From a virus, in the IMG/VR virus record IMGVR_UViG_3300009109_000194, positions 1 to 41,916 of that record: 41,916 nucleotides of DNA; one strand, 5' to 3'. The notes beneath the pieces are model-generated. The model was not told the origin of the DNA. It searched no databases and was given only the letters and a program-made list of their open reading frames with translations. Below, piece by piece: positions 1 through 41,916 of the stretch (position 1 is the first letter of the stretch; every line of letters begins with the position of its first letter). The position numbers were made by a program, and so were the translations under genes.

Positions 1-3
1 ATT

Positions 4-1332
4 ATGGATAAAGGTTACCTTAACAAAGATACACCATTCAATACCACTACACTGTTATTGGATCGTAATAAACAATCGTTGCCTAATAGCTTCTTTACTA
101 TAGAAGAACGTGACTTATTATGTAATAGTGATGTATTCTGTATGCTACCGTGGATCCATATACACGGATGGTCCGATGGTAATGCTTACCCGTGCTGTAT
201 GGCAGAGCCTAATGAACCTATAGGTAATCTTAGAGATTATACACTCGAAGAAGTATGGAACAATGCCTCCTATAGGACTATGCGACACAATATGCTCAAT
301 GGCATACCGTGTAAGGAGTGTAATAAGTGTTATGAGAAGGAGCGTAATGGGTTTTATTCATTACGTAATGAGAGTAATAGAAATTTCGCATATAGTATAA
401 AGGATATCACCACCACTCCTGATGGTTCATCACCAGTTAATCCAATCTATTGGGATGTTCGCTTTACCAATATGTGTAACTTTAAGTGTAGGATGTGTGG
501 GCCACAGTTTAGTTCTAATTGGGTAAACGAGTATAACAGTATGTATGGGCAATCGGATATAGAGAAAATAAGTTATACACGGGGTAATAAGCAATTAAAC
601 TGGGAAATGATAGAGCCATATATAGACAATCTCCATAAGATATACTGGGCAGGAGGTGAGCCTTTAATGATGGAAGAACATTGGCGTATAATGGATGAAT
701 TGATTAAGCGAGATAAGTTAGATGTATCGTTAGTATACAATACTAACTTTAGCGAAGTCAAGTATAAGGGGCGTTCAGTATTCGATATGTGGAGATTATT
801 CGATGATGTCAGTATAGGAGCATCGTTAGATGGAATGGGTGATAGAGCAGAGTATATACGTAAGGGAACGGTATGGGATACTATAGTAAGGAATCGTTAC
901 GACATGCTCGATGTGTGCCCAGACGTAGACTTTTTTCCCAGTGCCACATTGCAGGTATTAAACGCATATCACCTACCAGACTTTCATAACGATTGGGTAG
1001 AGCGCGGCCTTATAGGCGTCTATGATTTCCATGTTAATATTCTCCAAGGCCCAGATTATTATAGACTCAGTATACTACCCGACTATATGAAGGAAGAAGT
1101 TAAGTCACTATACGAAGAACACATAAGTAGTATAGCAGATGCCGACGACATTAAGCGAGCCACCAATGGTTTCGAGAGTGCAATCAACTTTATGTATAGT
1201 GAAGATAGAACGGATCTTATACCAGAGTTCCGTAAAGAAATTACCAAGTATGATAACCACCGTAATGAAGATTTTCAAACGGTATTCCCAGAGTTGATAC
1301 CACTATTCAAAACCTTCCCGGAGAGGTCTTAA
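4..1332 (+). CDS. N-terminal-twitch radical SAM protein, paralogue 1
   Basis: Radical-SAM enzyme of about 442 residues; substrate unknown. The core 4Fe-4S motif CNFKCRMC (C158, C162, C165) is intact, followed by the SAM-contacting GGEP motif near residues 217-220. Upstream lies a Cys-rich domain with C46 (CMLPW), C64-C65 (YPCCM), C103, C106 and C109 (CKECNKC). This order, with the auxiliary cluster-binding twitch/SPASM-like domain before the radical-SAM barrel, is that of the N-twitch radical-SAM family (NF033640 as I recall it). Such proteins occur in marine phages and bacteria beside glycan genes. It is the first of four adjacent paralogues; the next starts 22 nt downstream and is the most similar in layout. 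Isoleucine is often encoded by ATA. The ATG at position 4 abuts the window edge, so the true start may lie further upstream. Family assignment is firm; the reaction is not inferable. Confidence 0.9.
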   Translation: MDKGYLNKDTPFNTTTLLLDRNKQSLPNSFFTIEERDLLCNSDVFCMLPWIHIHGWSDGNAYPCCMAEPNEPIGNLRDYTLEEVWNNASYRTMRHNMLNGIPCKECNKCYEKERNGFYSLRNESNRNFAYSIKDITTTPDGSSPVNPIYWDVRFTNMCNFKCRMCGPQFSSNWVNEYNSMYGQSDIEKISYTRGNKQLNWEMIEPYIDNLHKIYWAGGEPLMMEEHWRIMDELIKRDKLDVSLVYNTNFSEVKYKGRSVFDMWRLFDDVSIGASLDGMGDRAEYIRKGTVWDTIVRNRYDMLDVCPDVDFFPSATLQVLNAYHLPDFHNDWVERGLIGVYDFHVNILQGPDYYRLSILPDYMKEEVKSLYEEHISSIADADDIKRATNGFESAINFMYSEDRTDLIPEFRKEITKYDNHRNEDFQTVFPELIPLFKTFPERS

Positions 1333-1354
1333 TAGACAGGGCCCTAGAATAACG

Positions 1355-2599
1355 ATGGACTATAATGATAAAAAGCCACTAAAGATTGATTGGAATGATC
1401 TTTCACTATACCAACAATTGGTATTAGAAGAAAACCCATCATTCTGTATGTATCCTTGGACACATTTACACGCATACCCAGATAGTTCTGTTCATCTATG
1501 CTGTATGAGTGAGATGGATATGCCAGTCGGTAATCTAAATGATAACACGCTGGAGGAAATTTGGCATAGCGAACATATGGTGAATATACGTAATAGAATG
1601 ATTGATGGACTACACAATCCAGAATGCGTCAAGTGTTATGAACAAGATAAGAATGGCTTTATGAGTGGCCGGGTATCAGCGAATAAACATTTCGGACACC
1701 ATATAGCAAAGGCCAATAGTATAGAACCAGACTATGAGATAATATACTGGGATGTTCGGTTTAGCAACCTATGCAATTTTCGCTGTCGAACGTGTGGTCC
1801 CCTGTTTTCAAGCAATTGGTATCAGGATTATGTTAAATTACACCAAAATTCCCCTACAAATAGTAAGGTTATTACGTGTAATCTGGATATCGAAGAGTGT
1901 ATCAGGCATATACCATACGTAGAACAGATATATTTCGCTGGTGGAGAACCCCTAATGATGGCCGCACATTGGGAGATTATTGCCGAATTACTAAAGCAAA
2001 ATAGAACCGACGTTAAGTTAATATACAATACCAATTTTTCGCAACTCAAATATAAGCAATTGAGTATACTGGATATGTGGAAAGAGTTTGACTCCGTTAG
2101 TATAGGTGCTTCATTAGACGGTTCGGGTATGCGAGGAGAGTATATAAGGAAAGAAACTGTATGGAAAGATATAGTCGATAATAGAGAACAGATGTTACGA
2201 GTATGCCCAAACGTTGATTTCTATATAAGTTGCACGTTGAGTATACTGAATTCGTATCATATGCCAGACTTTCATAAAGAATGGATTAACTATGGCCTAA
2301 TTAAAGCACCTGACTTCAATGTGAATATACTAATGAATCCTCCGCATTACCGTATAGACAATTTACCAATGCCAGATAAGGAGGCGGTAATAGAAAAATA
2401 CAAACGACATATCGACTATCTTAGTCCAATCGATCCTCTCCAACGTGCAACCAATGGTTTTCAAAGTGCAATTAACTTTATTGAACAACCGAGCAATGCT
2501 AGACTATTCTTAGAGTTTATGGCACTCACCGCTAAAATGGATAAGATTCGTTCTGAGTCGTTTAATGAAACCTTTCCGGAGTTTAGTTTTGTCAATTAA
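1355..2599 (+). CDS. N-terminal-twitch radical SAM protein, paralogue 2
   Basis: 414 residues, with the same architecture as the gene before it. The N-terminal cysteines are C31 (CMYPW), C49-C50 (HLCCM) and C91/C94. The radical-SAM triad is CNFRCRTC at C140, C144 and C147, and GGEPLMM starts near 196. It shares many blocks with paralogue 1, for example YWDVRF before the triad, a GASLDG strand, EYIRK, and a C-terminal ATNGF-SAINF block, so the two look like a recent tandem duplication. Codon use (ATA for Ile) also matches paralogue 1. The ATG at 1355 follows a 22-nt gap and has no strong Shine-Dalgarno sequence. The 3' end is overlapped by 35 nt by the next gene. Substrate unknown. Confidence 0.9.
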   Translation: MDYNDKKPLKIDWNDLSLYQQLVLEENPSFCMYPWTHLHAYPDSSVHLCCMSEMDMPVGNLNDNTLEEIWHSEHMVNIRNRMIDGLHNPECVKCYEQDKNGFMSGRVSANKHFGHHIAKANSIEPDYEIIYWDVRFSNLCNFRCRTCGPLFSSNWYQDYVKLHQNSPTNSKVITCNLDIEECIRHIPYVEQIYFAGGEPLMMAAHWEIIAELLKQNRTDVKLIYNTNFSQLKYKQLSILDMWKEFDSVSIGASLDGSGMRGEYIRKETVWKDIVDNREQMLRVCPNVDFYISCTLSILNSYHMPDFHKEWINYGLIKAPDFNVNILMNPPHYRIDNLPMPDKEAVIEKYKRHIDYLSPIDPLQRATNGFQSAINFIEQPSNARLFLEFMALTAKMDKIRSESFNETFPEFSFVN

Positions 2600-3950
2600 G
2601 GATGATCTCAACCGTGTTCGAAACCCTGCGTTCAAAGCAATTCCTACTCTGTGTTACTTACCGTTTATTCATTTAGAAGCGTCTGCAATTGGGGACGTAA
2701 AGCCTTGTTGTATGACGGAAGGTCCTGTTCTGGATGAAGATCGTAATCCTTATAACTTATCAACTTGTACTCTGAAGGAGGCGTTTAACTCTCAGCATAT
2801 GAAACAAATGAGGGCAGACTTTCTGCAAGGTAAAAAGCCTTCTAACTGTAAGAAGTGTTGGGATGAAGAGTCTCAAGGAATAACTTCTAAACGTTTAATT
2901 TGGGCAGAGCAATTCAGTTTAAAATACCCAGAGTTGGACTACGTTTTTACAAATGAAGTCAATGACTCGAACCTGGTTTATTTAGACTTAAAACTAGGAA
3001 CCATTTGCAACTTAAAGTGTCGTATTTGTGGGCCGATGAGTAGTTCAAAGTGGGCGCAGGATGAAATAGATGTCGCTGTTCAGTTTGAAGGTGTTCAAAA
3101 GAGTGAAATAAAGGACTTAAAAGCGTACCAGTGGCAAAAGCAAGGGCAGTGGCCTCGAACAAACGATCGCTTCTGGCGCAACTTGGAAGAGATTCTGCCG
3201 GGAGTGGTTCATTTAGAGTTTACTGGAGGAGAGCCTTGGTTAATTAACGAGCACTTTGAGTTGTTAGAGCAGGCCGTTCGGGATGGTTTTGCAGGTCGCA
3301 TCTACCTTCATTACAACACAAATGGTACGCAGTTGCCTCTCCATGCTTTGGAAAACATTTGGCCTCATTTCAAAGGGGTCAAGGCTTCCTTTTCTGTGGA
3401 TGACGTTGGGAAGAAGTTTGAGTACCAACGGTCTGGCGCCAAGTGGGACGAGGTTAATTACAACATTAATTACTTGTGTGCAAATAAATTAGAAAATATG
3501 GAGACTGAGATTTGTACCACCCTGTCTTTGTTTAATATTGCGTCTCTAATTCATCTCCAGCAGTGGATCAGGGACATTGAAAACTTAGACACTTGGTACC
3601 TTAATCTCATGCACCAGCCAGAGCACTTTAACATTTCAATTCTACCCGATTGGGCCAAGGACGAGATTGCTTACGGACTCCTCCATTACAATTGGAACGC
3701 GGTTGACAGGCTCACTGCGTTTAAACACCGGGATGAGTTCTTGAAGGTAATTAAAAGTATTGTAGAGTACATGTATTACCATGAAGTCAGTGACTTGGAG
3801 CATGAACGTGCGTATTTGCATGACGTAATTTACAAAATAGACGCGATTCGGGGGCAGAAACTCGTGGAGGTCGACCCCAGATTGTGCGAATTTCTGGGTT
3901 ACAGGCACCAAGGGCAGAAAGAAAAATGGAAAGCAAAAAACCAACCGTAA
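2565..3950 (+). CDS. N-terminal-twitch radical SAM protein, paralogue 3
   Basis: 461 residues. N-terminal twitch cysteines are C30 (CYLPF), C48-C49 (KPCCM), C95 and C98. The radical-SAM triad CNLKCRIC is at C148, C152 and C155, and GGEPW at 221-225. It is clearly more distant from paralogues 1 and 2, with a long insert between the triad and GGEP (about 65 residues). Its codon use also differs by eye: Ile is mostly ATT rather than ATA, and Leu uses CTG/CTC more often, suggesting separate acquisition. The first in-frame ATG (2565) lies inside the preceding gene and has no clear ribosome site. A TTG at 2589 is a possible later start, and no internal ATG precedes the CCM motif. Substrate unknown. 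Confidence 0.87.
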   Translation: MKPFRSLVLSIKDDLNRVRNPAFKAIPTLCYLPFIHLEASAIGDVKPCCMTEGPVLDEDRNPYNLSTCTLKEAFNSQHMKQMRADFLQGKKPSNCKKCWDEESQGITSKRLIWAEQFSLKYPELDYVFTNEVNDSNLVYLDLKLGTICNLKCRICGPMSSSKWAQDEIDVAVQFEGVQKSEIKDLKAYQWQKQGQWPRTNDRFWRNLEEILPGVVHLEFTGGEPWLINEHFELLEQAVRDGFAGRIYLHYNTNGTQLPLHALENIWPHFKGVKASFSVDDVGKKFEYQRSGAKWDEVNYNINYLCANKLENMETEICTTLSLFNIASLIHLQQWIRDIENLDTWYLNLMHQPEHFNISILPDWAKDEIAYGLLHYNWNAVDRLTAFKHRDEFLKVIKSIVEYMYYHEVSDLEHERAYLHDVIYKIDAIRGQKLVEVDPRLCEFLGYRHQGQKEKWKAKNQP

Positions 3951-5242
3951 AACCAAAATCGCTCTGTCTTGCCCCTTTCGTGCATACCTACATTTCACCA
4001 CAGTCCGAAAGACGCTTATGTTGTGCGTCTAGAGAGCCGGCCAACGCTTTTAAGCAGTATATCGACACTGATTCCGGTACAGGAACGTATAAACCAATGA
4101 CATTAGAGCAACATTGGAACAGTGACCACATGAAAAGAGTAAGAAAGGCGCACATGAACGGTGACATCATACCCGAATGCCAAGTGTGTAATGAGAAATT
4201 ACTCAATACCGACGTATACCGGGACTACTTTTGGCATTTGTTTAAAGAAAAATACAATGACATATGGGAAAAAACGGATGACACGGGTTATACTACCATG
4301 AAACCTGTCAGCTGGGACTACCGATTTAGTAATTTGTGTAACTTTAAGTGCCGAATGTGTGGTGACATGTTAAGTAGTGCGTGGGAATCGGAAGAAAAAG
4401 TCAATGACATGGTAGATTACAATGACATTTCTAATAATTGGATGCGACCGGACGTAAGAAAAAAGATAAGTGAGTTCCAAAGTAGTGTAGTTGAGCAAGA
4501 ATTTAGTGACGCAGTTAATGACCACCGTGTGGAAGAGATATATTGGGTAGGTGGAGAGCCATTAATGATGGAAGAACACTGGCGTTACATGAAAAAAATT
4601 ATAGAACTAGGTGACGGAGCAAAAGTTTATGCAAGATACAACACAAACCTGTCAAGAATTGAGTACAAGGGATGTCATTTGTTTAAAGACATCCTTGACA
4701 ACATAAGAGATTGGCAAATTTGTGCGTCAATTGACGGAACTAATGTCATTGGTGAGTACATTAGGGATGGTTTACACTATGACACGTGGTTGGAATACTA
4801 CAAATTAGGAATGGAACACCAAAAAACTCCAAACCAAATGCGTTTGGACTTCACTTTAACCCTTCCGGGCCTTTACGAAGTAAAAAATATGTTTGACTTG
4901 AGTAAAGAATTGGATACTCCACTGTTGGCCAAGGTGACATTTGCATTTACCCCTGACATAATCATGTCTCCCATGTCATTACCTAGGGGAATACTAAATA
5001 GTTTTATAGACGAACTGTTAGAATATTGTCAACCTTATACATGGAAGCAAAAACCTTTAATAGATGTCCTAGAGAACATGAAAAATCGACCCAACTTCGA
5101 GGAACAATGGCCCGAAGAATACGTAAAGGGTGCAAAGGGTGGCAAGAAAAGAGTATTAAGAATAGAAAAAATACGAAACGATAAAGTTCGTTTAGAAGAT
5201 ATACTTAAGGATCAATTATTATCATGGTGGGAGGCATTATGA
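3926..5242 (+). CDS. N-terminal-twitch radical SAM protein, paralogue 4
   Basis: 438 residues from the ATG at 3926. The frame can be opened at a GTG at 3884, but the extra 14 residues lie inside the previous gene and precede the conserved CLAPF start of the domain, so I prefer 3926 (25-nt overlap). Numbered from there: C14, C32-C33, C85 and C88 in the twitch part, radical-SAM triad CNFKCRMC at C138, C142 and C145, and GGEPLMM from 209. An insert of about 40 acidic residues separates the triad from GGEP. The C-terminus is Lys/Arg-rich and ends SWWEAL. Its stop codon overlaps the start of glutamine synthetase (ATGA), so the two are probably translationally coupled. Reaction unknown. Confidence 0.9.
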   Translation: MESKKPTVKPKSLCLAPFVHTYISPQSERRLCCASREPANAFKQYIDTDSGTGTYKPMTLEQHWNSDHMKRVRKAHMNGDIIPECQVCNEKLLNTDVYRDYFWHLFKEKYNDIWEKTDDTGYTTMKPVSWDYRFSNLCNFKCRMCGDMLSSAWESEEKVNDMVDYNDISNNWMRPDVRKKISEFQSSVVEQEFSDAVNDHRVEEIYWVGGEPLMMEEHWRYMKKIIELGDGAKVYARYNTNLSRIEYKGCHLFKDILDNIRDWQICASIDGTNVIGEYIRDGLHYDTWLEYYKLGMEHQKTPNQMRLDFTLTLPGLYEVKNMFDLSKELDTPLLAKVTFAFTPDIIMSPMSLPRGILNSFIDELLEYCQPYTWKQKPLIDVLENMKNRPNFEEQWPEEYVKGAKGGKKRVLRIEKIRNDKVRLEDILKDQLLSWWEAL

Positions 5243-6294
5243 ATCACGGAAAAAAGTTTGAGTATGTCTGGCTAGATGGTTATACGCCAGAACCTTCATT
5301 AAGAAGTAAAGTAAAAATTGATAACAACGCAGTAAGATGGTCATTTGATGGTTCATCAACGCAACAAGCGGAAGGTGGAAGTTCAGATTGTATTTTAAAT
5401 CCTGTTTCACAGTATTATATGCTTGATAGAATTAGACCAGATGCAACAAGACGTATGACAGGCGAAGACATGAGTGCAACTTATGTCATGTGTGAGGTTT
5501 TAGACTCAGAAAATAAAGCACATCCTAGTAATACACGTCACGCAGTTAAGAATGTTAGTGACGATTGGTGGTTTGGATTTGAACAAGAGTACTTTATGTA
5601 CCAGGATGGACGTCCATTAGGCTGGCCTAAAAAAGGAGAGCCAAGGGCACAAGGAGATTACTACTGTGGTGTAGGTAGTGACAATGTTGTTGGTAGAGAA
5701 ATTGTTGACCGACATACCGAAGCATGTATGAATGCAGAAATTGGCATTACAGGAACCAATGCAGAGGTTGCCTTAGGGCAATGGGAGTTCCAAGTTTTAG
5801 GAAAAGGAGTTAAAGCAGGCGATGACCTTTGGATGGCAAGATATATTTTAATTAAAATTGCTGAAAAACATGGCGTGTCAATTAACCTTGCACCTAAACC
5901 TGTAAAGGGTGACTGGAATGGCACAGGTATGCATACAAATTTCTCTAATAATAACATGAGAAGTTATGGAACGGAGCAATTAATGACCAATATGTGTGAA
6001 GCATTAGGAAAGGTTCACGAAATTGGCATCAAAGAGTATGGTTCAGACAACGACCAACGTTTAACAGGGTTACATGAAACACAAAGCATAGATGAATTTA
6101 GTTATGGTGTTAGTGATCGCGGTGCAAGTATACGAATTCCAATTTATACTACACAAAATGATTGGCACGGTTACTTGGAAGATAGGCGTCCAGCAGGTAA
6201 TGCAGACCCGTATCGTATTATTAAACATATTACAGATACATGTGACGGTGTTACCAACGGTCAAAAGACTGGATCAATATACGACGAAAGGTAA
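5239..6294 (+). CDS. glnII: Type II (eukaryotic-type) glutamine synthetase
   Basis: Cytosolic ligase joining ammonia to glutamate with ATP. The start at 5239 is chosen over the ATG at 5224 because GGGAGG (5229-5234) lies four bases before it; it gives 351 residues, normal for GSII and far shorter than the roughly 470 of bacterial GSI. Family motifs are visible in order: YVWLDG near 9, WSFDGSST at 34-41, the metal/glutamate motif FGFEQEYF at 112-119, [12 protein letters not shown] at 174-185, [13 protein letters not shown] at 224-236, [11 protein letters not shown] at 274-284, RGASIRIP at 294-301 and [13 protein letters not shown] at 313-325. All expected catalytic regions are present, so it is probably active. 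No GSI-type adenylylation tail is seen. Phage-encoded GS would raise glutamine supply for purine synthesis, and purC and purE lie just downstream. Confidence 0.95.
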
Positions 6295-6305
6295 AGGAAG
6301 GTGAC

Positions 6306-6521
6306 ATGAAGAAAGATATACATCCAAAGTATGAAGTAATAAAAGTAAAGTGCCATTGTGGCAATGAATTCGAAACCAGGTCCACCTTATGTAAAGATTT
6401 ATACGTGGAAGTATGCTCTAATTGTCACCCTTTCTATACAGGTGGAGCAGGCAAAGTAAAAGTTGAGGGACGAGTAAGTAAGTTCCAAGAAAAGTATGGA
6501 AGAAAGGACATAAAAAAATGA
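6306..6521 (+). CDS. rpmE: Ribosomal protein bL31, zinc-binding form
   Basis: 71 residues, full length. The N-terminus [10 protein letters not shown], the block TRST, the [10 protein letters not shown] segment and the GRVSKF tail are all characteristic of bL31. The zinc ligands C16, C18, C37 and C40 (CxC and CxxC) are all present, so this is the zinc-containing C+ form. bL31 sits on the large subunit at the intersubunit bridge. A strong ribosome site (AGGAAGG, 6295-6301) precedes the ATG. The gene lies between glutamine synthetase and purC, and its stop overlaps the purC start (ATGA). Phage-encoded ribosomal proteins, including bL31, are known from viral genome surveys; such a copy may replace host L31 during infection. 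Confidence 0.95.
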
Positions 6522-7249
6522 AATACGTTAAGAATAATATGTTATACGAAGGTAAAGCAAAGAAGATTTGGTCAATCGAAGGGTTGCAATTTCGTAATCA
6601 AGTCATTATGTACTTTAAAGATGATGCTACTGCGTTTAACGCGGAAAAGAAAAGCGAGTTTGATGGCAAAGGTGAACTTAATTGTTGGATTAGTGACGTA
6701 CTTTTACGTGCAATGGAACATTTAGGTGTACCGACACACTATGTAGAGAAGATTAGTGACAGAGAAATTGTTGCTGATCACGTGACTATAATTCCTATAG
6801 AGGTAATTGTACGTAATGTTGCCGCAGGAACATTTTGTAAACGTTATGGTTTAGAAAATGGAACTAAACTTAATCATGCTATTGTAGAGTATTGTGTTAA
6901 AGATGATGATTTAGGTGATCCACCTATAGCATGGGAGGCAATTACAGCATTAGAACCTTCTCGTGAAAAAGAATTAAAAGCAATGACTGCAATGACTAGA
7001 GATGTTAATAAGTATCTCAAGGCAATTTTTTACACTTTGGGATTAGTGCTAGTAGATTTCAAGTTAGAATTTGGAATTAACCAATATGGTGACATAGTTT
7101 TAGCAGATGAAATTTGTCCTGACACAATGCGTCTATGGGATGTTAATACAATGCAGTCCTTTGACAAAGATTTGTTTAGGTTTGACAAAGGTGACTTGTT
7201 AGCAGGATACAAGGAAGTTAAAAGGAGGCTAGAAGCATGGCAGGATTAG
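6518..7249 (+). CDS. purC: SAICAR synthetase PurC
   Basis: Phosphoribosylaminoimidazole-succinocarboxamide synthase, the purine step that joins aspartate to CAIR with ATP. 243 residues, close to the bacterial norm (about 237). Recognised blocks are [10 protein letters not shown] at 9-18, the [14 protein letters not shown] segment in the middle (bacterial VVRNRAAGS-type motif), LVDFKLEFG, and [12 protein letters not shown] toward the C-terminus, which carry the nucleotide and substrate contacts. The start overlaps the bL31 stop and is preceded by GAAAGGAC. It overlaps purE by 13 nt. Host-like, apparently intact, and part of a purine set with purE here and purN at 41113-41649. Confidence 0.95.
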
Positions 7250-7647
7250 TAGGAATTATCATGGGAAGTCCATCCGATAGTGAATGCATGAACAACTGTG
7301 TTGATATTTTAGAGGAGGAAGATATACCCTTTGACTATATTGTAGCATCAGCACACAGAGATCCGGAGAAAGTTAAACAATGGGTAGAAGAAGCAGAAGA
7401 AAGAGGCAACAGAATAATTATTGCCGCCGCTGGTATGGCGGCCGCATTGCCTGGCGTATGCGCCGCATACACAAGTCTGCCAGTTATTGGCGTACCCATG
7501 TCGTCCGAACTAAATGGCATGGATAGTTTGTTAAGTATTTCACAAATGCCAAAGGGTGTACCAGTTGCATGTATGTCTATTGGCAAAGCAGGTGCAATAA
7601 ATGCCGCGTATTTGTCAAAACGAATACTAGATTTACTAGATGCTTAA
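7237..7647 (+). CDS. purE: N5-CAIR mutase PurE, class I
   Basis: Converts N5-CAIR to CAIR, the substrate of PurC. 136 residues, shorter than the roughly 160-170 of bacterial PurE, but the core is complete: MGSPSDSE at 9-16, SAHRDP at 38-43 (usually SAHRTP), AGMAAALPGV at 65-74 and GMDSLLSISQMP at 94-105. The C-terminal helix is present but trimmed. AAAGGAGG lies about eight bases before the ATG. It overlaps purC by 13 nt and the YqeY-like gene by 8 nt. Lack of PurK in the window is consistent with use of the host enzyme or of spontaneous carboxylation. Confidence 0.94.
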   Translation: MAGLVGIIMGSPSDSECMNNCVDILEEEDIPFDYIVASAHRDPEKVKQWVEEAEERGNRIIIAAAGMAAALPGVCAAYTSLPVIGVPMSSELNGMDSLLSISQMPKGVPVACMSIGKAGAINAAYLSKRILDLLDA

Positions 7648-8080
7648 AGATAAAATTACGCAAGACATGAAGGACGCAATGCGTTCAAAGGACAAGCAAA
7701 GGTTGGAAGCAATCCGTTTGCTACGTGCCGCTATTCAAAGACGTGAAGTTGATGATCGTGCTGAGTTAGACGAAGCAGGAGTAATAAGTGTCATTGAAAA
7801 AATGGTAAAACAAGGCAAAGACTCCATTGAACAATTTGCAAAGGGTAATAGGCAAGACCTTGTTGCTAAAGAAGAGTCTACTTTGGTAGTAATAGAGGAA
7901 TATTTGCCTAAACAATTAAGCGAAGCAGAAGTAGATGCGTTAATAGACGAAGCCTTTAAGGAAACTGGCGCAAAAACAATTAAAGAGATGGGTAAAGTAA
8001 TGGGTTGGATAAAACCCAAAGGGCAAGGAAAGGTAGACATGGGTGCTGTTAGTGCTAAAATTAAAAAAAGGTTAACATGA
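7640..8080 (+). CDS. GatB/YqeY domain protein
   Basis: 146 residues matching the YqeY family along its length: an N-terminal helical part with the RLEAIRLLRAAIQRRE segment, a middle VVIEEYLPKQLSEAE segment and the C-terminal GKVMGWIKPK and VSAKIKKRL motifs. YqeY resembles the C-terminal tail domain of GatB, the tRNA-dependent amidotransferase subunit, and is thought to bind tRNA, though its function is not settled. It is translationally linked to purE (8-nt overlap) and to the next gene (4-nt ATGA overlap). With bL31 close by, a role in translation is plausible, but the neighbourhood also fits glutamine/purine metabolism. Confidence 0.88.
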   Translation: MLKDKITQDMKDAMRSKDKQRLEAIRLLRAAIQRREVDDRAELDEAGVISVIEKMVKQGKDSIEQFAKGNRQDLVAKEESTLVVIEEYLPKQLSEAEVDALIDEAFKETGAKTIKEMGKVMGWIKPKGQGKVDMGAVSAKIKKRLT

Positions 8081-9183
8081 AAATACTTGATAAACTAACA
8101 ATGCGTTTACGTAGTGATGATTTTAGCACTATGGAAGTGTACATGGATGTTTATGACACACCTTTAGGACGTAAATGGTTAACTGCACTAAACGACATAC
8201 TTAATCAAAACTTAATACTAGAAAAAAACTATTGTTTCATGGGATTTATTTTTGGCCAAAGGGACGGTGAAGTAATTTTAAATGAAATAAATCACGCAAT
8301 TAAATTTATAAACGAACATAGTAATATAGATTATAAAATAGAAACAGATGAATACAATTTAGAAAATTGTTTACAGTATGGAGATGTTGGTATAGACTTG
8401 CCTGGACTAATGGTTAATCATGAAAGGTTTAATTGGTTACACAGATGGTTTGAAGAATTGCAAGGACACGATACTGGTGACGTAAAAACATCAATGACGT
8501 ATCATTATTGGAGAGCAGACAAAGAAACAAAATACTATATTAGGCAATTAAACTTATTATGTCACGAGTTTGAAACGTGGGCATTAAGTAATCGTAAGTT
8601 AGTACAAGCACCAGAATGGATGCAAAAGTCGCAATTAATGTGTTGGCTAAACGCTCCTAGATTCAACTTAGATTCCGACGAGGACTTTACGGAGTTTGGT
8701 GTCCACGCACTAACAAAAAACTTCGGCGGTGTATATGTAGGTGTTAATAAAGCAGTAGGCAAGACTCATTGGGAAGTATTTAATGACGAAGGAGGTGAAT
8801 CGGGCTCACTGGGAGAAATAACAACTGCTTTATACACACAAACTAAAGCCGCCGGCGATTTTGATATAAATTGGTCGCCTAATGAACATTTTTCAGAGCA
8901 TGAATGGAGAGAACGAAAAATAATTGAGTTTTGTGATTGGCTACGAAGTAATAATTTAGATCCAGATGATCCTTCATTAACATTAGGGCACCCAAAGGTA
9001 GGACAAGTTGACTTAGAACGTTCTTTTAATACGGAGAATACTCCTATTGTTTGGTATGTTTTAAATAACTTTTTAGATGTACAAAGTTTAAAAACATCAG
9101 ACGCATATGCAGAATGGAATTATCGTTGGTATGATGATAAATTTGTTAATATGTCAATAGAGGCCATGCCTGGTGTCTGTTAA
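8077..9183 (+). CDS. Unknown Trp-rich protein
   Basis: 368 residues, not recognised. The sequence is globular, acidic and rich in Trp, Tyr and Asn, with no signal peptide, membrane segment or known motif that I can name. Segments such as NHERFNWLHRWFEELQG and WRERKIIEFCDWLRSNN suggest helices. The start overlaps the YqeY-like stop (ATGA), and the 3' end overlaps the first SGNH-like gene by 11 nt, so it belongs to the same transcription unit. Its place between the metabolic block and the modification genes does not settle its role. Confidence 0.8.
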   Translation: MKILDKLTMRLRSDDFSTMEVYMDVYDTPLGRKWLTALNDILNQNLILEKNYCFMGFIFGQRDGEVILNEINHAIKFINEHSNIDYKIETDEYNLENCLQYGDVGIDLPGLMVNHERFNWLHRWFEELQGHDTGDVKTSMTYHYWRADKETKYYIRQLNLLCHEFETWALSNRKLVQAPEWMQKSQLMCWLNAPRFNLDSDEDFTEFGVHALTKNFGGVYVGVNKAVGKTHWEVFNDEGGESGSLGEITTALYTQTKAAGDFDINWSPNEHFSEHEWRERKIIEFCDWLRSNNLDPDDPSLTLGHPKVGQVDLERSFNTENTPIVWYVLNNFLDVQSLKTSDAYAEWNYRWYDDKFVNMSIEAMPGVC

Positions 9184-10147
9184 ATTAGTAATATCAGGTG
9201 GTGATAGTTTTACCTTTGGCAGTGAGTTGTCAGATATTGATGAAACTGGAAAGACGCTTGTCCAGCTAATGCCAAGTAAATTTTCCTGGGCAGATCTAGT
9301 AGCACAAAAATTAAAAGCAATACATATTAATACTGCTTGGCCTAGTCGAAGTAATAGTTTTATTACTAGGCATATCATACACGAAGTATCTAAAGCATTA
9401 CACTACAATCAGAACATTAATTCCGGAATACTCGGACGGCCAGGCCGAATTCGTCCGTATAGACCTAATGAAATATTCGTTCAAGTAATGTGGACATATC
9501 TTGGAAGACACGAAGTTCTTGTTAATAATTTACTTCACGAGTATGATCGAGGAGGCAAAGCAGGCAAGCCTGGAACTGGTCCAATATATTATGATAGACC
9601 GGATTCTCCATGGTTTAATGTAGATCCACATAGTGCTTTAGATGATGTTGATAATAAACTTATAGGGTTTGCAAATTATATAGAAGAGTATTATAAAGTT
9701 ACTGGAGAGTTAACTGATCATTATATATCTCTTAAAGAAATTTTATTTTTACAAGAATTTTTAGAGAATAGAAACATTAAATATATGTTTACGTATGTAC
9801 ACTCTGAGGTTATAGATCAACTTACTGGTATAGATGTAAAAAATGAATATACAACAGATTTAGATACACCTATAGATATTATTGATGAACTGCGTAGAGA
9901 AATAAAATTTGATGAGTGGTTTAGTTTTTCTTCTTGGGAAATGTTTGATAGAAAATCGTATGGTGGATTTAAACGCCCAGAAAAAGATTATATTGGTTTT
10001 TGGAATTGGGCAGCCGGATCACAACGCACAAGTCCAACAAAGAAGAGGAAAAAATATAAATTTGGTCCTGGAGGCCACCCATTAGAACAAGCACATATAG
10101 ATGCGGCGGAGATAATATATGATCACATTAGTAATCTCTGGGGGTGA
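9173..10147 (+). CDS. GDSL/SGNH-like protein A
   Basis: 324 residues starting at GTG. The N-terminal strand LVISGGDSFTFGSEL carries the block I GDS motif of SGNH/GDSL hydrolases; SRSNSFITRHI provides a possible oxyanion Asn; FVQVMWT is a core strand; and GGHPLEQAHIDAAEIIYDHI near the end supplies a GHP-type catalytic His. SGNH enzymes hydrolyse or transfer acyl groups on lipids and glycans. It is closely related to the next gene. The same GDSF motif occurs in the proteins at 11417 and 13615, so this island has four such paralogues. The 3' end overlaps the next gene by 29 nt. Fold assignment is reasonable; substrate unknown. Confidence 0.8.
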   Translation: MSVKLVISGGDSFTFGSELSDIDETGKTLVQLMPSKFSWADLVAQKLKAIHINTAWPSRSNSFITRHIIHEVSKALHYNQNINSGILGRPGRIRPYRPNEIFVQVMWTYLGRHEVLVNNLLHEYDRGGKAGKPGTGPIYYDRPDSPWFNVDPHSALDDVDNKLIGFANYIEEYYKVTGELTDHYISLKEILFLQEFLENRNIKYMFTYVHSEVIDQLTGIDVKNEYTTDLDTPIDIIDELRREIKFDEWFSFSSWEMFDRKSYGGFKRPEKDYIGFWNWAAGSQRTSPTKKRKKYKFGPGGHPLEQAHIDAAEIIYDHISNLWG

Positions 10148-11027
10148 TAGTTTCACGTTTGGTAGTGAATTGTCAGATGATTGTGGCACGATGCACGTGC
10201 CGGTAGTCACCAGCACACCCTATCATCGACCAACTCAACCTATAAGGCTAGGGCCATTCGCAGCTGCAAGTAAACATTCTTGGGCCAATTTAACAGCAAA
10301 TAAATTAAATGCAAAACATATTAACACGGGAGAGAGTGGCCGTAGTAATTCCTATATTGTTAGGCATATTATTAATATAATATATGAAGCATTAGAACAC
10401 AACTATAAACCTGACGAAATATTTGTTCAAGTAATGTGGACATTTGTGGCAAGACAAGAAATTGCTGTAAATTTTGACATAAAAAGGTATGATAGTCCGT
10501 GGTTTGCTGTAGATCCTTATGTATGTGAGGATGAGACTAAATCAAATTGGTTTAAAAAAGTATCCAAAAGTGTGCCAAATTGGCAAGAAGTACATGATGA
10601 TATGCATAAGCGATATTTAATAAACAAAGATTTAGGGTTAGTAGACTATGCAAAATCATATTATACAGTTGTAAGTGATTTGCATGACAAATATACATCA
10701 CTACAGAAAATTTTAATGCTACAAGACTTTTTAGAGAGTAGAAATGTTAAATATATGTTTACATATGTCAATGAACATGTAATGAAAGGCCTTATTAGTA
10801 TAGATAAGTTTACTAATGGCTTACATAGTTTTATAAAATTTGATGAGTGGTTTAAATTTCCCGGCGATAAAGAGTTTATGGGGTTCGATGATTGGGCAAA
10901 AGCAAATGGTTATCCATATGCTACGTCACATCCACTTGAACAGGCACATAAAGATGCCGCGGAACTGTTATATGAAAAAGCCAAACAAATTATCACAGGA
11001 AGCGTGGGGCCAATACCCGGAGAGTGA
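10119..11027 (+). CDS. GDSL/SGNH-like protein B
   Basis: 302 residues. It repeats the design of the preceding gene: LVISGGDSFTFGSELSD at the start, SRSNSYIVRHII, FVQVMWTFVARQE, DSPWF-VDP, LQDFLESRNVKYMFTYV, then SHPLEQAHKDAAELLYE. The shared blocks and almost identical first 50 bases mark a tandem duplication, with divergence by insertions and deletions (for instance a 30-residue insert after SELSD here). The ATG is inside the previous gene. The putative catalytic Ser, Asn and His are all kept. Confidence 0.8.
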   Translation: MITLVISGGDSFTFGSELSDDCGTMHVPVVTSTPYHRPTQPIRLGPFAAASKHSWANLTANKLNAKHINTGESGRSNSYIVRHIINIIYEALEHNYKPDEIFVQVMWTFVARQEIAVNFDIKRYDSPWFAVDPYVCEDETKSNWFKKVSKSVPNWQEVHDDMHKRYLINKDLGLVDYAKSYYTVVSDLHDKYTSLQKILMLQDFLESRNVKYMFTYVNEHVMKGLISIDKFTNGLHSFIKFDEWFKFPGDKEFMGFDDWAKANGYPYATSHPLEQAHKDAAELLYEKAKQIITGSVGPIPGE

Positions 11028-11028
11028 T

Positions 11029-11178
11029 GTGCAAGAAAAATTAAAAAGTTTAATAGTACACAAACCTAGTAAAGGTTATCGTTGGTTACGGGATAAGATA
11101 CTTACTATTAAACGAGAACTTAAATATCGTAAACGTTTAAAAGAATTGAAAAAGAAAGATCCATTTATATATAAATGA
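11029..11178 (+). CDS. Small basic protein (49 residues)
   Basis: Short frame starting at GTG, one base after the stop of the preceding gene, with GGAGAG (11019-11024) at suitable spacing. The product is strongly basic (many Lys and Arg, for example GYRWLRDKIL and KRLKELKKKD) and ends FIYK; it could bind nucleic acid or be a small helical accessory protein. Its stop overlaps the start of the Smr gene (ATGA), which supports real coupling. The same frame stays open upstream to 10840, but that part is a shadow of the SGNH-like gene. Confidence 0.55.
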   Translation: MQEKLKSLIVHKPSKGYRWLRDKILTIKRELKYRKRLKELKKKDPFIYK

Positions 11179-11417
11179 ACATATTAGATTTACACGGTTA
11201 TAACTTACAAGATGCATACAACGAAACATTAAGTTTTCTCAGAGATATGCACAAAGACAAAGAGAAAAAAGTAAAAGTTATTACTGGTAAAGGAGCAATT
11301 GCAAAAGAATTCCCTTTTTGGATAGAAAAAAGTTCTTATATAAAAAGGTTTGAACCAACAAATGATGGAGGTTGTTGGTACATCACTATGGCTGATCAAT
11401 ACCGACCAACAATGTAA
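11175..11417 (+). CDS. Small Smr-domain protein
   Basis: 80 residues covering little more than one Smr (small MutS-related) domain. The LDLHGYNLQDA motif at 4-14 and VITGKGA in the middle are the two signatures, and a GGCWYITM strand follows. Smr domains are often nucleases acting on DNA or RNA. Stand-alone small versions are common in phages and bacteria. It is coupled to its neighbours at both ends (ATGA start overlap, TAATG stop overlap). Its presence within a glycan-like island is unexplained. Confidence 0.75.
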   Translation: MNILDLHGYNLQDAYNETLSFLRDMHKDKEKKVKVITGKGAIAKEFPFWIEKSSYIKRFEPTNDGGCWYITMADQYRPTM

Positions 11418-12004
11418 TGATTTTTACCAATGGTGATAGTTTTACTTACGGAGATGAATTAGATAAACCGTATAGCGAAGCATGGCCGTATATTTTATCA
11501 CAGATGCTTAATTTAGACGTAGTAAATTTTGGTGAAAATGGTAAAGATAATGCTGGTATAGTACAAACAACAAAAGATTATTGGTCTATTACTGGTAGTT
11601 TTTCTGAAGCCTTCCCGCCTACAATTTGGATTATACAGTGGTCAACATTCAGACGATTTAACGACAACCCCCCAATAGATGTAATATTACAAAAATTAGA
11701 CAAGCAATATTTGCTTGATTTATACTTTGTACATGTAAGAGACTTACAAGATTGGTTTGAAGAGCATAATTTTTCTTATATAATGTTTAATGGTTTTGAT
11801 AATGAAAAATACATAAGTGATAGTGATTCAGAGTTTAAGCAACTAGTTGACGATAAGTATTTTATAGGCTGGCCAGATGAAGCAGTAGTAAATTGGGTAT
11901 ATGAATATGAACATGGTCCTAGAGGCCACCCAAGAGCAGAAGGCCATAGAAGAATAGCGGAAATACTCTATGAAAATATTAGGAGTAAGTTGCGGTTTCC
12001 ATGA
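11417..12004 (+). CDS. GDSL/SGNH-like protein C
   Basis: 195 residues, shorter than copies A and B. The N-terminus MIFTNGDSFTYGDEL carries the GDS block; GENGKDNAGIV is a GxxN-type block III; and GPRGHPRAEGHRRIAEIL supplies the C-terminal GHP His. This is the most compact and canonical member of the four. The start overlaps the Smr stop by one base (TAATG) and the 3' end overlaps the carbamoyltransferase by 35 nt. Probably an esterase or acyltransferase of the SGNH clan; substrate unknown. Confidence 0.82.
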   Translation: MIFTNGDSFTYGDELDKPYSEAWPYILSQMLNLDVVNFGENGKDNAGIVQTTKDYWSITGSFSEAFPPTIWIIQWSTFRRFNDNPPIDVILQKLDKQYLLDLYFVHVRDLQDWFEEHNFSYIMFNGFDNEKYISDSDSEFKQLVDDKYFIGWPDEAVVNWVYEYEHGPRGHPRAEGHRRIAEILYENIRSKLRFP

Positions 12005-13571
12005 TGCGGCAATTAGTTTAATAGATGACGGTGAAATATTGTTCGCTGGACACGCAGAACGTTATAGCAAAGTAAAACACGATAAAGAATTAAACAGCAA
12101 GTTACTTAACAACGCATTAGATTATGGTTACCCCGATTTTGTCTCATACTATGAAAATCCGTGGCTTAAGAAAACTAGACAGTTGTATTCCGGGCAATGG
12201 AAAGACTTGTTTACAGAGTTTAGCATTAAAAAGAAAATAGCATACAACACAGGGTTTAGATGGAACAAAACTAGTTTTAATTATCATAATCATCACCACA
12301 GCCACGCCGCCGCAGGCTTCCAAACAAGTCCTTTTAATGATGCCACTGTAGTAGTAATAGATGCTATTGGAGAATGGGATTGTATTACGTTATGGAATGC
12401 ATATTATGATGGTAATGGCCAAGCCTGCTATGAAAGAATTTGGGGAGCAAAGTATCCTAATAGTGTAGGACTGTTTTACAGTGCGATGACGCAAAAAGTT
12501 GGCTTGCGGCCGTTAGATGAAGAGTATATTTTAATGGGTATGGCAGCATATGGAGAGCCAATTTATAATAGAGAAATACTAGATAAGTTTTGGAAAATTG
12601 GCGGTCCGAAAATACTTCGTGCAAGAGAAAACTTACATTTAGGCACTGATTGGCACAGTGGCCCGCCATGGACGTCACAAGATGACGATATGGTAGAACA
12701 AGACCAATACGATATAGCCGCTTCTGCTCAAGTTGCACTAGAACAAGTTGTAACATACATAATGAATTTTGCACGGCGTATTGGCAAGTCTCCTAATTTA
12801 GTTTACATGGGAGGTGTTGCGTTAAATTGCGTTTGTAATACTAATATTTCCCGCATTTGGGAGGATGTTTGGATTATGCCCAATCCTGGTGATGCTGGCA
12901 GTAGTTTAGGCGCGGCCGCCCTAACATATGGTAAGAAACTAAACTGGCGAGGGCCGTTCCTGGGGTATGATATAAAAGGTGAATACCCAGATGGAGAAAT
13001 TATAAAAGAATTAATGTCCTCACGTCAAATTGTGGGCGTTGCCAACGGTAGAGCGGAGTTTGGTCCAAGGGCACTAGGCAATAGGACATTGTTTGCTGAT
13101 CCACGCGGGCCAGACATTAAAGATAAAGTAAATGAGATAAAGCGTCGGCAAAAGTTTAGGCCGTTTGCTCCAATGATACTCGAAGAGAGATCAGAAGAGT
13201 ACTTTGAAATGCCACTAGTAACTACACCAGCACATCCTTCTACACGCCCTTCTTTTTCCGTACATAAGTCAGGTCAACCGCATCATTTTACAATGACACA
13301 CATTCCAAGTCCGTTTATGCAGTATGTAGGACGGTGTAGACAGCCAGATAAGTTTCCGGCGATTGTACATAAGGATGGCACAAGCAGAGTGCAGACGGTA
13401 GGGCCAAATGATAATCCTAATGTACGTAAATTGCTTAAGATGTGGGAATATTATACAGGTTGTCCAATGTTGTTAAATACTAGTTTAAACATTAGAGGCG
13501 AGCCAATGGTAAATGACATTGAAGACGCCAAGCGTTTTACTGAACTATACGGTGTAAAAGTATGCACATAA
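11970..13571 (+). CDS. NodU/HypF-type carbamoyltransferase
   Basis: 533 residues. Transfers carbamoyl from carbamoyl phosphate, via carbamoyladenylate, to a hydroxyl on a sugar or small molecule. N-terminal MKILGVSCGFHDAAISLI matches the Kae1-like ATP-binding start; NHHHSHAAAGF at 107-117 is the metal site; MGMAAYGEP, GGVALNCVCNT and GDAGSSLGAA follow; and FGPRALGNRT, FRPFAPMI and TGCPMLLNTSLNIRGEPM in the last third define the carbamoyltransferase domain. All landmark motifs are present, so it is likely active. The C-terminus ends soon after the last motif and is slightly short. NodU homologues modify Nod factor; others act on antibiotics and polysaccharides. The context (SGNH, sulfotransferase-like and radical-SAM genes) fits glycan decoration. 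Confidence 0.93.
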   Translation: MKILGVSCGFHDAAISLIDDGEILFAGHAERYSKVKHDKELNSKLLNNALDYGYPDFVSYYENPWLKKTRQLYSGQWKDLFTEFSIKKKIAYNTGFRWNKTSFNYHNHHHSHAAAGFQTSPFNDATVVVIDAIGEWDCITLWNAYYDGNGQACYERIWGAKYPNSVGLFYSAMTQKVGLRPLDEEYILMGMAAYGEPIYNREILDKFWKIGGPKILRARENLHLGTDWHSGPPWTSQDDDMVEQDQYDIAASAQVALEQVVTYIMNFARRIGKSPNLVYMGGVALNCVCNTNISRIWEDVWIMPNPGDAGSSLGAAALTYGKKLNWRGPFLGYDIKGEYPDGEIIKELMSSRQIVGVANGRAEFGPRALGNRTLFADPRGPDIKDKVNEIKRRQKFRPFAPMILEERSEEYFEMPLVTTPAHPSTRPSFSVHKSGQPHHFTMTHIPSPFMQYVGRCRQPDKFPAIVHKDGTSRVQTVGPNDNPNVRKLLKMWEYYTGCPMLLNTSLNIRGEPMVNDIEDAKRFTELYGVKVCT

Positions 13572-13580
13572 AAATTTCGC

Positions 13581-13606
13581 CACACCAGGTAGTTTATTTG
13601 GGTGTG
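13581..13606 (+). other. Imperfect stem-loop in the only sizeable gap of the left run
   Basis: The 43-nt gap after the carbamoyltransferase stop contains CACACC (13581-13586) and its inverse GGTGTG (13601-13606) around a 14-nt loop. No T-tract follows, so a terminator is unlikely; it may be an mRNA processing or stability element. Confidence 0.3.
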
Positions 13607-13614
13607 ACTCGGCC

Positions 13615-14304
13615 ATGACCTCCATTGCATTTTGTGGTGATAGTTTTTGTAAAATATATGACGAACAACCATATCTGGGATGGCCAAATTTATTATGGCA
13701 CCATTATGATGCTAACATTGTATGTGACGGTATGGCCGGCTGTGCTTTAATTCATTCGTATGAAAAGCTTTTACCAGTGGTAGATAAAGCAGATTATGTA
13801 ATATTTTGTATTACAGATCCTGCTAGGTTACCAAATAGAGAAGCATTGCCAATGTTTTACAATCCAAGGCCCTGGATTGGATGCTCCGGGGACCGCGGCC
13901 CACCTTCTACAATCGAACAATCCGCTCTTAAATATTATAAACATATTTTTTATGAAGAATATCATAACATGGCACAAAAAGGTATATTAATGCAAATAGA
14001 TGAATTAATGGTTCAAAAACAAAAAAAATGTATTTGGTTTCCTTGTTTTGAAAATAGTATGCAAGAATATATACCACAAAGTGGACCAATTGCTGATATT
14101 AGCTTAGGAGAAATTAGCTTCAATGAATATAAAAATAAAGGTTTTTCTAAGAAAAAATACAGTGATGTAAAAATAGAAGATGATAGAATATGTCATTTGA
14201 GTGAAGAAAATAATATTAAGATGGCTAATTTAATTATTGATATAATTAAAAATGATAATTTTAATCCTAAAGAAATAAAACTGGGAGATTATTTTAATGG
14301 CTAA
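13615..14304 (+). CDS. SGNH-like protein D
   Basis: 229 residues. It begins with SIAFCGDSFCKIY, related to the GDSF motif of the three other SGNH-like proteins of the run, and ends with HLSEENNIKMANLIIDII, where the His could be the catalytic one. The block III Asn is less clear (DGMAGCALIHS), so activity is doubtful. The middle is Tyr- and Met-rich, and the C-terminal third is Lys-rich. The start is 43 nt after the carbamoyltransferase and has no strong ribosome site. The 3' end overlaps the next gene by 8 nt. Confidence 0.68.
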   Translation: MTSIAFCGDSFCKIYDEQPYLGWPNLLWHHYDANIVCDGMAGCALIHSYEKLLPVVDKADYVIFCITDPARLPNREALPMFYNPRPWIGCSGDRGPPSTIEQSALKYYKHIFYEEYHNMAQKGILMQIDELMVQKQKKCIWFPCFENSMQEYIPQSGPIADISLGEISFNEYKNKGFSKKKYSDVKIEDDRICHLSEENNIKMANLIIDIIKNDNFNPKEIKLGDYFNG

Positions 14305-14989
14305 AAACGGAAAGAGTGATGTTAGTAAACATGATTTTGAAAAACTAGCAAATAGTAAGAAAAGTAAAGACAGAACACCATTCCCTGCAGGGAAGGTTCC
14401 TGAACGTGAATCAGAAGATACTATAGTTATCTATGGTGCTAAACGTGCTGGTAATCATTACTTACAGAGTTATTTTCATTCAATTGGTGAGAAGTGTGAG
14501 TTTAGGCATGAAGCAGCTCATGCTAAAAAGTTATTTTTAACAAAAGGCAAACAGTTAATTATACTTGTACGTAATCCAGAAGACCAGATAATATCTAATA
14601 CCTATAGTATGTTTAATGCTGATAAAGATGGGTATGGTGTTGGTACAAAAGATCGACCATTAAAAGATTTATCTGCCCAGGCTATACCTTATCAAGTAGT
14701 AGGACAAGCATGTGAATATTTAAAAAAATTCACAGACACTATGATTACATTAACTATGTCATATCCATTTCAATTCGTATTGTATGATACCATAATACAG
14801 AATAAATTAAATAGTATATACACGCAACGTGATCCACAGTACTATAAAGATTATATATTAAATTACGACGATATTTTAATAATGTTAGCAAATAGCGATA
14901 TTTGTGAATATTGTTTAACACATTGGCGTGCTTATAACTTACAACAAACTGTCTACTATCCAGAATTAGCAAATGTTAATAAATCGTAA
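14297..14989 (+). CDS. Sulfotransferase-like P-loop protein
   Basis: 230 residues. A basic, disordered first 40 residues precede IYGAKRAGNHYLQSYF (46-61), which resembles the 5'-phosphosulfate-binding loop of sulfotransferases. LIILVRNPEDQIISN (87-101) matches the 3'-phosphate motif (RdPrd...S). Both PAPS sites are therefore recognisable, and the rest is helical as in the family. Sulfotransferases move sulfate from PAPS to sugars or other acceptors. It overlaps its neighbours by 8 and 17 nt. A second protein of similar type stands alone at 33002-33724. A non-catalytic P-loop function is the alternative. Confidence 0.65.
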   Translation: MAKNGKSDVSKHDFEKLANSKKSKDRTPFPAGKVPERESEDTIVIYGAKRAGNHYLQSYFHSIGEKCEFRHEAAHAKKLFLTKGKQLIILVRNPEDQIISNTYSMFNADKDGYGVGTKDRPLKDLSAQAIPYQVVGQACEYLKKFTDTMITLTMSYPFQFVLYDTIIQNKLNSIYTQRDPQYYKDYILNYDDILIMLANSDICEYCLTHWRAYNLQQTVYYPELANVNKS

Positions 14990-16154
14990 AATTCTCTCAA
15001 ATACTACGGCAACTAAATTCCAAGTAAGAAGAAAATATAGAGAACGTAAAGGTCCTTTATTAGAAAAAGATTATACATGTTGGTATCCACATCGTAGTCT
15101 AACAATTGATCAACTAGGAGAATGTTATATATGTACATGTGAAGCATGGTTACCTTATTCTGTTGGAAATATTTTAGAATTCGATGATCTTACCGACATT
15201 TGGACTAATAATATTGCTAGAAAACTCCAAAACAATACTAAAACCGGCACAACATTTAAATTTTGTGATACTTCAATTTGTAATCCGTGGTCAAAATCGT
15301 ATCAACAAGCAAGAGCGTTACCATATCAAATTGCAATTTGTACAGATGATAGTTGTAATTTGCGATGCCCTAGTTGTCGTACTGATCTGATTCATTTTAA
15401 TAAAGGTCCAATATACGAAAAAAGAAAATTATATACTGATAGAATTACATCGTTAATGAAAGACTTTGATCTACCTGTTTCGTGTGCTTTGGGTGGTAGT
15501 GGAGAGATTTTTAGTTCTAAAATTTTGTCTGATGTTTTGTATAATTATGAGCCAAATGATAAACATCGATTTAAAATTAAAACTAATGGAACTCTTATAG
15601 ATAACCGAGTTAAAGATAGTCCAATTATGCAAAAACTTTCAGAATTTACAATCAGTATTGATGCTGGGAGCAAATCAGTATATGATGTTGTAAGACCTCC
15701 GGCTAACTGGAATAAATTAAGATCAAATTTAGATTTTTTAAGGGAAAATAATTTTCAATTATCTTTTAATTTTGTCCTCCAAAAAGCCAATTTATATGAT
15801 GTAATTAATTTTGCAGATTTATGTGAGCATTATGGTGCTATAGGACACTATGAAGGTATAAATGATTGGGGTACATGGAATTACGAAACTTATTTAAAAC
15901 AAAGAATCCATCAACCTGAAGATGAATTATATTCCGAGTGGAATAAAATTAAAGAACAACTTCTTCAGCATTCATGGAGAGATTATTTAATATTTGCTTC
16001 TAATATTGATACAGAAAACCAATTTACATATGAGAGATTATATTCCAAACACCCAAACAAGAATTATTTACCGCTAGGATACAATGAAAATGATGGGACA
16101 TACCACAGTGAAAGACATCCGATGCTAGGTCTTAAATGGACATTAGATAATTAA
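14973..16154 (+). CDS. Radical SAM protein with N-terminal Cys domain, paralogue 5
   Basis: 393 residues. Radical-SAM triad CNLRCPSC at C128, C132 and C135; the glycine-rich strand is GGSGE (174-178) in place of GGEP; ISIDAGSKSVYDVVRP follows the SPASM-enzyme pattern. Before the triad are C36, C51, C54, C56, C98 and C103, again an N-terminal auxiliary cluster domain, but with a pattern different from the four proteins at the start of the window. The barrel is most like the MoaA/SPASM type. Very AT-rich. It overlaps the sulfotransferase-like gene by 17 nt and lies six bases before the large repeat gene. Substrate unknown. Confidence 0.87.
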   Translation: MLINRKILSNTTATKFQVRRKYRERKGPLLEKDYTCWYPHRSLTIDQLGECYICTCEAWLPYSVGNILEFDDLTDIWTNNIARKLQNNTKTGTTFKFCDTSICNPWSKSYQQARALPYQIAICTDDSCNLRCPSCRTDLIHFNKGPIYEKRKLYTDRITSLMKDFDLPVSCALGGSGEIFSSKILSDVLYNYEPNDKHRFKIKTNGTLIDNRVKDSPIMQKLSEFTISIDAGSKSVYDVVRPPANWNKLRSNLDFLRENNFQLSFNFVLQKANLYDVINFADLCEHYGAIGHYEGINDWGTWNYETYLKQRIHQPEDELYSEWNKIKEQLLQHSWRDYLIFASNIDTENQFTYERLYSKHPNKNYLPLGYNENDGTYHSERHPMLGLKWTLDN

Positions 16155-16160
16155 TTAGTT

Positions 16161-19100
16161 ATGTACGACAAAATATATAGGAAAGATTATGATATTCAAC
16201 AGGCGTCCGAAAGATGTAAAACGAGACATTATTGGTACATTGATAATGGGGTTGATTGTAGTGATTTTGATTTTAATTGGACTCCTGTTCCATGGGAATC
16301 TAGATTTACTCACGTATTCCCTAGTAAATGGCAACGTGACGGAGGTATTAGGTTAGTAAACAAAGACTATCCTAATGGCGATGTTAAATTTAATAAAGAA
16401 AAGCAAGTTAGTAGAGTTCCCATTAAAGATAAATGGGTACTTGATCCTGATACTGATTATATCCATTTTGATTTTAGCTGGCATCCAGATACATTTACAG
16501 GGGTATATACTTATGTCTTCCCATCACAGTGGCAACGTGATGGAGGTACTAGGTATGTAATAGAGCCTGACGCTCCTATTAAATACGTATCTGATCAAGT
16601 AACAGTAAGAATACCAAATAAGGATAATTGGAGGCTGAACAAATATACTGACTATACTAATTTCGACTTTAGTTGGCATCCAGATTTATCGCAAGGCGTG
16701 TATAATTATATATTCCCATCACAGTGGCAACGTGATGGCGGCACACAATATATGGTTGACCGGCTCGCTTTTCCTAAGTACGTATCCGATCAAATAACAA
16801 AACGCATTAGTGATTTAAGATATTGGACAATACCAGATGATGTAGATACTGATGCGTTTGACTTTAGTTGGCATCCTGATCCAGCACATGGATCATGGAC
16901 ATACGTTTTTCCTTCATTATGGCAACGTAATAGTAGCGTAACGTATCGTATAATGCCAGACGCACCAAAAAAATATGTAAGTGATCAAGTAATACGTCCA
17001 CTACCTAATAAAAAAGATTGGATAATTCCTGACAATATAGATGAGGATAGTTTTGATTTTAGTTGGATGCCTGACCCAGATGATCCTCCATACATATATG
17101 TTTTTGGCACACAATGGCAAAAGGATGGCGGCCCAATATATAAAGTAGAAGGTGCTACTGAAATATCTTACTGTACTGAACAATATGCAAAAGCAGTACC
17201 GGGTAGAATGCGTCACTGGCATATAACACCAACAGGCACAGACTATAGTTCATTTGATTTTAGTTGGCATCCAGAAGAGGCACAAAAAGACTATAAACAC
17301 ATATTTGGTACACAATGGCAAAGAACAAGTCCTATATATTACTATAGCGGAAGTGATCCTAACCCTAAAGTAAATTACGTAAGTGACCAACGTGTTACAA
17401 TGAAAAGTAATGCGTTGCCACGTTACACAATAGAAACAACACTAGAAGATTTAATAGAATCACATCCTGAAGAACGCTTTTGGGCGTTAAATGCAGAGAT
17501 GGATTATGACAAGTTTGATTTTAGTTGGCATCCTGATTTAAGTCAAATGGATTATGTCCATGTGTTTGGTTCTCAGTGGCAAAAGCATAGTCAAACATAC
17601 TATGTTAATGCTCCTGCTTATTTGAAAGGTAATACCCACTTAAATTTTGTGGGTGATCAAAAGGTAGTAGCGAATAGTACTCTAGATATATTTTATATGG
17701 ACAGAGGTGGTGAAGGAAGTAAGGAACGCTTCAATTCACTGGCTCTGAGACACTCTCAGACGCTCAAGACACGCTACTTTGGTAATACTCGCGATACTTT
17801 ACTGCGTTGTGCTAAAAAATGCAAGACAAAGCGTTTTTGGGCGGTGTCAAGTGAGAATAGTTATGGTGATTTTAATTTTGACTGGCATTGTGAGCCATGG
17901 CAAAATGGTATGCTCCATGTGTTTGGTTCAAAATGGAATAAATGGAGTAATACGTTCCTTGTAAATGCTGATGACTTTATTCGTACGTTTGATTGGGCAG
18001 ATAAAATAGAGGATGTGTATAATTTAAACTTCGTAGAGGATCAACTAGTAACTACACTGGATGATTTAAACAATATTATATTTTTGGACTTTGGTAACAG
18101 TAATGCTGAAGAAGCATATGAAACTGTATACAGTAAGCACCCAAGAGTTAAACGTATACGCTTTTTTGACAACTATTTGGATACATTTAAGAGAATAATG
18201 GCCAAAGCCGATACAGATTATTTTTGGGTCACTAGTAGCATATGCGATTATAGCCAATTTGACTTTAGTTGGCAACCGGAGCCGTGGCAGGACACAATGT
18301 TACACACATTCCAAAGCGGAGAACAGAAGTTTGGTGATACTTTCTATGTTAATAAGGCACATGCAGAGGAACAGTTAAAAGATATTAAGTTATTGGACTG
18401 GTATGACAAAGTAAACTATTGTAATGAGCAAATAGTAACAAGAACAGAGTGGCCTGAAGTAATATATGACACAGATTTAGTTACTGCTATAAAAGAACAC
18501 ACATTTGAGTCACCTTATGTTGCTTTTAAACATAGATCAATGGCCGAATATAAAACAAATTACGACCCAAGTGTTTGGCGCTCAGAAGATCGCTCTTTAC
18601 ACGTACTTTCACAGAGTGGATCTGTGTCCGTAGTACCGAAAGACTGTAAAGAGCAAATTTCAAGGCAAGTTTATGACTATCCCTATATCTTGCGCCACGA
18701 AGGCATTTATATGCCCGATAAACCACAAGATATAGTGTTTATTTCATATGATGAAAAGAATGCCCAGGAAAACTATGAAGTGTTATTAAAATCCTTTCCA
18801 TATGCTAAACGAGTTGATGGCGTAGAGGGTATGCTTAATGCTATGCAAGAAGCGGCACGTATATGTGAAACTCCATACTTTTATGCTGTATTTGCTAAAA
18901 CAGTATTGCATGAAAACTTTAAATTCAACTACCAACCCGATTGGTTATCTAATCCTAAAAACTATGTCTTTTATGCGTATAATCCTGTGTTAGACTATAG
19001 TTATGGACACGGTAGTATTGTTATGTACGATGCAGAGTGGCTTAAGGATGTTACAGAGGCAGAATTAGATATAGATTTTACAACTACACACGAAATAGAA

Positions 19101-19382
19101 GTAATACCTGAGGTAAGTTGTATAAACGTATTTGACAGTGAATATAGTGCGTGGCGCACAGCGTTTAGAGAAGCATATAAGTTATGTGCCAGTAATACTG
19201 TAGAGGACAAGTATAGATTAAAGTTATGGACTACAAAAGACAATACAGAGTTTGGAGAGTATAGTAAGCAAGGTGCTTTATGTGGTGTAGAACATTACAG
19301 CAAAATACAAGATGATTTTAATATTACTGACTGGAAGTGGTTAAGGAAGCAATTTGATCTATGGTATTCGCGACCTGTATAG
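16161..19382 (+). CDS. Large repeat protein, about ten FDFSW units, possible glycosyltransferase-like C-terminus
   Basis: 1073 residues, no signal peptide or membrane segment. A motif FDFSWHPD, then Y/H-V-F-P/G-S-Q-W-Q-R-D, recurs about ten times. The centres lie near residues 36, 103, 168, 233, 298, 365, 452, 571, 700 and 920. The spacing is 65-67 residues for the first six, then longer because of inserted domains. The later units also have a strand like IIFLDFGN or IVFISYDEKNAQENYE and a helix before the motif. From memory, the last 220 residues (ISYDE..N, AKRVDGVEG, then WRTAFREAYKL and the LW-WL end) resemble a glycosyltransferase-like protein of marine T4-like phages; a clear DxD motif is missing in that unit. 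It may act as a transferase, a scaffold or a lectin. The 3' end overlaps the convergent dehydrogenase gene by 59 nt. Confidence 0.85.
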   Translation: MYDKIYRKDYDIQQASERCKTRHYWYIDNGVDCSDFDFNWTPVPWESRFTHVFPSKWQRDGGIRLVNKDYPNGDVKFNKEKQVSRVPIKDKWVLDPDTDYIHFDFSWHPDTFTGVYTYVFPSQWQRDGGTRYVIEPDAPIKYVSDQVTVRIPNKDNWRLNKYTDYTNFDFSWHPDLSQGVYNYIFPSQWQRDGGTQYMVDRLAFPKYVSDQITKRISDLRYWTIPDDVDTDAFDFSWHPDPAHGSWTYVFPSLWQRNSSVTYRIMPDAPKKYVSDQVIRPLPNKKDWIIPDNIDEDSFDFSWMPDPDDPPYIYVFGTQWQKDGGPIYKVEGATEISYCTEQYAKAVPGRMRHWHITPTGTDYSSFDFSWHPEEAQKDYKHIFGTQWQRTSPIYYYSGSDPNPKVNYVSDQRVTMKSNALPRYTIETTLEDLIESHPEERFWALNAEMDYDKFDFSWHPDLSQMDYVHVFGSQWQKHSQTYYVNAPAYLKGNTHLNFVGDQKVVANSTLDIFYMDRGGEGSKERFNSLALRHSQTLKTRYFGNTRDTLLRCAKKCKTKRFWAVSSENSYGDFNFDWHCEPWQNGMLHVFGSKWNKWSNTFLVNADDFIRTFDWADKIEDVYNLNFVEDQLVTTLDDLNNIIFLDFGNSNAEEAYETVYSKHPRVKRIRFFDNYLDTFKRIMAKADTDYFWVTSSICDYSQFDFSWQPEPWQDTMLHTFQSGEQKFGDTFYVNKAHAEEQLKDIKLLDWYDKVNYCNEQIVTRTEWPEVIYDTDLVTAIKEHTFESPYVAFKHRSMAEYKTNYDPSVWRSEDRSLHVLSQSGSVSVVPKDCKEQISRQVYDYPYILRHEGIYMPDKPQDIVFISYDEKNAQENYEVLLKSFPYAKRVDGVEGMLNAMQEAARICETPYFYAVFAKTVLHENFKFNYQPDWLSNPKNYVFYAYNPVLDYSYGHGSIVMYDAEWLKDVTEAELDIDFTTTHEIEVIPEVSCINVFDSEYSAWRTAFREAYKLCASNTVEDKYRLKLWTTKDNTEFGEYSKQGALCGVEHYSKIQDDFNITDWKWLRKQFDLWYSRPV
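16266..18932 (+). repeat. Tandem protein-coding repeat array, about 195-nt period
   Basis: Nine to ten units encode the FDFSW...SQWQ motif. FDFSW codons start at 16266, 16467, 16662, 16857, 17052, 17253, 17514, 17871, 18258 and 18918. The interval is 195 nt for units 2 to 5, and DNA words such as TTTAGTTGGCATCC and CAGTGGCAACGTGATGG recur. Spacing grows and similarity falls toward the 3' end, as expected if the array expanded at the 5' part. Confidence 0.85.
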
Positions 19383-20235
19383 CATTAGTAACATCTGATT
19401 TTGGTGTTTCGCGTGTTTCCACGCAATCTATAAAGTGTCCTAATTCGTTTTCTAAAGGCGTTCTTCCTGTATAAGGAATAACTTCAGTTTGTATATCTTT
19501 ATTCAACCTATTGTTTTCTAACTTACTATGATTAGTAATAGTTAAAGTTTCCTCGTCAGTATCCCATATAGCACAGCCTTTGGTGCCTATTACTGTAACT
19601 ATTCGTTTACGCATAGGACTATACCAACCAACATCTACTTCTACAGAAACACCGTAACAATGCCCAGTAAAATGTATTCTGTCATAAGTTGTAGCATAGT
19701 TATTACTTAAATTATAAACGTTAACGTCCTTTACAACTATGGAATTATCCATAAGGTACTGTATAATACTAATGTCATGTGGTGCTAAACTTAATAATGG
19801 TGTTGTTTTAGTTTGATATATGCCCCAATTAAGACGCTCTGTTTTAATATGTCTTATCTCACCTAATACGCCGTCTGTTATTAGTTGTTTTAGTGTTATA
19901 CAATGGGGATGATATAAAAATATATGTCCTACCATTAAAACTTGATCATCTTGTAATATGTCGCGTAACTCTTTACATTGCTCTAATGTTTCTGCTAACG
20001 GTTTTTCAACGTAAACATCATGGCCGTTTAGTATTAGTTTTCTTGCTGATGTATAATGATCCCATAATGGTGTAGCAAGTATAACAGGGTCTAACGTGTC
20101 TATTTCATCAATAGTTTGTCCGTTTTTAATGTCTATAATTTGTGGTACTATGCCCTGCCTTTCAATAGCATGGGCCACCTTTGTACCCCAGTAGCCTGCG
20201 CCAACTAACCAAATTTTATTAATATCAAAAGCCAT
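19324..20235 (-). CDS. Gfo/Idh/MocA-family sugar-nucleotide dehydrogenase (WlbA-like)
   Basis: 303 residues. The N-terminal Rossmann motif VGAGYWG is at 11-17 and the catalytic-lysine motif EKP at 77-79. GHIFLYHP, ERLNWG and the substrate-site APHDISI (151-157) resemble WlbA/WbpB, the NAD-dependent 3-dehydrogenases of UDP-N-acetylglucosaminuronate-type substrates. It probably makes the 3-keto sugar used by the adjacent aminotransferase (11-nt overlap). It is the last gene of its minus-strand unit, and its 3' end overlaps the convergent repeat-protein gene by 59 nt. Exact substrate is inferred. Confidence 0.85.
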   Translation of the reverse strand: MAFDINKIWLVGAGYWGTKVAHAIERQGIVPQIIDIKNGQTIDEIDTLDPVILATPLWDHYTSARKLILNGHDVYVEKPLAETLEQCKELRDILQDDQVLMVGHIFLYHPHCITLKQLITDGVLGEIRHIKTERLNWGIYQTKTTPLLSLAPHDISIIQYLMDNSIVVKDVNVYNLSNNYATTYDRIHFTGHCYGVSVEVDVGWYSPMRKRIVTVIGTKGCAIWDTDEETLTITNHSKLENNRLNKDIQTEVIPYTGRTPLENELGHFIDCVETRETPKSDVTNAIQVANTIDQIASLTTSSQ

Positions 20236-21358
20236 TTGCTGTTTCTATAATATAATCTTGTTGTTCGTCTGTTAAACTATGATAGCAAGGTAGACTTACT
20301 ATGCTATGAGCAACTCTTTCTGCATTTGGACAATTACCCGGATAATTTTCATAAGCAGGTTGTTTTGTCATTGGAACACGATAATGTACATTACATTGTA
20401 TGCCGTTATTGTTCATATAGCTTATAAAATCATCCCTGTATTGCTCAAGTAATGTACCAAAGTATCCAGGAATTTCCCGCATCATTATAACGTAAACATA
20501 CCAGGTATGTGTATTATCAGGAAGTGCTTGTGGTGTTACAAACTTATCTTGATCAAGCATTTCATTATATTTTGTGCATATTTCACGTTTACGTTCAAGC
20601 CAATTGGCCAAATAAGGTAATTTTGCCTCTACAATTTTTGCTTGTATGTTATCTATTCTAGCATTATAACCCATTGTGTGATATAACCACTTATCATTCC
20701 TGCCATGATCTCTATACATTCGTGCCTTGTCAATTAGTCCTTTCTTGCCAGTAATAGCACCAGCGTCACCCATCGCACCTAAATTTTTAACAGGATTAAA
20801 ACTAAAACAAGTTAAGTCTACTAAATTACCAACACGTTGTCCTTTATATTTTGCACCAAAACTTTGTGCGGCATCTTCAATTAACCGCAAGCCATGATAA
20901 TCGTCACTAGAATGGTTATCTACTATCTCTTTTAGTTTATCAATATCTGGTGTTTGCCCATAAGTGTCTACAAACAATATTGCTCGAGTCTTAGTGTTTA
21001 TTGCTTCTTCTACTTTGTTTACATCAATTAAATAATTATGGTCTATATCCACAAATACAGGAGTAGCACCTACTTGTAAAATTGCTTCAGCCGTGCTTAC
21101 AAAAGTATGTGGTGTAGTAATTATTTCTTGTCCGGTCCAGTCCAATTGAAGTGATAACAATGCACACAATAAAGCAGTTGATCCACTACCTGTTGAAGCA
21201 CATGCTTCAGCACCTGTGTATTCTGCCATAACGTTTTCAAAATTATCTGTTACTGGACCAGTAATAAAATGACTGCCGTCTATACAATATTGTATAGCGG
21301 CGTCTATATCTTCTTTTGCTTCAATATATTGACTTTTAAGATCTGTAAAAGGAATCAT
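20225..21358 (-). CDS. DegT/DnrJ/EryC1-family sugar aminotransferase
   Basis: 377 residues, full length. Visible motifs: ACASTGSGSTALLCALL (PLP phosphate region), TTPHTFVSTAEAILQ, IEDAAQSFGA (D162 and Q165 contact the cofactor) and SFNPVKNLGAMGDAG with the Schiff-base lysine K191. These PLP enzymes aminate keto-sugar nucleotides using glutamate or glutamine. Beside the WlbA-like gene it probably carries out the C3 amination (WbpE/WlbC-like). Overlaps: 11 nt with the dehydrogenase gene downstream and 23 nt with the SDR upstream. No acetyltransferase is visible nearby, so the last step may be done by the host or differ. Confidence 0.9.
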   Translation of the reverse strand: MIPFTDLKSQYIEAKEDIDAAIQYCIDGSHFITGPVTDNFENVMAEYTGAEACASTGSGSTALLCALLSLQLDWTGQEIITTPHTFVSTAEAILQVGATPVFVDIDHNYLIDVNKVEEAINTKTRAILFVDTYGQTPDIDKLKEIVDNHSSDDYHGLRLIEDAAQSFGAKYKGQRVGNLVDLTCFSFNPVKNLGAMGDAGAITGKKGLIDKARMYRDHGRNDKWLYHTMGYNARIDNIQAKIVEAKLPYLANWLERKREICTKYNEMLDQDKFVTPQALPDNTHTWYVYVIMMREIPGYFGTLLEQYRDDFISYMNNNGIQCNVHYRVPMTKQPAYENYPGNCPNAERVAHSIVSLPCYHSLTDEQQDYIIETANGF

Positions 21359-22325
21359 CTTTATCTCTTAACCATTCCCAAGTATCAACAAACCCTTCTT
21401 CAATGTCTATTATGGGATCATATCCGAGTAAGTTTCTTGCTTTAGTATTACTACATGTGCCACGTTTACCAAACGCTTCGTTATGCTCTGCTATTTTTAT
21501 TTGACTATTGCTGTTAGTTACTTCAATTGCTACTGTTGCCGCTTCAACTAGAGTGCGGCTTCTTTCTCTTGTAATGTTGAATGTTTCATCAGCGGCCCTA
21601 TCGTTTAATACACATTGCACCATACCTTTTATAAAGTCATCCATGTGTGTAAAGTCTATACTTGAGTCTCCATTAACATATATAGTTTCATTGTTTGCGG
21701 CCTGCAATAAAAATTTCGGAACAACTCTGTCTATTATATCACGTGGTCCATATACAGCACTCGGACGTACAATAGTATATTCTACATTGTGTTCGTTACA
21801 GTATCGTTTAACAATGCCTTCACTCGCTAGTTTTAATATACCATAATCGCTTTTGGGTTGCATTTGATTCCAATCTTCTCTCATGCCATAAAAATGTCCG
21901 CCTGATGGCCAATCACCATATACCATACTGCTACTAACGTGGATAAATCGTTTAATGATACCTTGACTACCATATAATAAATTGTATACGCCTTTAACAA
22001 GGGAGTCGCAAGCCATTACGGGGTCATATTGTACTAATTTTACGCGAGAGAATGCCGCTAGGTTAACTATAATGTCTGGTTCGTATTTCTCTATTACCCT
22101 AGCAATACCTTTAGTGTTTTTAATATTTTCGTGTACAGGTGCCCGTAGTTTAGTTTGACTCATAAACTTTTGGCGATTAGAGGTCGTTATCCAAAACTCT
22201 CTAGGAGGGATTACGCCGTAATCAGTCTGTATATCTACAATAAGGATAGAGTGGCCAAGTGTTTCTAGTGCAACGGATAAATTATGCCCTATAAACCCTG
22301 CGCCACCAGCAATTAGTATTTTCAT
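21336..22325 (-). CDS. NAD-dependent epimerase/dehydratase (extended SDR)
   Basis: 329 residues from the ATG at 22325, which overlaps the thyX stop as ATGA; an upstream TTG (22331) is less likely. GGAGFIG at 7-13 binds NAD; SSSMVYG at 131-137 and Y161-x3-K165 form the catalytic triad; IVRPSAVYGP follows. The fold and length match sugar-nucleotide epimerases and 4,6-dehydratases. An unusual 30-residue segment (PREFWITTSNRQKF) follows the first beta-alpha unit. It makes an operon with the aminotransferase and dehydrogenase, so it probably supplies or epimerises their sugar nucleotide. Substrate not inferable. Confidence 0.88.
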   Translation of the reverse strand: MKILIAGGAGFIGHNLSVALETLGHSILIVDIQTDYGVIPPREFWITTSNRQKFMSQTKLRAPVHENIKNTKGIARVIEKYEPDIIVNLAAFSRVKLVQYDPVMACDSLVKGVYNLLYGSQGIIKRFIHVSSSMVYGDWPSGGHFYGMREDWNQMQPKSDYGILKLASEGIVKRYCNEHNVEYTIVRPSAVYGPRDIIDRVVPKFLLQAANNETIYVNGDSSIDFTHMDDFIKGMVQCVLNDRAADETFNITRERSRTLVEAATVAIEVTNSNSQIKIAEHNEAFGKRGTCSNTKARNLLGYDPIIDIEEGFVDTWEWLRDKDDSFYRS

Positions 22326-23224
22326 AGCCAAGTTGATTTAAATTCATTAAGGTCCCTTTTACTTATACCATATTTTTTAGCAACGCCGTCTTCGCCTCTA
22401 AAATCCTCTAATATGTTAAGCCACTTTTCTTTATCAATTAGTCTTTTAAGTATATCAACTTCCATTCTGCTTAAAGTGTGTGCGTTTTCTATAAAATCTT
22501 CATATGCTTCAGAGGCAATTGGAAACTTTTCTTTGACTAAACTATACATTGTGCGAGCAAGTTCTTGTATTTCCCACTGAGCGTGTTCATCCGCTCGTAG
22601 TTTGGTGTAATGGAAAAAGTTGTTTAAGTCTATTTTCCAATATAGTTCTGTGTAGTTGTTAAGTGGCAACACGATACGAGACAGTTCCCTAGACAAGCCT
22701 TGGCGATCTACAAAGTTATAATTGTCGTTCGGGTGCTCTCCTAAAAGACTTAAATAATCGTCGTAGTTTGATGCACCAATACGTTTAATAGTATTAAAGC
22801 ACATCTGCTCTTCCATAGGAGGTAGTTTACCTCCGCGGCCTTGCTTGTTACTTGTACTCTGTGGCTTTAGATTGTCTCTATTTGGGATATAGAATTCGTC
22901 TGACATAACACTATATCTTCCAGAGTACTCGTTTAAGTTTGCTGTCCTATGTCGTACGTGTTGCCTCATAACGAAGATAGGCATCTTTAAGTGGAACTTA
23001 ACTTCGCACATTTCTACGGGAGATGTATGTTTGTGCTTAACTAGATATCTTATTAATGCTCTATCGTTTCTAGTTCCTTTGGTACCCTTACCATAAGAAA
23101 CACGGGCCGCTTGGACTATCGACTCATCAGTTCCCATAGTGTCTATGAGTCCTACGAAGCCGTGGTCCAAATACTTTACATAGTTTGTACTGCTTTCAAA
23201 ATCAATGTCATTAACTTGTGTCAT
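22322..23224 (-). CDS. thyX: Flavin-dependent thymidylate synthase ThyX
   Basis: Methylates dUMP to dTMP with methylenetetrahydrofolate, NADPH and FAD. 300 residues, typical of longer phage and bacterial ThyX. The signature RHRTANLNEYSGRY at 91-104 is clear, and the downstream FAD/dUMP region (RQGLSRELSRIVLP, then NFFHYTKLRADEHAQWEIQ) is intact. It is part of a minus-strand run, with ATGA overlaps at both ends (upstream small gene and downstream SDR). Common in marine phages, where it supports DNA replication. Confidence 0.95.
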   Translation of the reverse strand: MTQVNDIDFESSTNYVKYLDHGFVGLIDTMGTDESIVQAARVSYGKGTKGTRNDRALIRYLVKHKHTSPVEMCEVKFHLKMPIFVMRQHVRHRTANLNEYSGRYSVMSDEFYIPNRDNLKPQSTSNKQGRGGKLPPMEEQMCFNTIKRIGASNYDDYLSLLGEHPNDNYNFVDRQGLSRELSRIVLPLNNYTELYWKIDLNNFFHYTKLRADEHAQWEIQELARTMYSLVKEKFPIASEAYEDFIENAHTLSRMEVDILKRLIDKEKWLNILEDFRGEDGVAKKYGISKRDLNEFKSTWL

Positions 23225-23544
23225 AAATTTTTCAATGTTTCGTCTGTGGTTGATTGAATATCCGTTGATATTTTTCCGATGTTTAAAATATAATCAACGG
23301 AGACTATTTCATCTTCAAATTCTTCCATTCGTTCTTCTAAAGCAATTTCTAAATCTTCTGGTGGAATGCCTTGTTGTAATAATTCTACTACACTAACAAT
23401 AATTTCTTGTTTACCTATAGTATGTACTACTAAATGGTCAATATATTCCACAGGTATGTTGGTTATATCAACCCCCTCTATTATTGTCTCCCACCTATTT
23501 AAAAATGCTCTAGTTAAACAAATACTATCATTAGGCTGTGGCAC
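23221..23544 (-). CDS. Small acidic protein upstream of thyX
   Basis: 107 residues, not recognised. Mostly helical and acidic (for example LEERMEEFEDEI), with no transmembrane segment. Its stop overlaps the thyX start and its own start overlaps the gene before it by 14 nt, so all three are co-translated. Possible regulator or phage structural accessory; no motif supports either. Confidence 0.75.
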   Translation of the reverse strand: MPQPNDSICLTRAFLNRWETIIEGVDITNIPVEYIDHLVVHTIGKQEIIVSVVELLQQGIPPEDLEIALEERMEEFEDEIVSVDYILNIGKISTDIQSTTDETLKNL

Positions 23545-24100
23545 GAGCCTTAGTCTTCTTTTTAGTTGTTGCTTTCTTTTTGACTGTTTTTGGCATCAAC
23601 TCATCTGCCTCTTCTCTTAACCTCGCCGCTTCTGATTCCATCATTGCAGCTTGATTATTAAGACTTTCAGCAATTTGTGCATCACTCATTACACTTCCAT
23701 CTTCTGTTTGACTTTGCTGTGCAACTACGGCGGGACTGCCAGTATCACTACTTACTTCATTTGCTCTAATTGCATCATTTACTTGATTTAATGGAACTGC
23801 ATTCTGTGAATCAGGCGTTAGTGCTACATCGTTTGTTGGAAGTTTCATTATTTTGCGAGTAGAATGTAATGTTTCCAAAATAGGACGTCCTTCTTTATTC
23901 ATATGGTGATGTAGCACATCAGCCAATTGATTGGATTGTTGCCCTTCAAGGCCCTCTAATACTGCCATTAAAGAGTCGTGTTCTGTCTCTGGTAACGATC
24001 TTGTCTTTACCACTAAACAATTATCTGGCTCGCCGGGAACTTCCCTGAAAAGTACTACTACTTTGTCGCTTGTTGATATTTGCTTGCCAACGTGTTTCAT
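23531..24100 (-). CDS. Unknown protein with Lys-rich C-terminal tail
   Basis: 189 residues. The first 80 form a small alpha/beta domain (VVVLFREVPGEPDN, then a helix with LEGLEGQQSN), the middle is a low-complexity linker, residues 140-165 form a likely coiled coil (AAMMESEAARLREEADEL), and the end is a KKKATTKKKTKARATA tail. The basic tail suggests DNA contact or a capsid-associated role. AGGAGAAATAT precedes the ATG. I recall a similar layout in marine T4-like phages without a function. Confidence 0.78.
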   Translation of the reverse strand: MKHVGKQISTSDKVVVLFREVPGEPDNCLVVKTRSLPETEHDSLMAVLEGLEGQQSNQLADVLHHHMNKEGRPILETLHSTRKIMKLPTNDVALTPDSQNAVPLNQVNDAIRANEVSSDTGSPAVVAQQSQTEDGSVMSDAQIAESLNNQAAMMESEAARLREEADELMPKTVKKKATTKKKTKARATA

Positions 24101-24109
24101 ATATTTCTC

Positions 24110-24424
24110 CTATTCCTCATCTGCAGGTGGTTCAATCTCTGCTGTTGGTGTATCATCATCTTCAGCTGGTGTATCTGGTGCTGGAACATGATGTTGTAAA
24201 AATGCTATTAATCTATCATAAGTCATACCAACTGCCGATAGTTCAGCGGCATTGAAAGCACCCCTACGGGAACTTACTTCAATAATTTGTTTTACTGCGG
24301 CTAAATCTGCTAAATTGAATGCAGGTACTTCATTATGATTGTGTTCTTGATCACCACCCTCATGTGAATGTGTTGTGCCGTCGTCGTGTGTATGCTCTAA
24401 TGGGTCTACTGTTTCGTCAGACAT
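24110..24424 (-). CDS. Small His-rich protein with conserved phage helix domain
   Basis: 104 residues. An N-terminal His/Asp-rich stretch (HTHDDGTTHSHEGG, EHNHNE) could bind metal. The middle (FNLADLAAVKQIIEVSS, RRGAFNAAELSAVGMTYDRL) resembles a helical domain found in many marine T4-like phage proteins of unknown function. The C-terminus is acidic and Pro-rich. AGGAGAACAAA is a strong ribosome site. Divergent from the exported protein at 24449. Confidence 0.78.
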   Translation of the reverse strand: MSDETVDPLEHTHDDGTTHSHEGGDQEHNHNEVPAFNLADLAAVKQIIEVSSRRGAFNAAELSAVGMTYDRLIAFLQHHVPAPDTPAEDDDTPTAEIEPPADEE

Positions 24425-24448
24425 TTTGTTCTCCTGATAAGTACTGTT

Positions 24449-24955
24449 ATGAAAATACTAATATCCTTAATATTGTCACTAATATTTATTATCCCTGTCT
24501 CCGCACAGGAAAAAAGTGATGTGGGTCCTAACTACTCTGAAGAGCAAATTCAAGAGCTTTTAAACACAGTTCAAGAAGGTGTTGAGTGTCAAATGGCAAA
24601 TAACTCCCTTAAGGCAGATTTAACATACTATAAAATTATTAATAGTGTATTAAAAGCGCCTGAACCAGAAGTATTGGCTAAAATAGAAGAAAAAATAGAG
24701 AAAAATAGAGTTTTATTTGAAGCATTTGTTACAGGATTAACTCAAGCATTAATTAATGTAGAAAGATTTACTGAGGAAGAAATCCAACAAATGTTTGTTG
24801 AATGGGTTAATTTTTCTAATACTAAAATAGAAACTCGTAAGTCAATTGGTTATAGAGATGGTTTATTAGAGCAACATCTTATAGAAACTTTTGAATATAT
24901 TAATATGTGTAGAAGGTGGGAAAAAAGTTTAATGGGTGAGATGGCACCTAACTAA
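24449..24955 (+). CDS. Small exported helical protein
   Basis: 168 residues. Residues 1-19 form a signal peptide (MKILISLILSLIFIIPVSAQ, predicted cut after SAQ or SA), followed by an acidic, mostly helical domain with two Cys (VECQM, NMCRR) that could pair in the periplasm. Not recognised. It is a lone plus-strand gene between minus-strand genes: only 24 bp separate it from the divergent gene at 24424 and its 3' end overlaps the convergent gene by 8 nt. It has no clear ribosome site. It may be a late-expressed envelope protein, such as a lysis or superinfection factor, but no motif shows this. Confidence 0.75.
   Translation: MKILISLILSLIFIIPVSAQEKSDVGPNYSEEQIQELLNTVQEGVECQMANNSLKADLTYYKIINSVLKAPEPEVLAKIEEKIEKNRVLFEAFVTGLTQALINVERFTEEEIQQMFVEWVNFSNTKIETRKSIGYRDGLLEQHLIETFEYINMCRRWEKSLMGEMAPN
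24483..24490 (-). promoter_or_regulatory. Late-promoter-like octamer AATAAATA
   Basis: On the minus strand this reads AATAAATA, one base from the T4 late consensus TATAAATA and matching the looser NATAAATA used by related marine phages. It lies 59 nt upstream of the start at 24424, inside the plus-strand exported-protein gene. Low confidence because the sequence is AT-rich. Confidence 0.3.
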
Positions 24956-25331
24956 GATACTCACAGGATAAAGCAAAATAACTCGCTTCATTAGGGATTT
25001 CAAATCCAATCTGCCACTCTATGTACCAAATCAGATCAAATAGTTCATCCTGTGTTAAACGTCCAGCACGTTGTTTAGATGGAGGTCTAATATATACTTG
25101 TTCATCCGTTGTTACTATTTGTTTTTGTATGCCGTAGCGTCCTTCCAAATTTAAATATATCCATTGATTTATTCGTTCAATATTCTTTTCTCTAGCACTG
25201 GCTTTGAATCGCGCCGCAGATTTTGTACTTTTGTTAATAATAATTTTAGTAAAATAAGGTGGGATCGTAGGAACTACGCGCTCGTCTGTAACGTTTAATG
25301 GATTTATAGTTTTAGTTTTATATAGACTCAT
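24948..25331 (-). CDS. Unknown basic protein
   Basis: 127 residues, not recognised. Basic N-terminal half (AARFKASAREKN), then a segment with IYLNLEGRYGIQKQI and a Trp-containing helix (FDLIWYIEWQIGFEI). No signal or membrane segment. The start overlaps the upstream membrane-protein stop by 4 nt (ATGA), and the stop faces the convergent exported-protein gene (8-nt overlap). Confidence 0.75.
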   Translation of the reverse strand: MSLYKTKTINPLNVTDERVVPTIPPYFTKIIINKSTKSAARFKASAREKNIERINQWIYLNLEGRYGIQKQIVTTDEQVYIRPPSKQRAGRLTQDELFDLIWYIEWQIGFEIPNEASYFALSCEYLS

Positions 25332-25555
25332 CCGAATATTAACCCTACTATGTATATAGTAAGAACGCCAAAATTTAATAGGAAAAGACTAGGTTCTCGC
25401 CATAAAAGACTAACAATAGTCCACAGAGCGTTTGCTAATAGAAATACATAAATGTATAATGGATGTATATTAAACGCCGCCAGTAAAGAACCTATTACTA
25501 ATACTGATGACGCGGTCCACGCTAAGACTTGGTAAGGTTTTCTAGTGTTCGCCAT
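25328..25555 (-). CDS. Small membrane protein
   Basis: 75 residues from the ATG at 25555; an upstream TTG (25567) would add four residues and is less likely. Three hydrophobic stretches are visible: VLAWTASSVLVIGSLLAAF, PLYIYVFLLANALWTIVSLL and LFLLNFGVLTIYIVGLIFG, so it is probably a two- or three-span inner-membrane protein. It overlaps the phosphomannomutase gene by 34 nt. It could be a small nicotinamide-transporter-like or holin-like protein; length and topology fit neither uniquely. Confidence 0.7.
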   Translation of the reverse strand: MANTRKPYQVLAWTASSVLVIGSLLAAFNIHPLYIYVFLLANALWTIVSLLWREPSLFLLNFGVLTIYIVGLIFG

Positions 25556-26247
25556 GTATGTTCCCAATCCTCTATGTGGTATACATAATCTCTATTAAAC
25601 GGATCGGGCATACGCCGCCTCCACAATGCTTCTGCTAATGTATAGTCATTGCCTCCTTCTTCCATTCTGTCACCAAAGAATGTGATAGGAGTATTGTCAA
25701 AATCACGTAGTATTTGTGACTTATCCATACCAAGTTGTGCTATGTCTAAACCAGTCTCACCACCAACTGTTGCATATACTTCTTCAAACTGTTTATTAAA
25801 CTGGTCCGCAATGCGATATCTTTCACGGGTTCGTTTATCATATTTGACATACTCTCTGCGTTCTTCACTGTTCGCATTGCGTCCTACTATGCTAAAGTTA
25901 AGCATACCTGTGCGGTATTCAAAATGATTGCCAGTGCGTAACGGAAAATTACTAACTGCTAGGTGTGCCGACAACCATTTCTCTTGCTCATCAGTTATCC
26001 TAAACTCATTATGCCATACTTCTACACCATTTTCCCATACACTACTACCTGAGCAGTTATAGCATCGCTTAATAGCATTGATTATATCCTCTCCTACTTG
26101 TTCTAGTGTTTTAGGATAGTCACTACCAGTAACTAAATGTACTTCGTGGCTTAAACAAAAGTCTATAAACCACTTTTCAAACGTGGGGTCAATTTTACTC
26201 CTGCTAGGAGTTAATGTTCCATCTACATCAAAAATAAATGCTCTCAT
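25522..26247 (-). CDS. Eukaryotic-type phosphomannomutase (HAD superfamily)
   Basis: 241 residues, the length of eukaryotic PMM (about 246). Motif I FDVDGTLTPSR at 6-16 with the two catalytic Asp; the TGSDYPKTLEQVG segment; RTGMLNFSIVGRNAN in the substrate cap; GGETGLDIAQ; and the magnesium motif ITFFGDRMEEGGNDY. These are the marks of the PMM branch of HAD proteins, not of a generic phosphatase. It converts mannose-6-phosphate to mannose-1-phosphate, the precursor of GDP-mannose. In context it could feed glycan synthesis. It overlaps the methyltransferase gene by 4 nt. Confidence 0.86.
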   Translation of the reverse strand: MRAFIFDVDGTLTPSRSKIDPTFEKWFIDFCLSHEVHLVTGSDYPKTLEQVGEDIINAIKRCYNCSGSSVWENGVEVWHNEFRITDEQEKWLSAHLAVSNFPLRTGNHFEYRTGMLNFSIVGRNANSEERREYVKYDKRTRERYRIADQFNKQFEEVYATVGGETGLDIAQLGMDKSQILRDFDNTPITFFGDRMEEGGNDYTLAEALWRRRMPDPFNRDYVYHIEDWEHTWRTLENLTKS

Positions 26248-27509
26248 GTGAATAACCTATCAAATTGTGTTTGTGTATTTTCATTTGAAGAACTATAAAC
26301 CCATATAGGCTCTACAAAACAGTCCTGCATATGCTCTTTGTCTCCGCCTTCCTCATTTTTCGGACGTTGTTTCATCCGCATACCAATTACTTCTTGTAAT
26401 GGCATATCAAGTGTTTCCATATATTTCGTCATGGGATCACATACTCTATGCCGTTTGTTTTTAATATTTGCGTCTATAATATTTACCGCTATTACTCCAG
26501 TATTAGGATTTATTACTTTATTAATACGATCCAATGTCTCAAACAAATAGTCGCTTAACCAATCATAAAAGTCATCATACTTAACCCAACTCTGATTTTC
26601 CTCTGCAATACCCTCGGCATATCGCTCCGTGCAAAAATATGGAGGACTAGTAAATGCTAAATCATAATTTAATTGTGGCCAATTCATCGTTTCACTGGCT
26701 CTGAGATATATTAGTACCTCTTTACTGCCTGAAAAGTGGAAGTAGTCATCACCTATTTGGTTTGACCAAGTATTGCCTAATGCTTCTTCATAAAATATAC
26801 ATTGAGACATATAATTTTGGAATGTTTGCGGATTTGGATCACATCCAACATAAGTGTGAGCATTGCTTGCCCAAAACCCAGCAAGCCTATCTCCCCAACC
26901 GCAACTGCTGTCTAATATTGTTTTAGCATTAAACCTGTTGTAAACATACTTTGCTACACTAGGTTTAAATTGTGTAGCAACATACGCACCGAGTCTAAAT
27001 GCCTCTCGCCACTTTGTTTCATCAACATACTTGACCATACCTTCACGCCAAAATGTCCAATTAAATTTGCGTAGTTTTTCCTCGTCGTTCCATACTGCTA
27101 TTGGACTGGGGTCTTTCCATCCATTACATTGCAGTCTGTTTTCCTGATGGAAATAGTTACTGATATCGTTATAGTAATGACCTAAATCAACTACATCCTT
27201 ACAGTATTGTTGTACCGAGTAGTCATAATCGTTAAACTTATCCGTAATATCTGTAGTGTATCCATATAGGAATTTATTGTGGTCACTGCTTCTTAATTTC
27301 AGAAATTTATCCGTAACTGTTTGTTCTGTTATTTGTTGTAATGGAAATGGTACTTCTTTCTCCACAATATATTTGGCAAGAGCGTCTATCGCTTCGCTCT
27401 TCTCAAATTTACTCTTAAAGTCTTTCCACTCGTCCGCAGAAAAAACGGGCAACCCACTAGGGGTCGCCCGCTCCTCCAATACCGATCTTGCGCCGGTTTC
27501 TTTTACCAT
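26244..27509 (-). CDS. SAM-dependent DNA-methyltransferase-like protein
   Basis: 421 residues. A 190-residue N-terminal domain of unknown fold (with Trp-rich segments such as FNWTFWREGMVKYV) precedes a methyltransferase core: motif I ILDSSCGWGDRLAG (about 198-211), YVGCDPNP (220-227), and catalytic motif TSPPYFCTERYAE (287-299), as in N6-adenine or N4-cytosine amino-methyltransferases. Motif order (SAM site before catalytic site) is that of alpha/gamma-type enzymes. It probably modifies phage DNA or a nucleotide. The ATG at 27509 overlaps the upstream gene by 7 nt. A GC-rich hairpin followed by a T-tract lies within codons 14-24 (see 27440-27470). Confidence 0.82.
   Translation of the reverse strand: MVKETGARSVLEERATPSGLPVFSADEWKDFKSKFEKSEAIDALAKYIVEKEVPFPLQQITEQTVTDKFLKLRSSDHNKFLYGYTTDITDKFNDYDYSVQQYCKDVVDLGHYYNDISNYFHQENRLQCNGWKDPSPIAVWNDEEKLRKFNWTFWREGMVKYVDETKWREAFRLGAYVATQFKPSVAKYVYNRFNAKTILDSSCGWGDRLAGFWASNAHTYVGCDPNPQTFQNYMSQCIFYEEALGNTWSNQIGDDYFHFSGSKEVLIYLRASETMNWPQLNYDLAFTSPPYFCTERYAEGIAEENQSWVKYDDFYDWLSDYLFETLDRINKVINPNTGVIAVNIIDANIKNKRHRVCDPMTKYMETLDMPLQEVIGMRMKQRPKNEEGGDKEHMQDCFVEPIWVYSSSNENTQTQFDRLFT
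27440..27470 (-). terminator. Intrinsic terminator inside the methyltransferase reading frame
   Basis: On the minus strand a hairpin CGGGC-g-ACCC-ctagt-GGGT-t-GCCCG is followed at once by six T (complement of A 27440-27445). The stems pair 27446-27450 with 27466-27470 and 27452-27455 with 27461-27464. This meets the sequence definition of a rho-independent terminator. It starts about 33 nt after the stop of the FG-GAP gene, and within codons 14-24 of the methyltransferase, which has no later ATG before residue 158. Confidence 0.72.
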
Positions 27510-29596
27510 GTCCCTTTATATATTGCCATTACTTTGGCATTATCTTCACCACGGTAATGATTATAATCACTAGCGTAACTCAACTGCAGGTTGAACGTGC
27601 TAGATTTACTTACCGCTGTTGTGTAGGACATTGTGTAGTCGATTTCTCGACCGTCTGGTGTCATGTCTGCTATTACGCCATCAAAGTGTAACGCACCACG
27701 CTCTATCCTGAGGGGTTGTGAAACACCAAATTTAACGGCTGAATCCTCATCTATGGCATAATCAGCACTAACACCAAATCCCATAGCATGGAAGTCGTCC
27801 ATGCCCTTAACATATCCATAACCAGCATCACCCTGTGCCAATGCGTAAGTCATGTTACCACTTAAAGTCCAATCTTTAATACTCTTAGAGCGCCGTATGT
27901 TAATGTATCGAGACTCTAAATTTGACATATTAAGCAAACTCTGTCCTGGTGCCCAGCCAAGTAGTGTGTTGTCAGTAGCGACTGCTATATCAGTAGCACC
28001 AAACGACATGCCTGCTACAAAGTCTTCTACTTGGCCGTATTCATCAGGCTGTCCTATGCCAAAGTTGAATGAGTTATCTTTACCAAACTCAAATGCTTTA
28101 AACATAGTTGTGTCATTAAATGAGAAGCCAACATTATTGCTATTAATAATGCTATTGTTCATGACACTTAACTGATCCTTAACAAAACCCAACTGCCAAA
28201 AACGATCGCCTCTGCTACCGGCTTCACGTTGAGCAGTATTGTTATTGTTCTTTTTATTACCAGTAATATCGTTCACTTTTACTTTGATTTGGCCAGTACT
28301 ACCACCTGGTGATAATAATGTTCCAAAAGTGCCATCTTGGTATACAACAATCCAATCTAATCGGCGATCACCATTAGCATGAACTGGCATAAGCATTCCA
28401 TTCATACCTGCTTTAGGTATCCCAGCAAAAATAGGAGTTCCAAGTCTGCGGAAAGTACCGTTGCCATTGTTTAACCAAATGCCACCATGCTGAGTTCCTA
28501 CACTACCTCCAAAATTTCTGTAGTGATTGACATATAAGTCTTTATGGCCATCACCATTAATATCTAGCAACCTTGGCGGATGTCCTTTTGACCAAGACCC
28601 AACTATTGCACCAATATTGAACTGTTGTTTTTTGTGTAATTTACCGCCACCTCTGGTATATACTCTCATCCAACTATTCTGTGTGCAATCATCACCACAC
28701 TCGCCATATACAAGTAAGTCATTACCGTTTTTAAGTATTAACCTGCCGTACATTGCTCCTGGGCCACCTGGCAATTTCTGTATTACAGTAAAATTTTTCC
28801 CGCCATGATTTTTCCATACAGTTAGACCACCACCAGGAACTACGCCACCGCCACTTAATTGATGAGCAGTTGGTCGTGCCTCTCCAACAGTAATCATTTC
28901 CTTATAACCATCACCATCTAAATCTAGAAAAGCACCAGTAAATGCGCCAGTATTTCCTGACCATACACCTAAACTTTGTGCTATGCCATTACCTGGATGA
29001 TTACCAAATGCTCCTGGTTGGAAATTAGAAAATATTGAAGTCCCTGCCTTAAACGTAATTAAGTCCAGTTTTCCATCTTTATCTATATCTTCAACGAGTG
29101 CATGATGCATTACTGCCCTGACACCAGAGAACGGTACGCAATTGCTACTAGTGCAATTGAGTGGCGTCATTACGTCATCGGTGTATGGGTTGCCGTGCCC
29201 TACAATAATTGCTCGTTTAGAAAAGTAATCTCCATACCATTCTGTTGTAAGATTACGAATAGATCCACCCCTCCATTGCACATGATAAGAGCCATCAGGC
29301 CTACTCATAAAAACAAAAGGCCTAACAATTGGACTCACACTGTGATTTCTATTCCACGAGTAAGCAGATTGTAGATTTAACACATCACTCTTGCCATCAC
29401 CATTCCAATCACGTGAAACGTAATTGTTATGATCATACACATATTTCCATATATTGGGAATGTTTCCATGCCCTGCTTTGAATGAATAATTGTTACTCAA
29501 ACCTCCAGCATGTGCATCAAATGGCATAAACAACCCTAACACCAATACAACACCTACAGCATACAAATACAACATCGACAATGAAATCTTCTTCAT
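27503..29596 (-). CDS. Exported FG-GAP/VCBS-repeat protein with autotransporter-like C-terminus
   Basis: 697 residues. A signal peptide (hydrophobic core LYAVGVVLVLGLF, cut after AHA at about 30) is followed by FG-GAP-type calcium loops: DWNGDGKSD near 63, DIDKDGKLD near 170, DLDGDGYKE near 222, DINGDGHKD near 345, and NGNGTF. The C-terminal 200 residues are Gly- and Asn-rich strands; the ending (VKFGVSQPLRIERGALHF, EIDYTMSYT, then VMAIYKGTW) resembles the C-terminal barrel-like region of S8-type autotransporter proteins. It is probably secreted or surface-exposed on the infected cell, or a virion fibre. AGGAAATGA-like sequence precedes the start. Function unknown; a lectin or adhesin role is the simplest reading. 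Confidence 0.82.
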   Translation of the reverse strand: MKKISLSMLYLYAVGVVLVLGLFMPFDAHAGGLSNNYSFKAGHGNIPNIWKYVYDHNNYVSRDWNGDGKSDVLNLQSAYSWNRNHSVSPIVRPFVFMSRPDGSYHVQWRGGSIRNLTTEWYGDYFSKRAIIVGHGNPYTDDVMTPLNCTSSNCVPFSGVRAVMHHALVEDIDKDGKLDLITFKAGTSIFSNFQPGAFGNHPGNGIAQSLGVWSGNTGAFTGAFLDLDGDGYKEMITVGEARPTAHQLSGGGVVPGGGLTVWKNHGGKNFTVIQKLPGGPGAMYGRLILKNGNDLLVYGECGDDCTQNSWMRVYTRGGGKLHKKQQFNIGAIVGSWSKGHPPRLLDINGDGHKDLYVNHYRNFGGSVGTQHGGIWLNNGNGTFRRLGTPIFAGIPKAGMNGMLMPVHANGDRRLDWIVVYQDGTFGTLLSPGGSTGQIKVKVNDITGNKKNNNNTAQREAGSRGDRFWQLGFVKDQLSVMNNSIINSNNVGFSFNDTTMFKAFEFGKDNSFNFGIGQPDEYGQVEDFVAGMSFGATDIAVATDNTLLGWAPGQSLLNMSNLESRYINIRRSKSIKDWTLSGNMTYALAQGDAGYGYVKGMDDFHAMGFGVSADYAIDEDSAVKFGVSQPLRIERGALHFDGVIADMTPDGREIDYTMSYTTAVSKSSTFNLQLSYASDYNHYRGEDNAKVMAIYKGTW

Positions 29597-29610
29597 TTCC
29601 TTAACCTCGT

Positions 29611-29829
29611 TTATCTTTCTAAAATTACAAAAGAACCAAAATTACTATCAAAGACCTGAAGCAAGTTTTCATAATCACTTGACATCATTTCTTTAATAAT
29701 CTTTTCAGAATCAAGTCCCAACTGTCTTGCAAAACGTTCTGCGTAGGCCATTAATGCATATGCATTACCATCAGGCCCTGTGATATCAATCACAAGTTCT
29801 TTTTTGCGTCGTTTTTTACGAATTGTCAT
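29611..29829 (-). CDS. Small conserved marine-phage protein
   Basis: 72 residues. Basic start (MTIRKKRRKKEL) followed by VIDITGPDGNAYALMAYAERFARQLG and a C-terminal DYENLLQVFDSNFGSFVILE segment. I recall this compact family in many marine T4-like phages, usually close to the VWA gene as here; function unknown. It lies 20 nt downstream of the VWA gene. Confidence 0.8.
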   Translation of the reverse strand: MTIRKKRRKKELVIDITGPDGNAYALMAYAERFARQLGLDSEKIIKEMMSSDYENLLQVFDSNFGSFVILER

Positions 29830-29849
29830 TACTTTACACTCAATTTGGT

Positions 29850-31139
29850 TTATGACATGTGGGTTTCGTAGTAAGCATGGGCACCAAACGGCGGTACCGG
29901 TGCTCCTTCAATGCGGTGAGTGTGTATTATAAAACAAGTGTCACAATACTTCTCATCGCCCCATGAACCCCACGGATAACCATCTGTGAACATAACTAAC
30001 TTCTTAGGTTCAATGGCATTCTCTTTTAGATACTCGTATACTGCTTCAAAAGAAGTTCCACCGCCACCAACTATTTCATAACTGTGAATGTCATGTAAGT
30101 TGTCGGCAGTAAAATCCGCTTCATTATATACTTCAGTATCAAAGCAGAAGACCTTAATGTTAAACGTAGTGTAGGCGTCCATAATGCCTTTAATCTCTGA
30201 GAGGAAATCACGCACCATGTCTTCGCTTATGCTACCGCTAACATCAATAGCAACTACTAAATCAATCGTTTCGTCTGGAACCATACCCGGCAACATAACG
30301 CCCGTATGCCACGCCTTGCGATTGGGTCGCATCCAACTAAAATCACTTTTAATGGTGCTCTTAATTTGGACGTCCAACAAATCCCGCCAGTTCATTTTGG
30401 GCTCGGTTAATTCCTTAATCATCCGAGCAACACCAGCAGGAATATTTCCAGCACCAGCAGTCTGTGCGGCACTGAGAATTGCTTCTTTCATTTCGTCCTT
30501 AATCTCTTTACGCTCTTGGTCGGAAAGGACTGGCCGATCACCTGCGCCCTGCTCATCACCACTGCCACCACCCTCACCATCATCATCAAGGTGGTCGTCA
30601 AGGACTTTGTCGAGCAGATCTTCTATGTCAATCTTCTCAACATTTTCGTATAAGTCGTCATATACTTCTTCAAACGACTGGCCGTAGTATTTGGAATCGT
30701 GTATAATGGGAACCACATCAATTGGCTCACCAATTTTGTGCTGTATCAAATCACCATTTACGCAGTAGTCTGCGGCAATGTTTGATAACTGCCCATCACG
30801 CTCGCCTCTGCGACCAATGTGATCATACACTACGTGAAGGACTTCGTGCCCAAACAGAAACTCTATCTGTTTCGGCGATAATTGTTTCAGGAACTTCGTG
30901 TTATAGTAAAACCTACGGCCATCTGTAGCGGCGGTAGGCAACCATCTATCAGCATTTACGAGTGTCAGGCGTGTAGCCAAATTACCGAAAAACGGCTCTT
31001 TGAGCAACAGCCCAATTCGTGCTGTAGTAAGGGACTCTCGAATTTCTTTATCAAGATCCCAGTCAGTTTCAAACCCAATCTCTAGATTAGGATTCTTTGC
31101 TAATTTGCTATCAGCGGTAGTTGAACTTGGGGAGGTCAT
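29850..31139 (-). CDS. VWA-domain protein with N-terminal HExxH-like motif (DUF2201-like)
   Basis: 429 residues. The N-terminal domain has FLFGHEVLHVVYDHIGRR (His-Glu-x-x-His at 98-102), as in putative metallopeptidase-like DUF2201 proteins. An acidic linker (HLDDDGEGGGSGDE) follows. The C-terminal von Willebrand A domain has the MIDAS motif VAIDVSGSIS (D299, S301, S303), GGGGTSFEAVYEYL and MFTDGYPWG. It forms the classic pair with the MoxR ATPase at 31277-32404: such pairs act as chaperone-like assembly machines. Marine T4-like phages carry them, though their target is unknown. Its own promoter lies at 31169-31222. Confidence 0.88.
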   Translation of the reverse strand: MTSPSSTTADSKLAKNPNLEIGFETDWDLDKEIRESLTTARIGLLLKEPFFGNLATRLTLVNADRWLPTAATDGRRFYYNTKFLKQLSPKQIEFLFGHEVLHVVYDHIGRRGERDGQLSNIAADYCVNGDLIQHKIGEPIDVVPIIHDSKYYGQSFEEVYDDLYENVEKIDIEDLLDKVLDDHLDDDGEGGGSGDEQGAGDRPVLSDQERKEIKDEMKEAILSAAQTAGAGNIPAGVARMIKELTEPKMNWRDLLDVQIKSTIKSDFSWMRPNRKAWHTGVMLPGMVPDETIDLVVAIDVSGSISEDMVRDFLSEIKGIMDAYTTFNIKVFCFDTEVYNEADFTADNLHDIHSYEIVGGGGTSFEAVYEYLKENAIEPKKLVMFTDGYPWGSWGDEKYCDTCFIIHTHRIEGAPVPPFGAHAYYETHMS

Positions 31140-31168
31140 ATGTCTATATTACCATTTAATATACTTAT

Positions 31169-31222
31169 ATTATAGCATTTATCTGCTAATCTGTCACGGA
31201 AAATAGTGCTGTAAGTGCTTGA
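31169..31222 (-). promoter_or_regulatory. Sigma70 promoter with upstream box, for the VWA gene
   Basis: Minus strand: extended -10 TGCTATAAT (core 31169-31174), 17-bp spacer, -35 GTGACA (31192-31197), and the 11-bp box TCAAGCACTTA (31212-31222), whose inner edge is 14 bp from the -35. The predicted transcript starts about 22 nt before the VWA ATG. The box and spacing recur in two other promoters of the window. Confidence 0.75.
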
Positions 31223-31225
31223 ATT

Positions 31226-31265
31226 GGCAGGCAGTACTGAGGCATTGCGCCCGTTCCTGCCTGCC
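31226..31265 (-). terminator. Stem-loop after the MoxR gene
   Basis: GGCAGGCAG (31226-31234) pairs perfectly with CTGCCTGCC (31257-31265) around 22 nt; the loop has GGCATTGCGCCC, also found in the terminator at 34631-34653. It lies 11 nt after the MoxR stop. The following minus-strand sequence (AATTCAAGC) is not T-rich, so it may be an mRNA-end protector, a weak terminator or an anti-read-through element. Confidence 0.5.
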
Positions 31266-31276
31266 TCCCAAGTATC

Positions 31277-32404
31277 CTATGCCTCCATTGCCGAAATGAC
31301 GTATTTTCCAAACCGCTTGTGGAACTCATCAAACGACTTGAGTTTACCAGGCACTAGCGGCAGGTTGTAGTTCGTAAGGGCCATTTTCGCGCCCATTACC
31401 GTCACCTCTGTAAGGAAGTTATCCATCATGAAACGGAAGAAGTTGTCGCACATTGCATGCCATTCCTTACCAGGATTCTGCTTCTTGGCCTTCTTGTAGG
31501 AATCACGCAACTCGTAACACATCGAGATGGTTAGCGAGTACATTGCAGACACTTCTTTCACTTCAAGTTTGGTCACCGTGCCGTCAAGTATATCTGACGG
31601 GTTGGGCAATTTGCCTGAATGCTTTCGGTGAGCGTTAAACTTGACAGCCAGGCCTTCACCAACCGTACCAGCAACCAAGTCTGTGATTTCGCTCTCCGTC
31701 ATATCCGGATCGCCATCTTCTTCCTGAAGTAACTCACTCACAAACACCCAGGATCGCGGTGTGGCAAACGAGCGTTCGTTGCTACCCGCATCAAAATTGT
31801 AGAGATCGTTCTTTGAGAAGGTCAGGTAACCCAACACATCGGGATGAATCTGATGTTCAACTGCCCACTCCTGCCACGTATCAAAATCTGCGGACACTTC
31901 AACATGGACGAAACGGTTTGCCAACGGGGAGGGCATTCTGTAAGTGACGCCACGGTCAGTCTCACGGTTCCCTGCCGCTACGATAACACAGTTATCGGGC
32001 AATTTGTAAGTACCAATTCGTCCGTTGAGCACCAACTGATAAGCGGCGGCCTGAGTTGCCATCGGAGCAGAGTTTAACTCGTCCAAAAACAATATGACGA
32101 TGTCGTGTTCTGCGGCCTGTTCCGCTGTGGGAAGATCCACAGGGTGTGCCCAGGACATTGTATTCGCGGCCTGGTTGTAATACGGAATACCACGCAAGTC
32201 GGTGGGTTCCATCAAAGCCATACGCAGGTCGATAAGCCAACCATTCTTAAAAGAGCCAGTAATCTGCTCCATAAGGTCACTCTTACCAATGCCTGGCGGC
32301 CCCCATACAAATATTGGTCGCTTCCGCTTCATTGCGCGGCGGATTGACTTCTCCGCTCCACGCAGGGTGACGGTGCGAACTTCGGCTTGTGCTGATTGTG
32401 CCAT
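31277..32404 (-). CDS. MoxR-family AAA+ ATPase
   Basis: 375 residues. Walker A GPPGIGKS at 35-42, Walker B ILFLDEL at 104-110, a sensor-1 AAGNRETDRG block and SPLANRFVHVEV with the arginine-finger region. It contains the ATPase core and a C-terminal lid, and lacks a second AAA module. MoxR proteins work with VWA partners; its partner is the gene immediately downstream (29850-31139). AGAGGAAAAAC precedes the ATG. The gene is visibly GC-richer than the left half of the window, suggesting different codon selection or origin. Probably assists virion or host-complex maturation. Confidence 0.9.
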   Translation of the reverse strand: MAQSAQAEVRTVTLRGAEKSIRRAMKRKRPIFVWGPPGIGKSDLMEQITGSFKNGWLIDLRMALMEPTDLRGIPYYNQAANTMSWAHPVDLPTAEQAAEHDIVILFLDELNSAPMATQAAAYQLVLNGRIGTYKLPDNCVIVAAGNRETDRGVTYRMPSPLANRFVHVEVSADFDTWQEWAVEHQIHPDVLGYLTFSKNDLYNFDAGSNERSFATPRSWVFVSELLQEEDGDPDMTESEITDLVAGTVGEGLAVKFNAHRKHSGKLPNPSDILDGTVTKLEVKEVSAMYSLTISMCYELRDSYKKAKKQNPGKEWHAMCDNFFRFMMDNFLTEVTVMGAKMALTNYNLPLVPGKLKSFDEFHKRFGKYVISAMEA

Positions 32405-32425
32405 AGTTTTTCCTCTTACTTGGGT

Positions 32426-32836
32426 TTACAAAATGCCTTTCCGCCCAGCGGAATAGCCTTTGAGATAAACGGTGCCATACTCATTTACACAACTGGCACC
32501 AATATCTTCTGCGAAAATATTGCCACGGACACCATTTTTCACGGGAGCCTTCCAACTACCCTTCAAAATGTCGCCGTTCTCCATATTCACGAACGTGTGA
32601 ACAGTAGTCTGGCCGTACTCAACTCCAGTGTTCTCTTCGCCAACAATGTCAGGATCGCCATTTTTCCAGTGACGGTGCATTGTAACGACTTTCGCGTATT
32701 TCTTGCCAAAAATGACGTCAACTTCGTTGGAAGGACCATGGGTGTATCCCATCAATTTCCAGTAATTGTCATTCATGGTTTGGACCATACTTACATATTC
32801 AACTATGCGGTCCATCATTTCTCGTTCGGGTATCAT
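32426..32836 (-). CDS. Conserved phage protein upstream of MoxR
   Basis: 136 residues, not recognised by function. An N-terminal helical half (MDRIVEYVSMVQTMNDNYW) and a beta-rich second half with VHTFVNMENGDILKGSW and NGVRGNIFAEDIGASCV, a pattern I associate with small marine-phage proteins that follow an early promoter. Cytosolic, GC-richer than average. The promoter at 32875-32927 directs it, with a ribosome site AGGAACC. It is probably the first gene of a moxR transcription unit (21-nt gap). Confidence 0.75.
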   Translation of the reverse strand: MIPEREMMDRIVEYVSMVQTMNDNYWKLMGYTHGPSNEVDVIFGKKYAKVVTMHRHWKNGDPDIVGEENTGVEYGQTTVHTFVNMENGDILKGSWKAPVKNGVRGNIFAEDIGASCVNEYGTVYLKGYSAGRKGIL

Positions 32837-32874
32837 ATACTTGGGTTCCTATTGATTCCTTAACTTGTTCTACT

Positions 32875-32927
32875 ATTATAGCAGATTCCTGTCAGAAGTC
32901 TACCTTTTTGGGCCGATAAGTGCTTGA
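32875..32927 (-). promoter_or_regulatory. Sigma70 promoter with upstream box, for the MoxR unit
   Basis: Minus strand: extended -10 TGCTATAAT (core 32875-32880), 16-bp spacer, -35 TAGACT (32897-32902), and upstream box TCAAGCACTTA (32917-32927), exactly 14 bp from the -35 element. Same layout as the promoters at 31169 and 37943. It lies in the 165-nt gap shared with the divergent gene at 33002. Confidence 0.78.
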
Positions 32928-32977
32928 TTTCATTGATTTTTCACATTTTTTTAAGTCATTGATTTTAAAGGCTTTTT
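32915..32977. repeat. Intergenic repeat, copy 1 (about 62 bp)
   Basis: Plus-strand reading begins TAAGTGCTTGATTTCATTGA and ends TTGATTTTAAAGG. It aligns along its length, with one indel, with 37983-38045. Each copy holds two box-like sequences about 35 bp apart; here the second is degenerate (TAAGTCATTGA at 32952-32962). It lies upstream of the promoter at 32875 and ends 25 nt before the divergent gene at 33002, so it may control both directions. Confidence 0.75.
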
Positions 32978-33001
32978 TCGATCTGGGTAAATATTGATGT
33001 T

Positions 33002-33724
33002 ATGACACAACAGATCTGGGTTCACGACAGGCTCGATGAAGCATTGCCATTCTGTGTTCAGACCATAGGCAAGAATGGTAGTACTCGATTACACAAGTGG
33101 CTAAACCATTACGAATTTACAAATGCCCGATGGGATTTTGTCGGCAATCACGATATCTATAAGCATTTTCCTACCTATGTTTTTATACAAGATCCTATCG
33201 ATAGATTCGTAAAAGGATTCGCTGAACTAATTAGTAATTTGCGGCCTGCTTATGATGTAGGTTCACAAGCAGGAGATCCTACCAATATAATAGCATCACC
33301 AGCATCAGAGCATGTTAATATTAAGGAAGTATTAAATAAAATGCCTACAGATGCTGTAGATGCATTTTTATTTCATTTTCTTCAACATTTAGATATGTAC
33401 ATGCGTGATTATCATCTTAAATTACAGATTAGTATATTAACATCATTGTCTAGTTTTAATTTAGAATATGAAGTATTAAAGATAGACGATATAGATAACT
33501 TTCACAATATAGCTAAAGAAAAACACGCCCAACATTTTGCTGAGCGTGTTGATGGACATGCTAATGGATTAATACCTATTGATCCAGAGCGTGTAGAAGA
33601 TTCTGACCGCCAATTTATAGAAGATCGTGTTCACAAAATCTTAGTTGACCATTTAGATGGTGAACTCTCGGCTATCCGAGAGTATCTCTTACCTGATTTG
33701 GGTTTGTGGGATCTTCTTAATTAA
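33002..33724 (+). CDS. Sulfotransferase-family-2-like protein
   Basis: 240 residues. QTIGKNGSTRLHKWL at 20-34 resembles the 5'-phosphosulfate loop, and YVFIQDPIDRFVKGFAELI at 59-77 strongly resembles the RDPVERFVSGF 3'-phosphate motif of carbohydrate sulfotransferases, except that the usual Arg is Gln (Q63). This weakens the case for PAPS binding. The rest is helical. It is an isolated plus-strand gene that starts in the divergent gap with the MoxR unit and overlaps the convergent gene by 8 nt. The sequence GGTAAATATT lies before the start, but I see no convincing promoter. A short GC hairpin is inside the 3' end (33665-33682). Confidence 0.65.
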   Translation: MTQQIWVHDRLDEALPFCVQTIGKNGSTRLHKWLNHYEFTNARWDFVGNHDIYKHFPTYVFIQDPIDRFVKGFAELISNLRPAYDVGSQAGDPTNIIASPASEHVNIKEVLNKMPTDAVDAFLFHFLQHLDMYMRDYHLKLQISILTSLSSFNLEYEVLKIDDIDNFHNIAKEKHAQHFAERVDGHANGLIPIDPERVEDSDRQFIEDRVHKILVDHLDGELSAIREYLLPDLGLWDLLN

Positions 33725-34211
33725 TACACATTCCTTTAAATGATTCGCACTCCCATGCCCACCAGTGATTTGCCCTTTTTGGGTCACCAGTATCTCTATC
33801 AAAAGGAATATCTATATTAGATGTTTTCGAAATATGTTTATAAGCATCACGTGGTATTGCAAAATAGTAAAATTTATTTTGCTTGCGTTCGTAAACTTGA
33901 ATACGTAGTGTACCAGTTTTTCCGGAAACGCTTGTTATTGGAGCGCCGTATTGTCTTCCATAATTATGTGTTCGAGCAGATGCCATTTTACAATCAGAAC
34001 CATCACTTAAATCTGCCTGATCTTCTGATATAACTTTATACTTGCCTACTTTTGCCACAGCGTTTTCAAAACAAGTACTAACCTCTAATAGACCGCCTTC
34101 TAATAGCAATCTTACTGTTTTCTTATCATAACTGCGCCACTTTGGTAGATACTTCATGAAATTTTTAAAATGGGCAATTTCTAAATGAAGGACATCGCCT
34201 TTTGTTGCCAT
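33717..34211 (-). CDS. Unknown conserved phage protein
   Basis: 164 residues. Helical first 40 residues, then a long beta-rich part with SDGSDCKMASARTHNYG and TGTLRIQVYERKQNKFYYFAIP, followed by DAYKHI and a Trp-rich end (ANHWWAWECE). The RIQVYERKQNKFYYFAI block looks like a beta core of a small endonuclease-like or RNA-binding fold, but I cannot name it. It is the last of a short minus-strand run and overlaps the convergent sulfotransferase-like gene by 8 nt. Confidence 0.72.
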   Translation of the reverse strand: MATKGDVLHLEIAHFKNFMKYLPKWRSYDKKTVRLLLEGGLLEVSTCFENAVAKVGKYKVISEDQADLSDGSDCKMASARTHNYGRQYGAPITSVSGKTGTLRIQVYERKQNKFYYFAIPRDAYKHISKTSNIDIPFDRDTGDPKRANHWWAWECESFKGMCIN

Positions 34212-34296
34212 AATATTTCGCTAATGTGGCGTGTTGTCTTCTATTAAAGAAAAACGTGTAATGCCATTACTAACATTACGAGACACAATGCTTCCA

Positions 34297-34599
34297 TTAT
34301 TTTATCCGTGGATCAACTTGCATGATGTGGACGTTATCTTTTTCATCTCTTCGTACTGAGATTGTTTTGCCGTTCCGTACTGCATAAGAATTAGCGGCAC
34401 TATACGCGGCACATCCACCACCTATATCCCGTCTCTTTGAACTTGGGTCACTTGCTGGAACTGTGAAACCATATCCAGGACCTTTATCAAAAACCGCCTC
34501 CATCTGGCGAGACCATTTACCTCTTGAGCGACCCCTAATCGGAGGAAAATCACTCGGCTTCATTTTCTTGACTTTATAAACTACTTTTTTATTTGGCAT
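34297..34599 (-). CDS. Unknown small basic protein
   Basis: 100 residues, Lys/Arg-rich N-terminal half (VVYKVKKMKPSDFP, RGRSRGKWSRQM), then GFTVPASDPSSKRRDIGGGCAAYSAANSYA and a C-terminal beta region (KTISVRRDEKDNVHIMQVD). Possible nucleic-acid binding, no named family. It is visibly GC-richer than the left half. The gap to the upstream gene holds a good terminator (34620-34653), so it would need its own promoter, which I do not see, or read-through. Confidence 0.72.
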   Translation of the reverse strand: MPNKKVVYKVKKMKPSDFPPIRGRSRGKWSRQMEAVFDKGPGYGFTVPASDPSSKRRDIGGGCAAYSAANSYAVRNGKTISVRRDEKDNVHIMQVDPRIK

Positions 34600-34619
34600 T
34601 ACTATTACCTGTTGTTAAA

Positions 34620-34653
34620 ATATGAAAAGTATGGGGGGCATTGCGCCCCCCAT
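34620..34653 (-). terminator. Rho-independent terminator after the wHTH-like gene
   Basis: ATGGGGGGC (34631-34639) pairs perfectly with GCCCCCCAT (34645-34653) around a 5-nt loop; on the minus strand the hairpin is followed by ACTTTTCATATTTT, a T-rich tract. It starts 9 nt after the stop of the gene at 34663. The core GGCATTGCGCCC is shared with the hairpin at 31226-31265. Confidence 0.85.
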
Positions 34654-34662
34654 GATTGTTGC

Positions 34663-34917
34663 TTACGCAGAACCGTTAGCAATAGCGCGGTAACCGGCGC
34701 CAACTACGGCACGAGATGCCGTACCCATTCGATACTTCGAACTTGTGCGTCCTTTCGTATCAACACGGGTGTTGGTATAGACCGGGTGGCCTTGGAAACG
34801 AAGACTCTGAATCAGAGCGCCTGGGTTCCCAACATTCCAACGAGCAGAGATCTGCTTCGCGGTAAGTTCCTGGCCTTCCTGTAGTGCTGAAAGCACCTTT
34901 GCTGTTTTGGTTGTCAT
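34663..34917 (-). CDS. Small wHTH-like DNA-binding protein
   Basis: 84 residues. VLSALQEGQELTAKQISARW and NPGALIQSLRFQGHPVYTN look like a winged helix-turn-helix with a recognition helix and wing, followed by the basic KGRTSSKYRMG segment and a small C-terminal helix. I recall close relatives in marine T4-like phages. It is preceded by AAAGGAGTCAT and a strong sigma70 promoter (35000-35028) and ends at an intrinsic terminator, so it appears to be a highly expressed single-gene unit. Probably an early regulator. Confidence 0.75.
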   Translation of the reverse strand: MTTKTAKVLSALQEGQELTAKQISARWNVGNPGALIQSLRFQGHPVYTNTRVDTKGRTSSKYRMGTASRAVVGAGYRAIANGSA

Positions 34918-34965
34918 ATATGACTCCTTTCAAAATGGCAGATTAAGGGCCCGCCTTTCCCTATC

Positions 34966-34978
34966 CCACATAATGTGG
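34966..34978. promoter_or_regulatory. Palindromic operator-like site
   Basis: CCACAT-A-ATGTGG, two perfect 6-bp arms around one base, between a strong promoter (35000-35028) and the wHTH-like gene. Its position just downstream of the expected transcription start suits a repressor site, and autorepression by the adjacent gene product is plausible but unproven. An mRNA hairpin is the alternative. Confidence 0.45.
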
Positions 34979-34999
34979 AAATCTTTATTACAATATACT

Positions 35000-35028
35000 A
35001 TGATACACGATCTAAGGTATATTGTCAA
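35000..35028 (-). promoter_or_regulatory. Near-consensus sigma70 promoter for the wHTH-like gene
   Basis: Minus strand: -35 TTGACA (35023-35028, perfect consensus), 17-bp spacer, -10 TATCAT (35000-35005). It lies in the 121-nt gap upstream of the gene at 34663-34917. It lacks the TCAAGCACTTA upstream box of the other three promoters, so it may be host-driven at once on infection. Confidence 0.85.
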
Positions 35029-35038
35029 GTGTTTTGTG

Positions 35039-35278
35039 TTATTCTTCGATAATGTCGACGTCTTTTATCGGAAGTACAAAAGTCCAACCTTTTTTGCTGT
35101 CCTTAACTTCATATACTTCTGTTTCGTAATCTACTGCAATTACAGTTCCTTCTCTCACTAGCACTTTCTCATTGGTAATGGGCACGTCAGCAAGCGAATA
35201 AAAACCGCCTGGTCGACCCCACTCATCTACAGGAAATAATTTCTTGTAGGTACATTTTGGTGTATCATAATCACTCAT
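35039..35278 (-). CDS. Unknown small acidic protein
   Basis: 79 residues. Beta-rich with VREGTVIAVDYETEVYEV and a C-terminal GWTFVLPIKDVDIIEE, suggestive of a small SH3-like barrel. No named family. It is the last gene of its unit, about ten bases upstream of a strong minus-strand promoter, and lies 9 nt downstream of an exported-protein gene. Confidence 0.7.
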   Translation of the reverse strand: MSDYDTPKCTYKKLFPVDEWGRPGGFYSLADVPITNEKVLVREGTVIAVDYETEVYEVKDSKKGWTFVLPIKDVDIIEE

Positions 35279-35287
35279 TATTTTCTC

Positions 35288-35866
35288 CTATTTTTCAAAA
35301 TCTGCAAAGTATTTCTGCCAAGTTTCCTTTGATTTTGCGTTGTCCTGAGTTAATTTCCCTGATTTCATACCATTGCCACTGTATTCAATATTTAGATAAT
35401 TACCCGGAAAAACAATATGTTGGGTATCAATGGGAACGCCATTTCCGCAAACAAAATAAAATGATGGCATATCAATTCGTTGTTCGCCTCGATGTATTTC
35501 CCAACATTTTATTTTCTTACCACTATTCCATTCCTTCCACTGCCTGCAATACTTGTCGTTTTCAAAAGTAACAGTTCCTTTTGACCAGTCCTTGCCATTT
35601 AATTTAGGCATCCAGCCAACAGTCTTTTTATTTGTAGGATAATAGATCGCAAAAGTGCCCCAACTATCAACTGATAGGAGAGTATTACCAGATAGAAGTT
35701 GTTCAATCTCGGCCGTGTTTAATTTTGTTTCTGCTTTGCCTCTCCACGTTACACCTTTTTCAGCGGTGCAATTATGTAGACGAGTGTTTTTGGCTTTTAT
35801 TTCATTTATGTCAGCAATTGCTGACATAGATAAAAGCAATGTTACTGCGAATAGTATTTTTTTCAT
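35288..35866 (-). CDS. Exported protein of unknown function
   Basis: 192 residues from the ATG at 35866. The frame is open 16 residues further upstream, but the extension overlaps the preceding gene and the signal peptide MKKILFAVTLLLSMSAIADI starts exactly at 35866, with GGGACTGATTAAC before it. Predicted cut after ADI or SAIA. The mature part is beta-rich with Trp and Cys pairs (HNCTAEKGVTW, KYCRQW, KKIKCWEI, YFVCGNG), so disulfides are likely. It is a candidate periplasmic phage protein (for example inhibitor, lysis or exclusion factor); family not recognised. Confidence 0.78.
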   Translation of the reverse strand: MKKILFAVTLLLSMSAIADINEIKAKNTRLHNCTAEKGVTWRGKAETKLNTAEIEQLLSGNTLLSVDSWGTFAIYYPTNKKTVGWMPKLNGKDWSKGTVTFENDKYCRQWKEWNSGKKIKCWEIHRGEQRIDMPSFYFVCGNGVPIDTQHIVFPGNYLNIEYSGNGMKSGKLTQDNAKSKETWQKYFADFEK

Positions 35867-35867
35867 G

Positions 35868-36092
35868 TTAATCAGTCCCTCTCCATTTAAGTTGAAATTC
35901 TTTGCGCGGACCATAGAGTTCGTTCTTCTCGTCCCGGCGTTGCTGTTCTTCTACTTCTTCAGAATTGAAGTCATCCGTATCTTCAACCATTTTAAATCCA
36001 AGATTAGAAAGATATTCAATCATTGATTGTGGATGAAACGAACACACTCGTTCGCCATACTCGTTATAAAAACCTGGTCCTTTATATGTCAT
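35868..36092 (-). CDS. Unknown small acidic protein
   Basis: 74 residues. N-terminal GPGFYNEYGERVCSFHPQS and a very acidic middle (MVEDTDDFNSEEVEEQQRRDEKNE). No known motif. The stop is two bases before the exported-protein ATG, and its start overlaps the stop of the 51-codon gene upstream (ATGA), so the run is coupled. Confidence 0.7.
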   Translation of the reverse strand: MTYKGPGFYNEYGERVCSFHPQSMIEYLSNLGFKMVEDTDDFNSEEVEEQQRRDEKNELYGPRKEFQLKWRGTD

Positions 36093-36244
36093 TGCAAACT
36101 CTCCAATATTTCGTCAATATCAAATGCGAGCACAGCATCCTCTGGGAGGGTATGCTCAATTGCAACTATGTCCTCATCGGACATTTCTGCCAGCTTGTCT
36201 TTAATAAACTCGCGTGTCATCCAAAATAATCGTTCAGCATCCAT
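36089..36244 (-). CDS. Small acidic protein, 51 residues
   Basis: Below a 60-residue cut-off, yet well supported. The ATG at 36244 overlaps the stop of the HAD gene (TAATG), and its TGA overlaps the ATG of the gene at 35868-36092 (ATGA), leaving no gap. The product starts MDAERLFWMTREFIKDKLAE and ends DAVLAFDIDEILESLQ; it is amphipathic, helical and acidic, with a repeating DEDI/DIDEI character. Function unknown; it could be a small inhibitor or adaptor. Confidence 0.78.
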   Translation of the reverse strand: MDAERLFWMTREFIKDKLAEMSDEDIVAIEHTLPEDAVLAFDIDEILESLQ

Positions 36245-36684
36245 TAAAAGTCTCCATTATCGACTTGAAATACGCGGAGTCCATTGCGTCTCCACATGTC
36301 CACAACTCTGTTTCTGTCGTCAAATGCCATTGTAGGATTGAATCCAAACTTCTTCATATCCGCAAGCATATTTTCTTTAACCTCAGAATCGGAATGGTAT
36401 TGTTCCCACATACCTCGGAACAATGCTAGGTCGTACTTAACACCAGCATCTTTTAATTGCTTGAGCGTCAAGTCTTTGTCTTGCTCAAGCCGCCCTGTGG
36501 AAATAATAATACGATGCCCTGCCTCTTTCAGCAATTTGGCCATCATCACGACATCCTTGTTGGGAGTGTCCCAGATCATGTCCGCACGAAAGGCTTTCCA
36601 ATCTTTCGGTTTTTGCTCAACATGATGGCGCCGATGGTCAATGTCCATCAGCGTCCCATCCACATCAAAGATGACATCTGCCAT
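36244..36684 (-). CDS. HAD-superfamily phosphatase, 3'-phosphatase domain of polynucleotide kinase type
   Basis: 146 residues from the ATG at 36684, two bases after the upstream stop; the frame is open 17 residues upstream but that part overlaps the GIY-YIG gene. VIFDVDGTLMDIDHRR at 4-19 carries the catalytic Asp pair, IIISTGR is motif II, and PTMAFDDRNRVVDMWRRNG is motif III/IV. The pattern, including KDWKAFRADMIWDTPNKDV, matches the phosphatase half of T4 PseT-like enzymes and related phage HAD proteins. No kinase domain (no Walker A) is present, so it may remove 3' phosphates at nicks or simply act on nucleotides. Confidence 0.82.
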   Translation of the reverse strand: MADVIFDVDGTLMDIDHRRHHVEQKPKDWKAFRADMIWDTPNKDVVMMAKLLKEAGHRIIISTGRLEQDKDLTLKQLKDAGVKYDLALFRGMWEQYHSDSEVKENMLADMKKFGFNPTMAFDDRNRVVDMWRRNGLRVFQVDNGDF

Positions 36685-36685
36685 A

Positions 36686-37129
36686 TTATTTCCCATTGAT
36701 ATTCCACACAGGTTTAAACCGTTTAAGTAGTGCATCTTCTTCCTGATCCACTAAATTAATTTCACGTGTAACCTGTTCTCCAAGTAACATATACGATTGT
36801 TTGATACTATCACAAACTCTTCCGTATATTTTAATCTCTTGCCCACTGTTGATTGTATCTCTTATCAGTTTCGCTTTATTGATCCCAGTGGCACTTCCTC
36901 CACGCCATCCTCCGCGATGTTCACCTAGTCGTTTATTGATGCCCTTACTAGCCATGCCTATGTAAACAACTGAATCGCCAACTACCCAGGCATATATTTG
37001 TCCTTGCGATAGTTTAAATTCTGGATCCTCTATCTTGTATTTGACTTCTTCTCCATCAAGATAGATACTGCCCGCCGGCCGGAAGGCGTACTCTTGTAAG
37101 TCTTGTAGCCGGCAGGAAGTAAATTCCAT
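36686..37129 (-). CDS. GIY-YIG nuclease-domain protein
   Basis: 147 residues. QIYAWVVGDSVVYIGMASKG at 44-63 matches the GIY...YIG pair with the first Gly-Ile-Tyr changed to Gln-Ile-Tyr. Then NKRLGEHRGGW gives Arg67, Glu70 and His71, and a later Glu in LLGEQVTREI could be the metal-binding Glu. It ends FKPVWNIN. The 40-residue N-terminal extension is unusual for the family. Possibly a homing-type or DNA-repair nuclease. It is in a coupled run with its neighbours. Confidence 0.75.
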   Translation of the reverse strand: MEFTSCRLQDLQEYAFRPAGSIYLDGEEVKYKIEDPEFKLSQGQIYAWVVGDSVVYIGMASKGINKRLGEHRGGWRGGSATGINKAKLIRDTINSGQEIKIYGRVCDSIKQSYMLLGEQVTREINLVDQEEDALLKRFKPVWNINGK

Positions 37130-37132
37130 TTG

Positions 37133-37456
37133 TTATATCTTCTCGAGCATCGTCCCCGGAACACGCCATGAGCCATACTGCCCGCAATCAACAACTACGC
37201 GAGTCCGTTTGACTTCCACAACATCGCCCGTCATCTGCTTCGGAACACGGCCACGGTTAGTCTTACGACCACTCGTTACCATAACACGGTCACCTGGCTG
37301 TAGAGCACCAATACGTGCCTTACCCTTGCGGCGGCGTGCCTCCATGACCAGTTTGCTTACAGCCTTCAACTGATCCATGTCCATTGCGTCAAAGTCCACT
37401 CGATGAAGAGCGTCGATTGCTTCTTTGTTTTTCTCTTGTTCGTTAAAGCCTTCCAT
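37133..37456 (-). CDS. Unknown small basic protein
   Basis: 107 residues from the ATG at 37456. A longer frame to 37501 overlaps the 53-codon gene and is not preferred. An N-terminal acidic helix (NEQEKNKEAIDALHRVDFDAMD) precedes a basic, KOW-like part with KLVMEARRRKGKARIGALQ, PGDRVMVTSGRKTNRGRV and MTGDVVEVKRTRVVVDCG, ending SWRVPGTMLEKI. The PGDRV-x-G-x-R-x-x-G pattern resembles small beta-barrel nucleic-acid-binding proteins (KOW/SH3). Ribosome site GGGG about ten bases upstream. Confidence 0.75.
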   Translation of the reverse strand: MEGFNEQEKNKEAIDALHRVDFDAMDMDQLKAVSKLVMEARRRKGKARIGALQPGDRVMVTSGRKTNRGRVPKQMTGDVVEVKRTRVVVDCGQYGSWRVPGTMLEKI

Positions 37457-37457
37457 A

Positions 37458-37619
37458 TTAATACCCCGTAAGTATCTTAAGGTTGATTTCATTTGCATCA
37501 CACATCTCGATAATCTCGTCGTTAGTCATCCACTTGGCGACCATTACTACGAAATTATCAGGATCCAGTAATCCTTCCTGTACTGCTTCACAAAGACGTT
37601 CACGTGCATCGCGGTCCAT
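37458..37619 (-). CDS. Small acidic protein, 53 residues
   Basis: Below a 60-residue cut-off. Its ATG (37619) overlaps the stop of the gene at 37619-37909 (TAATG), and its TAA at 37458-37460 is one base before the ATG of the KOW-like gene. It starts MDRDARERLCEAVQEGLLDP and ends CDANEINLKILTGY, helical and acidic. It fits the small-early-gene pattern of phages. The tight packing is the main evidence. Confidence 0.75.
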   Translation of the reverse strand: MDRDARERLCEAVQEGLLDPDNFVVMVAKWMTNDEIIEMCDANEINLKILTGY

Positions 37620-37909
37620 TAGAAGTACCTCACGCGAGTGGAATCTGTGTTTTCGAATATATCCGTTTTGTCGCGCCGTATACCGGGCAATGCTCCTTTC
37701 GGAACTTCGTTTTCAGTCAAGTAGCCAAATCCCTTGTAATTGCCGGAGTCCATAAGGACTTGCTCAACCATCAGCATCACGCCTTGTCGCCAGTAGCGAT
37801 CAACAGGAACGTATTTGCTTTCTACTTCGCTCCAACGCATGGACGCTTCAAGGGCTCGATTTGCTATACCCTTGACTTTTTCAACTTCGATTGTCTTTCG
37901 ACTTGCCAT
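37619..37909 (-). CDS. Unknown early protein
   Basis: 96 residues, basic and helical at the start (RKTIEVEKVKGIANRALEASMRW), then MLMVEQVLMDSGNYKGFGYL and a basic end with GIRRDKTDIFENTD. Function unknown. It is the first gene of a unit reading 37909 to at least 36686, downstream of the strong sigma70 promoter at 37943; GGAGCAAATAA serves as ribosome site. Confidence 0.75.
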   Translation of the reverse strand: MASRKTIEVEKVKGIANRALEASMRWSEVESKYVPVDRYWRQGVMLMVEQVLMDSGNYKGFGYLTENEVPKGALPGIRRDKTDIFENTDSTRVRYF

Positions 37910-37942
37910 TTATTTGCTCCAGTAAATTAGCATCATACCACT

Positions 37943-37995
37943 ATTATAGCAAATATAGACGAATTGTCTACTATTTTTGTGCTGTAAGTGCTTGA
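37943..37995 (-). promoter_or_regulatory. Sigma70 promoter with upstream box, for the small-gene unit
   Basis: Minus strand: extended -10 TGCTATAAT (core 37943-37948), 16-bp spacer, -35 TAGACA (37965-37970), upstream box TCAAGCACTTA (37985-37995) exactly 14 bp from the -35 element. The best match of the three. It drives the coupled run 37909 to 35288 or so. Confidence 0.82.
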
Positions 37996-38045
37996 TTCTG
38001 CTGGATTTTTAAGATTTTTGTAAGTGCTTGATTTTAAAGGGTTTT
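37983..38045. repeat. Intergenic repeat, copy 2 (about 62 bp)
   Basis: Plus-strand reading begins TAAGTGCTTGATTCTGCTGG and ends TAAGTGCTTGATTTTAAAGG. Two perfect copies of the 11-bp box are at 37985-37995 and 38021-38031, 36 bp apart. It aligns with copy 1 at 32915-32977. Repetition of the box suggests cooperative binding of a dimer or a pair. Confidence 0.8.
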
Positions 38046-38464
38046 CAGAAATCGCTAGAATCAGCGATTTTTGCGCTTTCTAAGTATTTTCCCAAGTCGT
38101 GACCATTCAGATAAAACATCGTAGCCAGTTTTTCATCAAATATTGAGATATTCATATATTTCTGTATTCTGCCCATTTTGTTGACATGTATGAAATATGG
38201 GCTCGGCATGCGTTTATCCAAGTCCAGATATAGGCGTTGTTTTCCTGTTACAGATACAGTACTGAGATCAAATCTGTATTCTTTTAGTTTTAACTCTTTT
38301 GTGAATGTAAGATAACCTGGTTTTGTGAGTCGCAGACCACTAGAACCTCTGACATTATACCACCAAAACAGAGTATACTTTCGTATATTTTCTGTGTTGC
38401 GTGGGATATCCAAGAGATCCATAAATTTAATAGTATAATCATTTTTATTTAATCTGTTACTCAC
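38045..38464 (-). CDS. Unknown protein
   Basis: 139 residues, not recognised. N-terminal SNRLNKNDYTIKFMDLLDIPRN suggests a helix, then a long beta-rich part (YLTFTKELKLKEYRFDLSTV, LYLDLDKRMPSPYFIHV) and a helical end (EKLATMFYLNGHDLGKYLESAKI). No signal or membrane segment. The start overlaps the upstream gene by 8 nt. It is the last gene of the late-promoter unit. Confidence 0.72.
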   Translation of the reverse strand: MSNRLNKNDYTIKFMDLLDIPRNTENIRKYTLFWWYNVRGSSGLRLTKPGYLTFTKELKLKEYRFDLSTVSVTGKQRLYLDLDKRMPSPYFIHVNKMGRIQKYMNISIFDEKLATMFYLNGHDLGKYLESAKIADSSDF

Positions 38465-38750
38465 CTTTTTCTACTTTCTTACCTTCTGATAATAAGAAGA
38501 CTTCGAACTTATTAGTTCTGAATTGCTGATTTAATTTTTTTGCTAGGTTATGTGCGTGTCCTGGATTACCAAATACAACTCGTTTATATTTTGGCCCAGG
38601 GTAATTGACAAGTAAGTTGCTAGTTTTTAAATTAATAGGCTGACCATCATAAAACACCGCCCAAATGCCTTCTACTTTTAGTATTTGGTCGGATTTATAT
38701 GTGTCTTTATTTGTATGCTCTAAAATTACTTCTGGTTTAGGCCTGCTCAT
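38457..38750 (-). CDS. Unknown small protein
   Basis: 97 residues, with a beta-rich core (ILKVEGIWAVFYDGQPINLK, YKRVVFGNPGHAHNLAKKLNQQF) and a basic end. The WAVFYDGQPI and KYKRVVF pattern recalls the FWILSKDGKSIG and PLRFIKF segments of the protein at 39028-39516, possibly a distant relative. AGGAGTGACTTAAACTA precedes the ATG, downstream of the late-promoter octamer. Confidence 0.7.
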   Translation of the reverse strand: MSRPKPEVILEHTNKDTYKSDQILKVEGIWAVFYDGQPINLKTSNLLVNYPGPKYKRVVFGNPGHAHNLAKKLNQQFRTNKFEVFLLSEGKKVEKGE

Positions 38751-38769
38751 TAGTTTAAGTCACTCCTGT

Positions 38770-38793
38770 ATAGTTATATACGTATATAACTAT
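38770..38793. promoter_or_regulatory. 24-bp perfect palindrome in the leader
   Basis: ATAGTTATATAC and its exact inverse GTATATAACTAT lie back to back with no loop, between the stop of the gene at 38808 and the start at 38750. It overlaps the octamer at 38791-38798 by three bases. It can be a binding site for a dimeric protein or a 5'-leader hairpin. AT-rich, so unlikely to be a terminator. Confidence 0.7.
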
Positions 38794-38798
38794 TTATC
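38791..38798 (-). promoter_or_regulatory. T4-late-promoter-like octamer GATAAATA
   Basis: Minus strand reads GATAAATA, one base from the T4 late consensus TATAAATA and matching NATAAATA used by related marine phages. It is 41 nt upstream of the ATG at 38750 in an intergenic gap, where a transcript would start in or just after the palindrome. It is the best late-promoter candidate in the window. Confidence 0.55.
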
Positions 38799-38807
38799 GT
38801 GGCTTAA

Positions 38808-39047
38808 CTAGAACTCTCCGGCGTCAAACTCTACTTCTATTACTTGATTTTGTATGATTTGGTCTTGTAATTGTATGATTTGCTCTTGACAAGTAGCGAT
38901 ATGTGTCAAAAGGACCGCTAACGAGTGTTCTAAATCATTACAATGTTGTTTGCCTATTCTTAATTCACTTTGCCCACTATGCTTTAGTCCAGCAATTTGG
39001 TGTAGCAAGTTTTCAATAGGGCGTAGGTTAAGTTGTGGACTTGACAT
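38808..39047 (-). CDS. Small helical (coiled-coil) protein
   Basis: 79 residues. A long helix rich in Gln, Leu and Ile (LEHSLAVLLTHIATCQEQIIQLQDQIIQ) with heptad-like spacing suggests a coiled coil. It ends VIEVEFDAGEF, an acidic end as in many small phage proteins. Two Cys. Overlaps the upstream gene by 20 nt. Function unknown. Confidence 0.72.
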   Translation of the reverse strand: MSSPQLNLRPIENLLHQIAGLKHSGQSELRIGKQHCNDLEHSLAVLLTHIATCQEQIIQLQDQIIQNQVIEVEFDAGEF

Positions 39048-39516
39048 ACTTTAATGCTTCCTTTGCATCCTCTACTGACTTGTATGGACCTTTGTATCCA
39101 TATCTATCTAGCGTAATAAGTTTTGGACAGTATGCAGTAGTCCAACCTATCTTATTAAAGTTTATAATATAGTGCCCGGCACAAAACCAACACTTGCTGT
39201 CCTTGCGTTTAGTAAACATTGGTAGTTTACGTGCTAGGTCAAATATTGTATTGTATCCATTTTTGGAATTGATAGGGTAGTTGTATACTTCTTCTTCTAC
39301 TTTTGTATCGCGAGTATTCTCTTTATTAAATTTAATAAACCGTAAGGGATATTTCTTTAATAAGTTTTTCTTATTCTCAAAGGCACTTTTGCGACCGTTT
39401 GCTGTTATAACGAACGCATCGCCTAATTTGTTAAGCATGCCTATACTTTTACCATCTTTAGAAAGGATCCAGAAACGATCCTTTATTAATGGTTTTGCTA
39501 TTGTGTCTTTTGTCAT
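39028..39516 (-). CDS. Unknown protein with FWILSKDGKSIG domain
   Basis: 162 residues. RFWILSKDGKSIGMLNK and AFVITANGRKSAFENKK form a beta hairpin domain; KYPLRFIKF follows; the second half has DSKCWFCAGHYIINFN and LDRYGYKGPYKSVEDAKEAL. CxxC plus His may bind a metal, though only one CxxC is visible. From memory, similar sequences occur in marine T4-like phages without function. ATGA overlap with the gene upstream. Confidence 0.72.
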   Translation of the reverse strand: MTKDTIAKPLIKDRFWILSKDGKSIGMLNKLGDAFVITANGRKSAFENKKNLLKKYPLRFIKFNKENTRDTKVEEEVYNYPINSKNGYNTIFDLARKLPMFTKRKDSKCWFCAGHYIINFNKIGWTTAYCPKLITLDRYGYKGPYKSVEDAKEALKYVKSTT

Positions 39517-39791
39517 CGTCCTATGTCCTTGATGCAGTCTTCGCTAATCACCATATATGGACCTTTATTAAAGGCCGGCGCAATAGTGTGATTAGACTTA
39601 TATGATTTTCGTTTTGGTAATGCGCCTAGAACTCTAGAGTCGTGTGAGGGAATATCTTTTGTAGGGCAGTTTGTTTCGTAATTAGGAAAAGGATTCACAG
39701 TAGAAGTAAATCTTATTTTCTTTTTTCGGCCTATTGCTTTATTGCGTCTCTTACGATACGCCGCCGCCATACGTTCTTGATATGTGTTCAT
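39513..39791 (-). CDS. Unknown small basic protein
   Basis: 92 residues, strongly basic at the start (RKRRNKAIGRKKKIRF), then PNYETNCPTKDIPSHD and ALPKRKSYKSNHTIAPAFNKG. Probably nucleic-acid or ribosome associated; no named family. Overlaps the next gene by 4 nt. Confidence 0.7.
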   Translation of the reverse strand: MNTYQERMAAAYRKRRNKAIGRKKKIRFTSTVNPFPNYETNCPTKDIPSHDSRVLGALPKRKSYKSNHTIAPAFNKGPYMVISEDCIKDIGR

Positions 39792-39797
39792 TTAATG

Positions 39798-40079
39798 CTA
39801 TTTGTCCTTCAAGTATTCTAATGTTTCAGACAACTGTGGTTTTCGATCTTTAAATTTATCAATGGTATCTTTCCATTGTTTTTTATCAGTAACAAAATTA
39901 GGGTATGCACCTATTGCTTTTCCTATAGTACGATCCAACTCATCCATAGTAGTTAAATCTTGTTTTGCTTCTAATACTTTGCGTTTAGCATCCAAACCAA
40001 ACGTATTCTTAAACCAGATGTTTAGTCTATCGCTAATGTTTACTACTTTTCTAAACGTTTTTCTACTGATTATCTTCAA
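39798..40079 (-). CDS. Unknown small basic protein next to gp4
   Basis: 93 residues, helical and Lys-rich (RKTFRKVVNISDRLNIWF, DAKRKVLEAKQDLTTMDELD, DTIDKFKDRKPQLSETLEYL). Its start overlaps the gp4 stop (ATGA). It may be a phage accessory protein; no motif is recognised. Confidence 0.72.
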   Translation of the reverse strand: MKIISRKTFRKVVNISDRLNIWFKNTFGLDAKRKVLEAKQDLTTMDELDRTIGKAIGAYPNFVTDKKQWKDTIDKFKDRKPQLSETLEYLKDK

Positions 40080-40456
40080 AACAATTCCCTTTCTGTTAAT
40101 ACTTGAAACTCATACCCATGATCTATACAATATAATCTAGCGGCTCTCCACTTGGCTCTGTTTACACTCCAAGATGTCTGCCACTTAGGTTTAATTTCAA
40201 TAATTTTCTCAATAGTCTTGCCTTCAATATCCTTGTACTTTACATAAAAATCTGGATAGTAATTGTGTGTACGCTCATCTTTTGGTGATACATATGGAAT
40301 ATGGATTGGCTCACTATCCCATTTTAATATATTCTCTGAACGATCACAATAGATCATAAATCTCCGTTCCCACATCGATCTATATATTGCATCCTTCTTA
40401 TCAAGTTTAGACTTGTTTTTAGGTATATACTTTCCTTTAATTGCTGTGTTTCTCAT
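40076..40456 (-). CDS. 4: T4 gp4-type head-completion nuclease
   Basis: 126 residues from the ATG at 40456, two bases after the upstream stop; the frame continues 24 residues further upstream inside the neighbouring gene, which I reject. The order YRSMWERRFMIYCD, ILKWDSEPIHIPYV, YYPDFYVKYK, IEIKPKWQT and WSVNRAKWRAARLYC matches T4 gp4 (formerly gp50), and the first PD-(D/E)xK-like residues E30, D69 and E87-x-K89 are kept. In T4 this protein trims and stabilises DNA ends during head completion. It is the only clear T4-hallmark gene in the window and ties it to T4-related myoviruses. Confidence 0.88.
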   Translation of the reverse strand: MRNTAIKGKYIPKNKSKLDKKDAIYRSMWERRFMIYCDRSENILKWDSEPIHIPYVSPKDERTHNYYPDFYVKYKDIEGKTIEKIIEIKPKWQTSWSVNRAKWRAARLYCIDHGYEFQVLTERELF

Positions 40457-40457
40457 T

Positions 40458-40787
40458 TTACATCCATAAGTCTGTGTAGTGCTTTCCAAACAATGCAAAT
40501 CCGTCTTTAGTGTCTTGCCAACGCTCATCAGTCCAATAGTCTATATCACTGTCTGTATCTCCGACAACATTCTCGAAAGCAATAATCATTTTATCAATTG
40601 CATCGGACCAATCTTCAAATTCCTCAAAGTCTTGTGGATAACTTTGCGAGTTATCTCGCAATTGTTCTAGAGCAGGAATAATTATTAATGCTAATGTGTG
40701 ATCCAATGCCCATGTATCCCATGGGTGTATTTCTACATCAATGTCAAAACTGCCATCATTTTGCGGCTCACCAATGTCAACTCTCAT
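40458..40787 (-). CDS. Conserved acidic phage protein
   Basis: 109 residues. HPWDTWALDHTLALIIIPALEQL, then DWSDAIDKMIIAFENVVGD and LFGKHYTDLWM are a recurrent combination in marine phage genomes that I recall without function. Acidic and helical. Overlaps the thioesterase gene by 4 nt. In related phages it is near gp4. Confidence 0.78.
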   Translation of the reverse strand: MRVDIGEPQNDGSFDIDVEIHPWDTWALDHTLALIIIPALEQLRDNSQSYPQDFEEFEDWSDAIDKMIIAFENVVGDTDSDIDYWTDERWQDTKDGFALFGKHYTDLWM

Positions 40788-41134
40788 TTTATTTTCCTCG
40801 GCCTTCCCTCATCATCAAGGGCAACATTTACAAAATCTCCACATGCTACTCTAGTTTTACCTACATATACATCAATGTGTACAGTTGCAGATGTTGTCCC
40901 TAACTTTACAATGTGTCCATAACAAGAGACTAAATCTCCTATTTGTACACACTTAAAAAATTCTATATTATTAACTGCTCGGGTAGCACTCTTTCCTTCT
41001 GGTGCTATATGTGCAGATGCCAAGTCCATTAAACCCATAAGCCAGCCACCAAATATATCGCCCCGAGCATTGGTGTCTCGCGGCATTGCTGATACTTGTA
41101 TAACTAATTTGCCTAGTAATTCGTTAAAAGCCAT
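40784..41134 (-). CDS. Hotdog acyl-CoA thioesterase, YciA type
   Basis: 116 residues. RDTNARGDIFGGWLMGLMDLASAHIA is the clear YciA signature (with the catalytic Asp in DIFGGW), followed by GDLVSCYGHIVKLGTTSATVHIDVYV and a tail ALDDEGRPRKI. Such enzymes hydrolyse fatty acyl-CoA in the cytosol. The length is slightly below that of YciA (about 130). It overlaps purN by 22 nt and its upstream neighbour by 4 nt. Phage use could be to alter host lipid metabolism; it is rarely noted in phages. Confidence 0.88.
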   Translation of the reverse strand: MAFNELLGKLVIQVSAMPRDTNARGDIFGGWLMGLMDLASAHIAPEGKSATRAVNNIEFFKCVQIGDLVSCYGHIVKLGTTSATVHIDVYVGKTRVACGDFVNVALDDEGRPRKIK

Positions 41135-41649
41135 TTAATTGTCCTTGGATATAACTCATGTTCTACTTTGTGTATTCGTTGTTCTAAATCCTCTAAACTA
41201 TCATGGTTGAGTATGGGAACTCTTATTTGCTCTATAACAGAGCCAGTATCCATTCCCTCATCTACATAATGTACTGTAACGCCGGTCTCATTAACACCTG
41301 CGTCAAATGCTTGCTTAATAGCACCCGCCCCCTTGAACTCTGGAAGTAAAGATGGATGAATGTTGATAATGTGCGATTCCCAGCGTTGTACGAAACCAGG
41401 GCTCAAGAGTCGCATAAAGCCGGCGAGTACTATTAAGTCTATTTTGTATTCTTCACATATATTTGTTGTTCTATGTTCTAATCGTTTAAGGCTAGACAAT
41501 ACATACGTAGGTATTCCTGCCTCTTCTGCTCTAGTCAATCCATAGGCATTAGGCTTGTCAGACAAAACATACTTAACAGGCAAGTTTGCGTCTATAATTG
41601 CCTGCAAGTTTGTTCCTGAACCAGATAGTAATACAACTATTCCTGACAC
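41113..41649 (-). CDS. purN: Phosphoribosylglycinamide formyltransferase PurN
   Basis: 178 residues; GTG start whose G overlaps the upstream stop (TAGTG). Transfers formyl from 10-formyltetrahydrofolate to GAR. VVLLSGSGTNLQAI at 5-18 binds substrate phosphate; VLAGFMRLLSPGF is folate-binding; the catalytic INIHPSLLPEFKG at 95-106 gives N96 and H98; and VDEGMDTGSVI at 129-139 has the catalytic Asp134. All active-site residues are present. A little shorter than E. coli PurN (212). With PurC and PurE it makes a partial purine pathway split between the two strands. Confidence 0.94.
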   Translation of the reverse strand: MSGIVVLLSGSGTNLQAIIDANLPVKYVLSDKPNAYGLTRAEEAGIPTYVLSSLKRLEHRTTNICEEYKIDLIVLAGFMRLLSPGFVQRWESHIINIHPSLLPEFKGAGAIKQAFDAGVNETGVTVHYVDEGMDTGSVIEQIRVPILNHDSLEDLEQRIHKVEHELYPRTIKWLLTNY

Positions 41650-41915
41650 TACGCCTCCGAGTAACTCGAGTTTAAAATTTCACTAAATCTTTGAGCATCA
41701 TCACCTAACTTTTGTAGGTTATGCTTGCCACAAAACTTCATAAAATGAATCCCTACACTAGTATTCTTTTTTGCTGTAATACTGTTTATAGTTTCATTCA
41801 TTTGTTCTCTAATATCGTCTGGTTGCTCCATTAAGTCAATCAGTCTTTTGTTGCGCTCGTAATCATCCTTTACTCTATGCTCAACATTATTGTGATCAAC
41901 CCAACGTTGAAGCAT
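41649..41915 (-). CDS. Unknown protein, possibly partial
   Basis: 88 residues as visible; the ATG is one base from the window edge, so the true start may lie outside. Acidic and helical, with RVKDDYERNKRLIDLMEQPDD and a C-terminal GIHFMKFCGKHNLQKLG segment. No known motif. It precedes purN with a one-base overlap. Confidence 0.6.
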   Translation of the reverse strand: MLQRWVDHNNVEHRVKDDYERNKRLIDLMEQPDDIREQMNETINSITAKKNTSVGIHFMKFCGKHNLQKLGDDAQRFSEILNSSYSEA

Positions 41916-41916
41916 C

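Follow-up and report, generated by a model that had tools for sequence, protein, structure and literature searches.

Help from IHF to single phage promoters is already known. An IHF site lies upstream of the phage promoter PL of lambda. The P2-type late promoters (Ogr/Delta) have a site centred at -55, and Ogr of P2 recognises a dyad. In T4, the MotA box of the middle promoters replaces the -35 element at about -30, and the early promoters carry an UP element and an extended -10. For the Mu early promoter Pe, which has an IHF site upstream, anti-silencing by IHF against H-NS is reported in PMC8501957. The IHF consensus, which reads TAAnnnnTTGATW in the other orientation, is described in PMC10380432, as is the way in which affinity depends on A/T elements in the flanks.

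The window, i.e. the whole 41,916-nt stretch of viral DNA that was analysed, contains three minus-strand promoters (P1 to P3), each with a box and a 14-bp gap between box and -35, as the original prediction had stated. Their elements are the following.

31212..31222, minus strand, P1 box TCAAGCACTTA, exact copy
31192..31197, minus strand, P1 -35 GTGACA, 14 bp from the box
31169..31177, minus strand, P1 extended -10 TGCTATAAT, exact copy
32952..32962, minus strand, P2 near copy of the box, TCAATGACTTA, with two mismatches; lies 35 bp upstream of the main one
32917..32927, minus strand, P2 box, AATCAAGCACTTA including flank, full IHF consensus
32897..32902, minus strand, P2 -35 TAGACT, 14 bp from the box
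32875..32883, minus strand, P2 extended -10 TGCTATAAT, exact copy
38021..38031, minus strand, P3 tandem box, AATCAAGCACTTA including flank; lies 36 bp upstream of the main one
37985..37995, minus strand, P3 box, AATCAAGCACTTA including flank, full IHF consensus
37965..37970, minus strand, P3 -35 TAGACA, 14 bp from the box
37943..37951, minus strand, P3 extended -10 TGCTATAAT, exact copy

All three promoters are of the sigma70 type, with a TATAAT -10 and a -35 at 16-17 bp (17 bp in P1, 16 bp in P2 and P3). Since these spacers are combined with the 14-bp gap, the distance from box to -10 (37, 36 and 36 bp for P1, P2 and P3, respectively) varies by at most 1 bp. The predicted -35 pattern TNGACN holds for P2 and P3, but the GTGACA of P1 does not fit it. 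The second tandem copy announced at 38021 is present and exact, whereas the near copy upstream of P2, of which AATCAATGACTTA agrees with the IHF consensus, had been overlooked. The DUF2201/VWA frame 29850-31139 (phrog_1314) starts 29 nt past the P1 -10, P2 is followed by the frame 32426-32836 (136 aa, phrog_5014) and then by an ATPase (31277-32404), and downstream of P3 lies a 96-aa frame without PHROG or Pfam match (37619-37909).

The exact box occurs four times in the window, every copy on the minus strand, for 0.026 expected by a second-order Markov estimate. With two mismatches allowed, 21 matches are found against approximately 16 expected, so that only close copies of the box count. Exact copies of the extended -10 number three (31169, 32875 and 37943), each of them under one of the first three boxes.

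A search of related phages, as suggested with the original prediction, showed that the pattern recurs in a relative (G001, 322,647 bp) and in other contigs of the same clade. In G001 the arrangement is found at four further promoters, 5563, 219044 (gap 15), 265881 and 281709, and at a fifth with a poorer -10 near 52715. Six contigs were read whole, G001 and G003 coming from an ATPase search and the other four from scans for the box. Boxes lacking a fixed spacing to the -35, named beforehand as evidence against the idea, were looked for by allowing gaps of 0 to 45 in four contigs of the clade: 18 of 22 matches have a gap of 14 (two promoters being counted twice, in both G009 and G010) and one has a gap of 15. 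The box is common to phage lineages between which matched proteins have 31-41% identity (BLASTP), and in the other lineages its register differs from the 14-bp gap; G011 has two box pairs in gaps where no promoter is recognisable. The exact box plus promoter was found in 115 stretches of viral contigs and in 20 stretches of bacterial genomes (257-Gb collection), the latter about the number expected by chance from an arithmetic estimate. In six cultured relatives the box-promoter pattern gave no match, and the reversed control gave one match in one relative. No match to phages was obtained by megablast with positions 19000-41916 of the window, and a hand-made 78-nt promoter query gave partial matches in 192 records, none covering more than 80% of the query and the best 20 of the 192 having an E value of 2.

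Promoters with a box have mostly a weak -35 (GTGACA, TAGACT), whereas those without a box have TTGAC. In G001 and G003, the -35 is weak in 10 of 11 boxed promoters versus 1 of 27 unboxed intergenic promoters (Fisher, 2.5e-7), and in all four clade contigs the counts are 14/17 and 3/43; box-free TTGACA-N17-TATAAT promoters occur in the same genomes as the boxed ones. The TGN extension is shared by P1-P3 and by 6 of 13 viral gap-14 promoters. The fixed spacing, the weak -35 found mostly under the box and the conservation of the box against a diverged background point to a protein that helps the RNA polymerase. The part of the original prediction that called for a bound protein is strengthened by these data; nothing seen points to the modified RNA polymerase given as its other possibility, the core promoters looking like ordinary sigma70 sites.

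The box looks like an IHF landing site in a group of large uncultured phages. It agrees with the IHF core WATCAANNNNTTR in full at P2 and P3, whereas at P1 a T precedes TCAA where the consensus has A. An A/T arm element upstream of the core is present at P2 (A-run 10-14 nt upstream, GAAAAATCAATGAA) and at P3 (11-15 nt upstream, TAAAAATCCAGCAG) and absent at P1, where the upstream flank is a GC-rich hairpin with no A/T tract. Among 61 de-duplicated viral box promoters, position -2 is W in 57 and position -1 is A in 49, and positions -14, -13 and -12 are W in 55, 55 and 57, all these flank positions lying outside the selection made by the query. Boxes with at most two mismatches (gaps 14, 15, 16 and 18) contain 21 substitutions, 18 of which affect the N4 of the core (p 5e-6). 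Among same-orientation neighbours, 16 of 26 pairs lie at 34-36, 44-46 or 53-57 bp. Spacing is periodic for same-orientation pairs (n=26, p 0.0035) and for divergent pairs (n=17, p 0.0005), against a null of uniform spacing and with best periods that differ (9.6 and 11.5 bp). For boxes before a TTGAC -35 the gap has a period of 9.7 bp, a result reached in 0 of 5000 simulations under the same null. In 143 genomes from the class to which a Thiotrichales genome belongs (Gammaproteobacteria), the pattern WWWN7WWAATCAANNACTTA was found 103 times and its reversed control 32 times; 148 genomes from the class to which a Clostridium belongs gave 52 and 46, respectively. This predicted site type is enriched in Gammaproteobacteria and not in Clostridia. 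GCAC in the N4 positions, common in these phages, is found in 2 of the 103 gammaproteobacterial sites. When the IHF pattern alone was scanned at gap 14, it yielded 74 distinct sites, which were of mixed kind and in many cases seemed unrelated. A gene for HU/IHF had matches in none of nine partial virus records, which are fragments, while the control matched in 9 of 14.

An IHF-like element at a fixed distance before weak promoters suggests that a host chromosome protein probably helps to switch them on, and we consider it likely, judging from the sequence, that host IHF at about -54 aids the host sigma70 polymerase at a dispersed set of promoters. In the proposed mechanism, host IHF, a DNA-bending dimer, would bind a core whose centre is at about -54, with the A/T-tract arm close to -72, and would fold the upstream DNA back onto the polymerase. 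The bend would adjoin the stretch that the alpha C-terminal domain usually contacts, approximately -48 to -35, and would make up for the weak -35. We propose that the spacing is fixed because the bend has to be directed at the polymerase. The wrap would be lengthened by the second sites, which lie upstream at a distance of one IHF footprint. The phage could thereby turn on about eight dispersed operons, probably early in infection. We infer three things here: IHF as the bound protein, activation over another effect, and the early timing.

Four other readings were weighed; they are not mutually exclusive, and the probabilities attached to all the readings do not sum to one. The first, compatible with activation by IHF though rather unlikely as the explanation, is that IHF acts as an anti-silencer that prevents H-NS-like proteins from occupying AT-rich phage promoters and does not touch the polymerase. 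It has a precedent in the Mu promoter Pe (PMC8501957) and is in agreement with the intergenic arrays of several sites, but it needs no register of a single base pair, and the gap is 14 in most matches of the clade.

A little less likely again is an activator other than IHF, encoded by the phage or by the host, that would read TCAANNAYTTA at -54 and contact the polymerase as P2 Ogr does. In 28 of 28 matches, several from records chosen for holding the box, position three of the N4 is A, position four is C or T and the end is TTA, never TTG, while the first two N vary; the third N has no substitution among boxes with at most two mismatches. The N4 and the TTA end thus vary less than the E. coli consensus allows, which makes a different protein possible, and an activator that works by contact requires fixed spacing of this kind. 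Between P2 and P3 there is also a winged-helix gene (HTH_39, 34663-34917). The flank tract, the phased arrays and the drift in N positions nevertheless agree with IHF. No Ogr/Delta match was found in seven records, which are fragments, although the control matched in E. coli. HTH_39 is absent from the 25 G001 proteins with BLASTP matches in G010, G013 and G011 alike, a comparison that can miss short diverged proteins (the smallest of the 25 have 145 and 150 aa, and frames below 50 aa were not called).

Recent duplication, with copies of a single promoter cassette spread over the genome and a spacing that is inherited rather than constrained, is very improbable. In its favor, TCTGCTNGATATG is common to the spacers of the G001 promoters at 281709, 265881 and 52715, and nearly so in 219044. 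Against it, 16 distinct clade promoters (preselected for the box and gaps 14-15, the open-gap count being 18/22) share 37% identity in the gap sequence and 39% in the spacer, with box and spacing kept, and other lineages hold other registers. Equally improbable is a repressor or silencing operator keeping the promoters off. In its favor, inverted copies overlap a TTGACA -35 in some other phages; against it, the distance by which the box precedes the -35 in this clade is considerable, and that -35 is mostly weak rather than strong.

Returning to activation by IHF, a broader reading, about evenly balanced and offered tentatively, is that large T4-like phages may use a host chromosome-architecture protein as a general activator, with a phased-IHF promoter class that has its own fixed helical register in each lineage and is set apart from a box-free, apparently leaderless class in the same genome. 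In the open-access literature, no report of such an IHF-box promoter set in phages was found under early-promoter and jumbo-phage topics, and the occurrences of the exact box and its complement seem unrelated, judged by title. A promoter set that keeps one register across a genome, together with different registers in other lineages, would be a natural experiment on the phasing of a bend for the polymerase. If the reading is true, these phages depend on a host nucleoid protein and ihf mutants are predicted to hamper them. The box promoter would also be a marker for finding the gene set in metagenomes.

Compared with T4 middle promoters, the likeness lies in a short box, a sigma70-type -10 and a phage with T4-like genes; the MotA box is at about -30, whereas the box here is centred at about -54 in the opposite orientation and a -35 is present, in line with the earlier view that place and orientation do not suit MotA. 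The TGCTTGA of the opposite strand belongs to TAAGTGCTTGATT (P2, P3), which agrees with the other-orientation IHF consensus, and a search for the MotA C-domain gave no match in seven records, the control likewise having none. T4 early promoters share the extended -10 and an A- or T-rich stretch upstream of the -35, but the promoters described here have in addition a sequence-specific box further upstream. The P2-type late promoters are similar by their site at about -55, weak -35 and fixed spacing, and differ in that Ogr reads a dyad whereas the present box is asymmetric, Ogr/Delta matching in 0/7 records. In Mu Pe and lambda PL, too, an IHF site precedes a phage promoter of the sigma70 type; these are single promoters of temperate phages, whereas here about eight promoters per genome are found in large T4-like phages, with one fixed register, tandem arrays and a weak -35.

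The box TCAAGCACTTA occurs in exactly four copies in the window, every one on the minus strand, where 0.026 would be expected. Three of them are followed by NNGACN after a gap of 14 bp and by TATAAT after 36-37 bp, and the only three exact copies of TGCTATAAT in the window are the -10 elements of the sigma70 promoters P1, P2 and P3:

31169, minus strand, extended -10 of P1
32875, minus strand, extended -10 of P2
37943, minus strand, extended -10 of P3

The three promoters, their shared box and the constant 14-bp gap to the -35 element, as claimed in the original prediction, were all found. The tandem copy placed at 38021 is an exact second box, to which a near copy at 32952 (two mismatches) has to be added; two of the three promoters thus carry a second box 35-36 bp farther upstream.

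Related phages were picked via their ATPase, not via the box (12 loci), and the box was present in all eight of the records searched, in 2-5 copies each. The largest of these, G001 (322,647 bp), was analysed in full and holds four exact boxes, against 0.22 expected; a composite scan over gaps 0-40 returned eight matches, with gap 14 in six, 15 in one and 19 in one, and an additional box, at 52757, shows the gap of 14 with TAGACT as a poorer -10. Over six whole contigs and gaps 0-45, the box gave 39 matches, versus 2-14 when each of 20 scrambled versions of it was used. The proposed search, run on related phages, returned more matches, most of them at gap 14: in G001 and its clade members G003, G009 and G010, the gap is 14 in 18 of 22 matches (two promoters being counted twice, in G009 and in G010), 15 in one, and 10, 18 and 19 in the other three. 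Recent copying could be proposed as the source of this constancy, but among 16 distinct clade promoters the gaps are only 37% and the spacers 39% identical (gaps 14-15 compared), and copying therefore does not explain the spacing well. The arrangement is real, is not a product of chance and holds generally across this group of phages.

G001 and G003 have 38 intergenic GAC-16/17-TATAAT sites no more than 250 nt from a reading frame, and 11 of these carry the box. The -35 is other than TTG in 10 of 11 boxed versus 1 of 27 unboxed sites (Fisher test, 2.5e-7), and in 4/6 versus 2/16 in G009 and G010, which were excluded from the test because they overlap. The box therefore goes mostly with -35 elements that are weak, the pattern that an activator site would give. 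A stretch rich in A or T, in the region usually bound by the alpha C-terminal domain of the polymerase, lies between box and -35. With an IHF-site centre at about -54 and an arm at about -72, the bend would return upstream DNA to the polymerase. The boxed promoters are probably early, a timing drawn solely from their host-type elements.

The G001 genes downstream of them include those for a complete DnaK, for the VWA protein and for small proteins, most of which have no family assignment; a DnaJ-like N-terminus, judged by eye, follows the promoter at 225812. Positions of two G001 genes:

L163:3609-5492, full-length phage DnaK (HSP70), E 6e-258, boxed promoter at 5563
L174:2004-4355, Clp-type AAA protein

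The predicted transcripts have a conserved start, GTATATATACGCTAAAGAAA, behind three boxed promoters in G003, G009 and G010, and a similar one behind several others. A second class without box, TTGACN-N17-TATAAT with ATG 6-7 nt after TATAAT, was seen in G001 (L163-L179), G003, G009, G010 and G013. Given this distance, its transcripts would begin at the start codon and be leaderless. In G001, 15 such sites are followed by an ATG reading frame at no more than 40 nt, and in 9 of them the ATG lies at 6-7 nt; the window was found to have no box-free site of this leaderless type.

A scan of viral contigs for a box 0-30 bp before GAC plus a -10 gave 115 stretches, and 78 distinct box promoters were counted over the loci collected. 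With a -35 other than TTGAC, the gap is 14 in 18/22 (13/17 after stricter de-duplication). With TTGAC (44 de-duplicated), gaps fall at 7-9 (9), 15-18 (20), 25-28 (6) and elsewhere (9), a period of about 9.7 bp reached in 0/5000 simulations under a uniform null, relatedness being removed only in part. Individual lineages tend to keep their own register: in G013, five of ten matches have gaps 15-18 (the remaining five 25, 27, 30, 36 and 39), and in G011 TTGAC lies 6-7 bp downstream of 8 of 22 TCAANNAYTTA sites. Matched proteins are 56-60% identical to those of G001 in G003, G009 and G010, 39% in G013 and 33% in G011. In G011, box pairs exactly 46 bp apart occur at 43259/43305 and 137265/137219 (L417, L421), in stretches where no sigma70 promoter could be recognised at its usual distance.

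The genes of the window, a virus record of 41,916 bases, point to a large phage: the ATPase at 31277-32404 shares 48.5% identity over 94% with its counterpart in jumbo phage PA5oct, and other matches are to a head-closure family and to a polynucleotide kinase family. Five radical-SAM reading frames lie at 4-5242 and 14973-16154; a Pfam scan of four of them places a SPASM-type match ahead of the radical-SAM one, opposite to the usual domain order, and the radical-SAM scores fall under the Pfam cut-off. A eukaryotic-type phosphomannomutase match (25522-26247; PF03332, E 1.4e-28) lies fairly near a match to a nucleotide-sugar epimerase (21336-22331).

Several observations count against reading the box as a site for IHF, the host DNA-bending protein. 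In 28/28 matches (from 11 of 17 records, partly preselected; one match in the reversed control), A occupies the third N and C or T the fourth, and GCAC, common in these phages, is rare in bacteria (2/103 sites). The promoter type was absent from the six cultured relatives searched, exact box plus promoter occurs at about chance level in bacterial genomes, and P1 has a poor flank, with a GC-rich hairpin (GGCAGGCAG/CTGCCTGCC) in place of the A/T tract. The IHF pattern alone, set at a gap of 14, gave at least 74 distinct sites of mixed kind, with GCAC in 8 and A at the third N in 47 among the matches listed.

AATCAAGCACTTA meets the IHF consensus WATCAANNNNTTR of PMC10380432, which also describes an affinity dependent on surrounding A/T elements. 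Four tests that go beyond the query letters back this assignment of the box: flanks, drift, arrays and taxonomy. Promoters of the P1-P3 type would most likely be IHF-dependent. In drift, the four N positions hold 18 of 21 substitutions. For taxonomy, the element count was 103 versus 32 in the reversed control in 143 genomes from the class of a Thiotrichales genome, a class expected to have IHF, and 52 versus 46 in 148 genomes from the class of a Clostridium, a class not known to have it. No HU/IHF match was found in nine different phage records, all fragments, and the protein would therefore be the host's. In arrays, adjacent boxes stand at helical distances, the shortest common one being 34-36 bp, about what an IHF footprint covers. 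The flanks (61 viral promoters; 86 with bacterial matches added) show W at -2, A at -1, an A/T tract from -14 to -12 and a pyrimidine run from -10 to -8, and this A/T tract lies at about the position of the A-tract in the lambda H' site.
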